64,000 nucleotides of DNA. Source: Ischnura elegans. Taxonomy: Eukaryota; Arthropoda; Insecta; Odonata; Coenagrionidae. The notes below the pieces were generated by a model. The model searched no databases. It saw only the letters and a program-made list of their open reading frames with translations, and was not told the origin of the DNA. Position numbers and translations under genes: made by a program. The stretch is from assembly GCF_921293095.1 (NCBI RefSeq), contig NC_060257.1, positions 59,184,968-59,248,967 on the forward strand. The letters run 5' to 3'. Shown here one piece after another: positions 1-64,000 of the stretch. The stretch's first letter is position 1; each line of letters begins with the position of its first letter.

Positions 1-399
1 CCTGAACCTGAAGGAATCTGGATATTTACTTCCTCGGAATATAAAATAATAGGTGAGAAAGTTAGTGCATGAATACAAATTGTGTAACGAGGTTAGATTT
101 CATTCAGCAGACCAATAGTTTTCAGAAATTTTATTACCCGACTAAGATGTTCAGGGTCGTCACGAAGCATATCGTTTAGTCCTCCAACAAGGTTCATCCT
201 ATACCGCAATATCCGATATAGGTCACAACAAAACGGATATTAAAACCCTTTCTCGTAAGGGTCAGCAGGAGAGTGTATTTCTTGCACGATCGGGTGCACG
301 GGTGAGAAGCCAGAGATGGCTTGTAGCGAGCTCCTAGAGTCAGGATAAAACCATAAAAATTTCCTCGTGTGTATCGCTCATCAGGTCTCCTCTGCAACT

Positions 400-1821
400 A
401 TGAGTTCCAATACGGAAGATGCTAGGAATCAGCTCCTCAGAGAGCTTTTAGGTATGCTGGCCCCTGCAGATCTGAGGCCAACACACAGGGGGGAGGTAGC
501 AGTTTTCGTGTTAACTTCATCCCAAGTTATCAGAGAGGAGGTTGAGAACTACTGTGGTGACCTAATGATTTCGTACTATGAGCGTGACATTGATGGTGTA
601 CCGAATGACTATATCACTGTGCATCCGACGGCAGACAACCAATGTTCGGGTGGCATTGTTTCTTTCAGAGGGAACCTAACGTGGGGCCAAACACAGGTTC
701 AGCGAAGCATCATGATCTTCGGAACAGAGCGCATGAAAGGGTTGTTGTCCCCTTCTTTTATCAACTATACAGTTAGGGCACAGTTCTATCCTCCTAACAT
801 GTATGCCACTGTTGAGAGTCCCATGGACCTAGCAACCACCTATGAACAGCTGGGCCAATCCAAGCACTTCGCGTATCAATTGGGGTTCAATGACCTTCTC
901 AGATTACTCCTGTCTAGGCAAATCCCAGGGGTTTCAAAGACCCTTAGTGTGCTCGTTTCTTTATTCCCTCATATCATCAGAGGGCTTGATAGGAAGATCC
1001 TCATGGGAGACGCTACAACATTCAGATCCAACTACCCTCCACAACCTGCAGAAATGAATGAAATGAGAGATGAATCAAAAAGAGCTATATTGATAGCAGG
1101 CACTGCAGCTGTAACATTAGGGTATGCATACCAGGTGGCGGAGAATCGGATGAACCAAGTGTGGACACGCACCGAGGCTGCCATGTCGTCCACTGACATC
1201 CAAGAAGTTAGTGAGGACATGTTTAAAGCTTCCTACGGAAAGCTAGTCGGGTTAGACTTCACTCCAGACCCACTGATCATTGAAACATTGGGTAGGGTGG
1301 TTGCTTACACCAAGGAGGGACGGTATGACGCAAGGGCCAAACTTACTGATCTAGCATCTCTTGATGAGATATGCAATCAGCATCCAATGACTGCTTGGGG
1401 GAAGGCTTTGTACGGACAGATGAGGCTGGTGTACCAAAAGCACCAGGCCTCCTCCATTATGTTTGGAATAACAGTGCTAAATGACCTCAGGCCATTGGTT
1501 GGGTCTATGGGGGCACTTTGGACATCAGAATTTGAGGCACTGGAGGTTCTAGCCGCACAAGTGGTGCAAGCGCCCTACATCGGCATGGTGGCCCAAATTC
1601 CTGAGGATCAGCAGATCCATAACTACGCTCGAATTATTGCAGTAGGAATTGAATTTCACAGGAAGAACCTTACAGATCAGGGCGCTGAGCGTGATTTTGC
1701 GAAATTCAACACAAAGGGAGTGACCGACCACATCGCGGACCCGGCTGACAAGGCAGCAACCATAGAGCTGGCAGCAGCCATACCAGCTAGAACTGTAACT
1801 GCCCTTGCAAATATTAGTTAG
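400..1821 (+). CDS. Viral nucleoprotein-like gene, array copy 1 (open)
   Basis: An uninterrupted 473-codon frame starts at the ATG at 400. A longer frame from 367 would need a GTG start and is not likely in a eukaryote. The protein is Ala/Leu rich, looks mostly helical, and has no signal peptide, membrane segment or catalytic motif that I can see. The length and character fit the nucleoprotein (RNA-binding, genome-encapsidating) of a negative-strand RNA virus of the Mononegavirales/Jingchuvirales type. That family call is from general resemblance, not a diagnostic motif. There is no intron. The gene lies between antisense LINE fragments, so it is an endogenous viral element rather than free virus. 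This copy has Met in the AENRMNQ segment and Arg in the GTERMKG segment. Being open shows recent origin or selection; it does not prove expression. Confidence 0.6.
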   Translation: MSSNTEDARNQLLRELLGMLAPADLRPTHRGEVAVFVLTSSQVIREEVENYCGDLMISYYERDIDGVPNDYITVHPTADNQCSGGIVSFRGNLTWGQTQVQRSIMIFGTERMKGLLSPSFINYTVRAQFYPPNMYATVESPMDLATTYEQLGQSKHFAYQLGFNDLLRLLLSRQIPGVSKTLSVLVSLFPHIIRGLDRKILMGDATTFRSNYPPQPAEMNEMRDESKRAILIAGTAAVTLGYAYQVAENRMNQVWTRTEAAMSSTDIQEVSEDMFKASYGKLVGLDFTPDPLIIETLGRVVAYTKEGRYDARAKLTDLASLDEICNQHPMTAWGKALYGQMRLVYQKHQASSIMFGITVLNDLRPLVGSMGALWTSEFEALEVLAAQVVQAPYIGMVAQIPEDQQIHNYARIIAVGIEFHRKNLTDQGAERDFAKFNTKGVTDHIADPADKAATIELAAAIPARTVTALANIS

Positions 1822-2312
1822 TTATTGTTATTTTTAGGGTGCGTCGACATCTTAGGTCATTTTGCACTGCATCATTCCATTCGTAAAAATTCATTTTGGG
1901 AGGATCACGTCATAAACCTGAACCTGAAGGAATCTGGATATTTACTTCCTCGGAATATAAAATAATAGGTGAGAAAGTTAGTGCATGAATACAAATTGTG
2001 TAACGAGGTTAGATCTCATTCAGCAGACCAACAGTTTTCAGAAATTTTATTACCCGACTAAGATGTTCAGGGTCGTCACGAAGCATATCGTTTAGTCCTC
2101 CAACAAGGTTCATCCTATATCGCAATATCCGATATAGGTCACAACAAAACGGATATTAAAACCCTTTCTCGTAAGGGTCAGCAGGAGAGTGTATTTCTTG
2201 CACGATCGGGTGCACGGGTGAGAAGCCAGAGATGGCTTGTAGCGAGCTCCTAGAGTCAGGATAAAACCATAAATTCCTCGTGTGTATCGCTCATCAGGTC
2301 TCCTCTGCAACT
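1822..2312 (-). repeat. Array spacer: chimera of LINE A 3' end and LINE B RNase H fragment (representative of eight)
   Basis: About 1830-2143 matches the 3' end and last codons of LINE A (15238-15552) almost exactly, in antisense. At GATATAGGTCACA it leaves LINE A and enters a piece matching LINE B RNase H (20633-20743, about 95% by eye). That piece ends at GAGTCAG near 2259 and is followed by non-LINE leader up to the gene's ATG. The same chimera lies at 1-399 (partial), 3735-4228, 5651-6144, 7567-8060, 9483-9977, 11400-11893 and 13316-13809. A 66-67 codon minus-strand frame in each spacer is only the relic of the RNase H region, not a gene. Confidence 0.9.
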
Positions 2313-3734
2313 ATGAGTTCCAATACCGAAGATGCTAGGAATCAGCTCCTCAGAGAGCTTATAGGTATGCTGGCCCCTGCAGATCTGAGGCCAACACACA
2401 GGGGGGAGGTAGCAGTTTTCGTGTTAACTTCATCCCAAGTTATCAGAGAGGAGGTTGAGAACTACTGTGGTGACCTAATGATTTCGTACTATGAGCGTGA
2501 CATTGATGGTGTACCGAATGACTATATCACTGTGCATCCGACGGCAGACAACCAATGTTCGGGTGGCATTGTTTCTTTCAGAGGGAACCTAACGTGGGGC
2601 CAAACACAGGTTCAGCGAAGCATCATGATCTTCGGAACAGAGCGCATGAAAGGGTTGTTGTCCCCTTCTTTTATCAACTATACAGTTAGGGCACAGTTCT
2701 ATCCTCCTAACATGTATGCCACTGTTGAGAGTCCCATGGACCTAGCAACCACCTATGAACAGCTGGGCCAATCCAAGCACTTCGCGTATCAATTGGGGTT
2801 CAATGACCTTCTCAGATTACTCCTGTCTAGGCAAATCCCAGGGGTTTCAAAGACCCTTAGTGTGCTCGTTTCTTTATTCCCTCATATCATCAGAGGGCTT
2901 GATAGGAAGATCCTCATGGGAGACGCTACAACATTCAGATCCAACTACCCTCCACAACCTGCAGAAATGAATGAAATGAGAGATGAATGAAAAAGAGTTA
3001 TATTGTTAGCAGGCACTGTATCTGTAACATTAGGGTATGCATACCAGGTGGCGGAGAATCGGGTGAACCAAGTGTGGACACGCACCGAGGCTGCCATGTC
3101 GTCCACTGACATCCAAGAAGTTAGTGAGGACATGTTTAAAGCTTCCTACGGAAAGCTAGTCGGGTTAGACTTCACTCCAGACCCACTGATCATTGAAACA
3201 TTGGGTAGGGTGGTTGCTTACACCAAGGAGGGACGGTATGACGCAAGGGCCAAACTTACTGATCTAGCATCTCTTGATGAGATATGCAATCAGCATCCAA
3301 TGACTGCTTGGGGGAAGGCTTTGTACGGACAGATGAGGCTGGTGTACCAAAAGCACCAGGCCTCCTCCATTATGTTTGGAATAACAGTGCTAAATGACCT
3401 CAGGCCATTGGTTGGGTCTATGGGGGCACTTTGGACATCAGAATTTGAGGCACTGGAGGTTCTAGCCGCACAAGTGGTGCAAGCGCCCTACATCGGCATG
3501 GTGGCCCAAATTCCTGAGGATCAGCAGATCCATAACTACGCTCGAATTATTGCAGTAGGAATTGAATTTCACAGGAAGAACCTTACAGATCAGGGCGCTG
3601 AGCGTGATTTTGCGAAATTCAACACAAAGGGAGTGACCGACCACATCGCGGACCCGGCTGACAAGGCAGCAACCATAGAGCTGGCAGCAGCCATACCAGC
3701 TAGAACTGTAACTGCCCTTGCAAATATTAGTTAG
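2313..3734 (+). pseudogene. Viral nucleoprotein-like gene, array copy 2 (TGA nonsense)
   Basis: Same gene as copy 1 but closed by a TGA at 2988-2990, where intact copies read TCA (Ser) after the MRDE segment. The open part is 225 codons from the ATG at 2313. The rest of the frame stays open to the normal stop at 3734, with no indel. A cluster of linked substitutions follows the stop (Val, Leu, Val and Ser where copy 1 has Ala, Ile, Ala and Ala), and the RELIG variant lies near the N terminus. The same cluster and TGA occur in copy 5, so the two are duplicates of one ancestor. The leader here lacks three bases (AAATTCC against AAAAATTTCC), which explains the 1913-bp spacing. Confidence 0.65.
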
Positions 3735-4228
3735 TTATTGTTATTTTTAGGGTGCGTCGACATCTTAGGTCATTTTGCACTGCATCATTCCATTCGTAAA
3801 AATTCATTTTGGGAGGATCACGTCATAAACCTGAACCTGAAGGAATCTGGATATTTACTTCCTCGGAATATAAAATAATAGGTGAGAAAGTTAGTGCATG
3901 AATACAAATTGTGTAACGAGGTTAGATTTCATTCAGCAGACCAATAGTTTTCAGAAATTTTATTACCCGACTAAGATGTTCAGGGTCGTCACGAAGCATA
4001 TCGTTTAGTCCTCCAACAAGGTTCATCCTATACCGCAATATCCGATATAGGTCACAACAAAACGGATATTAAAACCCTTTCTCGTAAGGGTCAGCAGGAG
4101 AGTGTATTTCTTGCACGATCGGGTGCACGGGTGAGAAGCCAGAGATGGCTTGTAGCGAGCTCCTAGAGTCAGGATAAAACCATAAAAATTTCCTCGTGTG
4201 TATCGCTCATCAGGTCTCCTCTGCAACT

Positions 4229-5650
4229 ATGAGTTCCAATACGGAAGATGCTAGGAATCAGCTCCTCAGAGAGCTTTTAGGTATGCTGGCCCCTGCAGAT
4301 CTGAGGCCAACACACAGGGGGGAGGTAGCAGTTTTCGTGTTAACTTCATCCCAAGTTATCAGAGAGGAGGTTGAGAACTACTGTGGTGACCTAATGATTT
4401 CGTACTATGAGCGTGACATTGATGGTGTACCGAATGACTATATCACTGTGCATCCGACGGCAGACAACCAATGTTCGGGTGGCATTGTTTCTTTCAGAGG
4501 GAACCTAACGTGGGGCCAAACACAGGTTCAGCGAAGCATCATGATCTTTGGAACAGAGGGCATGAAAGGGTTGTTGTCCCCTTCTTTTATCAACTATACA
4601 GTTAGGGCACAGTTCTATCCTCCTAACATGTATGCCACTGTTTAGAGTCCCATGGACCTAGCAACCACCTATGAACAGCTGGGCCAATCCAAGCACTTCG
4701 CGTATCAATTGGGGTTCAATGACCTTCTCAGATTACTCCTGTCTAGGCAAATCCCAGGGGTTTCAAAGACCCTTAGTGTGCTCGTTTCTTTATTCCCTCA
4801 TATCATCAGAGGGCTTGATAGGAAGATCCTCATGGGAGACGCTACAACATTCAGATCCAACTACCCTCCACAACCTGCAGAAATGAATGAAATGAGAGAT
4901 GAATCAAAAAGAGCTATATTGATAGCAGGCACTGCAGCTGTAACATTAGGGTATGCATACCAGGTGGCGGAGAATCGGATGAACCAAGTGTGGACACGCA
5001 CCGAGGCTGCCATGTCGTCCACTGACATCCAAGAAGTTAGTGAGGACATGTTTAAAGCTTCCTACGGAAAGCTAGTCGGGTTAGACTTCACTCCAGACCC
5101 ACTGATCATTGAAACATTGGGTAGGGTGGTTGCTTACACCAAGGAGGGACGGTATGACGCAAGGGCCAAACTTACTGATCTAGCATCTCTTGATGAGATA
5201 TGCAATCAGCATCCAATGACTGCTTGGGGGAAGGCTTTGTACGGACAGATGAGGCTGGTGTACCAAAAGCACCAGGCCTCCTCCATTATGTTTGGAATAA
5301 CAGTGCTAAATGACCTCAGGCCATTGGTTGGGTCTATGGGGGCACTTTGGACATCAGAATTTGAGGCACTGGAGGTTCTAGCCGCACAAGTGGTGCAAGC
5401 GCCCTACATCGGCATGGTGGCCCAAATTCCTGAGGATCAGCAGATCCATAACTACGCTCGAATTATTGCAGTAGGAATTGAATTTCACAGGAAAAACCTT
5501 ACAGATCAGGGCGCTGAGCGTGATTTTGCGAAATTCAACACAAAGGGAGTGACCGACCACATCGCGGACCCGGCTGACAAGGCAGCAACCATAGAGCTGG
5601 CAGCAGCCATACCAGCTAGAACTGTAACTGCCCTTGCAAATATTAGTTAG
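4229..5650 (+). pseudogene. Viral nucleoprotein-like gene, array copy 3 (TAG nonsense)
   Basis: A TAG at 4643-4645 replaces the GAG (Glu) codon that follows MYATV in intact copies, leaving 139 codons from the ATG at 4229. The frame then reopens at an internal Met (4652) and runs 332 codons to the normal stop. There is no indel. Copies 6 and 7 carry the same TAG and the same silent TTT in place of TTC a little upstream, so these three form one sequence type. The Gly in the GTEGMKG segment and Met in AENRMNQ are also shared. Confidence 0.65.
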
Positions 5651-6144
5651 TTATTGTTATTTTTAGGGTGCGTCGACATCTTAGGTCATTTTGCACTGCA
5701 TCATTCCATTCGTAAAAATTCATTTTGGGAGGATCACGTCATAAACCTGAACCTGAAGGAATCTGGATATTTACTTCCTCGGAATATAAAATAATAGGTG
5801 AGAAAGTTAGTGCATGAATACAAATTGTGTAACGAGGTTAGATCTCATTCAGCAGACCAACAGTTTTCAGAAATTTTATTACCCGACTAAGATGTTCAGG
5901 GTCGTCACGAAGCATATCGTTTAGTCCTCCAACAAGGTTCATCCTATACCGCAATATCCGATATAGGTCACAACAAAACGGATATTAAAACCCTTTCTCG
6001 TAAGGGTCAGCAGGAGAGTGTATTTCTTGCACGATCGGGTGCACGGGTGAGAAGCCAGAGATGGCTTGTAGCGAGCTCCTAGAGTCAGGATAAAACCATA
6101 AAAATTTCCTCGTGTGTATCGCTCATCAGGTCTCCTCTGCAACT

Positions 6145-7566
6145 ATGAGTTCCAATACGGAAGATGCTAGGAATCAGCTCCTCAGAGAGCTTTTAGGTAT
6201 GCTGGCCCCTGCAGATCTGAGGCCAACACACAGGGGGGAGGTAGCAGTTTTCGTGTTAACTTCATCCCAAGTTATCAGAGAGGAGGTTGAGAACTACTGT
6301 GGTGACCTAATGATTTCGTACTATGAGCGTGACATTGATGGTGTACCGAATGACTATATCACTGTGCATCCGACGGCAGACAACCAATGTTCGGGTGGCA
6401 TTGTTTCTTTCAGAGGGAACCTAACGTGGGGCCAAACACAGGTTCAGCGAAGCATCATGATCTTCGGAACAGAGCGCATGAAAGGGTTGTTGTCCCCTTC
6501 TTTTATCAACTATACAGTTAGGGCACAGTTCTATCCTCCTAACATGTATGCCACTGTTGAGAGTCCCATGGACCTAGCAACCACCTATGAACAGCTGGGC
6601 CAATCCAAGCACTTCGCGTATCAATTGGGGTTCAATGACCTTCTCAGATTACTCCTGTCTAGGCAAATCCCAGGGGTTTCAAAGACCCTTAGTGTGCTCG
6701 TTTCTTTATTCCCTCATATCATCAGAGGGCTTGATAGGAAGATCCTCATGGGAGACGCTACAACATTCAGATCCAACTACCCTCCACAACCTGCAGAAAT
6801 GAATGAAATGAGAGATGAATCAAAAAGAGCTATATTGATAGCAGGCACTGCATCTGTAACATTAGGGTATGCATACCAGGTGGCGGAGAATCGGGTGAAC
6901 CAAGTGTGGACACGCACCGAGGCTGCCATGTCGTCCACTGACATCCAAGAAGTTAGTGAGGACATGTTTAAAGCTTCCTACGGAAAGCTAGTCGGGTTAG
7001 ACTTCACTCCAGACCCACTGATCATTGAAACATTGGGTAGGGTGGTTGCTTACACCAAGGAGGGACGGTATGACGCAAGGGCCAAACTTACTGATCTAGC
7101 ATCTCTTGATGAGATATGCAATCAGCATCCAATGACTGCTTGGGGGAAGGCTTTGTACGGACAGATGAGGCTGGTGTACCAAAAGCACCAGGCCTCCTCC
7201 ATTATGTTTGGAATAACAGTGCTAAATGACCTCAGGCCATTGGTTGGGTCTATGGGGGCACTTTGGACATCAGAATTTGAGGCACTGGAGGTTCTAGCCG
7301 CACAAGTGGTGCAAGCGCCCTACATCGGCATGGTGGCCCAAATTCCTGAGGATCAGCAGATCCATAACTACGCTCGAATTATTGCAGTAGGAATTGAATT
7401 TCACAGGAAGAACCTTACAGATCAGGGCGCTGAGCGTGATTTTGCGAAATTCAACACAAAGGGAGTGACCGACCACATCGCGGACCCGGCTGACAAGGCA
7501 GCAACCATAGAGCTGGCAGCAGCCATACCAGCTAGAACTGTAACTGCCCTTGCAAATATTAGTTAG
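6145..7566 (+). CDS. Viral nucleoprotein-like gene, array copy 4 (open)
   Basis: An intact 473-codon frame from the ATG at 6145. It differs from copy 1 by having Ser in place of Ala in the GTASVTL segment and Val in place of Met in AENRVNQ. Those two residues are also seen in copies 2 and 5, so copy 4 looks intermediate between the copy 1 type and the broken copy 2/5 type. Identity and likely function are as for copy 1: putative negative-strand RNA virus nucleoprotein, endogenised. Spacers on both sides are the usual antisense LINE chimera. Confidence 0.6.
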   Translation: MSSNTEDARNQLLRELLGMLAPADLRPTHRGEVAVFVLTSSQVIREEVENYCGDLMISYYERDIDGVPNDYITVHPTADNQCSGGIVSFRGNLTWGQTQVQRSIMIFGTERMKGLLSPSFINYTVRAQFYPPNMYATVESPMDLATTYEQLGQSKHFAYQLGFNDLLRLLLSRQIPGVSKTLSVLVSLFPHIIRGLDRKILMGDATTFRSNYPPQPAEMNEMRDESKRAILIAGTASVTLGYAYQVAENRVNQVWTRTEAAMSSTDIQEVSEDMFKASYGKLVGLDFTPDPLIIETLGRVVAYTKEGRYDARAKLTDLASLDEICNQHPMTAWGKALYGQMRLVYQKHQASSIMFGITVLNDLRPLVGSMGALWTSEFEALEVLAAQVVQAPYIGMVAQIPEDQQIHNYARIIAVGIEFHRKNLTDQGAERDFAKFNTKGVTDHIADPADKAATIELAAAIPARTVTALANIS

Positions 7567-8060
7567 TTATTGTTATTTTTAGGGTGCGTCGACATCTTAG
7601 GTCATTTTGCACTGCATCATTCCATTCGTAAAAATTCATTTTGGGAGGATCACGTCATAAACCTGAACCTGAAGGAATCTGGATATTTACTTCCTCGGAA
7701 TATAAAATAATAGGTGAGAAAGTTAGTGCATGAATACAAATTGTGTAACGAGGTTAGATCTCATTCAGCAGACCAATAGTTTTCAGAAATTTTATTACCC
7801 GACTAAGATGTTCAGGGTCGTCACGAAGCATATCGTTTAGTCCTCCAACAAGGTTCATCCTATATCGCAATATCCGATATAGGTCACAACAAAACGGATA
7901 TTAAAACCCTTTCTCGTAAGGGTCAGCAGGAGAGTGTATTTCTTGCACGATCGGGTGCACGGGTGAGAAGCCAGAGATGGCTTGTAGCGAGCTCCTAGAG
8001 TCAGGATAAAACCATAAAAATTTCCTCGTGTGTATCGCTCATCAGGTCTCCTCTGCAACT

Positions 8061-9482
8061 ATGAGTTCCAATACCGAAGATGCTAGGAATCAGCTCCTCA
8101 GAGAGCTTATAGGTATGCTGGCCCCTGCAGATCTGAGGCCAACACACAGGGGGGAGGTAGCAGTTTTCGTGTTAACTTCATCCCAAGTTATCAGAGAGGA
8201 GGTTGAGAACTACTGTGGTGACCTAATGATTTCGTACTATGAGCGTGACATTGATGGTGTACAGAATGACTATATCACTGTGCATCCGACGGCAGACAAC
8301 CAATGTTCGGGTGGCATTGTTTCTTTCAGAGGGAACCTAACGTGGGGCCAAACACAGGTTCAGCGAAGCATCATGATCTTCGGAACAGAGGGCATGAAAG
8401 GGTTGTTGTCCCCTTCTTTTATCAACTATACAGTTAGGGCACAGTTCTATCCTCCTAACATGTATGCCACTGTTGAGAGTCCCATGGACCTAGCAACCAC
8501 CTATGAACAGCTGGGCCAATCCAAGCACTTCGCGTATCAATTGGGGTTCAATGACCTTCTCAGATTACTCCTGTCTAGGCAAATCCCAGGGGTTTCAAAG
8601 ACCCTTAGTGTGCTCGTTTCTTTATTCCCTCATATCATCAGAGGGCTTGATAGGAAGATCCTCATGGGAGACGCTACAACATTCAGATCCAACTACCCTC
8701 CACAACCTGCAGAAATGAATGAAATGAGAGATGAATGAAAAAGAGTTATATTGTTAGCAGGCACTGTATCTGTAACATTAGGGTATGCATACCAGGTGGC
8801 GGAGAATCGGGTGAACCAAGTGTGGACACGCACCGAGGCTGCCATGTCGTCCACTGACATCCAAGAAGTTAGTGAGGACATGTTTAAAGCTTCCTACGGA
8901 AAGCTAGTCGGGTTAGACTTCACTCCAGACCCACTGATCATTGAAACATTGGGTAGGGTGGTTGCTTACACCAAGGAGGGACGGTATGACGCAAGGGCCA
9001 AACTTACTGATCTAGCATCTCTTGATGAGATATGCAATCAGCATCCAATGACTGCTTGGGGGAAGGCTTTGTACGGACAGATGAGGCTGGTGTACCAAAA
9101 GCACCAGGCCTCCTCCATTATGTTTGGAATAACAGTGCTAAATGACCTCAGGCCATTGGTTGGGTCTATGGGGGCACTTTGGACATCAGAATTTGAGGCA
9201 CTGGAGGTTCTAGCCGCACAAGTGGTGCAAGCGCCCTACATCGGCATGGTGGCCCAAATTCCTGAGGATCAGCAGATCCATAACTACGCTCGAATTATTG
9301 CAGTAGGAATTGAATTTCACAGGAAGAACCTTACAGATCAGGGCGCTGAGCGTGATTTTGCGAAATTCAACACAAAGGGAGTGACCGACCACATCGCGGA
9401 CCCGGCTGACAAGGCAGCAACCATAGAGCTGGCAGCAGCCATACCAGCTAGAACTGTAACTGCCCTTGCAAATATTAGTTAG
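8061..9482 (+). pseudogene. Viral nucleoprotein-like gene, array copy 5 (TGA nonsense)
   Basis: It carries the same TGA as copy 2, here at 8736-8738, and the same linked substitutions after it. It differs from copy 2 by Gln for Pro in the IDGVQND segment and by Gly in GTEGMKG, and it keeps the full-length leader. The spacer that follows this copy (9483-9977) carries two variants otherwise seen only in the terminal long LINE A (GCACCGC for GCACTGC and AGTTGAGTGC for AGTTAGTGC), so that spacer is the array member nearest to the source element. Confidence 0.65.
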
Positions 9483-9977
9483 TTATTGTTATTTTTAGGG
9501 TGCGTCGACATCTTAGGTCATTTTGCACCGCATCATTCCATTCGTAAAAATTCATTTTGGGAGGATCACGTCATAAACCTGAACCTGAAGGAATCAGGAT
9601 ATTTACTTCCTCGGAATATAAAATAATAGGTGAGAAAGTTGAGTGCATGAATACAAATTGTGTAACGAGGTTAGATTTCATTCAGCAGACCAATAGTTTT
9701 CAGAAATTTTATTACCCGACTAAGATGTTCAGGGTCGTCACGAAGCATATCGTTTAGTCCTCCAACAAGGTTCATCCTATACCGCAATATCCGATATAGG
9801 TCACAACAAAACGGATATTAAAACCCTTTCTCGTAAGGGTCAGCAGGAGAGTGTATTTCTTGCACGATCGGGTGCACGGGTGAGAAGCCAGAGATGGCTT
9901 GTAGCGAGCTCCTAGAGTCAGGATAAAACCATAAAAATTTCCTCGTGTGTATCGCTCATCAGGTCTCCTCTGCAACT

Positions 9978-11399
9978 ATGAGTTCCAATACGGAAGATGC
10001 TAGGAATCAGCTCCTCAGAGAGCTTTTAGGTATGCTGGCCCCTGCAGATCTGAGGCCAACACACAGGGGGGAGGTAGCAGTTTTCGTGTTAACTTCATCC
10101 CAAGTTATCAGAGAGGAGGTTGAGAACTACTGTGGTGACCTAATGATTTCGTACTATGAGCGTGACATTGATGGTGTACCGAATGACTATATCACTGTGC
10201 ATCCGACGGCAGACAACCAATGTTCGGGTGGCATTGTTTCTTTCAGAGGGAACCTAACGTGGGGCCAAACACAGGTTCAGCGAAGCATCATGATCTTTGG
10301 AACAGAGGGCATGAAAGGGTTGTTGTCCCCTTCTTTTATCAACTATACAGTTAGGGCACAGTTCTATCCTCCTAACATGTATGCCACTGTTTAGAGTCCC
10401 ATGGACCTAGCAACCACCTATGAACAGCTGGGCCAATCCAAGCACTTCGCGTATCAATTGGGGTTCAATGACCTTCTCAGATTACTCCTGTCTAGGCAAA
10501 TCCCAGGGGTTTCAAAGACCCTTAGTGTGCTCGTTTCTTTATTCCCTCATATCATCAGAGGGCTTGATAGGAAGATCCTCATGGGAGACGCTACAACATT
10601 CAGATCCAACTACCCTCCACAACCTGCAGAAATGAATGAAATGAGAGATGAATCAAAAAGAGCTATATTGATAGCAGGCACTGCAGCTGTAACATTAGGG
10701 TATGCATACCAGGTGGCGGAGAATCGGATGAACCAAGTGTGGACACGCACCGAGGCTGCCATGTCGTCCACTGACATCCAAGAAGTTAGTGAGGACATGT
10801 TTAAAGCTTCCTACGGAAAGCTAGTCGGGTTAGACTTCACTCCAGACCCACTGATCATTGAAACATTGGGTAGGGTGGTTGCTTACACCAAGGAGGGACG
10901 GTATGACGCAAGGGCCAAACTTACTGATCTAGCATCTCTTGATGAGATATGCAATCAGCATCCAATGACTGCTTGGGGGAAGGCTTTGTACGGACAGATG
11001 AGGCTGGTGTACCAAAAGCACCAGGCCTCCTCCATTATGTTTGGAATAACAGTGCTAAATGACCTCAGGCCATTGGTTGGGTCTATGGGGGCACTTTGGA
11101 CATCAGAATTTGAGGCACTGGAGGTTCTAGCCGCACAAGTGGTGCAAGCGCCCTACATCGGCATGGTGGCCCAAATTCCTGAGGATCAGCAGATCCATAA
11201 CTACGCTCGAATTATTGCAGTAGGAATAGAATTTCACAGGAAGAACCTTACAGATCAGGGCGCTGAGCGTGATTTTGCGAAATTCAACACAAAGGGAGTG
11301 ACCGACCACATCGCGGACCCGGCTGACAAGGCAGCAACCATAGAGCTGGCAGCAGCCATACCAGCTAGAACTGTAACTGCCCTTGCAAATATTAGTTAG
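9978..11399 (+). pseudogene. Viral nucleoprotein-like gene, array copy 6 (TAG nonsense)
   Basis: Same type as copy 3: TAG at 10392-10394 after MYATV, with the frame reopening at 10401 and running to the normal stop. Near the 3' end GGAATAGAA replaces GGAATTGAA, a silent change shared only with copy 7. Copies 6 and 7 are therefore the closest adjacent pair in the array and look like the product of the latest single-unit duplication. Confidence 0.65.
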
Positions 11400-11893
11400 T
11401 TATTGTTATTTTTAGGGTGCGTCGACATCTTAGGTCATTTTGCACTGCATCATTCCATTCGTAAAAATTCATTTTGGGAGGATCACGTCATAAACCTGAA
11501 CCTGAAGGAATCTGGATATTTACTTCCTCGGAATATAAAATAATAGGTGAGAAAGTTAGTGCATGAATACAAATTGTGTAACGAGGTTAGATTTCATTCA
11601 GCAGACCAATAGTTTTCAGAAATTTTATTACCCGACTAAGATGTTCAGGGTCGTCACGAAGCATATCGTTTAGTCCTCCAACAAGGTTCATCCTATACCG
11701 CAATATCCGATATAGGTCACAACAAAACGGATATTAAAACCCTTTCTCGTAAGGGTCAGCAGGAGAGTGTATTTCTTGCACGATCGGGTGCACGGGTGAG
11801 AAGCCAGAGATGGCTTGTAGCGAGCTCCTAGAGTCAGGATAAAACCATAAAAATTTCCTCGTGTGTATCGCTCATCAGGTCTCCTCTGCAACT

Positions 11894-13315
11894 ATGAGTT
11901 CCAATACGGAAGATGCTAGGAATCAGCTCCTCAGAGAGCTTTTAGGTATGCTGGCCCCTGCAGATCTGAGGCCAACACACAGGGGGGAGGTAGCAGTTTT
12001 CGTGTTAACTTCATCCCAAGTTATCAGAGAGGAGGTTGAGAACTACTGTGGTGACCTAATGATTTCGTACTATGAGCGTGACATTGATGGTGTACCGAAT
12101 GACTATATCACTGTGCATCCGACGGCAGACAACCAATGTTCGGGTGGCATTGTTTCTTTCAGAGGGAACCTAACGTGGGGCCAAACACAGGTTCAGCGAA
12201 GCATCATGATCTTTGGAACAGAGGGCATGAAAGGGTTGTTGTCCCCTTCTTTTATCAACTATACAGTTAGGGCACAGTTCTATCCTCCTAACATGTATGC
12301 CACTGTTTAGAGTCCCATGGACCTAGCAACCACCTATGAACAGCTGGGCCAATCCAAGCACTTCGCGTATCAATTGGGGTTCAATGACCTTCTCAGATTA
12401 CTCCTGTCTAGGCAAATCCCAGGGGTTTCAAAGACCCTTAGTGTGCTCGTTTCTTTATTCCCTCATATCATCAGAGGGCTTGATAGGAAGATCCTCATGG
12501 GAGACGCTACAACATTCAGATCCAACTACCCTCCACAACCTGCAGAAATGAATGAAATGAGAGATGAATCAAAAAGAGCTATATTGATAGCAGGCACTGC
12601 AGCTGTAACATTAGGGTATGCATACCAGGTGGCGGAGAATCGGATGAACCAAGTGTGGACACGCACCGAGGCTGCCATGTCGTCCACTGACATCCAAGAA
12701 GTTAGTGAGGACATGTTTAAAGCTTCCTACGGAAAGCTAGTCGGGTTAGACTTCACTCCAGACCCACTGATCATTGAAACATTGGGTAGGGTGGTTGCTT
12801 ACACCAAGGAGGGACGGTATGACGCAAGGGCCAAACTTACTGATCTAGCATCTCTTGATGAGATATGCAATCAGCATCCAATGACTGCTTGGGGGAAGGC
12901 TTTGTACGGACAGATGAGGCTGGTGTACCAAAAGCACCAGGCCTCCTCCATTATGTTTGGAATAACAGTGCTAAATGACCTCAGGCCATTGGTTGGGTCT
13001 ATGGGGGCACTTTGGACATCAGAATTTGAGGCACTGGAGGTTCTAGCCGCACAAGTGGTGCAAGCGCCCTACATCGGCATGGTGGCCCAAATTCCTGAGG
13101 ATCAGCAGATCCATAACTACGCTCGAATTATTGCAGTAGGAATAGAATTTCACAGGAAGAACCTTACAGATCAGGGCGCTGAGCGTGATTTTGCGAAATT
13201 CAACACAAAGGGAGTGACCGACCACATCGCGGACCCGGCTGACAAGGCAGCAACCATAGAGCTGGCAGCAGCCATACCAGCTAGAACTGTAACTGCCCTT
13301 GCAAATATTAGTTAG
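11894..13315 (+). pseudogene. Viral nucleoprotein-like gene, array copy 7 (TAG nonsense)
   Basis: TAG at 12308-12310 as in copies 3 and 6, and the silent GGAATAGAA variant shared with copy 6. I see no other disabling change: the downstream frame is open from 12317 to 13315. The leader and spacer are the standard LINE A tail plus LINE B fragment. Confidence 0.65.
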
Positions 13316-13809
13316 TTATTGTTATTTTTAGGGTGCGTCGACATCTTAGGTCATTTTGCACTGCATCATTCCATTCGTAAAAATTCATTTTGGGAGGATC
13401 ACGTCATAAACCTGAACCTGAAGGAATCTGGATATTTACTTCCTCGGAATATAAAATAATAGGTGAGAAAGTTAGTGCATGAATACAAATTGTGTAACGA
13501 GGTTAGATTTCATTCAGCAGACCAATAGTTTTCAGAAATTTTATTACCCGACTAAGATGTTCAGGGTCGTCACGAAGCATATCGTTTAGTCCTCCAACAA
13601 GGTTCATCCTATACCGCAATATCCGATATAGGTCACAACAAAACGGATATTAAAACCCTTTCTCGTAAGGGTCAGCAGGAGAGTGTATTTCTTGCACGAT
13701 CGGGTGCACGGGTGAGAAGCCAGAGATGGCTTGTAGCGAGCTCCTAGAGTCAGGATAAAACCATAAAAATTTCCTCGTGTGTATCGCTCATCAGGTCTCC
13801 TCTGCAACT

Positions 13810-15231
13810 ATGAGTTCCAATACGGAAGATGCTAGGAATCAGCTCCTCAGAGAGCTTTTAGGTATGCTGGCCCCTGCAGATCTGAGGCCAACACACAGGG
13901 GGGAGGTAGCAGTTTTCGTGTTAACTTCATCCCAAGTTATCAGAGAGGAGGTTGAGAACTACTGTGGTGACCTAATGATTTCGTACTATGAGCGTGACAT
14001 TGATGGTGTACCGAATGACTATATCACTGTGCATCCGACGGCAGACAACCAATGTTCGGGTGGCATTGTTTCTTTCAGAGGGAACCTAACGTGGGGCCAA
14101 ACACAGGTTCAGCGAAGCATCATGATCTTCGGAACAGAGGGCATGAAAGGGTTGTTGTCCCCTTCTTTTATCAACTATACAGTTAGGGCACAGTTCTATC
14201 CTCCTAACATGTATGCCACTGTTGAGAGTCCCATGGACCTAGCAACCACCTATGAACAGCTGGGCCAATCCAAGCACTTCGCGTATCAATTGGGGTTCAA
14301 TGACCTTCTCAGATTACTCCTGTCTAGGCAAATCCCAGGGGTTTCAAAGACCCTTAGTGTGCTCGTTTCTTTATTCCCTCATATCATCAGAGGGCTTGAT
14401 AGGAAGATCCTCATGGGAGACGCTACAACATTCAGATCCAACTACCCTCCACAACCTGCAGAAATGAATGAAATGAGAGATGAATCAAAAAGAGCTATAT
14501 TGATAGCAGGCACTGCAGCTGTAACATTAGGGTATGCATACCAGGTGGCGGAGAATCGGGTGAACCAAGTGTGGACACGCACCGAGGCTGCCATGTCGTC
14601 CACTGACATCCAAGAAGTTAGTGAGGACATGTTTAAAGCTTCCTACGGAAAGCTAGTCGGGTTAGACTTCACTCCAGACCCACTGATCATTGAAACATTG
14701 GGTAGGGTGGTTGCTTACACCAAGGAGGGACGGTATGACGCAAGGGCCAAACTTACTGATCTAGCATCTCTTGATGAGATATGCAATCAGCATCCAATGA
14801 CTGCTTGGGGGAAGGCTTTGTACGGACAGATGAGGCTGGTGTACCAAAAGCACCAGGCCTCCTCCATTATGTTTGGAATAACAGTGCTAAATGACCTCAG
14901 GCCATTGGTTGGGTCTATGGGGGCACTTTGGACATCAGAATTTGAGGCACTGGAGGTTCTAGCCGCACAAGTGGTGCAAGCGCCCTACATCGGCATGGTG
15001 GCCCAAATTCCTGAGGATCAGCAGATCCATAACTACGCTCGAATTATTGCAGTAGGAATTGAATTTCACAGGAAGAACCTTACAGATCAGGGCGCTGAGC
15101 GTGATTTTGCGAAATTCAACACAAAGGGAGTGACCGACCACATCGCGGACCCGGCTGACAAGGCAGCAACCATAGAGCTGGCAGCAGCCATACCAGCTAG
15201 AACTGTAACTGCCCTTGCAAATATTAGTTAG
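13810..15231 (+). CDS. Viral nucleoprotein-like gene, array copy 8 (open, last unit)
   Basis: An intact 473-codon frame from the ATG at 13810. It combines features of other copies: Gly in GTEGMKG as in copies 3, 5, 6 and 7, Ala-Ala in GTAAVTL as in copy 1, and Val in AENRVNQ as in copy 4. This mosaic suggests exchange between copies. The stop codon is followed within about 10 bp by the LINE A terminus, which here continues into the long LINE A element (15238-19978) and so ends the array. Confidence 0.6.
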   Translation: MSSNTEDARNQLLRELLGMLAPADLRPTHRGEVAVFVLTSSQVIREEVENYCGDLMISYYERDIDGVPNDYITVHPTADNQCSGGIVSFRGNLTWGQTQVQRSIMIFGTEGMKGLLSPSFINYTVRAQFYPPNMYATVESPMDLATTYEQLGQSKHFAYQLGFNDLLRLLLSRQIPGVSKTLSVLVSLFPHIIRGLDRKILMGDATTFRSNYPPQPAEMNEMRDESKRAILIAGTAAVTLGYAYQVAENRVNQVWTRTEAAMSSTDIQEVSEDMFKASYGKLVGLDFTPDPLIIETLGRVVAYTKEGRYDARAKLTDLASLDEICNQHPMTAWGKALYGQMRLVYQKHQASSIMFGITVLNDLRPLVGSMGALWTSEFEALEVLAAQVVQAPYIGMVAQIPEDQQIHNYARIIAVGIEFHRKNLTDQGAERDFAKFNTKGVTDHIADPADKAATIELAAAIPARTVTALANIS

Positions 15232-15419
15232 TTATTGTTATTTTTAGGGTGCGTCGACATCTTAGGTCATTTTGCACCGCATCATTCCATTCGTAAAAAT
15301 TCATTTTGGGAGGATCACGTCATAAACCTGAACCTGAAGGAATCTGGATATTTTTTTCCTCGGAATATAAAATAATAGGTGAGAAAGTTGAGTGCATGAA
15401 TACAAATTGTGTAACGAGG

Positions 15420-18400
15420 TTAGATTTCATTCAGCAGACCAATAGTTTTCAGAAATTTTATTACCCGACTAAGACGTTCAGGGTCGTCACGAAGCATATC
15501 GTTTAGTCCTCCAACAAGGTTCATCCTATATCGCAATATCCGATATAGGTCACATTCCGTCAGGATATGTCTCACACTGATTATAGAGTCACATTCCTCA
15601 CAATGGGGCGGGATTTTCTCTTCTGTGAATAGATAGGAGTGAGTCACGGCGCAGTGCCCTATCCTCAGTCGTGTGATGACTACCTCCTCTCTCCGAGTAT
15701 TCCTGACCGAAGAGGCCCACTCTGACACGTCAGGTTTCACACTACGGAGTTTGTTAACCGTTTGGGAACACCAGCGTTCTTTCCACTGATTTAGAACGAT
15801 TCTCTTCCACGCTACCTGGAGATCACCTGCAGGTACTGGAAGTGTATTGTATTCTATATCGGATAGAGCCTCCTTCGCCGCTCTGTCTGCCTTTTCGTTT
15901 CCGCGTATTCCCATATGCCCTGGTATCCACATGAAACTGATTTTCACACCCTTCATTTGGAGGGAGTGGAGGGCAACATGAATTTCGTTTGCAATGGGAT
16001 GCGACGGAGAGAATCGGAGTATGGTTTGCAGAGAGCTCATTGAGTCAGTGCAGATGACATAAGGTGTGCCGTTTTGATGGATTCCCTGAAGGGCCATCCA
16101 CAGAGCAATCAATTCAGCCGTGAAAATACCACACAGAGGGCTGAGCTTCCGCTTGATGACACCGTGGTGATTTGAGACCACGGCACATGCACACGCCGAA
16201 TCAGTTTTCGACCCGTCCGTGTACACGGGAATTAACTCTGGATTGAGGGCTAAGAATTCGTTGAAGACCTATTTGAACTCGGCGGCCGAGGTGGAACTCT
16301 TGAGACGTCTGTGGAGTTGCGTATCGCATAACGGTCTCGTCTTCTCCCATGGAGGTAGTCTAGAAGTAGTAGCGGGGAATAGTACGGGAACGTTGAACGG
16401 ACATTCGTCTAAAAAGTTTCTTAGTCGTACGCTTACTGGTATGGTGGCTTTCCGTCGTCGGTTAAATATTTCTAAAAATCGTGGTTTGAAAATGACATTA
16501 TGCGCTGGGTGATTTCTCGTCGCTAAAATTTTTGCAGCGTAGTTGCACATTAGAAACTTCCGTCGCGTTTCGAGAGGTGGTTCTCCAGCTTCAGCACACA
16601 AACTCAGGATGGGTGACGTCCTGAAAGCCCCAGTTGCCAAGCGCAGGCCAGCATGGTGTACGGTTGATAGTGGTTTCAGGTAGAAGTCACGTCCAGACGA
16701 ATAGACTATGGACCCGTAATCTAATCTGGAGCGTACTAGTGCGCGGTACAATAAAATCATTGAGGAGCGATCCGCTCCCCAAGTCGTTCCAGTTTAAAAC
16801 CGTAAAATATTTAAAATCTTCAGACATCTGTCCCGCAAGTCTTTCGTGTGCTCACGCCAGTTTAGCCGTCGGTCAAATATCATCCCCAAGAAGCGATATG
16901 ACTCAACGAAAGGGAGTAAAGCTTTGCCCAGGCGAAGGTTTGGTGGGAAATGAATCCCATGCATACGGTGGAAATGCAGGCACTTAGTTTTCTCCGCAGA
17001 GAATCGAAATCCGTTTCGCTTGGACCACACGTTCAGCCTGTTGAGAGTAATTTGCAACTGCCGTCCTGCTGTTGCAACTCTAGACGAACGGCAAAATATT
17101 GCCAAGTCGTCTACAAATAGAGAACCCGTCACCGGTTCCTGAATACAGTCGACTACGTCGTCAATAGCAATGGCGAAGAGAGTCACGCTTAAAACTGAGC
17201 CCTGGGGTATGCCATTGTCAAGTGAATAAAATTGTGACAGATGCCTTCCTGTTCGTACCTTAAAAACTCGGTCGGTTAAAAAGTTTTGAATAAAAATCGG
17301 CAAGTTCCCCCTAAAACCCCACGCATGAAGCCTGTCTAAAATTCTCCTCCGCCAGACTCTGTCATACGCCTTTTCTAGGTCGAAAAAGACTGCTACGACA
17401 TGCTGTCGAAGGAGGAAGGCTTCCTGAATAAAATTTTCTGCACGGACGAGGTGATCTAATGTGGATCGACCTCGGCGGAAGCCACATTGAATGTTTGAGA
17501 GAAGCTTTTGCTTTTCCAGCCACCACATGAGTCTCCGATTTATCATTCTCTCCATGACTTTACATAGGCAGCTTGTGAGGGAAATGGGTCTGTAATTATT
17601 CGGGTCAGCTGTTTCTTTTCCTTGTTTAGGGATAGGTACCACTATTGACTCCCGCCATGACGATGGAAAATCCCTATCAACCCAAAGTTGGTTTAAAGTG
17701 AGCAGAACTTCGTCCAATGCCTTTTCCGGAATATTACGTAGGAATGCATTATGTACCTCGTTCAACCCTGGCGAGGTGCTCCTGGTGTCTTCGATGGCGG
17801 AGGTGAGTTCCCACAGGGTGAACGGGTCGTTGTACGGAGCATCTGTATCTCCTTCTAAGAAGGAAAGTCGAGAGGCTTCGTGTTGGCGTTTACGGTGGAG
17901 AAAGGAGCCGTGGAAGTTATCATCACTGCTTGTGTTGGCTAGGACCTGCCCAAAAGCTTCCGAAATGGCGGGCGCTGTTGTCAATAAATTGCCGTCAATT
18001 TTCAAGTAGGACACGTTGTTAGGCTGTCCCGAAGCTAAAATGGATTTGACCTTGCGCCATACCTGCGCAAGTGGCGTTTTATAGTTAACACTTGCAATAA
18101 ATTCCATCCATGAGATCCTTTTAGCCTCTTTCACCACACGACGAGCTTTGGATCGCAGGCGGCGGAAAGAGGCCAAGTTTGTTGCTGTGGGGTATTTATT
18201 AAATATTCGAAGAGCCTTCTTACGAATACTGATAGCTCTGGCACATTCATCGGTCCACCATGGTACCCGTGGTCGTTTTGCCTTACCTCGAGATCGCGGT
18301 AGACTTACATTTGCAGCTTATATGATGGCCGAAGTTAAGAGCTCGATGTTTTGTACAGCGTCCCGATTATTATCGTGCACGTATTTAAAACATTCTTTAA

Positions 18401-19121
18401 AATGGTCCCAGTCGGCTTTACGGGGAAGCCAGGTAGCCGGTCGATTAAAATTGCCATTTACACAGTGGTCTTTTGTAATTAAAAGCGGGAAGTGATCGCT
18501 CCCACATAGGTCGTCGTGCACGGCCACGCTAGTCTTCGTTATAAGACTGCTTGATAAAATACAAAGGTCTATGGAGGAGTACTCACCATTAAAACTGTTA
18601 AAACGTGTCTTTTCCTTGCTGTTCAATAAAATAAGGTTAGAATCTATAATAAAATTAGATAAAATTCTTCCTCGCCGGTTTTGCTGGGTCCTTGTGCTAC
18701 CCCACAAGGCGTCATGCGCGTTGAAATCTCCAAGCAATATAAAGGGCTTAGGTAGTTGGCGGGTAAGGTTCTCCAAGTTGCACCTTGTGACCGGCGCACC
18801 CTCCGGTAGGTAAACGTTACATAGCGTTATAGTCTCCGGAGCATGGATTGTCACCGCTACTGCTTGAAATGGAGTGGTCAAGTGCAATTGGGAGGTGTAA
18901 AGGGTCTCCCGAATAGCAATTGCCAATCCACCATGGGCTCTTTGACCACTGGTGTCGTCATGTCTAAAAACATTAAAACCCTTTAAAATTCCTTTATCTG
19001 TAGCTTTAAAATGCGTCTCTTGGAGACAAACACAACTAGGGTTAAAATCACGAATTAAAATGGTAAGCTCCTCCCTGTGTCGGTAAAAGCCATTACAGTT
19101 CCACTGTATGATAAAAGCCAT
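15420..19121 (-). pseudogene. LINE A ORF2: endonuclease / reverse transcriptase / RNase H, three nonsense codons
   Basis: One continuous frame of 1234 codons from the Met at 19121, broken only by in-frame stops at 18318-18320 (TAA), 16794-16796 (TAA) and 16269-16271 (TAG); there is no frameshift. In order: AP-type endonuclease (LQETHFK, LLGDFNAHD, GSDHFPLL), the conserved PWW linker, reverse transcriptase (NNYRPISL, VFFDLEKAYDRVW, GIPQGSVLS and the catalytic FVDDLAIF), RNase H (VYTDGSK, AELIAL, CTDSMSS, WIPGHMG, NEKADRAAKEA) and a C-terminal Cys/His knuckle (CEECDSIISVRHILTEC). Compared with LINE B it aligns throughout. The function would be target-primed reverse transcription of the element's own RNA; this copy cannot make it. 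Confidence 0.9.
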
Positions 19122-19181
19122 TAAAATAGGGAATAAGTTAAATAAATAAACTAAAACTCGATCACTAGGCTAGAGGGAGAC

Positions 19182-19978
19182 TTAACGCTTAAAGCGTCTC
19201 TTCTCCTTAGCCTTCGCCCGGTTTATCTCTGACTCCGAGATATCATCTTCATCCATGGATTCTGGTAGGCTATGTATAGCCTTACCAGATGGACCGGGGG
19301 ACTGGGACTTCCCACGCTTGTTTTGCGTGGTCCCGGTGGTGCCTGAGTTGGCGTTCTTCTTCGAAGAATCCAACACGGCGTCATTTTTTCCTGTCGGAAT
19401 GTTCTTTGTTACCGGTTTGGTAGGCTTATCCGGTTTGGCTTGGTTGTTGCTGTTGTCCGTTGCTTTGCTCTCTTTCACGTTCTTTTTGTTTCCTTGGCTT
19501 ACATTGTTTTTATTATTATTAACTGAGGTGTCTACTACTGCAGCGTACGATCTTGAAAAGGTAGGTGCCATTAACGTTCTGAATTTTTTTGCGGGCTTCA
19601 AAATAGGGTAACTTCTCCACAGTCTTGATTTCCATGATTTTCTTCTCTTCCATCATTTTTGGACAATCACGGGCGTACACTGGGTGTGTACCCTCGCAAT
19701 TGACGCAGGATGGATCTGAGGTGCAGGAATCGCCGTCATGTTTATCTTTGCCACAGCGTGGGCAGGTGGCCTTGCCCTGGCATCTTGTAGCAATGTGGCC
19801 GAAACGCTGGCATTGGAAGCATCTCATAGGACTTGGGATGAATGGTCGGAGTGACACAGATTCGTAGCCCACATATACCTTTTCGGGAAGTGTGTCGCGT
19901 GAGAATGTTAGGATTACGGATGTGCTATTTATCAGCTCGCCGTTCCTTTTAATTTTTAATCGGCGACAGTCTATTACG
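19182..19978 (-). pseudogene. LINE A ORF1 (nucleic-acid-binding protein), truncated and frameshifted
   Basis: It starts inside ORF1 at the segment RRLKIKRNGEL, which aligns with the middle of LINE B ORF1. Three Cys/His knuckles follow: CFQCQRFGHIATRC, CPRCGKDKHDGDSC and CVNCEGTHPVYARDC. The frame breaks in an A7 run (T7 on the plus strand, 19584-19590) and continues one base over as a Lys/Asn/Pro-rich tail ending KEKRRFKR. In I-type elements ORF1 binds the element RNA. The first 230 or so codons are missing, replaced by the tail of LINE B. Confidence 0.85.
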
Positions 19979-20138
19979 TAGTAGTAGTAGTAGTAGTATT
20001 TGGATTTAGGGTGCGTCGACGGCAAGGTCATTTTGCACCACTACTGTGCGATTTAATTACAAAAGTTATGTATAAAGTAATCTACTGCATCTGATGTCTT
20101 CGTTGAAAGTGTGCATAATTAGACTTTATTAAAAATGT
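19979..20138 (-). other. LINE B 3' UTR and (TAC)n tail
   Basis: After the ORF2 stop the minus strand has about 155 bp of AT-rich sequence. It then reads GGTGCAAAATGACC, six further bases, and CGACGCACCCTAAA, followed by a short spacer and a run of about seven TAC triplets. The same terminal block closes LINE A (about 15285-15238), where the tail is TAACAATAAC-like instead. A shared 3' terminus of this kind is what a LINE reverse transcriptase recognises on its template, so the two families could in principle use each other's machinery (inference). Confidence 0.75.
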
Positions 20139-23100
20139 TTATTTCTCTGAGAAACCGAAATGTACAGATAAGTTGGTAGGGTGGTCTCCTAAAAGGGTTT
20201 TTAGGTCTCCCCCTAGATTATTTCGTCTTCGCGCTTCGCGGTACTTAACACAATCTAGCATGATGTGTCTAATACTTAATGGACATTTACAATCCCCACA
20301 TTGGGGAGGTTCCTTCTCTTCAGTAAAGAGATACGCATGGGTCAGGGGGCTGTGCCCTATCCTCAATCGTGTAAGTACTACTTCCTCTCTCCGATTACTA
20401 CGAGCTGAGGAGGGCCACGCTGCTACCGTGTCCTTGATGCCACGGAGCTTGTTATTATTTAGAATCCTCCATGACTCCCTCCATTTTCCAAATACCACGT
20501 TTCTTAGAGATGCTCGTAAGTCCTCGTGGGGAACCAGCGTTGAGACAAGAACTTCGTTATTCAGAGCTTCCTTGGCCATAGCGTCTGCTATCTCATTCCC
20601 GGCTATCCCCTCATGTCCCGGTACCCACAGAAAATGGATATTCAAACCCTTTCTCGAAAGGGTCAGCAGGAGAGAGTGTATTTCTTGCACGATCGGGTGC
20701 ACGGGTGAGAAGCCAGAGATGGCTTGTAGCGAGCTCCTGGAGTCAGTGCATATCACAAAGGAGCCGCCGTGGTCATCTACGGCTTCTAGAGCTGTCCTTA
20801 TGGCATAAAGCTCCGCCGTGTACACACTGCACATCGGGTGAAGCTTTGCTCTGATGTTCCCGTGGATAGGGGAGAACACTGCACATGCACAAGCAGAGTT
20901 ATCTTTCGAACCGTCAGTGTAAACGGGGGTAAGGTTGGGGTGATTCCATCGGAACATGGCAAACAAACGCTGGTACTCCAAGGGAGTTGTGGAAGACTTC
21001 GGTCGAGATCGTGAAAGAATATTCACCACCGGAGTGGGAGTGATCCAAGGGGGGTGTTCCGAGAATGAAACAGGATACACTTCAGGTAGCGTGAATTCGC
21101 ATCCGCGAATAAAATCGTTAAAACGAACGCTTACTGGTCTGGTTGCTTTAGTCCTTCGGTTAAAAACATTAATAAAACGGGGTTTAAAAAGTAAACTATA
21201 ACATGGGTGACTCGTCATTGCTAAAATTTTGGAAACGTAGCTACAAAGAAGCCAGGTCCTTCGGTAGCATAGAGGAGGCTCGCCTGCGTCGGTATATATA
21301 CTGGGAATCGGGCTGGTCCTAAACGCCCCAGTGCATAGTCGCAGACCTGCGTTGTGCACTGAATTAAGTGCTTTCAAATACGTCTCGCGAGCGGACGCAT
21401 ACACGAATGAGCCGTAGTCTAATTTCGACCGCACCAGTGTGCGGTAAAGTAAAATTAAGGTGGTGCGGTCTGCTCCCCAAGATGCGTGGCTTAAAAACTT
21501 TAAAATGTTCAAAGACTTCAAACAGTTTACCTTGACAGAATTAATGTGCTCCTTCCAGTTGAGTTTGTGGTCGAGGGTCATCCCCAGAAAACGGACTGAT
21601 TCCACAAATGGGAGGTTTCTACCACCTAGGTGTAACGTGGGATTTACATGGACGCCCCGAGTGCGAGAAAAGTGAACGCACTTTGTTTTCTCCAAAGAGA
21701 AAAGGAAGCCGTTATTTTGGGTCCATTTGTGAAGTTTATTGATGGTGAGTTGCGCCATACGCGATGCATTCACGACCCTAGATGATCTGCAGAAAATCGC
21801 GAGATCATCCACAAACAGTGACCCTAACACTGGCTCCTTGATGCAGTGAGCTATGTCGTTGATCGCAATAGCGAACAACGTCACGCTCAGAACGGAGCCT
21901 TGGGGAACTCCGTTGTCAAGAGGGTAAAAATTTGACAACAACTGTCCCGTCCTTACTTTAAAAACACGGTTGGTTAAAAATTTTTGTATAAAAATGGGCA
22001 AACAGCCTCTAAAACCCCACTCGCGTAATACGCGTAGAATCTTACGTCGCCAGACCCGGTCGTAAGCCTTCTCTAAGTCGAAAAATACACCGACTACGTG
22101 TTGGCGGAGAAGGAAGGCTTCTTGGATGAAATTTTCAATTCTAACCAAGTGGTCCATTGTGGAACGGTTCCGTCTGAATCCGCATTGTATCCTAGAGAGG
22201 AGTTTTCGACGCTCCAGCCACCAAATGAGACGTCGATTTACCATTCGCTCCATTAACTTGCACAGGCAGCTGGTGAGAGAAATCGGCCGGTAAGAATTCG
22301 GATCAGCTCGGTCTTTTCCATGTTTTGGGATGGGAACAATGACGGACTCCCGCCAGGACGGAGGAAAATCCCCATTGGCCCAGAGCTGATTAAAAGTTTC
22401 AAGGATTTCCAGCAACGCCGATTCCGAAAGATTTCGGAGGAAGGCATTGTGGATCTCGTCGGGTCCTGGGGACGTGTCGTGGGAGTCTTGGATGGCAGAT
22501 TTCAGCTTCCAAATGGTAAATGGCATATTGTAGTCTGCCGTTGTTTTAGGCTCCATAAAGGATATAGGGACGTTCTCGAGCCTTTTCTTGAGGATCGCAA
22601 AAGAAGGTTCATAGCATTCGTCGCTGCTCACTTTGGCGAGTAATTGGGCGAATACGTTCCCTATCGCAGCTGGAGAAGTGATAACCTTTCCTTCGACTTC
22701 TAGGAAGGATATACCTAGATGCTGGCTGCTACCCGATATGCTCCTCACCTTACGCCATACCTGTGCAAGTGGAGTCCAGTGGTTGATGGAGGATACATAA
22801 TTTATCCAGGAGGCCTTCTTTGACTCCTTTATAATTAGTCGAGCCTTTGCTCTGAGTCGTCGAAATGAGGCAAGATTAGAGACAGTTGGAAACTTATTAA
22901 AAATACGGAGGGCACGTTTCCGTTTCTTAATAGCTTCGGCGCATTCCTCATTCCACCATGGTACCGCTGGTCGACGGATTGCGCCCTTAGATAAGGGGAC
23001 ACTACGTTTCGCTGCGTCCACTATGCTAGCGGTTAGCACCTCAACGTTCTTTGTTCCGCCCCGAAGAGCATCGTACGTGAAATTAAAAGAACTTTTAAAA

Positions 23101-23819
23101 ATAGACCAGTCGGCTTTGTGGACAATCCAGTTGCCCTCGCGGATAAAATTCGTATTGTTAATCTCGTCAGATTTGATTAAAATCGGGAAGTGGTCACTAC
23201 CACAGAGATCCGTATGGACAGACAGTTTCAGTCTTGTAAAAATGCTGCTCGTGCATAAGCACAAATCAATGGAGGAATATTCTCCGTTAAAGGAGTTAAA
23301 GCGTGTCCTCTCGCCATTGTTCAATAAAAAGAGGTTAAAATCTCGGAAAAAGCTGCTTAAAATCCGTCCCCTTCTGTTGTGTTGGGCAGAATGGCCGCCC
23401 CACAGAGGATCATGAGCGTTAAAGTCGCCCAATAAAATATAGGGTCGCGGCAATTGACGTATGAGGGCTTGAAGGTTATTGTCATTTACCGGAGCATCTT
23501 CCGGGAGGTACACGTTGCACAGCGTTACCTCCATGGGTGCATGGACGGTGACGGCCACAGCCTGGAATGGGGTGGTTAGCTGCACACGGAAGGTGTGTAG
23601 GGTATCCCGGACCGCTATTGCTACACCACCTTGGGCTCTTCGCCCACTATAGTCATCCAACCTAGTCACACTATATCCCTTTAAAATTCCCTTGTCTGTC
23701 GATTTAAAATGCGTTTCTTGTAGACATATACATAAAGGGTTAAAATCATTTATTAAAACAGCCAGCTCCTCCTTATGCCGATAAAATCCATTACAATTCC
23801 ATTGTAATATAAAAGCCAT
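20139..23819 (-). CDS. LINE B ORF2: AP endonuclease / reverse transcriptase / RNase H polyprotein (intact, 1226 aa)
   Basis: Open from the Met at 23819 to the stop at 20139. Endonuclease at residues 1-225 with catalytic-type segments QETHF (34-38), GDFNAHD (131-137), SSIDL (182-186) and GSDHF (207-211). Reverse transcriptase at about 480-770: NSYRPISL (508-515), VFFDLEKAYDRVW (578-590), GVPQGSVLS (637-645) and FVDD (669-672). RNase H at about 965-1090 with D969, E1003, D1026 and H1069/D1079 in VPGHEG...EIAD. C-terminal Cys/His motif CGDCKCPLSIRHIMLDC from 1174. All catalytic residues I would expect are present. The protein nicks target DNA and copies the element RNA onto it. This is the only complete retrotransposon enzyme in the window and a candidate source of the chimeric cDNAs nearby. 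Confidence 0.93.
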   Translation of the reverse strand: MAFILQWNCNGFYRHKEELAVLINDFNPLCICLQETHFKSTDKGILKGYSVTRLDDYSGRRAQGGVAIAVRDTLHTFRVQLTTPFQAVAVTVHAPMEVTLCNVYLPEDAPVNDNNLQALIRQLPRPYILLGDFNAHDPLWGGHSAQHNRRGRILSSFFRDFNLFLLNNGERTRFNSFNGEYSSIDLCLCTSSIFTRLKLSVHTDLCGSDHFPILIKSDEINNTNFIREGNWIVHKADWSIFKSSFNFTYDALRGGTKNVEVLTASIVDAAKRSVPLSKGAIRRPAVPWWNEECAEAIKKRKRALRIFNKFPTVSNLASFRRLRAKARLIIKESKKASWINYVSSINHWTPLAQVWRKVRSISGSSQHLGISFLEVEGKVITSPAAIGNVFAQLLAKVSSDECYEPSFAILKKRLENVPISFMEPKTTADYNMPFTIWKLKSAIQDSHDTSPGPDEIHNAFLRNLSESALLEILETFNQLWANGDFPPSWRESVIVPIPKHGKDRADPNSYRPISLTSCLCKLMERMVNRRLIWWLERRKLLSRIQCGFRRNRSTMDHLVRIENFIQEAFLLRQHVVGVFFDLEKAYDRVWRRKILRVLREWGFRGCLPIFIQKFLTNRVFKVRTGQLLSNFYPLDNGVPQGSVLSVTLFAIAINDIAHCIKEPVLGSLFVDDLAIFCRSSRVVNASRMAQLTINKLHKWTQNNGFLFSLEKTKCVHFSRTRGVHVNPTLHLGGRNLPFVESVRFLGMTLDHKLNWKEHINSVKVNCLKSLNILKFLSHASWGADRTTLILLYRTLVRSKLDYGSFVYASARETYLKALNSVHNAGLRLCTGAFRTSPIPSIYTDAGEPPLCYRRTWLLCSYVSKILAMTSHPCYSLLFKPRFINVFNRRTKATRPVSVRFNDFIRGCEFTLPEVYPVSFSEHPPWITPTPVVNILSRSRPKSSTTPLEYQRLFAMFRWNHPNLTPVYTDGSKDNSACACAVFSPIHGNIRAKLHPMCSVYTAELYAIRTALEAVDDHGGSFVICTDSRSSLQAISGFSPVHPIVQEIHSLLLTLSRKGLNIHFLWVPGHEGIAGNEIADAMAKEALNNEVLVSTLVPHEDLRASLRNVVFGKWRESWRILNNNKLRGIKDTVAAWPSSARSNRREEVVLTRLRIGHSPLTHAYLFTEEKEPPQCGDCKCPLSIRHIMLDCVKYREARRRNNLGGDLKTLLGDHPTNLSVHFGFSEK

Positions 23820-23911
23820 AAAAAGGTTTAAGAAGGGTGAAAGATAAAAAACAGAAAAAAAGGATGTAAATATTTAAACTTGGAGCAGCATTAGCCCGGA
23901 AATCTGTGGAA

Positions 23912-25055
23912 TCATCGCTTCAAGCGACTTTTCCTTCCATTATTCCTGACTTTTTCGATCTCTGTGTCCGAAATACAGAGATCTTCGTCTATGTCCTCCT
24001 GCATCGGTTCCATAACTTTGCCGGAGGGACCAGGAGAGGGAGTTTTCTCTCGCTGGTCAGGTTTTCTGGTTGTTTTCTTTGCTGTATTTTTGGGAGACAC
24101 TACGGAGGTGTTAGGGGTGTTTTTTTATTGTTGCTACTGTTACTCGCATTCGTTTTTTTAATACATCTATCTGCTTTTCAGGTTCCGTCTGTGTAGAAAT
24201 GGTGCACTTCTTAACTGGAGCGGAGGCGATTGCGGCAAAGGAACGCGAGAAAGAGGGGGCACTAAGGGCTTTGAACTTTTTCCTTGCCTCTAGGTAAGAT
24301 ATTTTATCCACAGTTTTAATTTCCATAATCTTCCGTTCCTCTTTCATTTTCGGGCAATCGCGAGAATAAGCCGCGTGCGTACCCTCGCAATTCACGCAGC
24401 AGGCCGATTCAGCACATTTGTCCCCATCGTGCTTGTCCTTGCCGCAGCGCGGGCAGGTGGCCTTGCCCTCATATCGCGTTGCGATGTGGCCGAATTTTTG
24501 GCACTGGAAACAGCGCATCGGGGCTGGTATGAATGGTCGCACGGGAACTGATTCATACCCTATGAACACTTTGTCAGGGAGCCGGTCACACGTAAATGTA
24601 AGCACTACAGAAGTGGTGTTTACTATTTCTCCATTCCGTTTCGTTGTCATCCGACGAGCGTCGCACACTCCCTGGGATGCCATCTCTTGTTTGATTTCGT
24701 CAGCGTCCACATATAGTAGGTCGAAGTGGCTTATGACTCCCCGACAAGTGTTCAGGGTTCGGTGAACCTCCACTGTCACTGGGATGTCGTGCATCAGTTT
24801 CATGTTGAGAACCTTCTCACTTTGCGCCTGGTTTGCCGTTTCGATCAAAAGGGATCCATCCCGTAACTTTTTGGCCGATTTTATATCACCTGGGACCGTA
24901 GCAGAGAGGACTTTACGAATTAAGAAAGGGGACACTTTTTTTAGTGTTTCCCCTTCTTTCTGACATTTCATTATAAGAAATTTATTGTTTTTCATTTCTC
25001 CCCCATTCGTTTCCGGACGGGATCTTTTTGTTGGAGGTAAGAAGTTATTATCCAT
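23912..25055 (-). pseudogene. LINE B ORF1 (zinc-knuckle RNA-binding protein), frameshifted
   Basis: It starts at MDNNFLPP (25055); an upstream Met at 25229 extends into the GC-rich 5' UTR and lacks counterparts in related copies. The main frame ends at 24111 after KKHP. The expected C-terminal tail (VSPKNTAKKTTRKPDQ to KSRLKR, 23912) continues one base over, past an A7 run (T7 at 24120-24126). The knuckle region reads CFQCQKFGHIATRY, where LINE A has Cys in place of the Tyr, so the fourth zinc ligand of the first knuckle is lost. The second and third knuckles are normal. With an intact ORF2 beside it, this copy would depend on another copy for ORF1. Confidence 0.85.
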
Positions 25056-25584
25056 ACGCTCGTACAAAATTCGTCCCCTGGGCTCCCCACCCACCACGGA
25101 GCCACACATTGGGGACGCCACACCGAGATCCGGTGTGGTCGCCAGGGCTACCCAAGGGATATAGGAACTTTCGATAGGGGGTCTCTTTTGGGTTAGAACC
25201 TCCAGCGCGGGGGCCCTCCGAACCCACACGCCTTCGGCCGCCCTACGGAGACCCCCATATCTCCAGCACTAACCCGTCCTGGCGTACGCTCGGAAGGAGC
25301 CGCCAAGCTCCCCAGCCGCCAGGAGCCGATTGACCGAGCTGGGCTCTTCTCGGCCGCCCGTTTTTCGGGGAATCCAGGGCCGAAGTGGGGTATTGAACTC
25401 CGGCCCATACCGGGTTTCCGACGCCCAGCTGGGAGCCGGAGAACTCACCCACCAGGATCCCCTTCTCCCCCTTGTACGGGTCTCCACGCACGGCAAACAC
25501 GTGGGTGAATCTGGACGCCAGATGTTTCGGCTACTCAGCACAGCAGAGTCACATGCTGTCTGGACGCTATCCTAGCGTACGAAG
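25056..25584 (-). promoter_or_regulatory. LINE B 5' UTR, GC-rich leader
   Basis: Roughly 530 bp, clearly richer in G+C than the AT-rich sequence that starts at about 25700. Several frames are open by composition only; their translations are Arg/Pro/Gly rich and resemble nothing. LINEs of this type carry an internal promoter downstream of their start. No specific promoter motif could be assigned here. Confidence 0.45.
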
Positions 25585-25690
25585 GGTTTTTTGACGAGGT
25601 TGTCTCCCCGGTGGGCTCGGGTCCGTGGGGGCGCGACTCCCCAAAGGAAGAGATCACCCTCTTCCCCCCGTGCGGGGGTGAATCCAGGGG
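25585..25690 (-). other. Structured 5' end of LINE B (hairpins)
   Basis: The region holds an inverted repeat GGAAGAG-ATCAC-CCTCTTCC, an adjacent self-complementary CCCCCGTGCGGGGG, and G/C blocks around GTGGGCTCGGGTCC. The same block, with the same hairpins, occurs at 53873-53965 in the same orientation at the head of the LINE C mosaic, so it is a conserved element end rather than chance. It may serve as the internal promoter or an RNA structure of the element. I could not fit it to a known ribozyme fold by eye. Confidence 0.6.
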
Positions 25691-25888
25691 TTGAGCATGC
25701 AGAAGTCTATATTGGAATCGAAAGGGGTCGTTTTCATTGAATATACAGTTTAATTTTTTTATGTCAGGCCATACTTGACACTGTGTTATAATCAGATCCA
25801 TATGTTAACAGCATTTTGAAGTACACCTTCCTTCATGAATTACTTATTTATATTTATAAAATTCTTATTAGTAGTACACCTTCCTCTA

Positions 25889-26763
25889 ACTTATGCTCCA
25901 CAATATTTCAATAAAGCACAGTGACGACGTTCACGAAATGTTGCCAGAGGTTCCACCACTCAATGTTCCTGTGGTGAATATGAGGAACGTTAACCAAAGA
26001 GGTGCTGCTGAGCGTGCAAATATTTGGCTCCCAAATAAATTTTTCCACTTCTGTTACCTTAAAGAATTTATAGTAGACAACGGCATTGTGGATTCATTGT
26101 AATAATATTACGACCAAACCAATTATTTTCACGTTGTTGTGGGGCCAGGCATGCAAATAACAAATATCGAGGCAAGATGGCCGGGATCTCCCCACGATCA
26201 AAGGATTTTCAGTAAGTCGGCTGCAGTTACAGCTGGATAGGGGGGAAGTTCGAGGAATCATCCAACGAGATAGAGGATATCCTCAACTGCAGTATTTATA
26301 TACACCCATGGCTGCACCTACGACTGCAGCAGGTAGTTCCAACTGAGCCCTATTTGAAAATAAACATTAACTTTTGTCGTAAAAACACAAACACAATAAG
26401 GTCTTTATTGTTTTCTTGCGATAAAAAGTCCTTACGTCTTCTACAGATACGATGCTGCACACATATCAACCAGATGTATTGTGGAATGAACATTTGTTGC
26501 ATGGAAGAGGAGATTTCCCTGCCTGAATATGAAATTACGAACGAAATTGGCCACCACTATGAAAATAATTATAGCAAATTCTGTGCTCTACAATATTGAT
26601 ATAAAGCACAGGGATGAGGTTCACGAAATGTTGCCAGAGGTTCTCCACTCAACGTTCCTGTGGTGAATATGAGGAACGTTAACCAAAGAGGTGCTGCTGC
26701 GCGCGCCGCTTTCATATTGGAACACTTTGGATAGGCTTTCACAGGTATTTGCACCTTATTCAT
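25889..26763 (+). pseudogene. HARBI1-like (PIF/Harbinger) transposase fragments
   Basis: Three pieces. At 25889-26020 and again at 26579-26735 there is the C-terminal segment of a Harbinger nuclease (LHNISIKH, then MLPEVPPLN and VNQRGAAERA). Between them, about 26138-26345, lies the DDE core: GPGMQITNIEARWPGSPHD (the second-Asp region) and, in another frame, DRGYPQLQYLYTPM. The two C-terminal pieces are about 85% alike by eye, so parts of two diverged copies lie in tandem. None has an open frame of useful length. Confidence 0.65.
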
Positions 26764-27690
26764 GCCGTCATACTTACACTTTGTAACGTGACATTCACCC
26801 TGGCTAGTTTAAATTTTGTGTTCAATGAGTCTACAACATTATTCCATGACATATTGTGAAATATGCATTATTATCAGCTGCATTAATCAAAATTGGTTTA
26901 GTTGTTGTCTTTGATGTTACTATGCTATGACGTGTAAACTCAATAGAGGTAACTCGGAGTTGTTTTCCCAGTTACAAAAAAATAAAATTGGCATGGCAAA
27001 TAATTGATGCATGATATAAATTACCCCTGTTAAAAGAAGTGGTTCTTTTAAAAGTAAATGAAAGCATTAAGTGGGCCTGAGAAGCGATTAAAGTCACCTA
27101 CTGTGATGCATACTCTTTCATAAATGATCGTTACATTGGAAGTGATGGCTTACATTGAAATAGGCTTAGATCTACATTCTTGGCAAAGGAATTGAACGCG
27201 TACTTAGCGTTTGCATGGATAAGGGATACTGAGTGAAAGTTTAGTGGAGGAAAATAACGCGAAACACTGTAATGATAATGCATTGAATTTATCAAATTGT
27301 CCACAAAAGATTAGGAAAAATTGCGTTTAAAAAACACAGAGGGCAACAAAATGGTGAAATTAAAATAATGCATGTAAATATCCAGTGTATTTGAATAAAG
27401 ATAATGAATTAATGATATGGCCTCTTCATCTCAAATCGGGGAGATAGAGTAAAATCAAGTCAGGTCAAGACCATCACTTATTTCTCTGAAAGTGGATTAC
27501 CTATATTCCGAGAATCTCTATATTGTGGCGAAACGTCTTATTTGTATTTTTGTTTTGTTAAGTGGTTTAAATTTTATTTATATTTTTCTATGTAAGATAA
27601 ATTTGGTATTAAAAAAAAAAAAAAGAATTTAGTTCGCTCAGTCCCCGCTAACGTCGTCAGTTTACATGTGCGTTGCAGACGACGTTAGTG
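26764..27690 (+). other. AT-rich stretch without recognisable gene
   Basis: No open frame over 60 codons with gene-like composition and no repeat partner seen inside the window. A poly-A run of 15 or so lies at about 27609-27624, followed by an abrupt rise in G+C at 27640, which may mark the end of an inserted retroposed sequence. Confidence 0.4.
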
Positions 27691-27714
27691 CGGTGAACGC
27701 TGGGTAGGGGAAGA

Positions 27715-28176
27715 ATGGATAAAAGGCCGTGCACGGGAGAGCACAGGCCTCAGAAAAACAACGAACAAGTCAGCAGAGAACAGAACGGAGAGAACAAGGT
27801 GACGCACGCTACGGCTAAAACGCACCCGAGAAGGCTGAGGGCTGTGATTAAGCGGAAGGAAGGTTCCGGATCGCCGAGGGGTCGAATTTTGGAAGAAGCA
27901 CTGGCCACGTGTAGCAGACACAATCAGCCGGCTGCTGGCCCGAGTGGCTTCTGGTCTCGATCCCCGCCACCGAGTGAACGAGTAAGCTTATACGCCCCTA
28001 TTTCCCTTCTAGTGCAACTGATCTTTGCCAAAGTAGTGTGTCCCTTAAAAGAAACCAGTGAGTGTTTCGTGCTCTCTCTCCCCATCTCTCGTCTGAAGAA
28101 GAGGAACGATAAGGGATCAGTGTCAATTTCTCATTGTTTTCTCATTGGTTCACGAGTGTTGATTTCATCATTGTAA
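27715..28176 (+). CDS. Hypothetical ORF, 153 codons
   Basis: It opens with ATG at 27715 and is Arg/Lys/Ser/Pro rich in the first 100 residues, then changes to an AT-rich tail with hydrophobic composition. I recognise no domain. The change of composition half way suggests a chance frame crossing two sequence types. It could also be the 5' exon of the gene-like ORF that starts 220 bp downstream, but no clear donor links them. Confidence 0.2.
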   Translation: MDKRPCTGEHRPQKNNEQVSREQNGENKVTHATAKTHPRRLRAVIKRKEGSGSPRGRILEEALATCSRHNQPAAGPSGFWSRSPPPSERVSLYAPISLLVQLIFAKVVCPLKETSECFVLSLPISRLKKRNDKGSVSISHCFLIGSRVLISSL

Positions 28177-28396
28177 AATATTTAAATCGCCTCTAAGACT
28201 AAAACACGGCTTTTGTGCTACAAAGGCGTTACTGAAATATGCGCAAATTCATTGTATGATTTATTTTATGTTCGATGGTTTATTAAGGGTTTCAATTTAT
28301 TTGTGTCGAAGGGTATAATTTTTTTGTGTGTTTCTTTTGTGAGGTAGTAAAAACAAATCCTAAACTTTTTTAACTCTCTTTGAGCCCAAAGGAAAA

Positions 28397-29149
28397 ATGT
28401 CTGGTGGTAACGACGAGTCAGCATCAATGGAAACACAAGCGAGCGTGTCACAGGACATAAACAACACTGATGAACCCAGGAATCTCAAAAGGAAGCTTGT
28501 CAGTGCAGAGAACCCTGACGAGGAGGTGACGGAGAGTAAGAGAAGGAATGTCCCAGTCAACGACAAGTTAAAATACCGCTGCATTTATGCATTACATCTT
28601 TTCTTCAATGAGATCACAATGATGGCAGCGGGGAAGGGATCGAAATCGGCTGGTCAGCTGCAGTTGGATTTAACATATGGCATGAAGTTAGCTAGTGCTT
28701 TATTTACTATAGCCAAGGTGTCCAAGTTGAGGCAACAGGGAAGAGGCGAAGCTCTCTCTAGAAAGGCCGCTCAAGGCTTCAAGTTGACAGAGGATTTTGT
28801 ACTCACACTAGACGAGGGGCTCGATGTGTTTAAGAGGTCTTGCGAAAAGGCTGAGTTAAAGCCGGAGATTGTAGACCAGAACAACCCAAATTGTATTTGG
28901 GGTACACTGCTGCCCTATGTTAGTTTTTTCAGCGGATTTGGTCTAAGGATAAAGGAGTTGAGAATTGGCCATGGGAAGATGCCCATAAGCGGAGACAAGG
29001 AGATCTCAGTCTCAGATTATGGTATTGGAGGCGGGACCGGCACAATATACATATATATGTTTGTATGTGTGTGTGTGAAAGCAGTATCCTTTTCGAAAAA
29101 TTGCTACATTTTAAGGGATAGAGATCGGAAAAAGAGGACTAGGTTTTGA
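28397..29149 (+). CDS. Unidentified 250-codon ORF with acidic N terminus and basic clusters
   Basis: ATG at 28397 with A at -3. Residues 1-55 are Ser/Glu rich with two basic clusters that could act as nuclear localisation signals (KRKL, ESKRR). Residues 60-215 look folded and helical (for example YALHLFFNEITMMAAGKG, LASALFTIAKVSKL, FVLTLDEGLDVFKRSCEKAEL). The last 35 residues read through a TATACA/GTGTGT microsatellite and are unlikely to be original. The gene is more GC-rich and codon-balanced than its flanks. I do not recognise the family. Given the two virus-like genes elsewhere in the window, an endogenous viral fragment is one possibility and a host or transposon accessory gene another. 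Confidence 0.45.
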   Translation: MSGGNDESASMETQASVSQDINNTDEPRNLKRKLVSAENPDEEVTESKRRNVPVNDKLKYRCIYALHLFFNEITMMAAGKGSKSAGQLQLDLTYGMKLASALFTIAKVSKLRQQGRGEALSRKAAQGFKLTEDFVLTLDEGLDVFKRSCEKAELKPEIVDQNNPNCIWGTLLPYVSFFSGFGLRIKELRIGHGKMPISGDKEISVSDYGIGGGTGTIYIYMFVCVCVKAVSFSKNCYILRDRDRKKRTRF

Positions 29150-29590
29150 CGGATAAAAACCCAGCGTTGGCGTCAACGAATAGTTCAAAGACTGGCGGGA
29201 AGGATTCACACTTTCGTTTTATTATTAGAAACTTATCATTCTATTTCGATTAATGTATGTTTCAATCATTTTATAAAATTACTTTTCCACCGCTTTCTCT
29301 GTTGCGCTTTGAGATTTGAAAACAGGATTGGAATCTTTGTGGATTCAGCGCATTTTGCGACCATCGATATTGGTTAATTTGTTAGTATATACGTTCACGT
29401 AATTTCAATGTGTATTCTAAGCGGCGACTCCTCGTGGTACGGAAGCCGTTGGAAAGGTTATTCCAAAAACCGTCACTTTCGGTGAAATAGAAGTGCTCCC
29501 GCTCTGCGGCCAATCAGCGACGAGAAGATTTTCTAACCCCGCTGCGCGCCTTACCACCGGCCTGTATGTCGCCTTCGCGTCCGTATTCGG
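29150..29590 (+). other. Intergenic stretch, no gene seen
   Basis: No coding signal. From about 29540 the sequence turns into the downstream edge of an SGNH-like repeat unit (the FGF-type segment preceding exon 1), so the left limit of that tandem family lies here. Confidence 0.4.
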
Positions 29591-29757
29591 CTTCTAGTTG
29601 ACACTGAGTATGGAAGAACCAATCGTGTTCCGAAACCAACTTTTCGGTGATTCCCACATGGTGCGGTTGGGGGCGCACTTGGGGTGGGAGCTGGAGGGAG
29701 GTAGGTAAATGGTAACAGCATACCAGTCACTCGTTTTCGATAATGCGTGTGGCATTA

Positions 29758-31866
29758 CAGCTGTCCCTCGATAATCCGACACTTTTTAATCCGACGTACT
29801 CGGTAGTCCGACGCTTTGCCGGCAGCAACATGCATCTCCCTCCCTCCGCTCCGGCAGGAAGCAAAACAAACCTGCAGTGACGTGAATCCTCCTCCCTCCG
29901 CTCTGTGGGGACAGATCAGTCCAGTGTAGTTAGTTCAGCAGTTGTGTTGTGTAGTTTCGGACGTACGGTATTTACAATTGCTTTGTGTTACGTTTTGACA
30001 GTGTGATTGCGTGTAGTGACAGTGTAAAAATGTCAAGCACAAGTGTGAAACGTAAACATAAAACATTAAGTTTATCTGAAAAATGGGAAATTATTAAACG
30101 AATAGACCGTGGTGAAACTCCGAGTGCAATATCTAAAGAGTATGACATTGGACGACATACTGTCTACGATATTGTGAAAAATAGGGAAAAAATAGAAAAA
30201 TTCGTAAAGTCTGTGGATGATGAGTCCAGGAACAGAAAAACTCTTAAGACTAGCGAGTTGCCCGAGGTCGAAGACGCTCTTTTCATTTGGTTCAAACGGC
30301 AGCGAAACCGGAATGCACCTATTTCAGGAGACATTTTGAAACAAAAAGCCCAGTTTTTTTTACCAAGAAATAACAAAGGAAACTGACTTCCTCGCTAGTC
30401 ACGGGTGGTTAGAAAACTTCAAAAAACGCCATGGTATACGATTTATGCAGATGAGTGGCGAAAAAGTGTCTGCTAACGAGTCACAAATCCAGGAATTCAT
30501 TGGAAAATTGGACGCAAAAATCAATGAACTTGGCCTAGTTCCTGAACAAATTTATAACACCAATGAAACCGGCTTGAATTGGCGTTAGCTACCAACAAAG
30601 TCATTTGTAACTGGAGATGAAAAGAAAGTTTCTGGAAGAAAATTACAAAAAGAAAGAATCACTCTGATGGTATGTGCGAATGCGTCATGAACTCACAAGT
30701 TAAAATTGTTAGTTGTTGGTAAATCAAAAAACCCACGTGCGTTAAAAAATGTAAAGGTCGAATCTTTACCAGTAACCTACATGTGCCAAAGCCGTGCATG
30801 GGACACAAAAGAGGTTTTTCATGATTGGTACTTTAAAAGCTTTGCCCCTCAAGTTAAGCAAGAACTAAAAAAGGAGAAGTTACCAGTGAAAGCCCTTCTA
30901 TTGCTTGACAACGCACCCTGACAAGGATGAATTAAAAGTTAAAACTGCCGATGGTTACATTGAGGTAATGTACTTGCCCAAAAACACGACCGCTTTGATC
31001 CAGCCAATGGACCAAAACGTCATAAAGACTGTCAAGGCACATTACAAAAGCGCCTTTTAATGGATGTTGTCAGTCGACCTAATGATGACATTGCAGCCAT
31101 TTTGATATCCTTTAACATTAAGGATGCGATTTTGAATGCAGCATTTGCTTGGCAGCAACTAAAAAGCACAACCTTGATAAAATCTTGGAAGAATATTTGG
31201 TCTAACAACCCACATCTTACAACATGCAACTCTTCTTCCAACGATTCTGAATCTATTTTGGAGGCTGCACTTGTAATTTGTAACGAAGTGGAACTTCCGC
31301 CAGCATCAAGTGAGAAATTCAGAACATGGATTATTGAGGACAACCTTGCTACTGATGTATCAGACGCAGAAATAATCCAGGAAGTAATTACACTAGATAA
31401 CGAAGAGAACAAGGAGGCAGTGCCAGAGAAAAACTTCACCGTCAGATGAAGCGTTATCGGCAACGAAAACTTTGCTTCGTCAGTGTGAGGAGAGAGATTT
31501 AGACATTTCAAATATTTTGATGTTAAAAGGGATTCAAGAACAAGCAATGACGGACTGCCTGCGTACGAAGAAACAAAAGAAAATCACAGACTTCTTTAAT
31601 GTGTAAATATGTATGTACATATTGTATATTTTACTTAAATTTCTTTCCGTATTTCTTTTAAAAACTTACATGTACTGTCATTTTGTATCCTGTTATTAAT
31701 AAATTACATGTACCTTTACTGTTTCTTCCTTTTTTTAAACTTCATTGTGTTCAAACACATTAAGAATAAAACATCTTTGATAATATGACATTTTTGGTAA
31801 TCCGACATTTTCGGTAATCCGACACTCTCTCGGTCCCTTAACTGTCGGATTATCGAGGGACAGCTG
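29758..31866 (+). mobile_element. Tigger/pogo DNA transposon, 2109 bp
   Basis: The ends are perfect inverted repeats of 24 bp (CAGCTGTCCCTCGATAATCC at 29758-29777 and onward; the complement ends at 31866), flanked by TA on both sides (29756-29757 and 31867-31868), the target duplication of this superfamily. Subterminal copies of the motif TAATCCGACA occur inside both ends, likely transposase-binding sites. The element lies in intron 1 of an SGNH-like unit, so it arrived after that family had formed. The intact ends against a decayed transposase suggest mobilisation in trans or fairly recent insertion. Confidence 0.93.
30030..31606 (+). pseudogene. Tigger/pogo transposase, several disruptions
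   Basis: It starts at the Met at 30030 with a CENP-B-type helix-turn-helix (LSLSEKWEIIKRIDRGE, ISKEYDIGRHTVYDIV). The frame shifts in a T8 run (30354-30361) and resumes with the second DNA-binding half (ASHGWLENFKKRHGI). The DDE core follows: the first catalytic segment reads YNTNETGL where the family has Asp in place of the second Asn, and LLLLDNAP is the second. Stops interrupt after NWR, after ANAS and after DNAP. The C terminus ends QKKITDFF, a fit to the PCNA-binding PIP box known in pogo transposases. The loss of the first Asp alone would abolish catalysis. Confidence 0.85.
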
Positions 31867-32457
31867 TAATTCACAATATCACTTTCCACAAGTTCACCCC
31901 GCCCGGATCGGAATGTGTGTCTCCGGCCAAAAGGTGGTAGACCTTAGAAAGGCGGTGGACGATCATGATTTCTTTTCAAGGCTCGTCATAGTCCTCATCG
32001 GTTCGAACGATCTTCGTAATGTAAGTTTACTCTGGCACTTAAGACGTAGTAAGTGGTGGTGCAGAGTTTACCCGGCAGCGGCCATTAATAAATGTCATTT
32101 TTTGTTTCCTTATTCCAGCATTGCGAATATCATTCCCTCCGTAGTATCCTATTCCGGCTTATAATGCGGCTCCCGGGGGTCACATTCCTTGCCATACCTC
32201 CCGCGCCAGCCACGGGGGGAAATACCACCAACAGGAGACATATTTTGGCATTGAATGGCTAATGAAATATGAGCGATGAAGGATATTTCTCGTTCCATAC
32301 GCTTTTGCGTACTACCAGTCGTGGACTATTTATCTAATAAGTGACTTCTTTCACCGGGTGAGGCTGATTGGCATTACCACTCCCTTCCTTCGTGACGGCG
32401 AGGTGGACGTCACCTGCTTCGAGGAGTTTCAAATTCGGCTTCTAGTTGTCACCGAGC

Positions 32458-33500
32458 ATGGATGGACCAATTGTGTTCCGGCATCAACTTCTAGGTGATT
32501 CCCACATGGTGCGGTTAAGGGCGCACTTGGGGTGGGAGCTAGAGGGATGTAAGTAAATGGTAACAGCATACCAGAAAATCGTCTTTGATAATGTTCGTGG
32601 GATTAACCCTTTGAATGCCAACATATATTTTTTGTTACTATGCCAAAAGTGCCGAGGCATTTTTCTGATTTTGCTGTAGGTTAGGGAATATATTAGGTCT
32701 CCAAAACAGGTAAAGGTATAGGTTCAAAGACTTATGGGTATCTTTATTATAAGTGGTATTACCTTTTATTATATAATTAACATTTTTTTGGGTAATATGA
32801 GTCAATTTTGATAATTTGAAGAAAATATTTAATGTTAATGTAAAATGAATATTGACCTTTTTATTATTACTTAATTATCAGCATCTAAGAGTGACATTGC
32901 TGGCACTTTCGCGAGAGATATTAGGAGCGCGATTGCGCTCCCCGGCCGAATCGGAATGTGTGTCTCTGGCCGCAAGGTGGTAGAGCTGAGAAAGGCGGTA
33001 TATGATGACGGTATCTTCTCAAGGCCTGTTTTCGTCTTCATTGGTTCGAACGATTTTCGTAATGTAAGTTTTTCTGTGACTCTTAAGACGTAGTTAAGTG
33101 GTGATGCATTGTTTATCAGGCAGCGGACATTGATAAATGTAATTTTTTGTTTACTTATTCCAGCATTGCGAATATCGTTCCCTACGTGGTACCCTCCATC
33201 GTCTTATAATTAGGCTCCTGTTTCTTGCACCGGGGGTCACCTTCTTTTCCATACCTCCCGCGCCAGCATTGTGAGGAAATACCATCTAAAGGTGCCACAT
33301 TTTGGAACTGGGGGGATGGCTAAGGAAATATGAGCGATGGAAGACATTCCTTATTCCATACGCTTTTGCGTTCTACCAGTCGTGGCCTGTTTATCTAATA
33401 AGTGACTTCTTTCACAGGAGGGGTAAGAGTGATTGGCATCACCACTCCCTTCCTTCGTCACGGCGGGGTGGATGTCGTATGCTACGATTAGTTTCCAATT
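32458..33500 (+). pseudogene. SGNH-hydrolase-like unit 2
   Basis: Exon 1 from 32458 keeps FRHQLLGDSHMVRL. Exon 2 ends at 33063 with VFIGSNDFRN followed by GTAAGT. Exon 3 follows TTATTCCAG near 33164 and keeps LAPGV and IPPAPA. The last exon after TTTCACAG (about 33417) reads GVRVIGITTPFLRHGGVDV. Several shifts and stops prevent a full protein. Intron 1 has AT-rich sequence with TTTGGTAATATGAGT, repeated in units 3 and 4. Confidence 0.55.
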
Positions 33501-33522
33501 TCGCTTCTAGTTGACACGAAGC

Positions 33523-34570
33523 ATGGAAGGACAAATTGTGTTCCGACACCAACATCTCGGTGATTCCCAAATGATGCGGTCGGTGGCACACTTGTGTTGG
33601 GAGCTAGAGGGAGGTAGGTAAATGGTAAAAGCATATCAGTATGAAGTATTCTATAATGTACGTGGCATTAACAATTTAGTGTCAACCGATTTTCTAGGTA
33701 TTATTCCAAAAGTGCCTAGGAATTTTTGCCGATTTTGCAGAAGGTTAGGGGAAAAAATTAGGTATCAATAACAAGTAAAGGTAAAAGTTTAAAAACTTTA
33801 GGTTATCTATAATGTATGTAGTTTCACCTTCATATTATAATTATTTGACAAATTTTTGGTAATATGAGTAATTTTTATAGTTTGAAGAAAATAGTTAATG
33901 TTAAAGTAAAATGAACATTAACAAATGTATTATTAGTTAATTGTCAGCCTGTTAGAGTGATATAGCTGGCAACTTTTCGCGAGAGATAGAAAGAGCGCGA
34001 TAGCACTCCCCGGCCGGAACGGAATGCGTCTCTCCGGCCGAAAGGTGATAGAGCTGAGGAAGGCGGTAGATGATTACGGTTCCTTCTCAAGGCCCGTTTC
34101 CGTCTTCATCGGTTCGAACAATTCTCGTAATGTAATTTTACTCTGACTCTTAAGATGTAGTTAAGTGGTGGAGCATTCTTTAGCCGGCAGCGTCCATAGA
34201 TATAAGTAATATTTTGTTTCCTTATTCCAGCATTGCGAATATCGTTCCCTCCGTGATATCCACCAACGGCTTATAATGTGGCCCCAGGTGCTTGCCCCTG
34301 GGGTTATTTTCCTTACCATAACTCCCGCGCCAGTCATGTGGGGAAAATCATATAAAGCAGACATTTTGGCACTGGGGGCATGTCTAAGGTGTTATGAGCG
34401 ATATAAGATATTCGTTCTTCCTTAAGCATTTGCGTACCAGTCGTGGCCTGTTTATCTAATAAGTGACTTCTTTCACAGAAGGGGGGTGTTGACAGTGATT
34501 GGCGTCACCACCACCTTCCTTCGTGACGGCCTGGTGGACGTCACCTTCTTCCAGGAGTTTCGAATTCGGC
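33523..34570 (+). pseudogene. SGNH-hydrolase-like unit 3
   Basis: Exon 1 at 33523 reads FRHQHLGDSQMMR, with His changed to Gln after GDS. Exon 2 near 34030-34131 keeps GSNNSRN, where the block III Asp has become Asn. The exon after TTATTCCAG (34230) and the exon with GVTVIGVTTTFLRDGLVDVTFF (about 34484-34560) follow. Loss of the Asp in block III, with frame breaks, marks it as decayed. Confidence 0.55.
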
Positions 34571-34588
34571 TTCTAGTTGACACCGAGC

Positions 34589-37500
34589 ATGGAAGGACCA
34601 ATTTCGTTCCGGCACCAACTTCTTGGAGATTCCCACATGATGCGGTTGGGGTCGCACTTGGGGTGTTAGCTAAAAGGAGGTAGGTAAATGGTAACAGCAT
34701 ACCAGTAAATCGTGTTTGATAATGTTCGTGGCATTAACCCTTTCAGTGCCAAACGATTTCGTAGGTACTAAGCCAAAAGTGGCGAGGCATTTTTGTTGAT
34801 TTTGCAGTATGTTAGGGAAAAAATAGGTCTCAATAACATGTTAAGGCCTACTTTCAAAACCTTTACGATATCTTTATTATACGTGGTATCACCTCATTAA
34901 ATTATTTGAGAGAATTTTTGGTAATATGAGTTTATTTTTATAATTTGAAGAAAATAGTTAATGTTAAAGTTAAATTAACAGTGACAATTGTATGATTAGT
35001 TAATAATCAGCAACTAAGAGTGACAATGCAAGAGGAGCGCGCCAGCGCTTTGGCATTTTTCGTAGGATATAGGGGCGGCGCGATAGTGGTCCCCAGCACT
35101 CTTAAGGCTTAATTCAAAATATTTTTTTTCCAAAACTTCACCCCGCCCGGATCGGAATGTGTGTCTCCGGCCGAAAGGTGGTAGAGCTTAGAAAGGCGGT
35201 AGATGACCACGGTTTCTCTCAAGGCCTGTTTTTGTCTTCACCGATTCGAGCGATTTCCGTAGTATAAGTTTACTCTGACTCTTAAGACGTCGTGAAGTGG
35301 TGGTGTATTGTTTATCCGGCAGCGGCCATTGATAAATGTAATTCTTTGGGCCTTATTTTTAAACGAATCTCTTTCTCTTACTCTTCGCCGAATTGGGAAG
35401 AGTTGGAGATGTATCTCCACGTACTATTCGCAGTCAAGAACGTTCTTACAACGAAATTAATCTCTTCGCTGAAATTTCCATATCTACGTTATGCTTCCTT
35501 GACATTTCGTGTGACGTTTGCTGCCCACAGTTCATTGCGCGAGGAAGCCGGAAGCCCGGAAGACAGAAAACCGGAGGACCAACGCATGGTTCGCCTTACA
35601 AGGGAAGAGACGAAGTTGCTGGTTGACATGATAGTTAAGCATCAGGAGGTTTTGGAGAGCAAGAAGACGGATGCATTATCAAATGCGAAGATGGCGAAAG
35701 CCTGGTTGGATGTGCAGGAAGAATTTAATTCCAACGAATTTGTCCGGAAGGTAAGTAACTTTGGAAGTATGATGCTGATGAATGTATTGACCGATTGTAG
35801 GAAAGATTTTGTTTCGATGAAAGATTAATTATGAGAAATGGTTATAGCTTCTTTGCTAACTATTTAACAAAGTCATTGCTTTAAAATTATCGGGAAATTC
35901 GGAGAATTACTTGCGAAGAGCAATTCTGCTATTAGATATCTATGCATGGCATTTCGCGAGACAGCTTGCTCAATTTCAACGGCAATCCAGCATAACTCGT
36001 ATAACTCATTTCAGAAGGACTTTTTTGAACGTTATTTAAGTTCCTGGATCATTCATTGGCTTTGGGGTTTAGAATCGGGTGATAAATCTTTGAAGTTTGT
36101 TTTCCATTCTTTGCTGGAATCCTCAGCTGCATTTTGGTAGTAGATTGCAAAAAACCTTTGTCATATGTCGCTATCAGAGATTTTACTTGTAACGTATTTC
36201 CCTTCATTAGCAATGCAAGATGAAATGTGATTCACGCCAGGCAATACAAATAAATGTTACTTTCCAACGCCGAAACCAAAGGCTTCACAACAATAATTCC
36301 ATGTTATGGAATGCTATTGGAATTATTGTTGCGAACTTTTAGTATCGGCGTGGTACCGGTAATAATTACAACTACTCCACAATGTTGGCGGAATAGTTGT
36401 AATTGTTTTTTTCGTGGTGAGGTAAGTAAATTTTTTAATAAACGTAGCATTATAAATTGTGGATGCAGTGATGGATATTGATTTTTAGTTTGTCCAGTAA
36501 TTTATTGTGTGTCGTAAACCTCAATGTTACCGATAATTTATCGCCCGTATAGCGCACCGCCAAGCAATTGAGGAAGAGTTGGGATAATCTCAAGATGAGA
36601 AAGAGGAAAGAGCAGGCTAATGAAAGGCAGGAGAGGATGAGGACTGGTGGTGCATCAATGCCGTCCACCAGCCGGGATGATTTGCCCCCAGAGATGGAAA
36701 TAGCCATGCCGTCCATCTCCTACTTACCGCCGATTGCTGGGGACTGTGATGCGTTGGCGGTCCCCAGCGTTTCCGCGGTGGGTAGGGTTGGGACCTCGGA
36801 GTGTTTGCTTCCTCTCGACGTTTCCAAGATATCAGGCAAGTTGATTGAAAATAAGGATTATGTACCTATCATTAAAGAAGGGAATTCCATAGTGTCACAC
36901 TGAGATTAACAACAATCAAAAAAGTATCACATATAACATCTGCCACCCAAAAATTAGCAATGGTGTACAGTATCATTATTTTGCACGAAAGAATAACACT
37001 TCTTTAAAGAGAAGTTTAACTGTATCGTACTAGCCTTTGTGAATTATGTTCTTATTTTCCTGCGACTTATGGAAGTTGTTATTGGATATCAAATATAATC
37101 ATAATGACTACGGTTGAGTTTCTTGATGTCGTTTCCAGGAATGTTATCGGACGTTTTTCATTAATCAACGGTATACTTAAGGGTATTTCATCAGATTTTG
37201 ACGACAGACCGTTAGAGGAAGCATGAACCCCGAGGATGAAAGGTGCAGGGACCTCTCCAGTTCGAAAAGGGCACGATTTACCATGGATGCGGCCATTGAG
37301 AAGGAGATGGAGGCTAGGCTGGAGCACATGGCATCTCATAATGAAAACGAGGATGCCATCCAACGGATCCGGAAGAGAGAAGCAGAGATTGCTTGTGCAA
37401 TCAAGGAGCAGGAGCTAGCCAACGCCAAGGCTACTGGAAATATCATCCAAATGGAGGAGGAATTTAAGAGGCGTATCTTAAGTACACATTGTACAAGTAT

Positions 37501-38010
37501 ATATTATTTATTATCTTGTTATTTTGCCACTGTGAATTGGCAATAATTGCTGTATGTGGGCTTTTGAAATAAATAAAATTAATAAAAATAAGACGTAGTT
37601 AAGTGGTGGTGCATTGTGTATCTGGCAGCGGCCATAGATAAATGCCAATTTTTTGTTTCCCTATTCCAGCATTGCGAATATCGTTCTCTTCGTATTACCC
37701 CCCACCGCCTTGCAATACGGCTCCTGGTGCTGGCACCGGGGGTCACATTCCTTACCATACCTCCCGCGCCAGCCATGTGGGGAAATACCTTCTACAGGAG
37801 ACTTATTTTGGCACTGGAGGGAATGTCTAAGGAGGTATGAGCTATGTAAGATATTCCTTGTTCCTTACGCTTTTGTGTTCTACCAGTCGTGGCCTAATAA
37901 GTGACTTCTTTCACAGGGGGGGGGTGAGAGTGATTCGCATCACCACTCGCTTTCTTCGTGAAGGCGCGGTAGATGTCACCTGCTTCGAGGAGCGAGACTC
38001 ATATGCTGGT
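34589..38010 (+). pseudogene. SGNH-hydrolase-like unit 4, split by a 2.2-kb block
   Basis: Exon 1 (34589) reads FRHQLLGDSHMMRLGSHLG. Exon 2 (about 35140-35262) has its donor changed to GTATAAGT. After the block at 35345-37588, exon 3 resumes following CTATTCCAG at 37669 with LAPGVTFLTIPPAPAMWGN, and the last exon after TTTCACAG (about 37915) reads GVRVIRITTRFLREGAVDVTCFEE. In all units the position where SGNH enzymes have the catalytic Asp-x-x-His reads D/E-G-x-V-D-V, with no His, which is odd for an active hydrolase. Confidence 0.5.
35586..37546 (+). CDS. Myb/SANT-like DNA-binding protein gene, at least three exons
   Basis: Exon 1 (35586-35750, 55 codons) encodes the first helices of a Myb/SANT-like domain (LTREETKLLVDMIVKHQEVL, then KKTDAL and AWLDVQEEFNS). 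The donor GTAAGT is at 35751, phase 0. Exon 2 starts at 36553 after TATAG and continues in phase with RTAKQLRKSWDNLKMRKRKEQ, completing the domain, then a Pro/Ser-rich linker to a stop at 36903 unless spliced earlier. A 3' exon (37223-37546 or part of it) encodes a charged coiled coil (IEKEMEARLEHMA...IKEQELANAKA). AATAAATAAA near 37568 may be the polyadenylation signal. Such proteins occur as host regulators and as the Myb-like partner of Harbinger transposons, whose remnants are abundant here. The link between exons 2 and 3 is not resolved. Confidence 0.6.
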
Positions 38011-38139
38011 ATGCAATGTCATATAAAGTTGTTTTTATTGTAATGAGACTCCTCCCCGCTCTTCTATGCAGGTGGTAGGGGAAGGGGTGTCGTCGCCGTC
38101 CCGACGGTATATATTTAAAGGACCGAAATACGGACACTG

Positions 38140-39240
38140 AACAAAGTGGAAGGGAAGTTTCTAGTGACGATGAAAAATTAGACGACGAAACCCCACTTTG
38201 GATAGGGGTCGATATTTAGGAGAAGACTGCGAATCATCCTGGAAAATTGCAGAACCTACCCAATCCGTACGAACCAGACAGCGGAATCTTATCGTCCATT
38301 TCCCTGGAAAAAAAGGCGAGGCAAAAATGCAACAAAAAAGCATAGCAGTGCCTTTTGCCTGACGAAGTAATAATAAATATTGTTAAAAACACTTATTTTT
38401 CCTTAGATATGAATAAAAATAAATATGACCGAGATCGTGAACACTACAGTTGAAGAAACTAAAGCCCTTTTGGGTTTATTGTATTACGAAGGTGTGATAA
38501 AGGCTTCACATCTAAACGCAGAAGAGTTCTGAGAAGAAGTGCGAAGGGTTATGGTAAGTACTGCGTCTATTCACGTGTGCAATGTCTTTGAATCGATTTA
38601 TATTTTTGCTTCGAATGCTAAGATTCGATGATAGAAGAAGAGTGCAGAGGATGGAAGTGGACAAGTTAGCGCCTTGCAGGGATGTTTTTGAGTTTGTTGT
38701 AAAGAAATGCAACTCAAACATTTCTGTTGTGGGCATTCCGTGGAAGGTGCGGTTTCAGGCAGTATATGCGGAATAAGAATGCGAAATATGGTATAAAGGA
38801 ATTTTCAGTGGTTGACTCACGAACATTTTACGTACTCAACATGGAAAATATTGGAAAACGACGCCCTGGAACTTAAGCATACATAAGTCCATCACCATCT
38901 CCAATAGTAGTCAGACTTGTCGAACCGATGAGTAGTAACAGAAACGTCACTTATAACTGGTTATCTAGTATTTCCGTTCCTAACAATTTCTTGCAAAATC
39001 AAAAACTCACCACAGTTGGAACAATCAGGAAAAACGAGAAAGATATACCTCCACAGTTTTTTTGGAATAAGAATGGAGAAGTCCACTCTTCAATGTTTGG
39101 TTTTAACAAAAACTTGACAACACTCGTATCTTCTGTCCCGAATAAGGGCTAGGTCGTTCTAGTGACCTCCACCATGCATCACAGTATTCTTGAAGACTTC
39201 TGTGTGTTGGTGAATACACAACAATTGATAAGATGTTGCC
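38140..39240 (+). pseudogene. piggyBac-like transposase, heavily decayed
   Basis: Segments in family order but in changing frames: an acidic start (SDDEKLDDETP, about 38166), TTVEETKALLGLLYYEGVIKASHLNAEEF (about 38440-38530; the typical N-terminal domain), MSLNRFIFLLRMLRFDDR and MEVDKLAPCRDVFEFVVKKC (38582-38710), then NRNVTYNWLSSISVPNNFL, LTTVGTIRKNEKDIPPQF and SSMFGFNKNLTTLVS (38934-39150). Catalytic Asp positions fall in broken stretches; the expected TDNW segment reads TYNW, with Asp lost. I find no TTAA-flanked ends. Confidence 0.8.
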
Positions 39241-39860
39241 GTCTCGACGGTATCCGTTTGAACGGCAAGGGAATGGGGTTGGTGATAGAGTGTCTGGAGG
39301 GGAGTGTATGGTAAGGAGTGATTGCGCGTGAAAGTGAGGTGCGTGTTTGGATGTGTATGTCGGTTTTTCGTAGGCCTCGGTGTCAGTTGGAAATAATCTT
39401 ACTTTCGACTGGCCGTGGGGATCCCTTTTGCCGTTAGGTACATCCTGTAAAGGAAGGGAAACGCACCTGCCTGGAGTGCAAAATATAGTGACAGCAAAAC
39501 TCTTCGGTGGCGTGAAAAAGCCAGGTTCATTCATTGCATGTGTACCGGCTAAGTTTATTTATTTATTTATTTTTATTTAGTTCTTCATATCGAGCGCTTT
39601 TTGGACTTTTGGTAAAGTGTTCTGGCAGGGGAATAGGGTGGGTGTTGGGTGAATTATTCTCACGGGTCAATCAACGTTTTTGTCCCTTCACTGTTCTCAA
39701 TTTCTTCGCACGTCACAATAACATTCTTTGCAAACAATTTATTTAACAAGGGAGTGGTTGATATGGGTCACTCCGACCCGCACGCAACTATTTATATATG
39801 TCCTGAATATACAAAGTAACGAACGGTCTTCACTCTAGATTCTTGACGGATACAAAATGT
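39241..39860 (+). other. No recognisable gene
   Basis: Short open frames on both strands without gene-like content; a TTTA simple repeat lies at about 39555-39580. Confidence 0.35.
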
Positions 39861-39893
39861 TTCTAAATGTGATAGTTATACGAATCAACCGCA

Positions 39894-41580
39894 ATGGACG
39901 CCTTGAGAAACCTCAGGTACCTACAGAGGAGACAGAGAAAGCAGCAGATGCTGTTACGGAGACAAAGATTAAGACAGTTAAGGGACCACTCCGATCCCTT
40001 CAGTGTTACAAATGAAGTATTTAAAGGGTTATATCGCCTCACCAAAGCCCTTGCACGAGAGCTAATTGAGGAAATAAGACCTTTCCTCAACAATGGGCAT
40101 CTTTAAACTGCGTTGAGCATTTAAATCAAGGTGGGTGGTCGTCCAAATTTACTAAGGGAAATCTTCCATTTCAAATTTTAAGAAACTGCTGGAAATCTTA
40201 ATCCATCTAGATTGTATCTAGCATTGTATTAGCAAAAAAATCCTTTCTGAATTATAAAGAGTATCAATCACATAAGAGATAAAATGACTTATTTGACAAA
40301 TGATTTCCTAGTTAGAATTCAAATCCGTACTCCTATAATATTGAAGTATCCGGAAGTTACCGGTTGTGCATGAATTTAATTGATGTAAAAATTCCTTGGG
40401 AACTTAAGTCCTTGTGAGTTGCACTTTTCTGCCCAAGGCTCTTACCAGAAGTCCGTGGGGAGCAGTGTCCAATTAAGCCTAAGCCATGCCAGCGTCAGTA
40501 AGGCTATTGAGGAAGTAACCAATGTCCTTAACATGCCAGGAGTTCTTGCGAAGTATTCCCCAATACACATTTGCAGAGGACATACATTGAGAAGCACAAA
40601 TTTTACTTTTTTGAAGTAGTTGATTTATTATAACACCACTTGGACAAGTAAATTTCAAAATAAATATTCATAGCATTTAGGTTTCAATTCAATTACATAG
40701 TGCTATAACCATCATGTCACAGGAAAGGTTAACCTTTAACTTTACCCTTACATAACACCAAAAATAGTTTACATCCTGATGGACAAATAATTCAAGCGAA
40801 ATAACAGCAGTCACATTAAATTGTTTAGTGACATGGATCATATATCACAGCAGTAACCAAAGTCATTGTTTCAACACTAAATTAATACTTGTATAAATAA
40901 GGTGTTGCCTTATACATCATCATTATATATCACAGCTCTAACCACCATCTGAGAATGAACACATCTATGTGACTAGAAAGTCTTTTCACTCCATTAATGA
41001 AGTTTTGACTTGAAGGTCACGTAGATGAAGTAAATATTCCAACTATAATTCTTATTTTGTGCATTTATAGGTGTGTGACTCGGACCTTAAAATTTTAAAT
41101 GTGAACGCCAAATACCCAGGTAGCTCACATGATTCTGGTGTTAGGGGCGTCCTGGAAAGATTATGGAGAGGAGGTGAAGAATGTTGGCTCTTAGGTATGC
41201 AAATTGAATTTTTTTATAGAGTAAGAAATGGATAATGCTTAAAAATAACCTGGGAATAAATATCTAAACAGGTGATTCTGGATACCCGAATGAGCCATGG
41301 CTGATGACTCCCATCCTCCATGCAGAAGAAGGTAGCCCCGAAGCCAGGTACACCCACCTCCACGCACGGGGCAAGATGTGTAGTGGAGAGATGCATTGGG
41401 GTTTTGAAAGGTCGCTTCCGATGCCTAAATAAGGCACGATTGCAGAAGTATGCCCCTCTAAAAGTATGCAAAATAATCAATGCATGCTGTGTGCTGCACA
41501 ATCAGTGCCCCAGGGCGAACCTTGAAAAGCCAGTTCTCTTGGAAGAGAAAGATGGGGAAATAGCTCAAGACCCTGTTTAA
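39894..41580 (+). pseudogene. HARBI1-like Harbinger transposase gene with introns, decayed
   Basis: Exon-like pieces in order: a basic N terminus followed by PFSVTNEVFKGLYRLTKALARELIEEIRPFL (39894-40105), AQGSYQKSVGSSVQLSLSHASVSKAIEEVTNVL (about 40423-40540, the helix-turn-helix region), CDSDLKILNVNAKYPGSSHDSG (about 41068-41135, second catalytic Asp in SSHDS), GDSGYPNEPWLMTP (about 41278-41312) and VVERCIGVLKGRFRCLNKARLQKY...IINACCVLHNQCP (41375-41515, catalytic Glu in VERCIG). The spacing implies introns, and one frame change lies near 41330. This nuclease family excises and inserts Harbinger elements, usually with a Myb-like partner such as the gene at 35586-37546. Confidence 0.75.
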
Positions 41581-41947
41581 GCACTGGGGCAAGTCGGTGA
41601 TGTCGCCAGAGCAGTAAGGGGGAGATTGGTGAGGCGATTATTTTAGAGGTAGCCTAGCCTAGATCTCTTATAGGAAGATGACGTTGGCACTGCATTTGAA
41701 AAAAGACGCGGTAAGAGGAGCTGAGGGTGGTTGTGGTGGAAGAGAAGTGGGATGAGGAAGCTACGAACTGCGAGAAGTCCTTTGGTTTGCGCCGTATAGT
41801 CTTGAGTTGAATAGACACTACCTTTCAAGCTATTATATCAGCGACAAAAATTCTTTCGTGGACTAAAAACATACGAGCGGGATCGGCAGTACGATCGCAG
41901 CTGGAACGAGTGACGAAGCTAGGAGCGAGGTAGAGAGCCTTACGACC

Positions 41948-42474
41948 ATGCCCAGAGGTGATCGCAGCGAAACCTCGGCCTCCGTGAGGGGGCAAATGGT
42001 TGGAATGATAAACGCCGGAGGCTCAACTGCAGAAGTGGCAGCAAATTTTGGAGTCCACCCGAATACAGTCCTCAGTGGGTTCGACGAGTACGAGAAGATG
42101 AGGACCTCCAAAGTAGAGAGAGAAGCGGCCGTCCTCGCTGCACCAACATTGAAGATGATGAGAGAATGCACCAGGCTATTCTCAACGAGCCGCTGAGGGC
42201 AGGAGGAGCTGCCGCCGTTAAGCGAGAGCTAATGTTGGGTTGCAGCAATGAAACAATAAGACGGCGGCTACGAGAAAGGGGAATTTTCCATAGGCAGACA
42301 ACTAGAAAGCCGTTCCTTACGCCGGAGCACAAAGCTCGCAGGGTGCGTTTCGCTGAAACTTATGTGGACGTTCCTCAAACGTATTGGGACCTCTGCATAT
42401 TCTCCGACGAAAAAACATTCTCTTCCGATGCAGATGGAATGGTGAAACTTTGGCGTCCAACCCACACACGGTGA
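41948..42474 (+). pseudogene. Tc1-like transposase, N-terminal fragment
   Basis: It begins MPRGDRSETSASVRGQMVGM at 41948 with a homeodomain-like helix-turn-helix (GGSTAEVAANFGVHPNTV). The frame changes around 42075 and again near 42165, giving ILNEPLRAGG...NETIRRRLRERGIFHRQTTRKPFLTPEHKARRVRFAETYVD and FSDEKTFSSD (first catalytic Asp) up to 42474. The rest of the catalytic domain is missing: the next sequence is a LINE ORF1 piece in the opposite orientation. Confidence 0.75.
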
Positions 42475-42486
42475 GTTGCTGCAATA

Positions 42487-42712
42487 TTAATAAAAATGTT
42501 TAAAAAGGGGTTAAAGATAACAAAAAATATACATGTAAATATTAAAAACTTGGAGCAGCATTAGCCCGGAAATCTGTGGGATCATCGCTTTAAGCGACTT
42601 TTCCTTCCCTTATTCCTAACTTTTTCGATCTGTGTCAGAAATGCAGAGATCTTCGTCCATATCCTCCTGCATCGGTTCCAAACCTTTGTCGGAGGGACCA
42701 GGGGCTCTATGC
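42487..42712 (-). mobile_element. LINE B-related fragment (ORF1 3' end)
   Basis: It matches 23834-24045 of LINE B in the same orientation (blocks GGAGCAGCATTAGCCCGGAA and CTTCGTC/CATCGGTTCC), covering the last 60 codons of ORF1 and the following spacer. It is a diverged, isolated fragment lying against the cut end of the Tc1 piece. Confidence 0.8.
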
Positions 42713-42879
42713 TCGAACTTCGGTTCGTATGCGGGAGGGGAGTTTCATAGGAATGACGTTGTCACATTCCGTGTGGCGGCTGCATTTGGTATGCTCCAGT
42801 CGTCGGGGAGGGCAATTCATACGAACTAGGCGCTCGTGCGGTCGGGACTGGACGAGTTGGCATACGAACCAGGGAAAAC

Positions 42880-43490
42880 ATGGCGGCTGCAATGTTTGGT
42901 ATGATAATGCTCCATGAAGAAAATGAAATTATTGAAGAGGAAAGGCCGCCACGGTTGATGCGGGAGCGTACTTCGGCACACCATTTGGAGGAGAAGAAGT
43001 TTAAAAAACTTAATCGCCTCCCGAAGAAATTAGTTCACGAGCTAATTACTCAATTAACCCCTTACCTATGGGCTCCATCGCGATCTTTAGCCTTGTCTGA
43101 CGAAACAAAAGATTGTTTTGAGTTATAATGTTTATAGTAAGCCTATATTAAGATGTTATTTGGAGGCTAGGCCTTCTGCTTGGTAAATAGTTATTTGTAG
43201 GTAGCATTAGGGTCTTTATACTGGGATTCGAAATGGTAAGAATTTAGAATTCGTTGTCAAATTAATTTTACATAAAATATACTATTTGAAGTTTTGAGCT
43301 CCTGCTAAGCAAGCACAATTCATGCAGGTGTTGGCAGCTTTAAGGGTTTTTGCTTGAGGTCCCTATCAATCGTACATAGGAGAGGAAGAGTAAATAGCCA
43401 TGGACCAATCGTCAGTGAGTCGATGCATAAGTGAAGTGACCAAGGCTATCTGTGAAATCATGATGGATCATTGGATCAAATTAGATCTAC
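42880..43490 (+). pseudogene. Second HARBI1-like fragment
   Basis: An 82-codon frame (42880-43128) with KFKKLNRLPKKLVHELITQLTPYL matches the N-terminal helices of the Harbinger nuclease at 39894. After an AT-rich, intron-like gap, about 43325-43470 reads VLAALRVFA, then SSVSRCISEVTKAICEIM, the equivalent of the SHASVSKAIEEVTNVL segment. No catalytic part is seen. Confidence 0.6.
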
Positions 43491-44160
43491 CTCCAGTCTG
43501 TGGATGGACTTCGTGAGTGGTGAGTGTTTTAAAATAGTAATTAGAGCTGGTAGTATTATTCTATTTATAAAAAGCATCTATAAGGTACACAAAAATACAA
43601 CTTTTAAGTTTTTTCTTATGTGCGTGCAATGAAAATGTTTCATTACTACCCCCGGGAGAATGTGCTTGAGAGTCGCGAACCTTGATGGCTATACTGTAGA
43701 ATTTTTTTTCAAGTAGCTACACGGTAGAATGCAATAATGTGCAATGGATCAGTATTATTGATTTCTAGAATTTCGCCGTTCGTTTGTAAATATTTCACCG
43801 TGTTGTGTTAAGTCTGATTTCCCAACTCATTTTCTTCAACGTAACATCATCTTAAGTCAGACAAAAATGGAAGTTTAAGCTTTTTAGTGGGTCCGACTAC
43901 CATTTAAGAAAGAAGAGCAACTGCGATGAGTGTCGAAAGACTTTGGCAAGGGTGGTTAGGCCATGGCATGAGTGTGTTGAGTGCTATGATACAAAAAGAT
44001 TTAATGGGTCACCGCACCACCACCAGCTTCCTCCGCCAGAGTCAGGTGCCCCTTCGCTATTGAGGCGGGTGCTACAGCAGCCTGCGATGGCAAATACACC
44101 GCAGCCTTTAGAACGGGAGATGATGGCACCGAGGACACACCGAGATCTACCATCCAACCC
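43491..44160 (+). other. Mostly non-coding; possible short zinc-finger-like remnant
   Basis: Around 43885-43985 one frame reads RKKSNCDECRKTL...VRPWHECVECYD, with paired Cys that could be a decayed zinc-binding segment of a transposon protein. The rest shows no gene. Confidence 0.25.
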
Positions 44161-44164
44161 GCAT

Positions 44165-44310
44165 AGTGGGGGGAGGGGGTACTGGTGGGGAAGGGGGTTC
44201 TGGTGGGGGGAGGGGGTACTGGTGGGGGGAGGGGGTACTGGTGGGGGGAGGGGGTACTGGTGGGGGGAGGGGGTACTGGTGGGGGGAGGGGGTACTGGAG
44301 GTCGTTGACC
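44165..44310 (+). repeat. G-rich 19-bp minisatellite
   Basis: About seven copies of GGTGGGGGGAGGGGGTACT in tandem, strand-asymmetric (almost no C). Because 19 is not a multiple of 3, all three frames are open through it and give Gly/Trp-rich or Pro-rich nonsense proteins. The runs of five or six G per unit would favour G-quadruplexes. Confidence 0.9.
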
Positions 44311-45002
44311 CCTCTGGGGTGGCACTTTCGACTAGTGGGTGGGGTGGTGGTACTGGAGGAGGGGGGATGTCGTTGATCCTTCTCACATGTCACTTTTCTA
44401 AGGAGGGGTCTAGGGGGTGGGGGTTCGTTGATACCCCGTCACTCAAGTTGGAGGGAAGGGTGTGGTCAGGTGGTGGAAATCCTTAAGAGGTTGAGGTGTT
44501 GAAAGACTCCCGGGGTTCATAGCCCCCCCCGATATAGGTGTGAATTTTTTTCGTAAGAGGGATTGGGCGGGTATTATGACTCCCATGGCACAAAGGCCAA
44601 TACAGGTGAAGGTTTGGAGGAGGTGGTCGGGGCGGCATCATGGTGGGTGGAGGCGGGAGAAATCCTGAGACATGGTACTTACTAGGTGTTGGGCATGATC
44701 CTTGACTCCCGCGGCACAAGTCCCCCGAAATACGTGTCCCGGCCCTTTAACTTACCGCTTTTTCTTTTTTTTTCTGGCAGCGCGCCGTACCCACCTTACC
44801 CATTTGCTGGTATGTCACCTCTCAGGGTCCAGACTCCTTGTCGCCCTAGGTTTGTGGGTTGGGAAGCCCTCACACGTTTCCAGGTGCTATTTGGCAAACG
44901 GTCGTTATTTTCCCGTTGGAAGAATATGGGAAAATGTCGAAGGGTGCATGGGAGTTGGATATGATGGAAGAGAAACAAAACACTGAAAGCGGAGAGTTCT
45001 GC
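44311..45002 (+). other. No recognisable gene
   Basis: Remaining G-rich sequence, then short frames on both strands without family resemblance. It lies downstream of the 3' end of the minus-strand gene that begins at 45927. Confidence 0.3.
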
Positions 45003-45008
45003 TCACAG

Positions 45009-45927
45009 AGCTTTATTTTTCATAATTTACAGATCAGCTAATTCTTTGTAATTAGCTATTAAGTCGGTGAAAATTTCGGCGCTACATCTATCCCAAAGAG
45101 TGCACGCGCAGGAACGGTTGGTGCTAACACTCTTTACTGTGAAGGCGTAGGCTTGGCTTTCGGTTGAAAGTTGCGGGTATCTTTCAACCACTTCAGCCAT
45201 TATTGCCTCTATGCACTCACAGCATGCCTCGCAGGTACAGACTCTGCGAAGTAGAGGGGGCTACATCGCAGCTGAGGAGTAGGTCCGAGTAATTTCCAAG
45301 TCCCGGCTCCGACACCTCTAATTGCTGGCATTCCCCACCGCTAGCAGGCTCGTCGACGATTATGTTGCTCGCCGAGCTGTTCAATTCTTCTACGTCGGGT
45401 GTCAGATGCGCGGGAGACCAGAAATCCATTAGGAAAATCCCGGTCCGCCGCTACAGGTGTGGAGCAGTGAAAATTATCTCTCTCTCCAGATGGCGACTCC
45501 TCAAAATCTGAGTAGTCGGACTCCCACGACATTATCATTGACTATATTCAGCTGAAATAAATGTATTAAACCCCATTAATATTTAATAATAAAATATAAT
45601 TGCGGATATATTTTCAGAGAAAATAATAGCGCGATAGTACCTCCGATTAGGAGGAGTGTCTACGCTTACCTCATGCTCGATTTCATCTGAGCTGTCGAAC
45701 TCCGAACTCCATGAAAGCCGTTGGGCGATCCTAATCTGAAATAGAGATATTATTACCAAATGATTTGAATACCAAACGTTACCTACATCGTTGAAATGAA
45801 TTAACTGGGAAGATAAGTTGCAGATACTACAATTGAGTACTTATGTATGGAGAGGATGGGGCATGGTGATTACCTCGTGTTCGATATCCTCAGTGCTGTA
45901 CTTTGGTGATCCCACGAAACCCATGGT
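45009..45927 (-). CDS. Small spliced gene of unknown function, four or more exons
   Basis: Minus strand. Exon 1 starts MGFVGSPKYSTEDIEHE (about 45927-45877) and ends at GAG|GTAATC. Exon 2 (about 45737-45672), after TTTCAG, has SSEFDSSDEIEHE and ends at GAG|GTAAGC. Exon 3 starts after TTCAG near 45557 and has SDYSDFEESPSGERD with a Ser/Glu-rich tail. The final exon follows the pyrimidine-rich CTACTTCGCAG (45251) and encodes VCTCEACCECIEAIMAEVVERYPQL...CACTLWDRCSAEIFTDLI to a stop near 45049. AATAAA follows at about 45015. The repeated acidic D/E-x-I-E-H-E ends of exons 1 and 2 suggest exon duplication. I do not recognise the family. The 3' exon's Cys-rich block and its polyadenylation signal argue for a real transcript. 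Confidence 0.45.
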
Positions 45928-46600
45928 AAACAATTTTACTGTGCTACGTTCTAGCGGAGAGTGAGATGCTTCCGTGACCACTGGGTAGCGCCGATTGACG
46001 AGGGCAGAACTTTAAGCACTGATCAGGAGGAAATTCCTTTCAACCACCCCCCAGCTCCAAAACCCCTTAAAACACCCTCTCGGTTCCATAGAGCAAAGAG
46101 GAAGGCGGGAGCCCCTAGGACAACCCCCTTTGTCTCCATAGCACAGGTGAAATATTCTTCCCCCCCTCGGTTGGCCGGTTGGTCGGTTGGCCTTGGCGAC
46201 AATCAGTCTCACCCCCTCCCCATTCTCCTCACTTCCCTCGTTTGAAGTCCCAATGACGTAAGGGCCTGCCCCTCCCAGTCCTCCCCACTTCCTCGTGACA
46301 GGGATACTACTTTCAAAATCCTTGATTCTGAAAGTTCCCCTGGGTTCGGAGCTAGAAATACCGAACCCATGGTATTTGCTTGTCTTTATCTTATTCGTGC
46401 GATTGTAACCTCTGATATGTTAGGATAATGTCCAGCTTTTTTTCAGTTAACCTTCTGGATTTTTTTTCATAATCTCATCGTTCAAATAAAAACAGCTCCA
46501 CGAAAAAGACCGATAAAACGTTATATATCGCTAGAAAATTCCACCGTCGTTAGAATATAATACATAATTCCCAATAAAATATTATAACGCAGCAGTTATC
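45928..46600 (+). other. Intergenic stretch, no gene seen
   Basis: Upstream of the minus-strand gene; its promoter should lie here but no motif is clear. A few Pro-rich frames are composition artefacts. Confidence 0.35.
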
Positions 46601-46929
46601 ATTGAGGTCACAGCATGTCGAAAATTTTTAAACGCTTTAAAAGTAGGATTAAAAATGTTTACGCTATCACTCCTCACTAAGTTTGCTTGCCGTACACATT
46701 TGCGCGATAGACACGAAATTTTTACCCTTATTAAATAAAAAGTCTAGATTACATTTGTACAAAAAGCATTCATGACCACGTAATAAGCTAAAAGTTAATC
46801 TAACATTCTTCCCCTGAAAGTGAAAAATTCTTGTAATCACACGCAACAATAAAAAAATCTAACTAGCACATCAAAAATCGTAAGAGATGGCAATGAAATT
46901 ACGCCAACGATAAAATATAATTTATTCTA
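46601..46929 (+). repeat. AT-rich repeat, left copy (partner at 48843-49195)
   Basis: Blocks such as AACTCCTCAC-like, GTTAATCTAACATTC, CCCCTGAAAGTG and AGAGATGGCAAT occur in the same order in both copies. The mariner at 46930-48810 lies between them, so either the repeat was tandem and the mariner inserted at its border, or two units flanked the site. There is no coding potential. Confidence 0.7.
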
Positions 46930-47092
46930 CGAAGGGTAACAATAAAGTAAGGTCTCCAACTCTGTAACTTCGCGGAATTCCGCGCTAGGCGAAATCTGGC
47001 AACCCCGCCGTGTTCCCTGGTTCCCCCATTACAACCCTGTTGCTGGGCGCGTATACGCCGACGGCTCAGTCTTGGCTGAGCAGACAGCAACA

Positions 47093-48756
47093 ATGGAAGT
47101 ACCCCTCGCGTCAGCGTCCAAGTGCGAATTGCGTTCGGTGATACGTTTCTTTAGCGCGAAAAAGGCGACACCTATTGAAATCCATCGTGAATTGGATGCA
47201 GTTTATGGGGAAAATTGTATGAACATTAAAAACGTGCGTAAGTGGTGCCGCGAGTTTAAGTCCGGGCGCACTAACGTTCACGAAGAAGAGAGAAGTGGCC
47301 GGCCGCCGCTTTCGGATGCGATTGTTCAGGCAGTGGAGGCGGAAATTCTCAGAGATCGCCGTGCAACTGTTAAGGAAATGGAAAGAAAGCTTGGAGGAGT
47401 GTGCAGCAGAGAATCAATTCGTGAAATTCTTACGGAACGGTTGCATTACCACAAGGTTTCTGGCCGGTGGGTGCCAAGACAGCTGACTGAAGAACACAAG
47501 ACACGGCGCGTGGAATGTGCACACATCGAATGATTTTTCCAATTACTTACTTGTTGGGGTGCTCCATTGCTTACTTGGATTATTCTCCTTTGCTTGGTCA
47601 CGGCTTGGTAACTTAGACGCGGCACGCCGCCAACGTGGGACAACATCGAGGGAGCCGCGGCAACCGTCGCTGACGCGACCGGGCCATTGAGGCCGCACCC
47701 GACGCCACCAGGACTTCGGCCGGCAGTTGGGGTCGCTCTGAGCGTTGCCTAGCCACGGCGACAGGGAAGCAGACGGCAGCTGTCGCCTATAGCCGGACCT
47801 AAAGAGGGCCAATTTCCGGACTTCGGGAAAAATCAGCGGAGACTTCTCCATTCCCCTTCCGTCACCTTCAGGGACCAACCGGTAGGCCGCGGTTGGCCGA
47901 GTTTGTCCCTAATTTTCAAACTCGGCCACTGCGGTTATCACTTCCGGGTGTCGCCCCCTGCTGCACTGGTGACCATCCCCGGTCGCTCTCGGCCGCTACC
48001 CCGGGCATTCTGAGCCGCTAGTATCGCTCATAGCACCGCCCGGGGGAAACGGCCGGGTCCCCACGCTGGACAAAATTTTGCGGCGTTTTGAACAGGAAGG
48101 AGAAGAATTTTTTGAAGGCTTTGTTACGGGGGATGAAACATGGGCTCATCACTACACCCCCGAGACAAAGGAGTCGTCCAAACAATGGCGTCACAGTGAC
48201 TCTCCAAAACAGAAAAAAATTCAAAACAACACTGTCGGCCGGCAAGGTGATGGCGACAGTGTTTTGGGATCGCCACGGTGTATTGTTGGTCAATTTCATG
48301 CCACAGGGAACCACCATCAATGCAGAAAGGTACTGTGGGACATTAGAAAAGCTTCGCCGTGCCATTAAGAACAAACGCCCCGGAATGCTGACCAACGGAG
48401 TGAAATTTCACCACGACAACAAGCGCCCGCACACAGCCAAAGCGACCCTGGACCTAATCAGGAAATTTGACTGGGAAATCATTGATCACCCTGCCTACAG
48501 TCCCGACCTGGCCTCAAGTGACTACCACTTGTTCCCCGCCCTAAAAAAACATCTCGGAGGGAAGAAGTTTGCGTCGGACGCGGAGGTTCAAAAAGAGGTC
48601 AACACCTGGCTGCGCGAAGCGGACGGAAAGTGGTACGATACCGGCATAGAAAAGTACATCGCGCGGATGCGGAAGGTGTTGGAAAAAAATTGCGATTATG
48701 TTAAAAAACAGCCAAGATCCTGGCCTTTCAAACGATGTATTATACTTAGAAAATAA
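47093..48756 (+). pseudogene. mariner transposase (DD34D), split by an insertion and frameshifted
   Basis: The first part (47093-47530) has the N-terminal helix-turn-helix domains (VIRFFSAKKATPIEIHREL, NVRKWCREFKSGR) and the SGRPP linker, up to RRVECAH. After the insertion the frame resumes with KILRRFEQEGEEFFEG, and the first catalytic Asp is in TGDETW (48132-). It then moves to another frame around 48200, with the second Asp in HHDNKRPH and the third in YSPDLASSDYHLF, 34 residues apart. It ends at about 48756. All three catalytic Asp residues are still legible, so the element was inactivated by the insertion and one indel. Confidence 0.88.
47529..48062 (+). mobile_element. Unclassified GC-rich insertion in mariner
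   Basis: Comparison with an uninterrupted mariner frame (CAC ACG CTG GAC at the resume point) places the insertion between GTGCACAC and CACGCTGG, with CAC duplicated. It is GC-rich and without an open frame. Blocks GGCACGCCGCCA, GGCCGGCAGTTG and AGAGGGCCA/TTTCGGACTTC recur in the same order at 55222-55600, so it belongs to a dispersed family. No inverted repeats or poly-A are evident. A short LTR or non-autonomous element is possible. Confidence 0.55.
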
Positions 48757-48842
48757 ATTTCCTTTTGTATTAAAAAAAAATAGGAGACCTTACTTTCTTG
48801 TTACCCCTCGTAGAGTATTACTACACAGCAGTTTGCATAGTT

Positions 48843-49195
48843 GTACCTGAAACATGCTAGAAAATTTTCAAACGCTTCAATCATAAAATTCAAGAACTTT
48901 AGCAATCTAACTCCTCACAAATTTCGTTTGGCACTAAATGTTTGCTCGACAAACACAAAATTTTTCTACCTAAAGTTACAGCACTCTATATTACGATTGC
49001 ATTGAAAATATCGTATATTACAACTTAATATGCTACATTGAAAATATCGTATATTACAACTTAATATGCTACAAGTTAATCTAACATTCCTTCCCCTGAA
49101 AGTGTAACATCCTTGTAATTTCGCGGGACATACAAAAAAATCTAAGTAACACATTAAATAAAAAAATCGTCAGAGATGGCAATAAAAGTCCACCA
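48843..49195 (+). repeat. AT-rich repeat, right copy, with a 36-bp internal duplication
   Basis: Counterpart of 46601-46929. Inside it the segment beginning CATTGAAAATATCGTATATT is present twice in tandem (about 48999-49072). No coding potential. Confidence 0.7.
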
Positions 49196-50343
49196 TCGCT
49201 ATATATAGCTTCCTATAAAACATTATTACACTTTAGCTTTCATTGTTCCGAAATAAGAATTCTGAATTGTTATTACGCACCAGATTTTATGAAGGAGTCC
49301 ATATATACGTTGGAAGTTATTCATTATATAAAGAGAATTAATATGAAGCTTAAGAAAGAATGATGACACTGAACGTTGAGCCTTTACGCGGAAACCCACT
49401 AAAGCTCCATTGATCTCAGAACTATCTAAATTAGAGTTACACACCAAATTAAGAAAGGGACTATTTATACACATTATGAGTCATTCAAGCATCCTTCCCA
49501 TGGAAATCATGCGTTTAAATAATCTCGAAATTCGAGATTTTTCCATTCATAGAACCTATGTATGGAAATACGGAATTTCCACTGTAGTAAGATCTCTGTA
49601 CGCTATAATTACGCATTAATTTTCATTGTTGAGCACATACTGCGTTTGAATTTGTAAGAGAACAATCCAGAGGAGACCAATAGTAATTTCAATAAACTCC
49701 TGTTCGAAAAATAGCGCTTAGCAACTATCCTTCGCGTGGAAACACACGTACAAATCCACCGAAGTAAAAACTCGCTAGATTGATTTTACACGATAAATTT
49801 CGCATATGACCACTTTTTATGAAATAAGTTATTAAAACATCATTTCCATTGAAATCAATTACTTCGATAATTTCGCTCTTCAAGAATTTTGCTTGGTTTA
49901 CTTCCCTGCAGGGAAAACACTATTTTCACCGGAGTTATATCTCTACATTTAAGTGCAGGAAAATTCTCCTGATGACCACTTAATTATATGACAAGATATT
50001 GAAACATCCTTCCACAAGTTTTCGGAATCTCATTCTTGACGATAACCACGTAATATAAATCAGAAGTTATTCAAACGCCTACATATGCGAGGTATTGTGC
50101 AAACGCCACCGTGGTATGTAGCGCGGGGTGATTTCACACCTTGCATGCTGCGCTTATCCTAGCCTTAATCAGAAGCGCGCTCGCTTGCCGGACGGACCCC
50201 GCACCTTGGACAATGACATGGGGTCAGACTAGAAAATAACAGAGAAATAGTGGCCCGAACATGCTACCATGTAGATTAAAGTACTAGCTAGTTAGGAATC
50301 ATTGACATCTTGGGTAACAATAATCATATACGTCTCGCAAAAT
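49196..50343 (+). other. AT-rich stretch without recognisable gene
   Basis: Only short chance frames. Some phrases (TCCTTCGCGTGGAAAC, ACCGAAGTAA) hint at further degenerate copies of the neighbouring repeat, but not clearly enough to delimit them. Confidence 0.35.
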
Positions 50344-50415
50344 AAATCCTCATTAAAAATAGAAAAGGAAAACCTCATCACGACTTTGAAATTATCTCTA
50401 TTCCTTTAGTTAGTA

Positions 50416-51728
50416 CGAGGTGTGTAAATAAAGTAGTGAGACTAGCAACATCGCTTTCGATCTGGCAACGCTGGAGACGCGTGGCCGTGAGTAGCGTCAG
50501 GTGCACGTGTGATGCGCCTCCAGTATAATTCTGAACTCGCCACAGTCATTTATTTGTTTGTCCGTAGCGTTGGTTTTCGTGAAACGGTTTTTTCTTGTGC
50601 GTTTTAAAAATGAGTGAACTCAAAGTTGAGCAACGGTGTGCAATCAAATTTTGCTTCAGACTTGGACACAATGCAACCGAAACTTTTGAAAAACTTCGGG
50701 AGGCCTATGGAGAACGTGTTTTATCAAGGGCACAGGTTTTTCGGTGGTTTAAGGAATTTTCAGAAGGAAGAGAGTCGATTGAAGATGAACCACGAAGCGG
50801 AAGGCCTTCAAGGGCAAACACCGATGAAAATGTCAACAGAGTACGGAATCTTGTGCGTTCAGATCGACGGTTGACAGTCAGAATGATCGGGGAACAGTTG
50901 AATTTGAATCACACCTCCGTTCATCACATGTTGACCAATGAATTGGAGATGAGAAAAATTTGTGCGAAAATGGTTCCGAAAAACCTTTCCCAAGACCAAA
51001 AGGATCTCAGAAAGGAGTCTTGACTTTTTGGGTTCAATTGAAAATGATCCCCGTTTTCTTGAACGTGTCATTACTGGTGACGAGTCATGGGTGTTTGAGT
51101 ACGACCCAGAAACGAAACGTCAGAGCATGGAGTGGCACACTGCGACTTCTCCAAGGCCCAAGAAAGCACGCATGAGCAAGTCGAAAATCAAATGCATGCT
51201 GATTTGTTTTTTTGACAGCCACGGAATCGTCCACAAAGAGTTTGTTCCACAAGGCCAAACGGTTGATCAGCACTTCTACCGTGAGGTCCTTGAAAGACTT
51301 CGAAAAAGAGTCCTTCGTGTGCGACCAAACATCAAAGACAAGTGGGTGTTGCATCACGACAATGCGCCCTGTCACACTGCCATCTCAATAAACGAGTTTT
51401 TGGCCAGTAAAAACATTCCTGTTGCTCCTCAGCCTCCTTATTCACCAGACTTGAGTCCTTGTGACTTTTTCCTCTTCCCGAGATTGAAAAATCAACTCAA
51501 GGGAACTCATTTCGGGACACTACAAAACATACAAACTGCTGCAACCGACCAGCTGAAGGCCATTCCATAATCCGAGTTCCAGCTATGCTACAATGATTGG
51601 AAGGACCGTCTCCAGCGCTGTGTGGCTTCCGAAGGGAACTATTTTGAAGGTGACAATATCACATTGTAATTATATTTGAATAGAAAATTTTTAAAAAATC
51701 AGTCTCACTACTTTATTTACACACCTCG
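50416..51728 (+). mobile_element. mariner element, 1313 bp, perfect ends
   Basis: Perfect 28-bp inverted repeats (50416-50443, CGAGGTGTGTAAATAAAGTA and onward; 51701-51728), flanked by TA at 50414-50415 and 51729-51730. It is inserted just upstream of, or within the 5' part of, the capsid-like sequence that continues at 51731. The frame of that sequence stays open for roughly 70 bp on the far side when the element and one TA are disregarded, so it probably interrupts the older virus-like insertion. Confidence 0.95.
50610..51669 (+). pseudogene. mariner transposase (DD34D), one frameshift and one stop
   Basis: Met at 50610. N-terminal helix-turn-helix pair (CAIKFCFRLGHNATETFEKL, RAQVFRWFKEFSEGR), the linker SGRPS and VHHMLTNEL follow. 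The frame is lost near 51015 and resumes with DFLGSIENDPRFLERVITGDESW. The three Asp residues lie in GDESW, HHDNAPCH and YSPDLSPCDFFLF, the last two 34 residues apart (DD34D). A TAA at 51568 precedes the final 33 codons, which otherwise continue to 51669. Only two lesions separate it from a full-length frame. Confidence 0.93.
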
Positions 51729-51730
51729 TA

Positions 51731-52500
51731 AATACAGCATCAAGAACCACACTTCCCTAATCAAGACCGCAGGCAAATTCAAGCCTACTGTGATTAGTCC
51801 ATCTGCCCCTACTCCTAAAATTCAGTCAGGCTTCTTTAAGTGGATGAACCTAGCCTCAAGGCTAGAGATAGACGGAGGTGACGAATTCACCATTGACGTA
51901 CAGAGTGATAGTAGGTTTATCACTTACTATTTAATGAAAGAGACAACAGTTCAGTTCCCTGAACTTTCTGTTAAATCCTATCCTCTAGTGTCCATCTTCA
52001 GTTTAATTGGATACAAACTGGCAATCTTCCACTCGTTCATTCTCCTGAATGACCTATACAATAGAAGTACCGCATCACACTACACCGCGGCTTTTAGAAA
52101 TGATCCCATCTACATCGACTTCCTCAAGGTACTACTTGATCTACGAGTTACCCCTGATATTGAACACATCATCCAGCAGTTTGCCGCAGTCTTCGACCCA
52201 ATACGGACAGAGCTACTCTTTGTCCCTTCGTACGCTGGATTTTCATTCAGCCACGATTTTGGCCGATCGATACCTGCACCCCTATTTTTCTACATTCACA
52301 ATCTCCTCGCATCCACCAGAGTTAACTCTGATCCTGGTGAAATTCTCAGGGCAGCGTATAATATCCAACTCTGCGCTGTTAACGACGCATTCTATCGAAT
52401 TAGACACCTGCTACGCGCTCCCTTCCAAGATGCCGACGACATTGGCGACCATAATAACTGGCTTCGAGAAGCATTTGAAAGAGTCTACAATCCCGTAAGC
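51731..52500 (+). pseudogene. Partiti-like virus capsid-like sequence (endogenous viral element), truncated
   Basis: An open frame runs from the mariner edge to 52542; its virus-like part ends near 52500. Visible segments include FKWMNLASRLEIDGGDEF, IYIDFLKVLLDLRVTPDIEH, FVPSYAGFSFSHDFGRSIPAP and a helical end (REAFERVYNPV). The HDFGR-containing block and the length of helices recall capsid proteins of partiti-like dsRNA viruses of arthropods; this is recognition by general pattern and not certain. The 5' part is interrupted by mariner and the 3' end is cut by fusion to a LINE ORF1 fragment in antisense. The last 14 codons of the frame are LINE sequence. It is unrelated to the nucleoprotein array. 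Confidence 0.5.
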
Positions 52501-53965
52501 GGCGGACCGATATTACCTTTTGGTCTTTCAGGCCTTCTTTGATTTCCTCCTCGGTGCAGTCTGAAAGATCCCAAGATGTTACGACGCCGTCACAAGTGTT
52601 TAAAGATCGGTGGGGATCTACTCTCACTGGGACTTGGAAGAACTGCTTCAGCTCCATTGCGGTCGTCAGTAAATGCAAAATTGAAAAGATTTCTAAAAAG
52701 CGGCCAGTTCCTAGTTGGTGCTTCTAACGAGATGATCCGTTGTCGATCGGTTACGGCGAAAACCACATTGAATTTTGGAGAGAAGGTCTCGGCTTTCCAG
52801 ATACCAAACCAGGCGTCGGTTAACCATTTTATCCATTATTTTACAGAGGCTACTTGTTAGTGATATGGGGCGGTAGCTCCCAGGATCGCTGCGATCCTTA
52901 CCCTGTTTAAGGACAGGGATAACTATAGTTTCCCGCCATGCATCCGCAAAGATCCATCATACCAGATCTGGTTGAATGTTGACAATATATTAGCGAAACG
53001 GGGAGATTCCGTATGAAGGCAGGGTGGATGTTATCGCCACCTGGAGCTGTATTCTTCGAGCATTCGATTGCAGCTTCGAGTTCCCATAGCCTTAAGGGCT
53101 CATTGTACGGAAAGTCTGCTTTATTGTCAAAATTCATAGGGGCTGCCTCAGCTATCCGTCTCATTGATATGAATGCCTGATAATAATTTTAGGAAGAGCT
53201 TACTTCAGCGAAGTGCTCCACAATTGCTTCCGCGACTTCCTGTCTGGAAGTTACAATTTTGGGTCCCGCTTTTAGGCCAGCGATAGCGGTGGACGTTCGG
53301 CTTCCTTTCATTTTATTCACCTTTTCCCATACCTTCGATAAAGGAGTCCGACAGTTGATTTGGGACGCATAAGAAATCCACGAAGACTTTTTGGCTTCCT
53401 TGATTATTCGCCTAGCTTTGGCCCGGAGTCGACGGAAAGCTCCCAGGTTCATTGTCGTTGGGTATTTTTGAAAGATCTTAAGCGCTCTTTTCCTTGCGGC
53501 AATAGATTCTACGCACTCCTTGTTCCACCATGGGACGGGTGGACGCCTAGTCGGTTTTTCACGTACCAAAATGATAGAGCACCATTGTGATTTTAATAAT
53601 CGCCCATCTACCACTGCTAGTGAAACTCCACATTTATTGCTGTTATTTGAGACTCCTCCTGATTAGTCGAGACTCAAAATGGGCTCGGGAACAAACCCTG
53701 CAGCTCCGGCTCTCCCCATCCCTCCAGCCGCCCCAACCCCCGCCGCACAGGTCTTGAGCGCCGTTCCAGCCGCTTCCCCATCGGTAAAAACCGAAGGCGT
53801 GACCCTCCCCAAGGCTGTGGTCACACATGAAGCGACTCAAACATCGAAAGTCCTAGTCGTACCGGGGGTTATTTAACGAGGTTGCCTCCTCGGTGGGCTC
53901 GGGTCCGTGGGGGCGCGGCTCCCCAAAGGAAGAGGTCACCCTCTTCCCCCCGTGCGGGGGAGGAG
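52495..53965 (-). mobile_element. LINE C: scrambled I-clade LINE fragments joined to a capsid-like sequence
   Basis: Minus strand, in order: a 5' end block with the same hairpins as LINE B (53965-53873); about 200 bp that in the opposite strand read as a Pro/Ala-rich ORF1-like tail ending THEATQTS (inverted piece); an ORF2 segment (53614-53189) with RRPPVPWWNKECVESIAARK and ASFRRLRAKARR-like helices; an ORF2 segment (53164-52730) with TAPGGDNIHPAF, YRPISLTS and IQCGFRRNRSTTDHLVR; then an ORF1 segment (52720-52495) with VRVDPHRSLNTCDGVVTSWDL. ORF1 coding lies after ORF2, so the pieces are not in element order. Several stops. The ORF1 piece ends exactly at the virus-like sequence. Confidence 0.8.
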
Positions 53966-54036
53966 GACAGTGCATGGTTTCTATTGGAGGAATATGTTTC
54001 CTACGTTACGCAGAATGATGGATCACCTGCTAGAGA

Positions 54037-55076
54037 ATGTTCTCGATTGCCCACGTTTCTCTCCCAAAGTTAAGATCCATTCTGTTAGACATGGGATTTA
54101 GGTACAATAAATTGAGCAAGAAGCCAGTGATGATGGAATCTGTCACCATTGCAGCAACTCGCCACAACGTTTTGCGACGAATTAATCGTTTGAGGAACGA
54201 CGGCTACAAAAAAATTTTTATACGGACGATACATGGTGTTCTCAGCACTATTCAGTGAAATACTCCTGGGTGGAAAATGTTGTCTCATCTCCTGAGAACT
54301 ACAACGTTTACTGGGGAAATATTCAGGAGGTGAATGGCTGGCGCGGTGGATTTAAGACACCTTCTGGAGCTGGTAAAAGAGTATTCATATTGCGCATAGG
54401 TAGTGAAGATGGTTTTCTAAATGGCGGTGAATTGTGTTTTGTCTGCCGTAAGGGCGGAGATGAGTACCATTCCGAAATGAATGCCAAGCATTTCGAGGAA
54501 TGGTTTCGATCAATTGTTTTGCTGCTACCGCCGAAATCAGCCATTGTTATCGACCAAGCACCTAACCACACGATGATTGACCATGACACCAGAAATCCAT
54601 CGATGGCTTGGAAGAAGGCGGATATAATTGAGTGGCTGACAAGGAAAAATTGCCCGCTGCCTGACGATAGTGATAAGTTTGAGACACTTACGAAATCCGC
54701 ATTGATTAATCATGCGCGATCGTATTTTGTTCCTACAGTCCGAAAGTTAGAGACTATTCTCAAAGAATTGCGGAGTGATGTTCGGTTAATTTGGACACCA
54801 GTTGCTCATTGCGAGTTAAACGCAATCGAACTTATATGGGCATCTGTCAAAAATAAAATAGCTAGGGTTAATTTAGCTAATGCAGCTGAGAAGGGGAATA
54901 GTGTGAACGTCACCCATCAATTGTGTTTGGACGCTTTGAAATCAATGACACCAGAGCTTTGGGCAAAATGCGTGGCACATGTTCGAGGAATCGAGAAAAA
55001 GTATTGGGAAAAAGACCATTTAGTGGATGAATTCACAGAGAGTGATCGAGTAGTGATCAATTTAGATTCTGACTGA
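54037..55076 (+). pseudogene. IS630/Tc1/mariner-superfamily transposase (DDE_3 type), one frameshift
   Basis: The first frame (from 54037) has LPKLRSILLDMGFRYNK and TRHNVLRRINRLRNDGYK. At the A7T5 run (54208-54219) the frame shifts, and the rest is open to 55076: YTDDTWCSQHYSVKYSW (first Asp), GAGKRVFILRIGSEDGF, YHSEMNAKHFEEWF, IVIDQAPNHTM (second Asp), KKADIIEWL and VAHCELNAIELIWASVKNKIA (Glu). All three catalytic acids are present. Similar proteins are common in arthropods. No inverted repeats were found; the left side abuts the LINE C 5' block. Confidence 0.85.
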
Positions 55077-55139
55077 TCAAACAGACATCGATCTAACAGA
55101 TGACGAAATTCAATCTGACGAGGATTCCGATTGAATGGT

Positions 55140-55650
55140 TTGTGGACCCTGTCGATTCAGCTATACACACGCAAAACGTCGTTGGGGCATTGTACTTGGC
55201 CACATCTTCGTGGAATCAGGCACGGCACGCCGCCATCGAGGGACCTGAGCGCCAACGAGGGAAAAAAGACAACGAGGGAAAAAAGACAACGAGGGAGACA
55301 AGACAACGAGGGAGACAAGACAACGAGGGAGACAAGACAACGAGGGAGACAAGACAACGAGGGAGACGCGGCAACCGGCGCCAACACGCCTAGTCCGTCG
55401 AGGACGCACCTAGCGTCTCCCCGACAACGGCCGGCAGTTGAGGACGCTCTGTGTGTTGTCCTGCCGCGTCATCGGCGAAGGAGGCGTCAACTGCTTCGGG
55501 CCCCCGGACCCAAAGAGGACCATTCCCGGACTTCTACACTTCAAGAGATTGCCACTCCCGGCTGTCGCTAAGAGGGCCATTTTCGGACTTCAACATCAAC
55601 TTCGACAACGTCAATTCCCGTCAATTCAACGTCGAAACACAGTGGTGAGC
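55140..55650 (+). mobile_element. GC-rich unclassified element, second copy
   Basis: Homologous in order to the insertion at 47529-48062 (GTTGGGG, GGCACGCCGCCA, GGCCGGCAGTTG, GGACCCAAAGAGGACCA and ATTTTCGGACTTC blocks). It contains a minisatellite absent from the other copy. Arg-rich and Pro-rich frames here follow from the repeat and are not genes. Confidence 0.55.
55253..55370 (+). repeat. 17-bp minisatellite
   Basis: Seven tandem copies of AACGAGGGAGACAAGAC; the first two read AACGAGGGAAAAAAGAC. It lies inside the GC-rich element, just after GCGCC. Confidence 0.95.
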
Positions 55651-55670
55651 ATGGAAATTTGGATAAGAAA

Positions 55671-56265
55671 CTTAGCTCCTATAATTGCAAAATTGACAAC
55701 CACCATAGAAATGATAGTGCAATCAATAAAACCAGAAGGAAGAGGAAATTTGGACGCATGCCAGAGACAAATTGCATTGCTCAAATGCTAGTAGCGCAAG
55801 ATCAGGATAATATTATAATTCCCATAGTCACAGTCTTGAGTTCAAAAATGTAGTGCACTATCGGTGGGATAAAATTTCAAAAAGTAACAAATTCTTTTCT
55901 TGATCACACCCACCGGTACACCCACCAGGCAGGTATATGTGATTCAGGAATCATATTAACCCTATTTATCAGACATTGAAACATTGCCTCCAATTAGAGC
56001 AATCAATAAAACCAGGAGGAAGAGGAAATTCGACGCATGCCAGATAAAAATTGCATTGCTTGAATGCTAGTAACACAGGATCAGGATTATGTTAAATATT
56101 ATAATTGCCATTATCACAGTCGAGTTCAAAAATGTAGTGCACTATCCGTGGGATAGAATTACAAAAAGTAATATAAATTCTTTTCTTAGGAGGTACATGT
56201 GATTCAGGAATCATATCAGCCCTCTTTATCAGATATTGAAACATTGCCTCCAATTAAAGAACATT
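55671..56265 (+). repeat. Direct duplication, period about 270-280 bp
   Basis: The segment starting CAATCAATAAAACCAG-AGGA occurs at 55721 and 55999 and continues through GACGCATGCCAGA, TTGCATTGCT, GTTCAAAAATGTAGTGCACT and GTGATTCAGGAATCATAT. The copies differ by scattered changes and a small indel. The second copy leads into the MULE remnant, so this may be its 5' region, duplicated. Confidence 0.8.
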
Positions 56266-57480
56266 TCATCTCTTCAAAACAGATCAATAGAATGAAATAT
56301 GGACTTCATTTAAAGCAAAGACTTAGTAAATACGATGCCGTGGCTGTAAGTCCCTTCGTGAAATCAAATCTGTTCAAAAATTATATTTTTATATAGAACC
56401 CTCTAGGCATGTCTGCATAAATGGGTGGCGTTTTAACTGATTCCCTCCCGAATAGTAGCTATCTTTTCATTCTTGGCATGCAAAATGATAACCAGTCATC
56501 AGAATTGATCTCAGGTTGCCACCGAATACTTTGAATCGATTACACTCATGGAACCAATCAGTTTAAGTTTCATTTATTAAATTTAGTGGTTCCTGATGAA
56601 TATGGTGTGGGGTATCATGTTGCCCAATTCATTAGTAACCGTTTGGAAGAGGATACTCTTTCAGTCATGCTTCAAAGTATTAAAGATAAGTGTTCAAAAA
56701 AAGAATTAAATGAAGTCATGAATGATGGTGATGAAGCTCTCTCAAAAGCCATGCATAATGCATTTGGAACTAAAATTAGGCATCTACTCTGTTTATCGCA
56801 TGGTAAGAGGAATTGGAAAAAGAATTTAAGCAATAAATTAAAAGATAATCATTCACTTGCAAATGAAATTCATAGGAAGCAAGAAAAGCTAATTGAAGAA
56901 AAAGATCAAAAGTCATTTTATTTAATGATGGAAAGTTTAATGAAAAAAGATGAAGAATCGGCGTCATCGTAGAGTATTTTAGAGTTCATTACTACAGTAA
57001 GTGTAATAATTGGTCTATGTGCTTTAGAAATTTTCCTCATGCCAACACTAATACCAATATGTTTGTTGAAACATTTCACAACAAGCTGAAAACCCATTAC
57101 CTTAACCGGCAAATTAACAGGAGATTAGATGATCTGGCAACAATTTTTTTCAGAACGCAAAAAACAGCGTATCTGTCTTTAAAGTACAAAAGGATGATTG
57201 AAGAGCCACCTCTTTGATTTGCTAACGAAAATAGTTTACGCCATTACAAAGGCATCAAAATCCCATATGACAGTGTAATGGTAGTGATTAAAGGCAAGTG
57301 TTGGAATGTCAGAACCCAGATCCTCCATGTTTGTGCTTCGTCAAGTTGGCCAATGATGATTTTGATTTTTATTCCCTAGAGAAAGAGGTAACATACATGC
57401 TTACCGCAGTGTTACCATATTTCCCTCTGGTACAGCGCCCTTGTGACCACATTGGGAACGAAAAACAAAGGAGTTACTAA
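56199..57480 (+). pseudogene. MULE-type transposase remnant
   Basis: Possible N-terminal piece FISSKQINRMKYGLHLKQ (56250-56310). The catalytic domain begins at about 56536 with DYTHGTNQFKFHLLNLVVPDEYG (first Asp, then the conserved P-D-E-Y-G), continues VGYHVAQFISNR, VMNDGDEALSKAMHNAFG (second acidic site) and RHLLCLSHGKRNWKKNL, and later TNMFVETFHNKLKTHYLNRQINRRLDDL (57050-57140; Glu region). WNVRTQ near 57300 could be the start of a SWIM zinc finger. Stops at 56972 and 57217 and frame changes disable it. Confidence 0.7.
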
Positions 57481-58095
57481 ACGCGGGATTCCCCTCCCCA
57501 TATCGGCGACATTAGAAACTAGTTTTTTTCAGATGCGTCACATCCGCTTCCCTCGTGGTGTCTACCCGCCCAAATACGATTTTGCAGAGGATCTGACTTT
57601 CGTTTTATAAGGTAAGTAAAGCCATACTTTTAACGGCAATAGTTTTTATAAGGTTGAAGGGTTTTGGGAAGGGAACTTTGGAAAACATAATTGTTTAAGC
57701 GATGCATATTCATTGTAATATTTGTCTTTGGCGCTTTTGATGGCGTGCACTGTAGTATTTCGGTCTTTGGCGCACATGATTTTTGTTCTTTAAAATATAT
57801 ACCATGATGTTTATAATTACAAAATTGGTATTAAGGCAATTAATTTTCTTAACAATTTACAGCGTATAGCGTGTTAGATTTGCGATGACGTTGTTAATGT
57901 TTCTTCACTTTAATTTATCTTTATAATTTCATTAGATTTTGTATATCACTGAATGCAATGCTCGCAGGTATAGAAATAGCGCAGAGCCAATTTGGTTAAC
58001 CAGCCTATTTGCTAATTCACGGTATACCTTCAGCGGTCTCCCGGAAAAGTTCATTCCGTAATTTCTCTTTTTTGTATACTTGGATTTTTTTATGT
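57481..58095 (+). other. AT-rich stretch, no gene recognised
   Basis: A short exon-like frame after TTTTTTTCAG (57533) reads MRHIRFPRGVYPPKYDFAEDL and is followed by GTAAGT at 57612; what it belongs to is unknown. Confidence 0.3.
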
Positions 58096-58508
58096 GGTGA
58101 AATTTTTCCTAGCGGCATAGTTGGTTTTATTCTTCATAATTCAGCATTGACATTTTTCTGTTCTGTTGGCCAGGTCTTTTCCAACAGCGCTTGACATTCT
58201 TTGTCGGAGCCCCTGTTCACCTTAAATAGTCCCTTGGTAAGTTTGGCAATGTTAGATGCTTGGAATAATTAAATGTACCCCACTCTACTGTAGGAGTTAA
58301 CATTACGACCTGTCCATGGAATTCCTGTTTCTGTTTTCATTGTTGCTTTTTCTGGTATTCTATTTTATTGCGCGAGGATTGTTTTGTGTTGAAATTCTTC
58401 CTAGCAGCATAGTTGGTTTTATTCTTTATTGTTCAGCATTGATATTTTTCTATTCTGTTGGCCAGGTCTTTTCCAACAGCGCTTGACATTCTTTGTCGGA
58501 GCCCCTGA
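58096..58508 (+). repeat. Direct duplication of a ~120-bp segment, period about 292 bp
   Basis: The copies at 58096-58213 and 58388-58508 share GTTGGCCAGGTCTTTTCCAA, CATTCTTTGTCGGAGCCCCTG and the preceding CATAGTTGGTTTTATTCTT. On the minus strand one frame reads GAPTKNVKRCWKRPGQQNRK in both copies, of unknown origin. Confidence 0.75.
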
Positions 58509-58529
58509 CCACCTTAATTGGATTTTTCT

Positions 58530-59516
58530 TCGGTCATATCCGTCTCTGAAATGAGATTGGAAGAGGTGGATGAGTCCACGGTGTTGGCAACATAATTTTT
58601 TAATGCTGTCATTCACCTTGGTATTCACAATTCGATATGTGGTGAGTATGACTTGCATAGGAGTCCTTTGTTCATATTACATTGTATCCAGCATGAACTC
58701 ATTGATATCAATAAAATTTTACTTATTCAGGCAAAACACCAGATGAGACTAACTAACCTTGAGGTTTTGATCAAGGAAATTAAAAAAATGAATCCTGAAA
58801 TTCATATTTTCATTTCCTCTGTACTCAGGAGGTGTCAAAATGGGTATCAAGGTTTTTCCAGTTATCACTATCGGAAAATTTCGGTGATGAATAAGGAAGT
58901 AGAAAAAATTAATCGTCTTTAAGAATAGGAGGCTAAAAGATACTCAAACGAGGTCAAAATGGGTATCGAGGGTTTTCCAGTTATCACTCTCAGAAAATTT
59001 CCTTGATGAACAAGGAAGTAGAAAAAAATAATCGGCTTTATGAAGAGTTGGCTAAAAGATATGTGTTTTCATCTAGGAATGCTATTTATAGGATCAGATT
59101 CGTTTAATTCTAATTAGTTTTTCTTTGCTCCAAATGTTGGTCAACTTTTATGCAATAACTGGATAAAGTTTATCATCAAATCTACGAACGCTGAGGGAGA
59201 TTTTTTGTCACGGGATGGACTACACCTTCCTCATCAAGGTGTGAAAACGCTCTTAGGTAATGTTATCCATTCCTCTGATCTTAGAGTTGCACGTTTCTCT
59301 CCTTTGACAAAGCAGGCCGGTGCAAATAATGCATGCTCTCCTCCCTTGCCCACCCAGCGTTTCAATTCTAATACTAGTGTATCTGCTCACAGTGCACGCT
59401 CTACTCACATGCCCACCCAGCCTCTATTGACATTGGTGTCATATCGCAGGAAAATTTTCCCGGAAAAATCAAATTCCCTAAAAATGCATTGCATTCATCA
59501 AAATGTAGTGATATAA
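58530..59516 (+). pseudogene. SGNH-hydrolase-like fragment, second family, copy 1
   Basis: Recognisable pieces: SVISVSEMRLEEVDE (58532), AVIHLGIHN (block III region, expected G-x-N), LIDINKILLIQAKHQMRLTNLEVLIKEIKKMNPEIHIFISSVL (58700-58830), and SRDGLHLPHQGVKTLLGN (59203-59255), the D-x-x-H block V with catalytic Asp and His. A 75-bp segment (GTCAAAATGGGTATCAAGG...) is duplicated at 58832 and 58950. Stops interrupt it. Such SGNH domains occur in ORFs of some transposable elements as well as in host esterases; the owner is not known. Confidence 0.6.
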
Positions 59517-60420
59517 CATTATCTAACCGTTGGTTGCTGTTAGAACATGGCTTATTGTAGACACAATACTTCTCCTGCTGTTATTACCACCTAAAGAAAC
59601 TTCTCAAACGTCATTAGTACAATGCATAACAAAAAAATTGTACAACGTGCCCACGCCACCCCTTTTCAGGGTGCAGTGGTGTGCCCAGTGCTGGACTTTG
59701 AGCAGATCATTGAATTCACTCATCAACTCCCCATATACTACGCTGAAGGAGAAGCTGCCGTGCGCGGTGTCCTCTTATTATTCCCTTAACTGCCCTATTT
59801 ATTAATTTAATAGTACGTATTGACAATCAGTCTATCCTATCCTGTCTACGTAAAGGCAATGGGTTATTGTTCAATGACGATGTATATTGTAATATGTTTT
59901 TTATAATAATAAAGGCTCCGACACGCAACGGGTCATGGAGGCTTGTCCCGTCCGCGGCTAATCTCGCCGACCGTAACCACGGACTTTACTCCGCTGCTAT
60001 GCCTATGCCGGCCATATTGTCCTGCTCGGGTATATACGCTGAGTAAGGTAAGGGACTATATTAATTCGCTAATACCGAATTCTTTCCTGTCTTTTCTTTC
60101 AAAAAAATTATATAATTTCCATAGTATATCTTATTTTGTGGTTTGAAAAAAGAAAAAAATGAAAATACTTGAAGAAAAAATGAAAATTCTTAAAACAAAA
60201 AATTAATGCTTATGTGCCGACACCTTTGCGACAGGTTGATACATGGTGTCCTCGATACTCGTGTGCATTCTGCAAACGTTTTTTCAAAACACTTTACTCC
60301 GTTCTGAAATCTCATTAGGATTTCAAACGATCAGATCAAATTAATTTTCATATTTGATCTAAATGATGATCGAATTCCGTACTTTAAGGCTAACAGTAGG
60401 CATACTATTTCTTTGACTGC
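59517..60420 (+). other. AT-rich stretch, no gene recognised
   Basis: No family resemblance in any frame. AATAAT/AATAAA motifs near 59900 could end the transcript of the preceding SGNH-like fragment. Confidence 0.3.
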
Positions 60421-60426
60421 GAAATC

Positions 60427-60700
60427 ATGCCCTGCTGTAATGCTATTGGTTGTAATAATCGATCAGAAAAGTGATTTCAAGTTTTATCCTGGAGTTCAGG
60501 AGATTTTTGAATTCCTCCGAATTAAGGTGGACTTCATGAATGAGAAGGAAAGAATGTGCCTTCTTTTAATCGATGAAATGGCTATTTAGGAGAAAGGGGA
60601 GTTTGACAGGTCTAAAATTTTGTTTGGTTACACGACATTGACTCCTGGAATGAATTTATTTGCTGTGTTTTATGCATTTTGTATGTTTTATGGAGAAAAT
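60427..60700 (+). pseudogene. P-element / THAP9-like transposase fragment
   Basis: ATG at 60427 reads MPCCNAIGCNNRSEK, a fit to the first zinc-binding half of a THAP domain, then stops at 60472. From 60485 a second stretch reads YPGVQEIFEFLRIKVDFMNEKERMCLLLIDEMAI, which resembles the start of the P-element RNase H-like core with its first catalytic Asp (LIDEM), a TAG at 60587, then EFDRSKILFGYTTLTPG. Most of the THAP domain and the rest of the protein are missing, so this is an internally deleted relic. Confidence 0.55.
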
Positions 60701-61133
60701 ATTTCAAATAACCATGCTAAACTTAACCGCCCACTATTTAATTGCAAGTAATCCCCTTCCATTACGGAGGGAATATATATATCAGCTTTCGAGAAACGCA
60801 ATTTTCCATTGTTCTGCTGCCATAGTATATTACAGAGTTATTATTAAGGGTATTACTTTACAAGAGGTACAATCCGGATTTTGCCTTCAAACATTCACTT
60901 TCCTTTAGTAATTTTGCCTCCTGATTAACGTGGTGACATTCATTCCTGGCGCAAATTAATACTTTTCGAGATATTGGCACTTTTATGCATACTATTTTAC
61001 GTTTATGCGCATGCGCCGCCATTTACGGTCTTCACTTACTCCCCCCTTCCTTTACGCACTTCACCTTCAGCGCATGCGCAAACATGAGCATGCCACCACA
61101 TTTTCAAATTTCACTCATTCGGTCCTTGTCTTC

Positions 61134-61495
61134 ATGGCGTGCGATTCGTGTGACTTTAACTACTTCCAGACCATCAGCTCGTTTTACGAGAAGGAAGACG
61201 CTGCTTTGCAATTTCTGCAAAGTCACGGGGTTATTCCGTCTTCTATTTCGTGCCCCCGGTGTGCTGCTCCCTGCCATTTTCACCAAAAAAAACATTTTTG
61301 GAGTTGTTCCCTTACGCGGAAATCCACAAAAAAAGGAAAAGGAAGCCCTGCGGTTTCTTAGTATGCGCGTTTAAAGGTACATTTTTACGTGGTGTTCATC
61401 TACCTGCGTGGAAAGTGATCTTATTTGCCAATCACTGTTTTTCTATTTTCTATTCTATTTTTTTATTTGGCGAAATTCTTGGTTCGGTTCTTTAG
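61134..61495 (+). pseudogene. Merlin / IS1595-type transposase, N-terminal fragment
   Basis: From the ATG at 61134: MACDSCDFNYFQTISSFYEKEDAALQFLQSHGVIPSS..CPRCAAPCHF...FWSCS, an N-terminal helix pair plus a C-x2-C...C zinc ribbon as in Merlin and bacterial IS1595/IS1016 transposases. Near 61330 the reading moves one frame to KRKPCGFLVCAFKGTFLRGVHLPAWKVILFANH, the segment that follows the ribbon in this family. The DDE core is absent. Confidence 0.65.
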
Positions 61496-61556
61496 AACTC
61501 ATCTAAACACTAAATCATTTCATTTTCTTTTTTGTGTTCAATTTTCTGTAAATCAT

Positions 61557-61920
61557 TAATGGCTCCTGGGTTACTTGCCATCGGTGACTCCCAACTCAAG
61601 CATGCTCTTAAGTATGCCCACCTCTTCCCTCATTATGACATTTCGGTCATATCCGTCTCTGGAATGAGAGCGGAAGAGGTGGATGACTCCATGGTATTGG
61701 CAACATTATTTTAATGTTGTTGTCATTCACCTTGGTACTAACAATTTGATACGTGGAAAACTTGCATGAGACCTTTGTTCGTATTACATTGTGTATCCAG
61801 CATGAACTCATTGATATCAATAAAATTTTGCTTATTCAGGCAACACGCCAGATGAGACAGTAATCAACCTTGAGGTTTTTAATCAAGGAAATTAAAAAAA
61901 AATGAATCCTGAAATTAACA
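61557..61920 (+). pseudogene. SGNH-hydrolase-like fragment, second family, copy 2
   Basis: Met at 61559 with LLAIGDSQLKHALKYAHLFPHYD (GDS block I), SVISVSGMRAEEVDD (block II), then in a shifted frame VVVIHLGTNNLIRGK (block III) and HELIDINKILLIQATRQ. It matches copy 1 (58530-59516) closely over the shared part and stops at 61920 next to a hairpin. Together the two copies show all four SGNH blocks, including a normal D-x-x-H, unlike the family at 29.6-38 kb. Confidence 0.6.
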
Positions 61921-61925
61921 TTGGG

Positions 61926-61982
61926 CGCATTCAGCCGACGGAGCAGCTCCGGATCCGCTCCGGAGCGATTCGGCTGAATGCG
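61926..61982. repeat. 57-bp imperfect palindrome
   Basis: Perfect 13-bp outer arms CGCATTCAGCCGA (61926-61938) and its complement (61970-61982), with inner CTCCGGATCCGCTCCGGAG also largely self-complementary. It lies exactly where the SGNH-like fragment ends. It is GC-rich in AT-rich surroundings; GCTCAGTG/GAGCG motifs repeat for another 90 bp. Possibly the end of a foldback or MITE-type element. Confidence 0.7.
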
Positions 61983-62540
61983 TGCGCTCAGTAGACGCTC
62001 AGTGAGAGCGGTCGGCCATCTTTCTGAGCGTAATAAATCATCGCTCAGTGCTCACGGAGCGGCAAAATATGGCGGAAATTTGAAGAGTATGTGTGTTATG
62101 TTGTATGCGTGTTGTTATGCAAGAATTTATTTGTCAACAAATTGTGCAATATAAAATCTTCAGTTTGACGAGTAAGTAACGAATATTTTAATTTAGTTCA
62201 AAAATAATTCTCATTAGTATTCGTAATACTGACGAAAATCCAGCTCTGCTGCCAGAATAATAGGTGATTAAACTTATTTACGACAGTGAATTCTTCCGTC
62301 ACATCTTCCGCAGCTGCACATAGTAGGAAGGTTTGTAATGACGATTTTTTCCCTCGTGGTATACTACCTTCATACTGAATATAGAGGTTAGAATAATTGC
62401 CAAATCTCAAAATTTAACAATTTTCGTGATATCTATTGAAATGTTTACTCATTTAGTGTAGGGTATTTCTATGATGAAGATGCACTAAACATCGAATAAG
62501 ATATTTGAATGAGTTCTCTCATTTTTAAATGTTTCTTTCA
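61983..62540 (+). other. Putative upstream region of the trihelix gene
   Basis: GC-rich for about 80 bp, then AT-rich. A frame with an ATG inside TTTGAAGAG... is not open. The first recognisable exon downstream is preceded by TTTCAG (62540), which means that a 5' non-coding exon may lie in this stretch. Confidence 0.3.
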
Positions 62541-62548
62541 GTAAATCT

Positions 62549-63471
62549 ATGGAGCAGACAATACTGTATGACCTTAATGGCAGTCGGTATGCCATCACGG
62601 ATAGGGAGGAAATACATAAAAGAATTCAGGAAGGTAAATTTATTTTTTGCTACTTATCATTTGCATATTTTTATAGTAGTTGAATATTTTATGATGCCTG
62701 GAAAGTGGGATTCTAATATACATATTTAGAAGATAAATATTCAGCAGTTGAGTAAATTCATTTTCAAATGAATCATAGCACCATATCCGGTGAGTTTTGA
62801 TCATACATTATGATATACAGGTATCAGGTAATATCTAGAAATACCAAGTTAGAGCTAATCAAATCATAAGTGATATTGGAACTTTGGGTTGCATTTAATA
62901 TTTATCGTTTCACAGATGCGGCTTTTGCCGATGAATATTTTAAGGGGAATTTAGCATCAGCTGAGCTACAGACTCCGTCCACAGAGGCAAGCTCGTGTGC
63001 AGGTTGGTAACAGTTAAAAAAAATTAAAATACTGTAACAGCCAATCTGATTCTCTTGAAATACATGAAATTTAATAACATGAATCTTTACAAACAATATA
63101 ATCGCTTTTTAGGTCCGAACTGGAAGAAAGAGCAGACCCTCTTGCTTTTGAAGGAGTATAGGAGGAGAGTAGACTCAATTAGAGATCCAAAAAAAAAAAA
63201 AAAAAAGATTTATGGCAGGAAATTTCCAGAACTTTTACTGAAAAAGGCTACAATTTCTCCGAAGATGTTTTGGACAAAAAATTTAGCAATCTTAAAAGAA
63301 CATTTACCAGCCTCAAAGACAACCATAAAAATTCTGGCCGAAATAGTGGACGGTGGGAGCATTACGATTTTTTCCTTGACCTTTTTGTCAATGACCGGAC
63401 CGTACGCCTGCTTCAGTGGAGCGACAAAAACGGCAGAGAAGTGGGCTAAGGTAGTATTGTGCTTACACTAA
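62549..63471 (+). CDS. Trihelix (Myb/SANT-like) DNA-binding protein gene, three or more exons
   Basis: Exon with the start: ATG 62549 to 62633 (MEQTILYDLNGSRYAITDRE...), donor GTAAAT, phase 1. Exon 2 is 62916-63002 (DAAFADEYFKGNLASAEL), acceptor CACAG, donor GTTGGT, phase 1. Exon 3 begins at 63113 after TTTTTAG with GPNWKKEQTLLLLKEYRRRVDSIRDPKKK, the first helix of a trihelix domain; the splice phases join consistently. An A18 run (63189-63206) then shifts the frame. The rest of the domain (ISRTFTEKGYNFSEDVLDKKFSNLKRTFTSLKDNHKNSGR, then WEHYDFFLDLF) is in the next frame, so the run is either a lesion or an assembly error. A further exon probably begins at 63504 after TTTTTAG. Proteins of this type bind DNA and are frequent in arthropods as transposon-derived or regulatory factors. 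Confidence 0.6.
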
Positions 63472-63503
63472 TCCAATAGCATTGTCTTTAGTTTGCTTTT
63501 TAG

Positions 63504-64000
63504 ACAGTATAAGAGGAACATGTACCGGAAGGTTTGGCAGGACTGGCGGTGCGACACGAAGCAGAAAGCTGCTAGGATCATGGGGCATGCCAGAGGAACA
63601 TGAGGGGGGCCATCCCTCAAAGTTACAGGCATCACCCCTCTTGAGGAGACATTGCTGGGGTTGCTGTGCCAAGTGATTGTGGAGGGTCATTTAGATGTAC
63701 CCCACTCCATGCAGGACTGGCGGTGCGACACGAAGCAGAAAGCTGCTAGGATCATGGGGCATGCCAGAGGAACATGAGGGGGGCCATCCCTCAAAGTTAC
63801 AGGCATCACCCCTCTTGAGGAGATATTGCTGGGGTTGCTGTGCCAAGTGATTGTGGAGGGTCATTTAGATGTACCCCACTCCATGCAGGACTGGCGGTGC
63901 GACACGAAGCAGAAAGCTGCTAGGATCATGGGGCATGCCAGAGGAACATGAGGGGGGCCATCCCTCAAAGTTACAGCCATCACCCCTCTTGAGGAGACAT
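63504..64000 (+). repeat. 174-bp tandem repeat of a coding exon, to the window edge
   Basis: After TTTTTAG (63503) the frame QYKRNMYRKVWQDWRCDTKQKAARIMGHARGT reads on from the trihelix gene. The segment from GACTGGCGGTGCGACACG recurs at 63541, 63715 and 63889, a period of 174 bp or 58 codons, so the frame is kept. Every copy has the same TGA after ARGT, followed by GGPSLKVTGITPLEE..LGLLCQVIVEGHLDVPHSM. Copies are almost identical (few substitutions such as GACAT/GATAT). The third copy runs off the window. Confidence 0.9.

What the first reader, a model, noticed from the sequence alone, without database searches (positions are those of the whole stretch)
1..15231. Tandem amplification of an endogenous viral nucleoprotein-like gene
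Eight head-to-tail units of about 1916 bp, more beyond the left edge, each carry a full-length 473-codon gene that looks like a negative-strand RNA virus nucleoprotein. Endogenous viral elements are usually single or few-copy and fragmentary; a homogeneous array with three open copies is unusual. It could be a dosage-amplified antiviral gene, a small-RNA source, or a recent satellite-like expansion.
Basis: partly seen in the sequence, partly recalled or inferred. Interest (0 to 1): 0.92.

Follow-up and report, generated by a model that had tools for sequence, protein, structure and literature searches.

The report
Tandem array of a virus-like gene
A stretch of animal DNA holds at least eight near-identical copies of an orphan gene, probably taken from an RNA virus, joined to pieces of a jumping element; the array looks like a recent, satellite-like expansion rather than a preserved antiviral gene.

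Summary
The array is real. Eight head-to-tail units of 1913-1917 bp fill 1-15326 and differ pairwise at 2-20 of 1917 columns. A 473-codon ORF is open in units 1, 4 and 8; units 2 and 5 share one stop codon, units 3, 6 and 7 another. The unit is a composite: an RNase H piece of one LINE, 56 bp of unassigned leader, the ORF, then the antisense 3' end of a second LINE, whose TAA-rich tail abuts the stop codon. The last unit runs directly into that LINE. Changes between units look neutral: 4 synonymous, 8 missense, 2 nonsense, against 3.6, 9.9 and 0.5 expected. SNP density is equal inside and outside the ORF. The nucleoprotein label could not be confirmed: no relative in ten sequence or family searches, and both structure models failed. 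One clue favours a negative-strand RNA virus: ORF CpG is 0.45, against 0.87-0.98 in five LINE frames; such viruses tend to have the lowest CpG of RNA viruses (PMC10714974). Best reading: a retro-copied, probably viral gene amplified by satellite-like exchange, without evident selection. The host genome could not be searched.

The parts
1..15326 (+). tandem array, eight units of 1913-1917 bp (unit starts 1, 1917, 3830, 5746, 7662, 9578, 11495, 13411)
400..1821 (+). unit 1 ORF, 473 codons, open
2313..3734 (+). unit 2 copy of the ORF, nonsense at codon 226
4229..5650 (+). unit 3 copy, nonsense at codon 139
6145..7566 (+). unit 4 ORF, 473 codons, open
8061..9482 (+). unit 5 copy, nonsense at codon 226
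9978..11399 (+). unit 6 copy, nonsense at codon 139
11894..13315 (+). unit 7 copy, nonsense at codon 139
13810..15231 (+). unit 8 ORF, 473 codons, open; last unit of the array
1..227 (-). LINE A 3' part (end of ORF2 and 3' UTR) within unit 1; the same piece recurs in every unit
   Evidence: matches 15327-15554 at 97.8%; for all eight units
230..343 (-). RNase H piece of a LINE B-like element, joined non-homologously to the LINE A piece at about 228-229: the tandem junction; recurs in every unit
   Evidence: matches 20631-20746 at 94.8%; 24 of 24 residues identical to LINE B ORF2 1044-1067 in each of eight units; RNase H by the weak match to LINE A 15979-16048 (72.6%, E 0.014), which lies in the Pfam RNase_H stretch
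344..399 (+). leader between the LINE piece and the ATG; presumed 5' UTR of the captured RNA
   Evidence: outside the array only one chance-level 13-bp match in the window (E 0.58); origin inferred
15232..19977 (-). LINE A: degenerate non-LTR retrotransposon (ORF2 frame interrupted by three stop codons), whose 3' end and TAA-rich tail abut the unit 8 stop codon; its last 323 bp (15232-15554) form part of the repeat unit
20005..25268 (-). LINE B: related element (ORF2 60% identical to that of LINE A; stop-to-stop frame of 1244 codons) with the same 3' end motif; relative of the RNase H piece in the unit

Best explanation
An intronless gene of foreign, probably negative-strand RNA virus, origin was copied into DNA and came to lie between pieces of two related non-LTR retrotransposons (LINEs) in an arthropod-like genome. 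A segment made of a LINE RNase H piece, the gene, and the 3' end of LINE A was then duplicated head to tail through a non-homologous junction (shown: the junction; inferred: the event). The array grew and was partly homogenised by unequal exchange and gene conversion (shown: recombinant SNP patterns). Since amplification the ORF has evolved without detectable protein constraint: two nonsense mutations are shared among five of the eight units, most simply because the same exchange spread them. The array is thus a young satellite-like repeat whose monomer carries an open gene because it is young, not because the gene is kept. Any output, as RNA, small RNA or protein, is unknown.
For: Units and ORF status. 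Composite LINE anatomy; conserved LINE 3' end shared by LINE A and LINE B. Exchange: 26 of 171 SNP column pairs fail the four-gamete test, and five SNPs fall within 33 bp (63 of 20000 shuffles reach this), which suggests a conversion tract from a more diverged copy. Neutral pattern: 4 synonymous, 8 missense, 2 nonsense (sorted by hand), against 3.6, 9.9, 0.5 expected; SNP density 14/1422 in the ORF and 5/494 outside, with two indel events, both outside. Age: over the same 228 columns the edge LINE piece at 15327-15554 differs from the eight units at 5-7 columns (mean 5.4), while the units differ from one another at 0-5 (mean 1.9, 28 pairs). At 2.2% divergence a copy without selection escapes nonsense mutation with probability 0.58, so three open copies of eight need no selection. 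Foreign origin: ORF CpG 0.45-0.46 in the three open copies against 0.94 in the LINE part of unit 1 (1-343) and 0.87-0.98 in the five LINE reading frames tested, in line with ssRNA(-) viruses tending to the lowest CpG with little effect of host group (PMC10714974).
Against: No similarity to any viral protein was found in any search, so the viral step is inferred from composition, length and lack of introns. Three of 237 overlapping windows elsewhere in the sequence are as CpG-poor (lowest 0.40), and a MULE-type frame (0.57) and an unidentified ORF (0.63) are also poor, so CpG-poor sequence of other origin exists here. Eight units and 14 coding changes give little power to see weak constraint. 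One pair of units (2 and 6) differs at 5 of 228 columns in the LINE piece, as many as the edge does from most units, so the age ranking rests on means. No reads were available to exclude an assembly artefact.
Confidence: 0.6

Rival explanations
1. The ORF is a processed retrocopy of an ordinary host gene of unknown family, made by the LINE machinery, then amplified the same way. Its low CpG reflects germline gene-body methylation of the parent gene.
For: No viral similarity in any search. Gene-body methylation lowers CpG and raises TpG and CpA (recalled knowledge), as seen here (1.20 and 1.39-1.40). Another CpG-poor ORF of unknown kind lies at 28364-29149 (0.63).
Against: No Pfam family at E up to 10, which I judge, without a test, less usual for a 473-aa cellular protein than for an RNA virus protein. 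CpG 0.45 is near the floor for this window (3 of 237 windows as low).
Confidence: 0.25
2. The array is a dosage-amplified, selected antiviral gene: several open copies make a nucleoprotein-like protein that interferes with a related virus.
For: Three of eight copies are open and near-identical. Co-opted nucleoprotein EVEs are known, e.g. in afrotherians, where they are tandemly duplicated and some are under negative selection (PMC4982594, start of abstract in the listing and passages).
Against: Five of eight copies are broken and the broken alleles are shared between units rather than purged. Missense and nonsense changes are about as frequent as expected by chance, and the ORF is as variable as its flanks.
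Confidence: 0.07
3. The array is a source of small RNAs (piRNA-like), in which the viral part guides silencing of a virus and the antisense LINE parts guide silencing of LINEs; tandem repetition raises output.
For: The LINE pieces lie antisense to the ORF, and the neighbourhood holds several transposon remnants and a second EVE, partitivirus capsid-like. Satellite-repeat piRNA loci exist in mosquitoes (PMC7919454, passages). Broken ORFs do not matter for this function.
Against: No small RNA data. A plus-strand transcript would give antisense LINE but sense gene RNA: it could target the genomic strand of a negative-strand virus but not its mRNA; a minus-strand transcript would do the reverse for both.
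Confidence: 0.15
4. The array, or its copy number, is an assembly artefact.
For: Units of 1.9 kb at about 99-99.9% identity are hard to assemble; units 6 and 7 differ at only 2 columns.
Against: Units carry distinct, recombinant SNP combinations, and the array edge is a clean junction into single LINE A sequence that is on average more diverged.
Confidence: 0.08

Closest known systems
Endogenous bornavirus-like nucleoprotein elements (EBLN), including tandemly duplicated afrotherian copies (PMC4982594, passages)
   Same: An intronless nucleoprotein gene of a negative-strand RNA virus copied into a host genome with LINE machinery, later duplicated; here the viral and LINE-copying steps are inferred.
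   Different: EBLNs are recognisable by sequence and some are under negative selection; here no similarity was found, the copies number at least eight, and the pattern is neutral.
Chuvirus glycoprotein EVEs amplified with Pao retroelements in mosquitoes (PMC7642597, abstract and passages)
   Same: A negative-strand virus gene multiplied in the genome in company with a retroelement.
   Different: There, LTR elements contain the glycoprotein gene within their LTR boundaries and some look autonomous; here, broken LINE pieces are passive parts of a tandem unit. The word tandem does not occur in that paper's main text.
Post-insertional duplications of EVEs in crustaceans (PMC4573495, passages: seven such events, 210 EVEs)
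   Same: Copies share flanks, so they arose by DNA duplication after insertion.
   Different: The word tandem does not occur in that paper's main text.
Complex satellite DNA / composite tandem repeats seeded by transposon pieces (recalled as a kind; no paper read for it)
   Same: Head-to-tail kilobase units with recombinant variants and, on average, a more diverged edge.
   Different: The monomer contains a long open gene of non-transposon origin.

Membership tests
Negative-strand RNA virus nucleoprotein (Mononegavirales/Jingchuvirales) | Sequence similarity to known nucleoproteins | tested here: not met
   No Pfam family at E up to 10, no PDB sequence at E up to 10, none at E up to 10 among 5.8 billion proteins in three searches. 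Sensitivity to distant RNA virus proteins is low.
Negative-strand RNA virus nucleoprotein (Mononegavirales/Jingchuvirales) | Two-lobed, mainly helical RNA-binding fold (recalled) | tested here: inconclusive
   Single-sequence AlphaFold models with mean pLDDT 32.9 and 34.4; BFVD search of the first gave 0 matches at E up to 0.001.
Negative-strand RNA virus nucleoprotein (Mononegavirales/Jingchuvirales) | Nucleotide composition of ssRNA(-) viruses (low CpG); supportive, not defining | tested here: met
   CpG O/E 0.45-0.46 in three open copies; LINE part of unit 1 0.94. Benchmark: PMC10714974, abstract and passages.
Non-retroviral endogenous viral element | Embedded in host chromosomal DNA | tested here: met
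   Flanked on the right by LINE A, LINE B and further DNA with transposon remnants up to base 64000.
Non-retroviral endogenous viral element | Shown kinship with a virus | tested here: not met
   See the searches above; only composition points to a virus.
LINE-mediated retrocopy | Poly-A or LINE tail and target-site duplication | tested here: inconclusive
   The 3' side abuts the TAA-rich tail of LINE A in opposite orientation; left and right flanks derive from different LINE parts, so no target-site duplication can be read.
Satellite-like tandem repeat | Head-to-tail units with exchange between them | tested here: met
   Eight units; 26 of 171 SNP column pairs fail the four-gamete test.
Satellite-like tandem repeat | Long array or several loci in the genome | not testable with these tools
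   The window's own genome could not be searched: 12 of 12 calls unanswered.

The most novel reading that the evidence does not exclude
The unit records a template-switching event of LINE reverse transcription: on the LINE-sense strand the order is LINE A with its 3' tail, then the gene in the sense of viral genomic RNA, then a LINE B-like RNase H piece, as expected if one reverse transcriptase ran from a LINE fragment onto a negative-strand viral RNA and then onto the tail of a second LINE. The resulting chimera then became a satellite that may feed small RNAs against both virus and LINE. The last codons and the stop of the ORF may themselves come from the LINE tail.
Probability: 0.1. Interest if true: 0.72.

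Novelty: new variant of a known kind. Interest (0 to 1): 0.4.

Why it matters
If the gene is viral, this is an EVE that turned into a satellite-like repeat, a fate that I did not see in the listings of eight literature searches (at most 20 papers listed each, titles and starts of abstracts, plus passages of seven papers). It would show how a non-retroviral integration can multiply without selection, and would warn that open, multi-copy EVEs need not be domesticated genes.

Tried and rejected
Protein identity: Pfam at E up to 1 and 10, PDB sequences, PHROGs, three searches of 5.8 billion proteins (whole, residues 326-430, residues 84-200), IMG/VR, GTDB genomes and phage records: no relative in ten calls. 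In one search six stretches matched a short pattern but none encoded a relative.

Higher-order structure: units 1-3 and 4-6 look like a repeated trimer (open, stop 226, stop 139, twice), but 1104 of 20160 random orders fit as well or better, so this is only a hint. No further copy of the gene lies in 15232-64000 at E up to 1. Tandem Repeats Finder found nothing because its longest period is 500. No Rfam family at gathering score and no tRNA gene in the window.

At first I took the bases after the stop codon for a viral 3' UTR, and their match at 20005-20038 for part of LINE A ORF1. led me to read them as the conserved 3' end of this LINE family plus its tail; this rests on two elements, A and B.

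Full report
Observation. Eight head-to-tail units occupy 1-15326, 1913-1917 bp each. Across 1917 alignment columns 23 vary: 19 substitutions and 4 gap columns (two indel events). Pairs of units differ at 2-20 columns. The 473-codon ORF is open in units 1, 4 and 8; codon 226 is a stop in units 2 and 5, codon 139 in units 3, 6 and 7.

Anatomy of the unit. The 494 bp outside the ORF are mostly retrotransposon. In unit 1, bases 1-227 match the antisense 3' part of LINE A at 15327-15554 (97.8%), and bases 230-343 match LINE B at 20631-20746 (94.8%), a part that corresponds weakly (72.6%, E 0.014) to LINE A 15979-16048, inside its Pfam RNase_H stretch. All eight units hold the same 24-residue stretch, identical to LINE B ORF2 1044-1067. 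The two LINE pieces come from different parts of the element, so I read the join at about 228-229 as the non-homologous junction of the tandem duplication, with at most 4 bp (CACA) shared, by eye. Between the RNase H piece and the ATG lie 56 bp whose only other match in the window, outside the array, is a chance-level 13 bp (E 0.58). After the stop codon comes a TAA-rich stretch and then a motif that also ends LINE B at 20009-20038. On the LINE-sense strand both elements end in GGTGCAAAATGACC..GTCGACGCACCC followed by a simple tail, TAAAAATAACAATAACTAACTAATA for A and a TAC-rich one for B. So the tail of LINE A meets the gene at its stop codon; no viral 3' UTR is visible, and the last codons (N-I-S-stop) may derive from the LINE tail. 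The gene's true C terminus is therefore uncertain. The last unit runs on into the rest of LINE A, a degenerate element at 15232-19977 with RVT_1 and RNase H domains and three stop codons in its ORF2 frame. The I-like character of these LINEs (RNase H domain, TAA-type tail) is recalled knowledge, not a test.

How the array evolves. Of 171 pairs of SNP columns, 26 show all four combinations, which points to exchange between units. Five of the 19 SNP columns lie within 33 bp; 63 of 20000 random placements reach this, as if a tract had been converted from a more diverged copy not in the window. Over the same 228 columns of the LINE piece, the array edge at 15327-15554 differs from the eight units at 5-7 columns (mean 5.4), and the units differ from one another at 0-5 columns (mean 1.9 over 28 pairs): on average the edge is older than the last homogenisation, although one pair of units reaches 5. 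A trimer order is suggested but weak (1104 of 20160 orders as good).

Selection. Fourteen coding changes, sorted by hand, are 4 synonymous, 8 missense and 2 nonsense; random changes in this ORF would give 3.6, 9.9 and 0.5. SNP density is 0.0098 in the ORF and 0.0101 outside. With 2.2% divergence a copy free of constraint escapes nonsense with probability 0.58. The open copies need no selection. With so few changes weak constraint cannot be excluded.

Identity of the gene. No relative was found: Pfam, PDB, three searches of 5.8 billion proteins (8000 candidates scored; 15; 102), IMG/VR, GTDB genomes, phages, PHROGs. AlphaFold from one sequence gave mean pLDDT 32.9 and 34.4. In my judgement these failures say little, because animal RNA viruses are scarce in the collections at hand. 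Composition is the only positive clue. The ORF has CpG O/E 0.45-0.46, TpG 1.20 and CpA 1.39-1.40; CGN codes only 7-8 of 27-28 arginines. The LINE part of unit 1 has 0.94; five LINE frames 0.87-0.98; four of five DNA transposon frames 0.97-1.20 (one of them, at 50583, called mariner by eye only); a MULE-type frame 0.57; an unidentified ORF at 28364 0.63. Three of 237 overlapping windows of the same length elsewhere in the sequence are as low, the lowest 0.40. [quoted passage not shown] The partitivirus capsid-like ORF in this window, of dsRNA virus type, has 0.91, as that survey would predict. Gene-body methylation of a host parent gene is the main alternative.

Function. The satellite-like, passive reading is favoured. 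A protein function selected for dosage is disfavoured by the sharing of broken alleles among five units. A small-RNA function is compatible with broken ORFs and with the antisense LINE pieces, and satellite piRNA loci exist in mosquitoes (PMC7919454, passages), but nothing here tests it.

Literature. Tandem duplication of a viral nucleoprotein gene has been described for afrotherian EBLNs (PMC4982594, passages). Post-insertional duplication is known in crustaceans (PMC4573495, passages). Amplification of chuvirus genes with Pao elements is known in mosquitoes (PMC7642597, abstract and passages). Tick and horseshoe crab surveys (PMC10675110; PMC12282059; passages) hold no occurrence of the word tandem in the main text. 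Eight listings (one search found no paper) showed me no array of this kind; only listed titles and starts of abstracts were seen beyond the passages named, and papers outside the open library were not searched.

Limits. The host genome search was unanswered in 12 of 12 tries, so copy number elsewhere, the left flank and the empty site are unknown.

Noticed in passing
window 51670-52542 (+): Second endogenous viral element: a 290-codon open frame matching Partiti_capsid PF25666 (E 8.7e-56, profile positions 2-225 of 632) and a PDB chain named capsid protein, 8phh_B (E 2.7e-14), so a truncated partitivirus-like capsid gene. No relative in an IMG/VR scan.
   Followed up: partly
window 28364-29149 (+): CpG-poor open frame (0.63; Arg codons 14 AGR to 2 CGN) of unknown family; no Pfam family above its cut-off and only a chance-level PDB match (E 0.53). 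It runs into a simple-repeat stretch.
   Followed up: partly
window 20005-25268 (-): LINE B has a stop-to-stop ORF2 frame of 1244 codons and lies head to tail with degenerate LINE A, whose ORF1 match begins just after the LINE B tail; possibly a recently active family.
   Followed up: partly
window 1076-1108 and the same places in units 2 and 5: Five SNP columns in 33 bp, including the stop codon shared by units 2 and 5, suggest conversion from a diverged copy of the gene that is not in the window.
   Followed up: no
window 41962-56972: DNA transposon remnants: Tc3-type HTH, Mos1-type HTH, MULE, and a DDE_3 match just below its Pfam cut-off.
   Followed up: no
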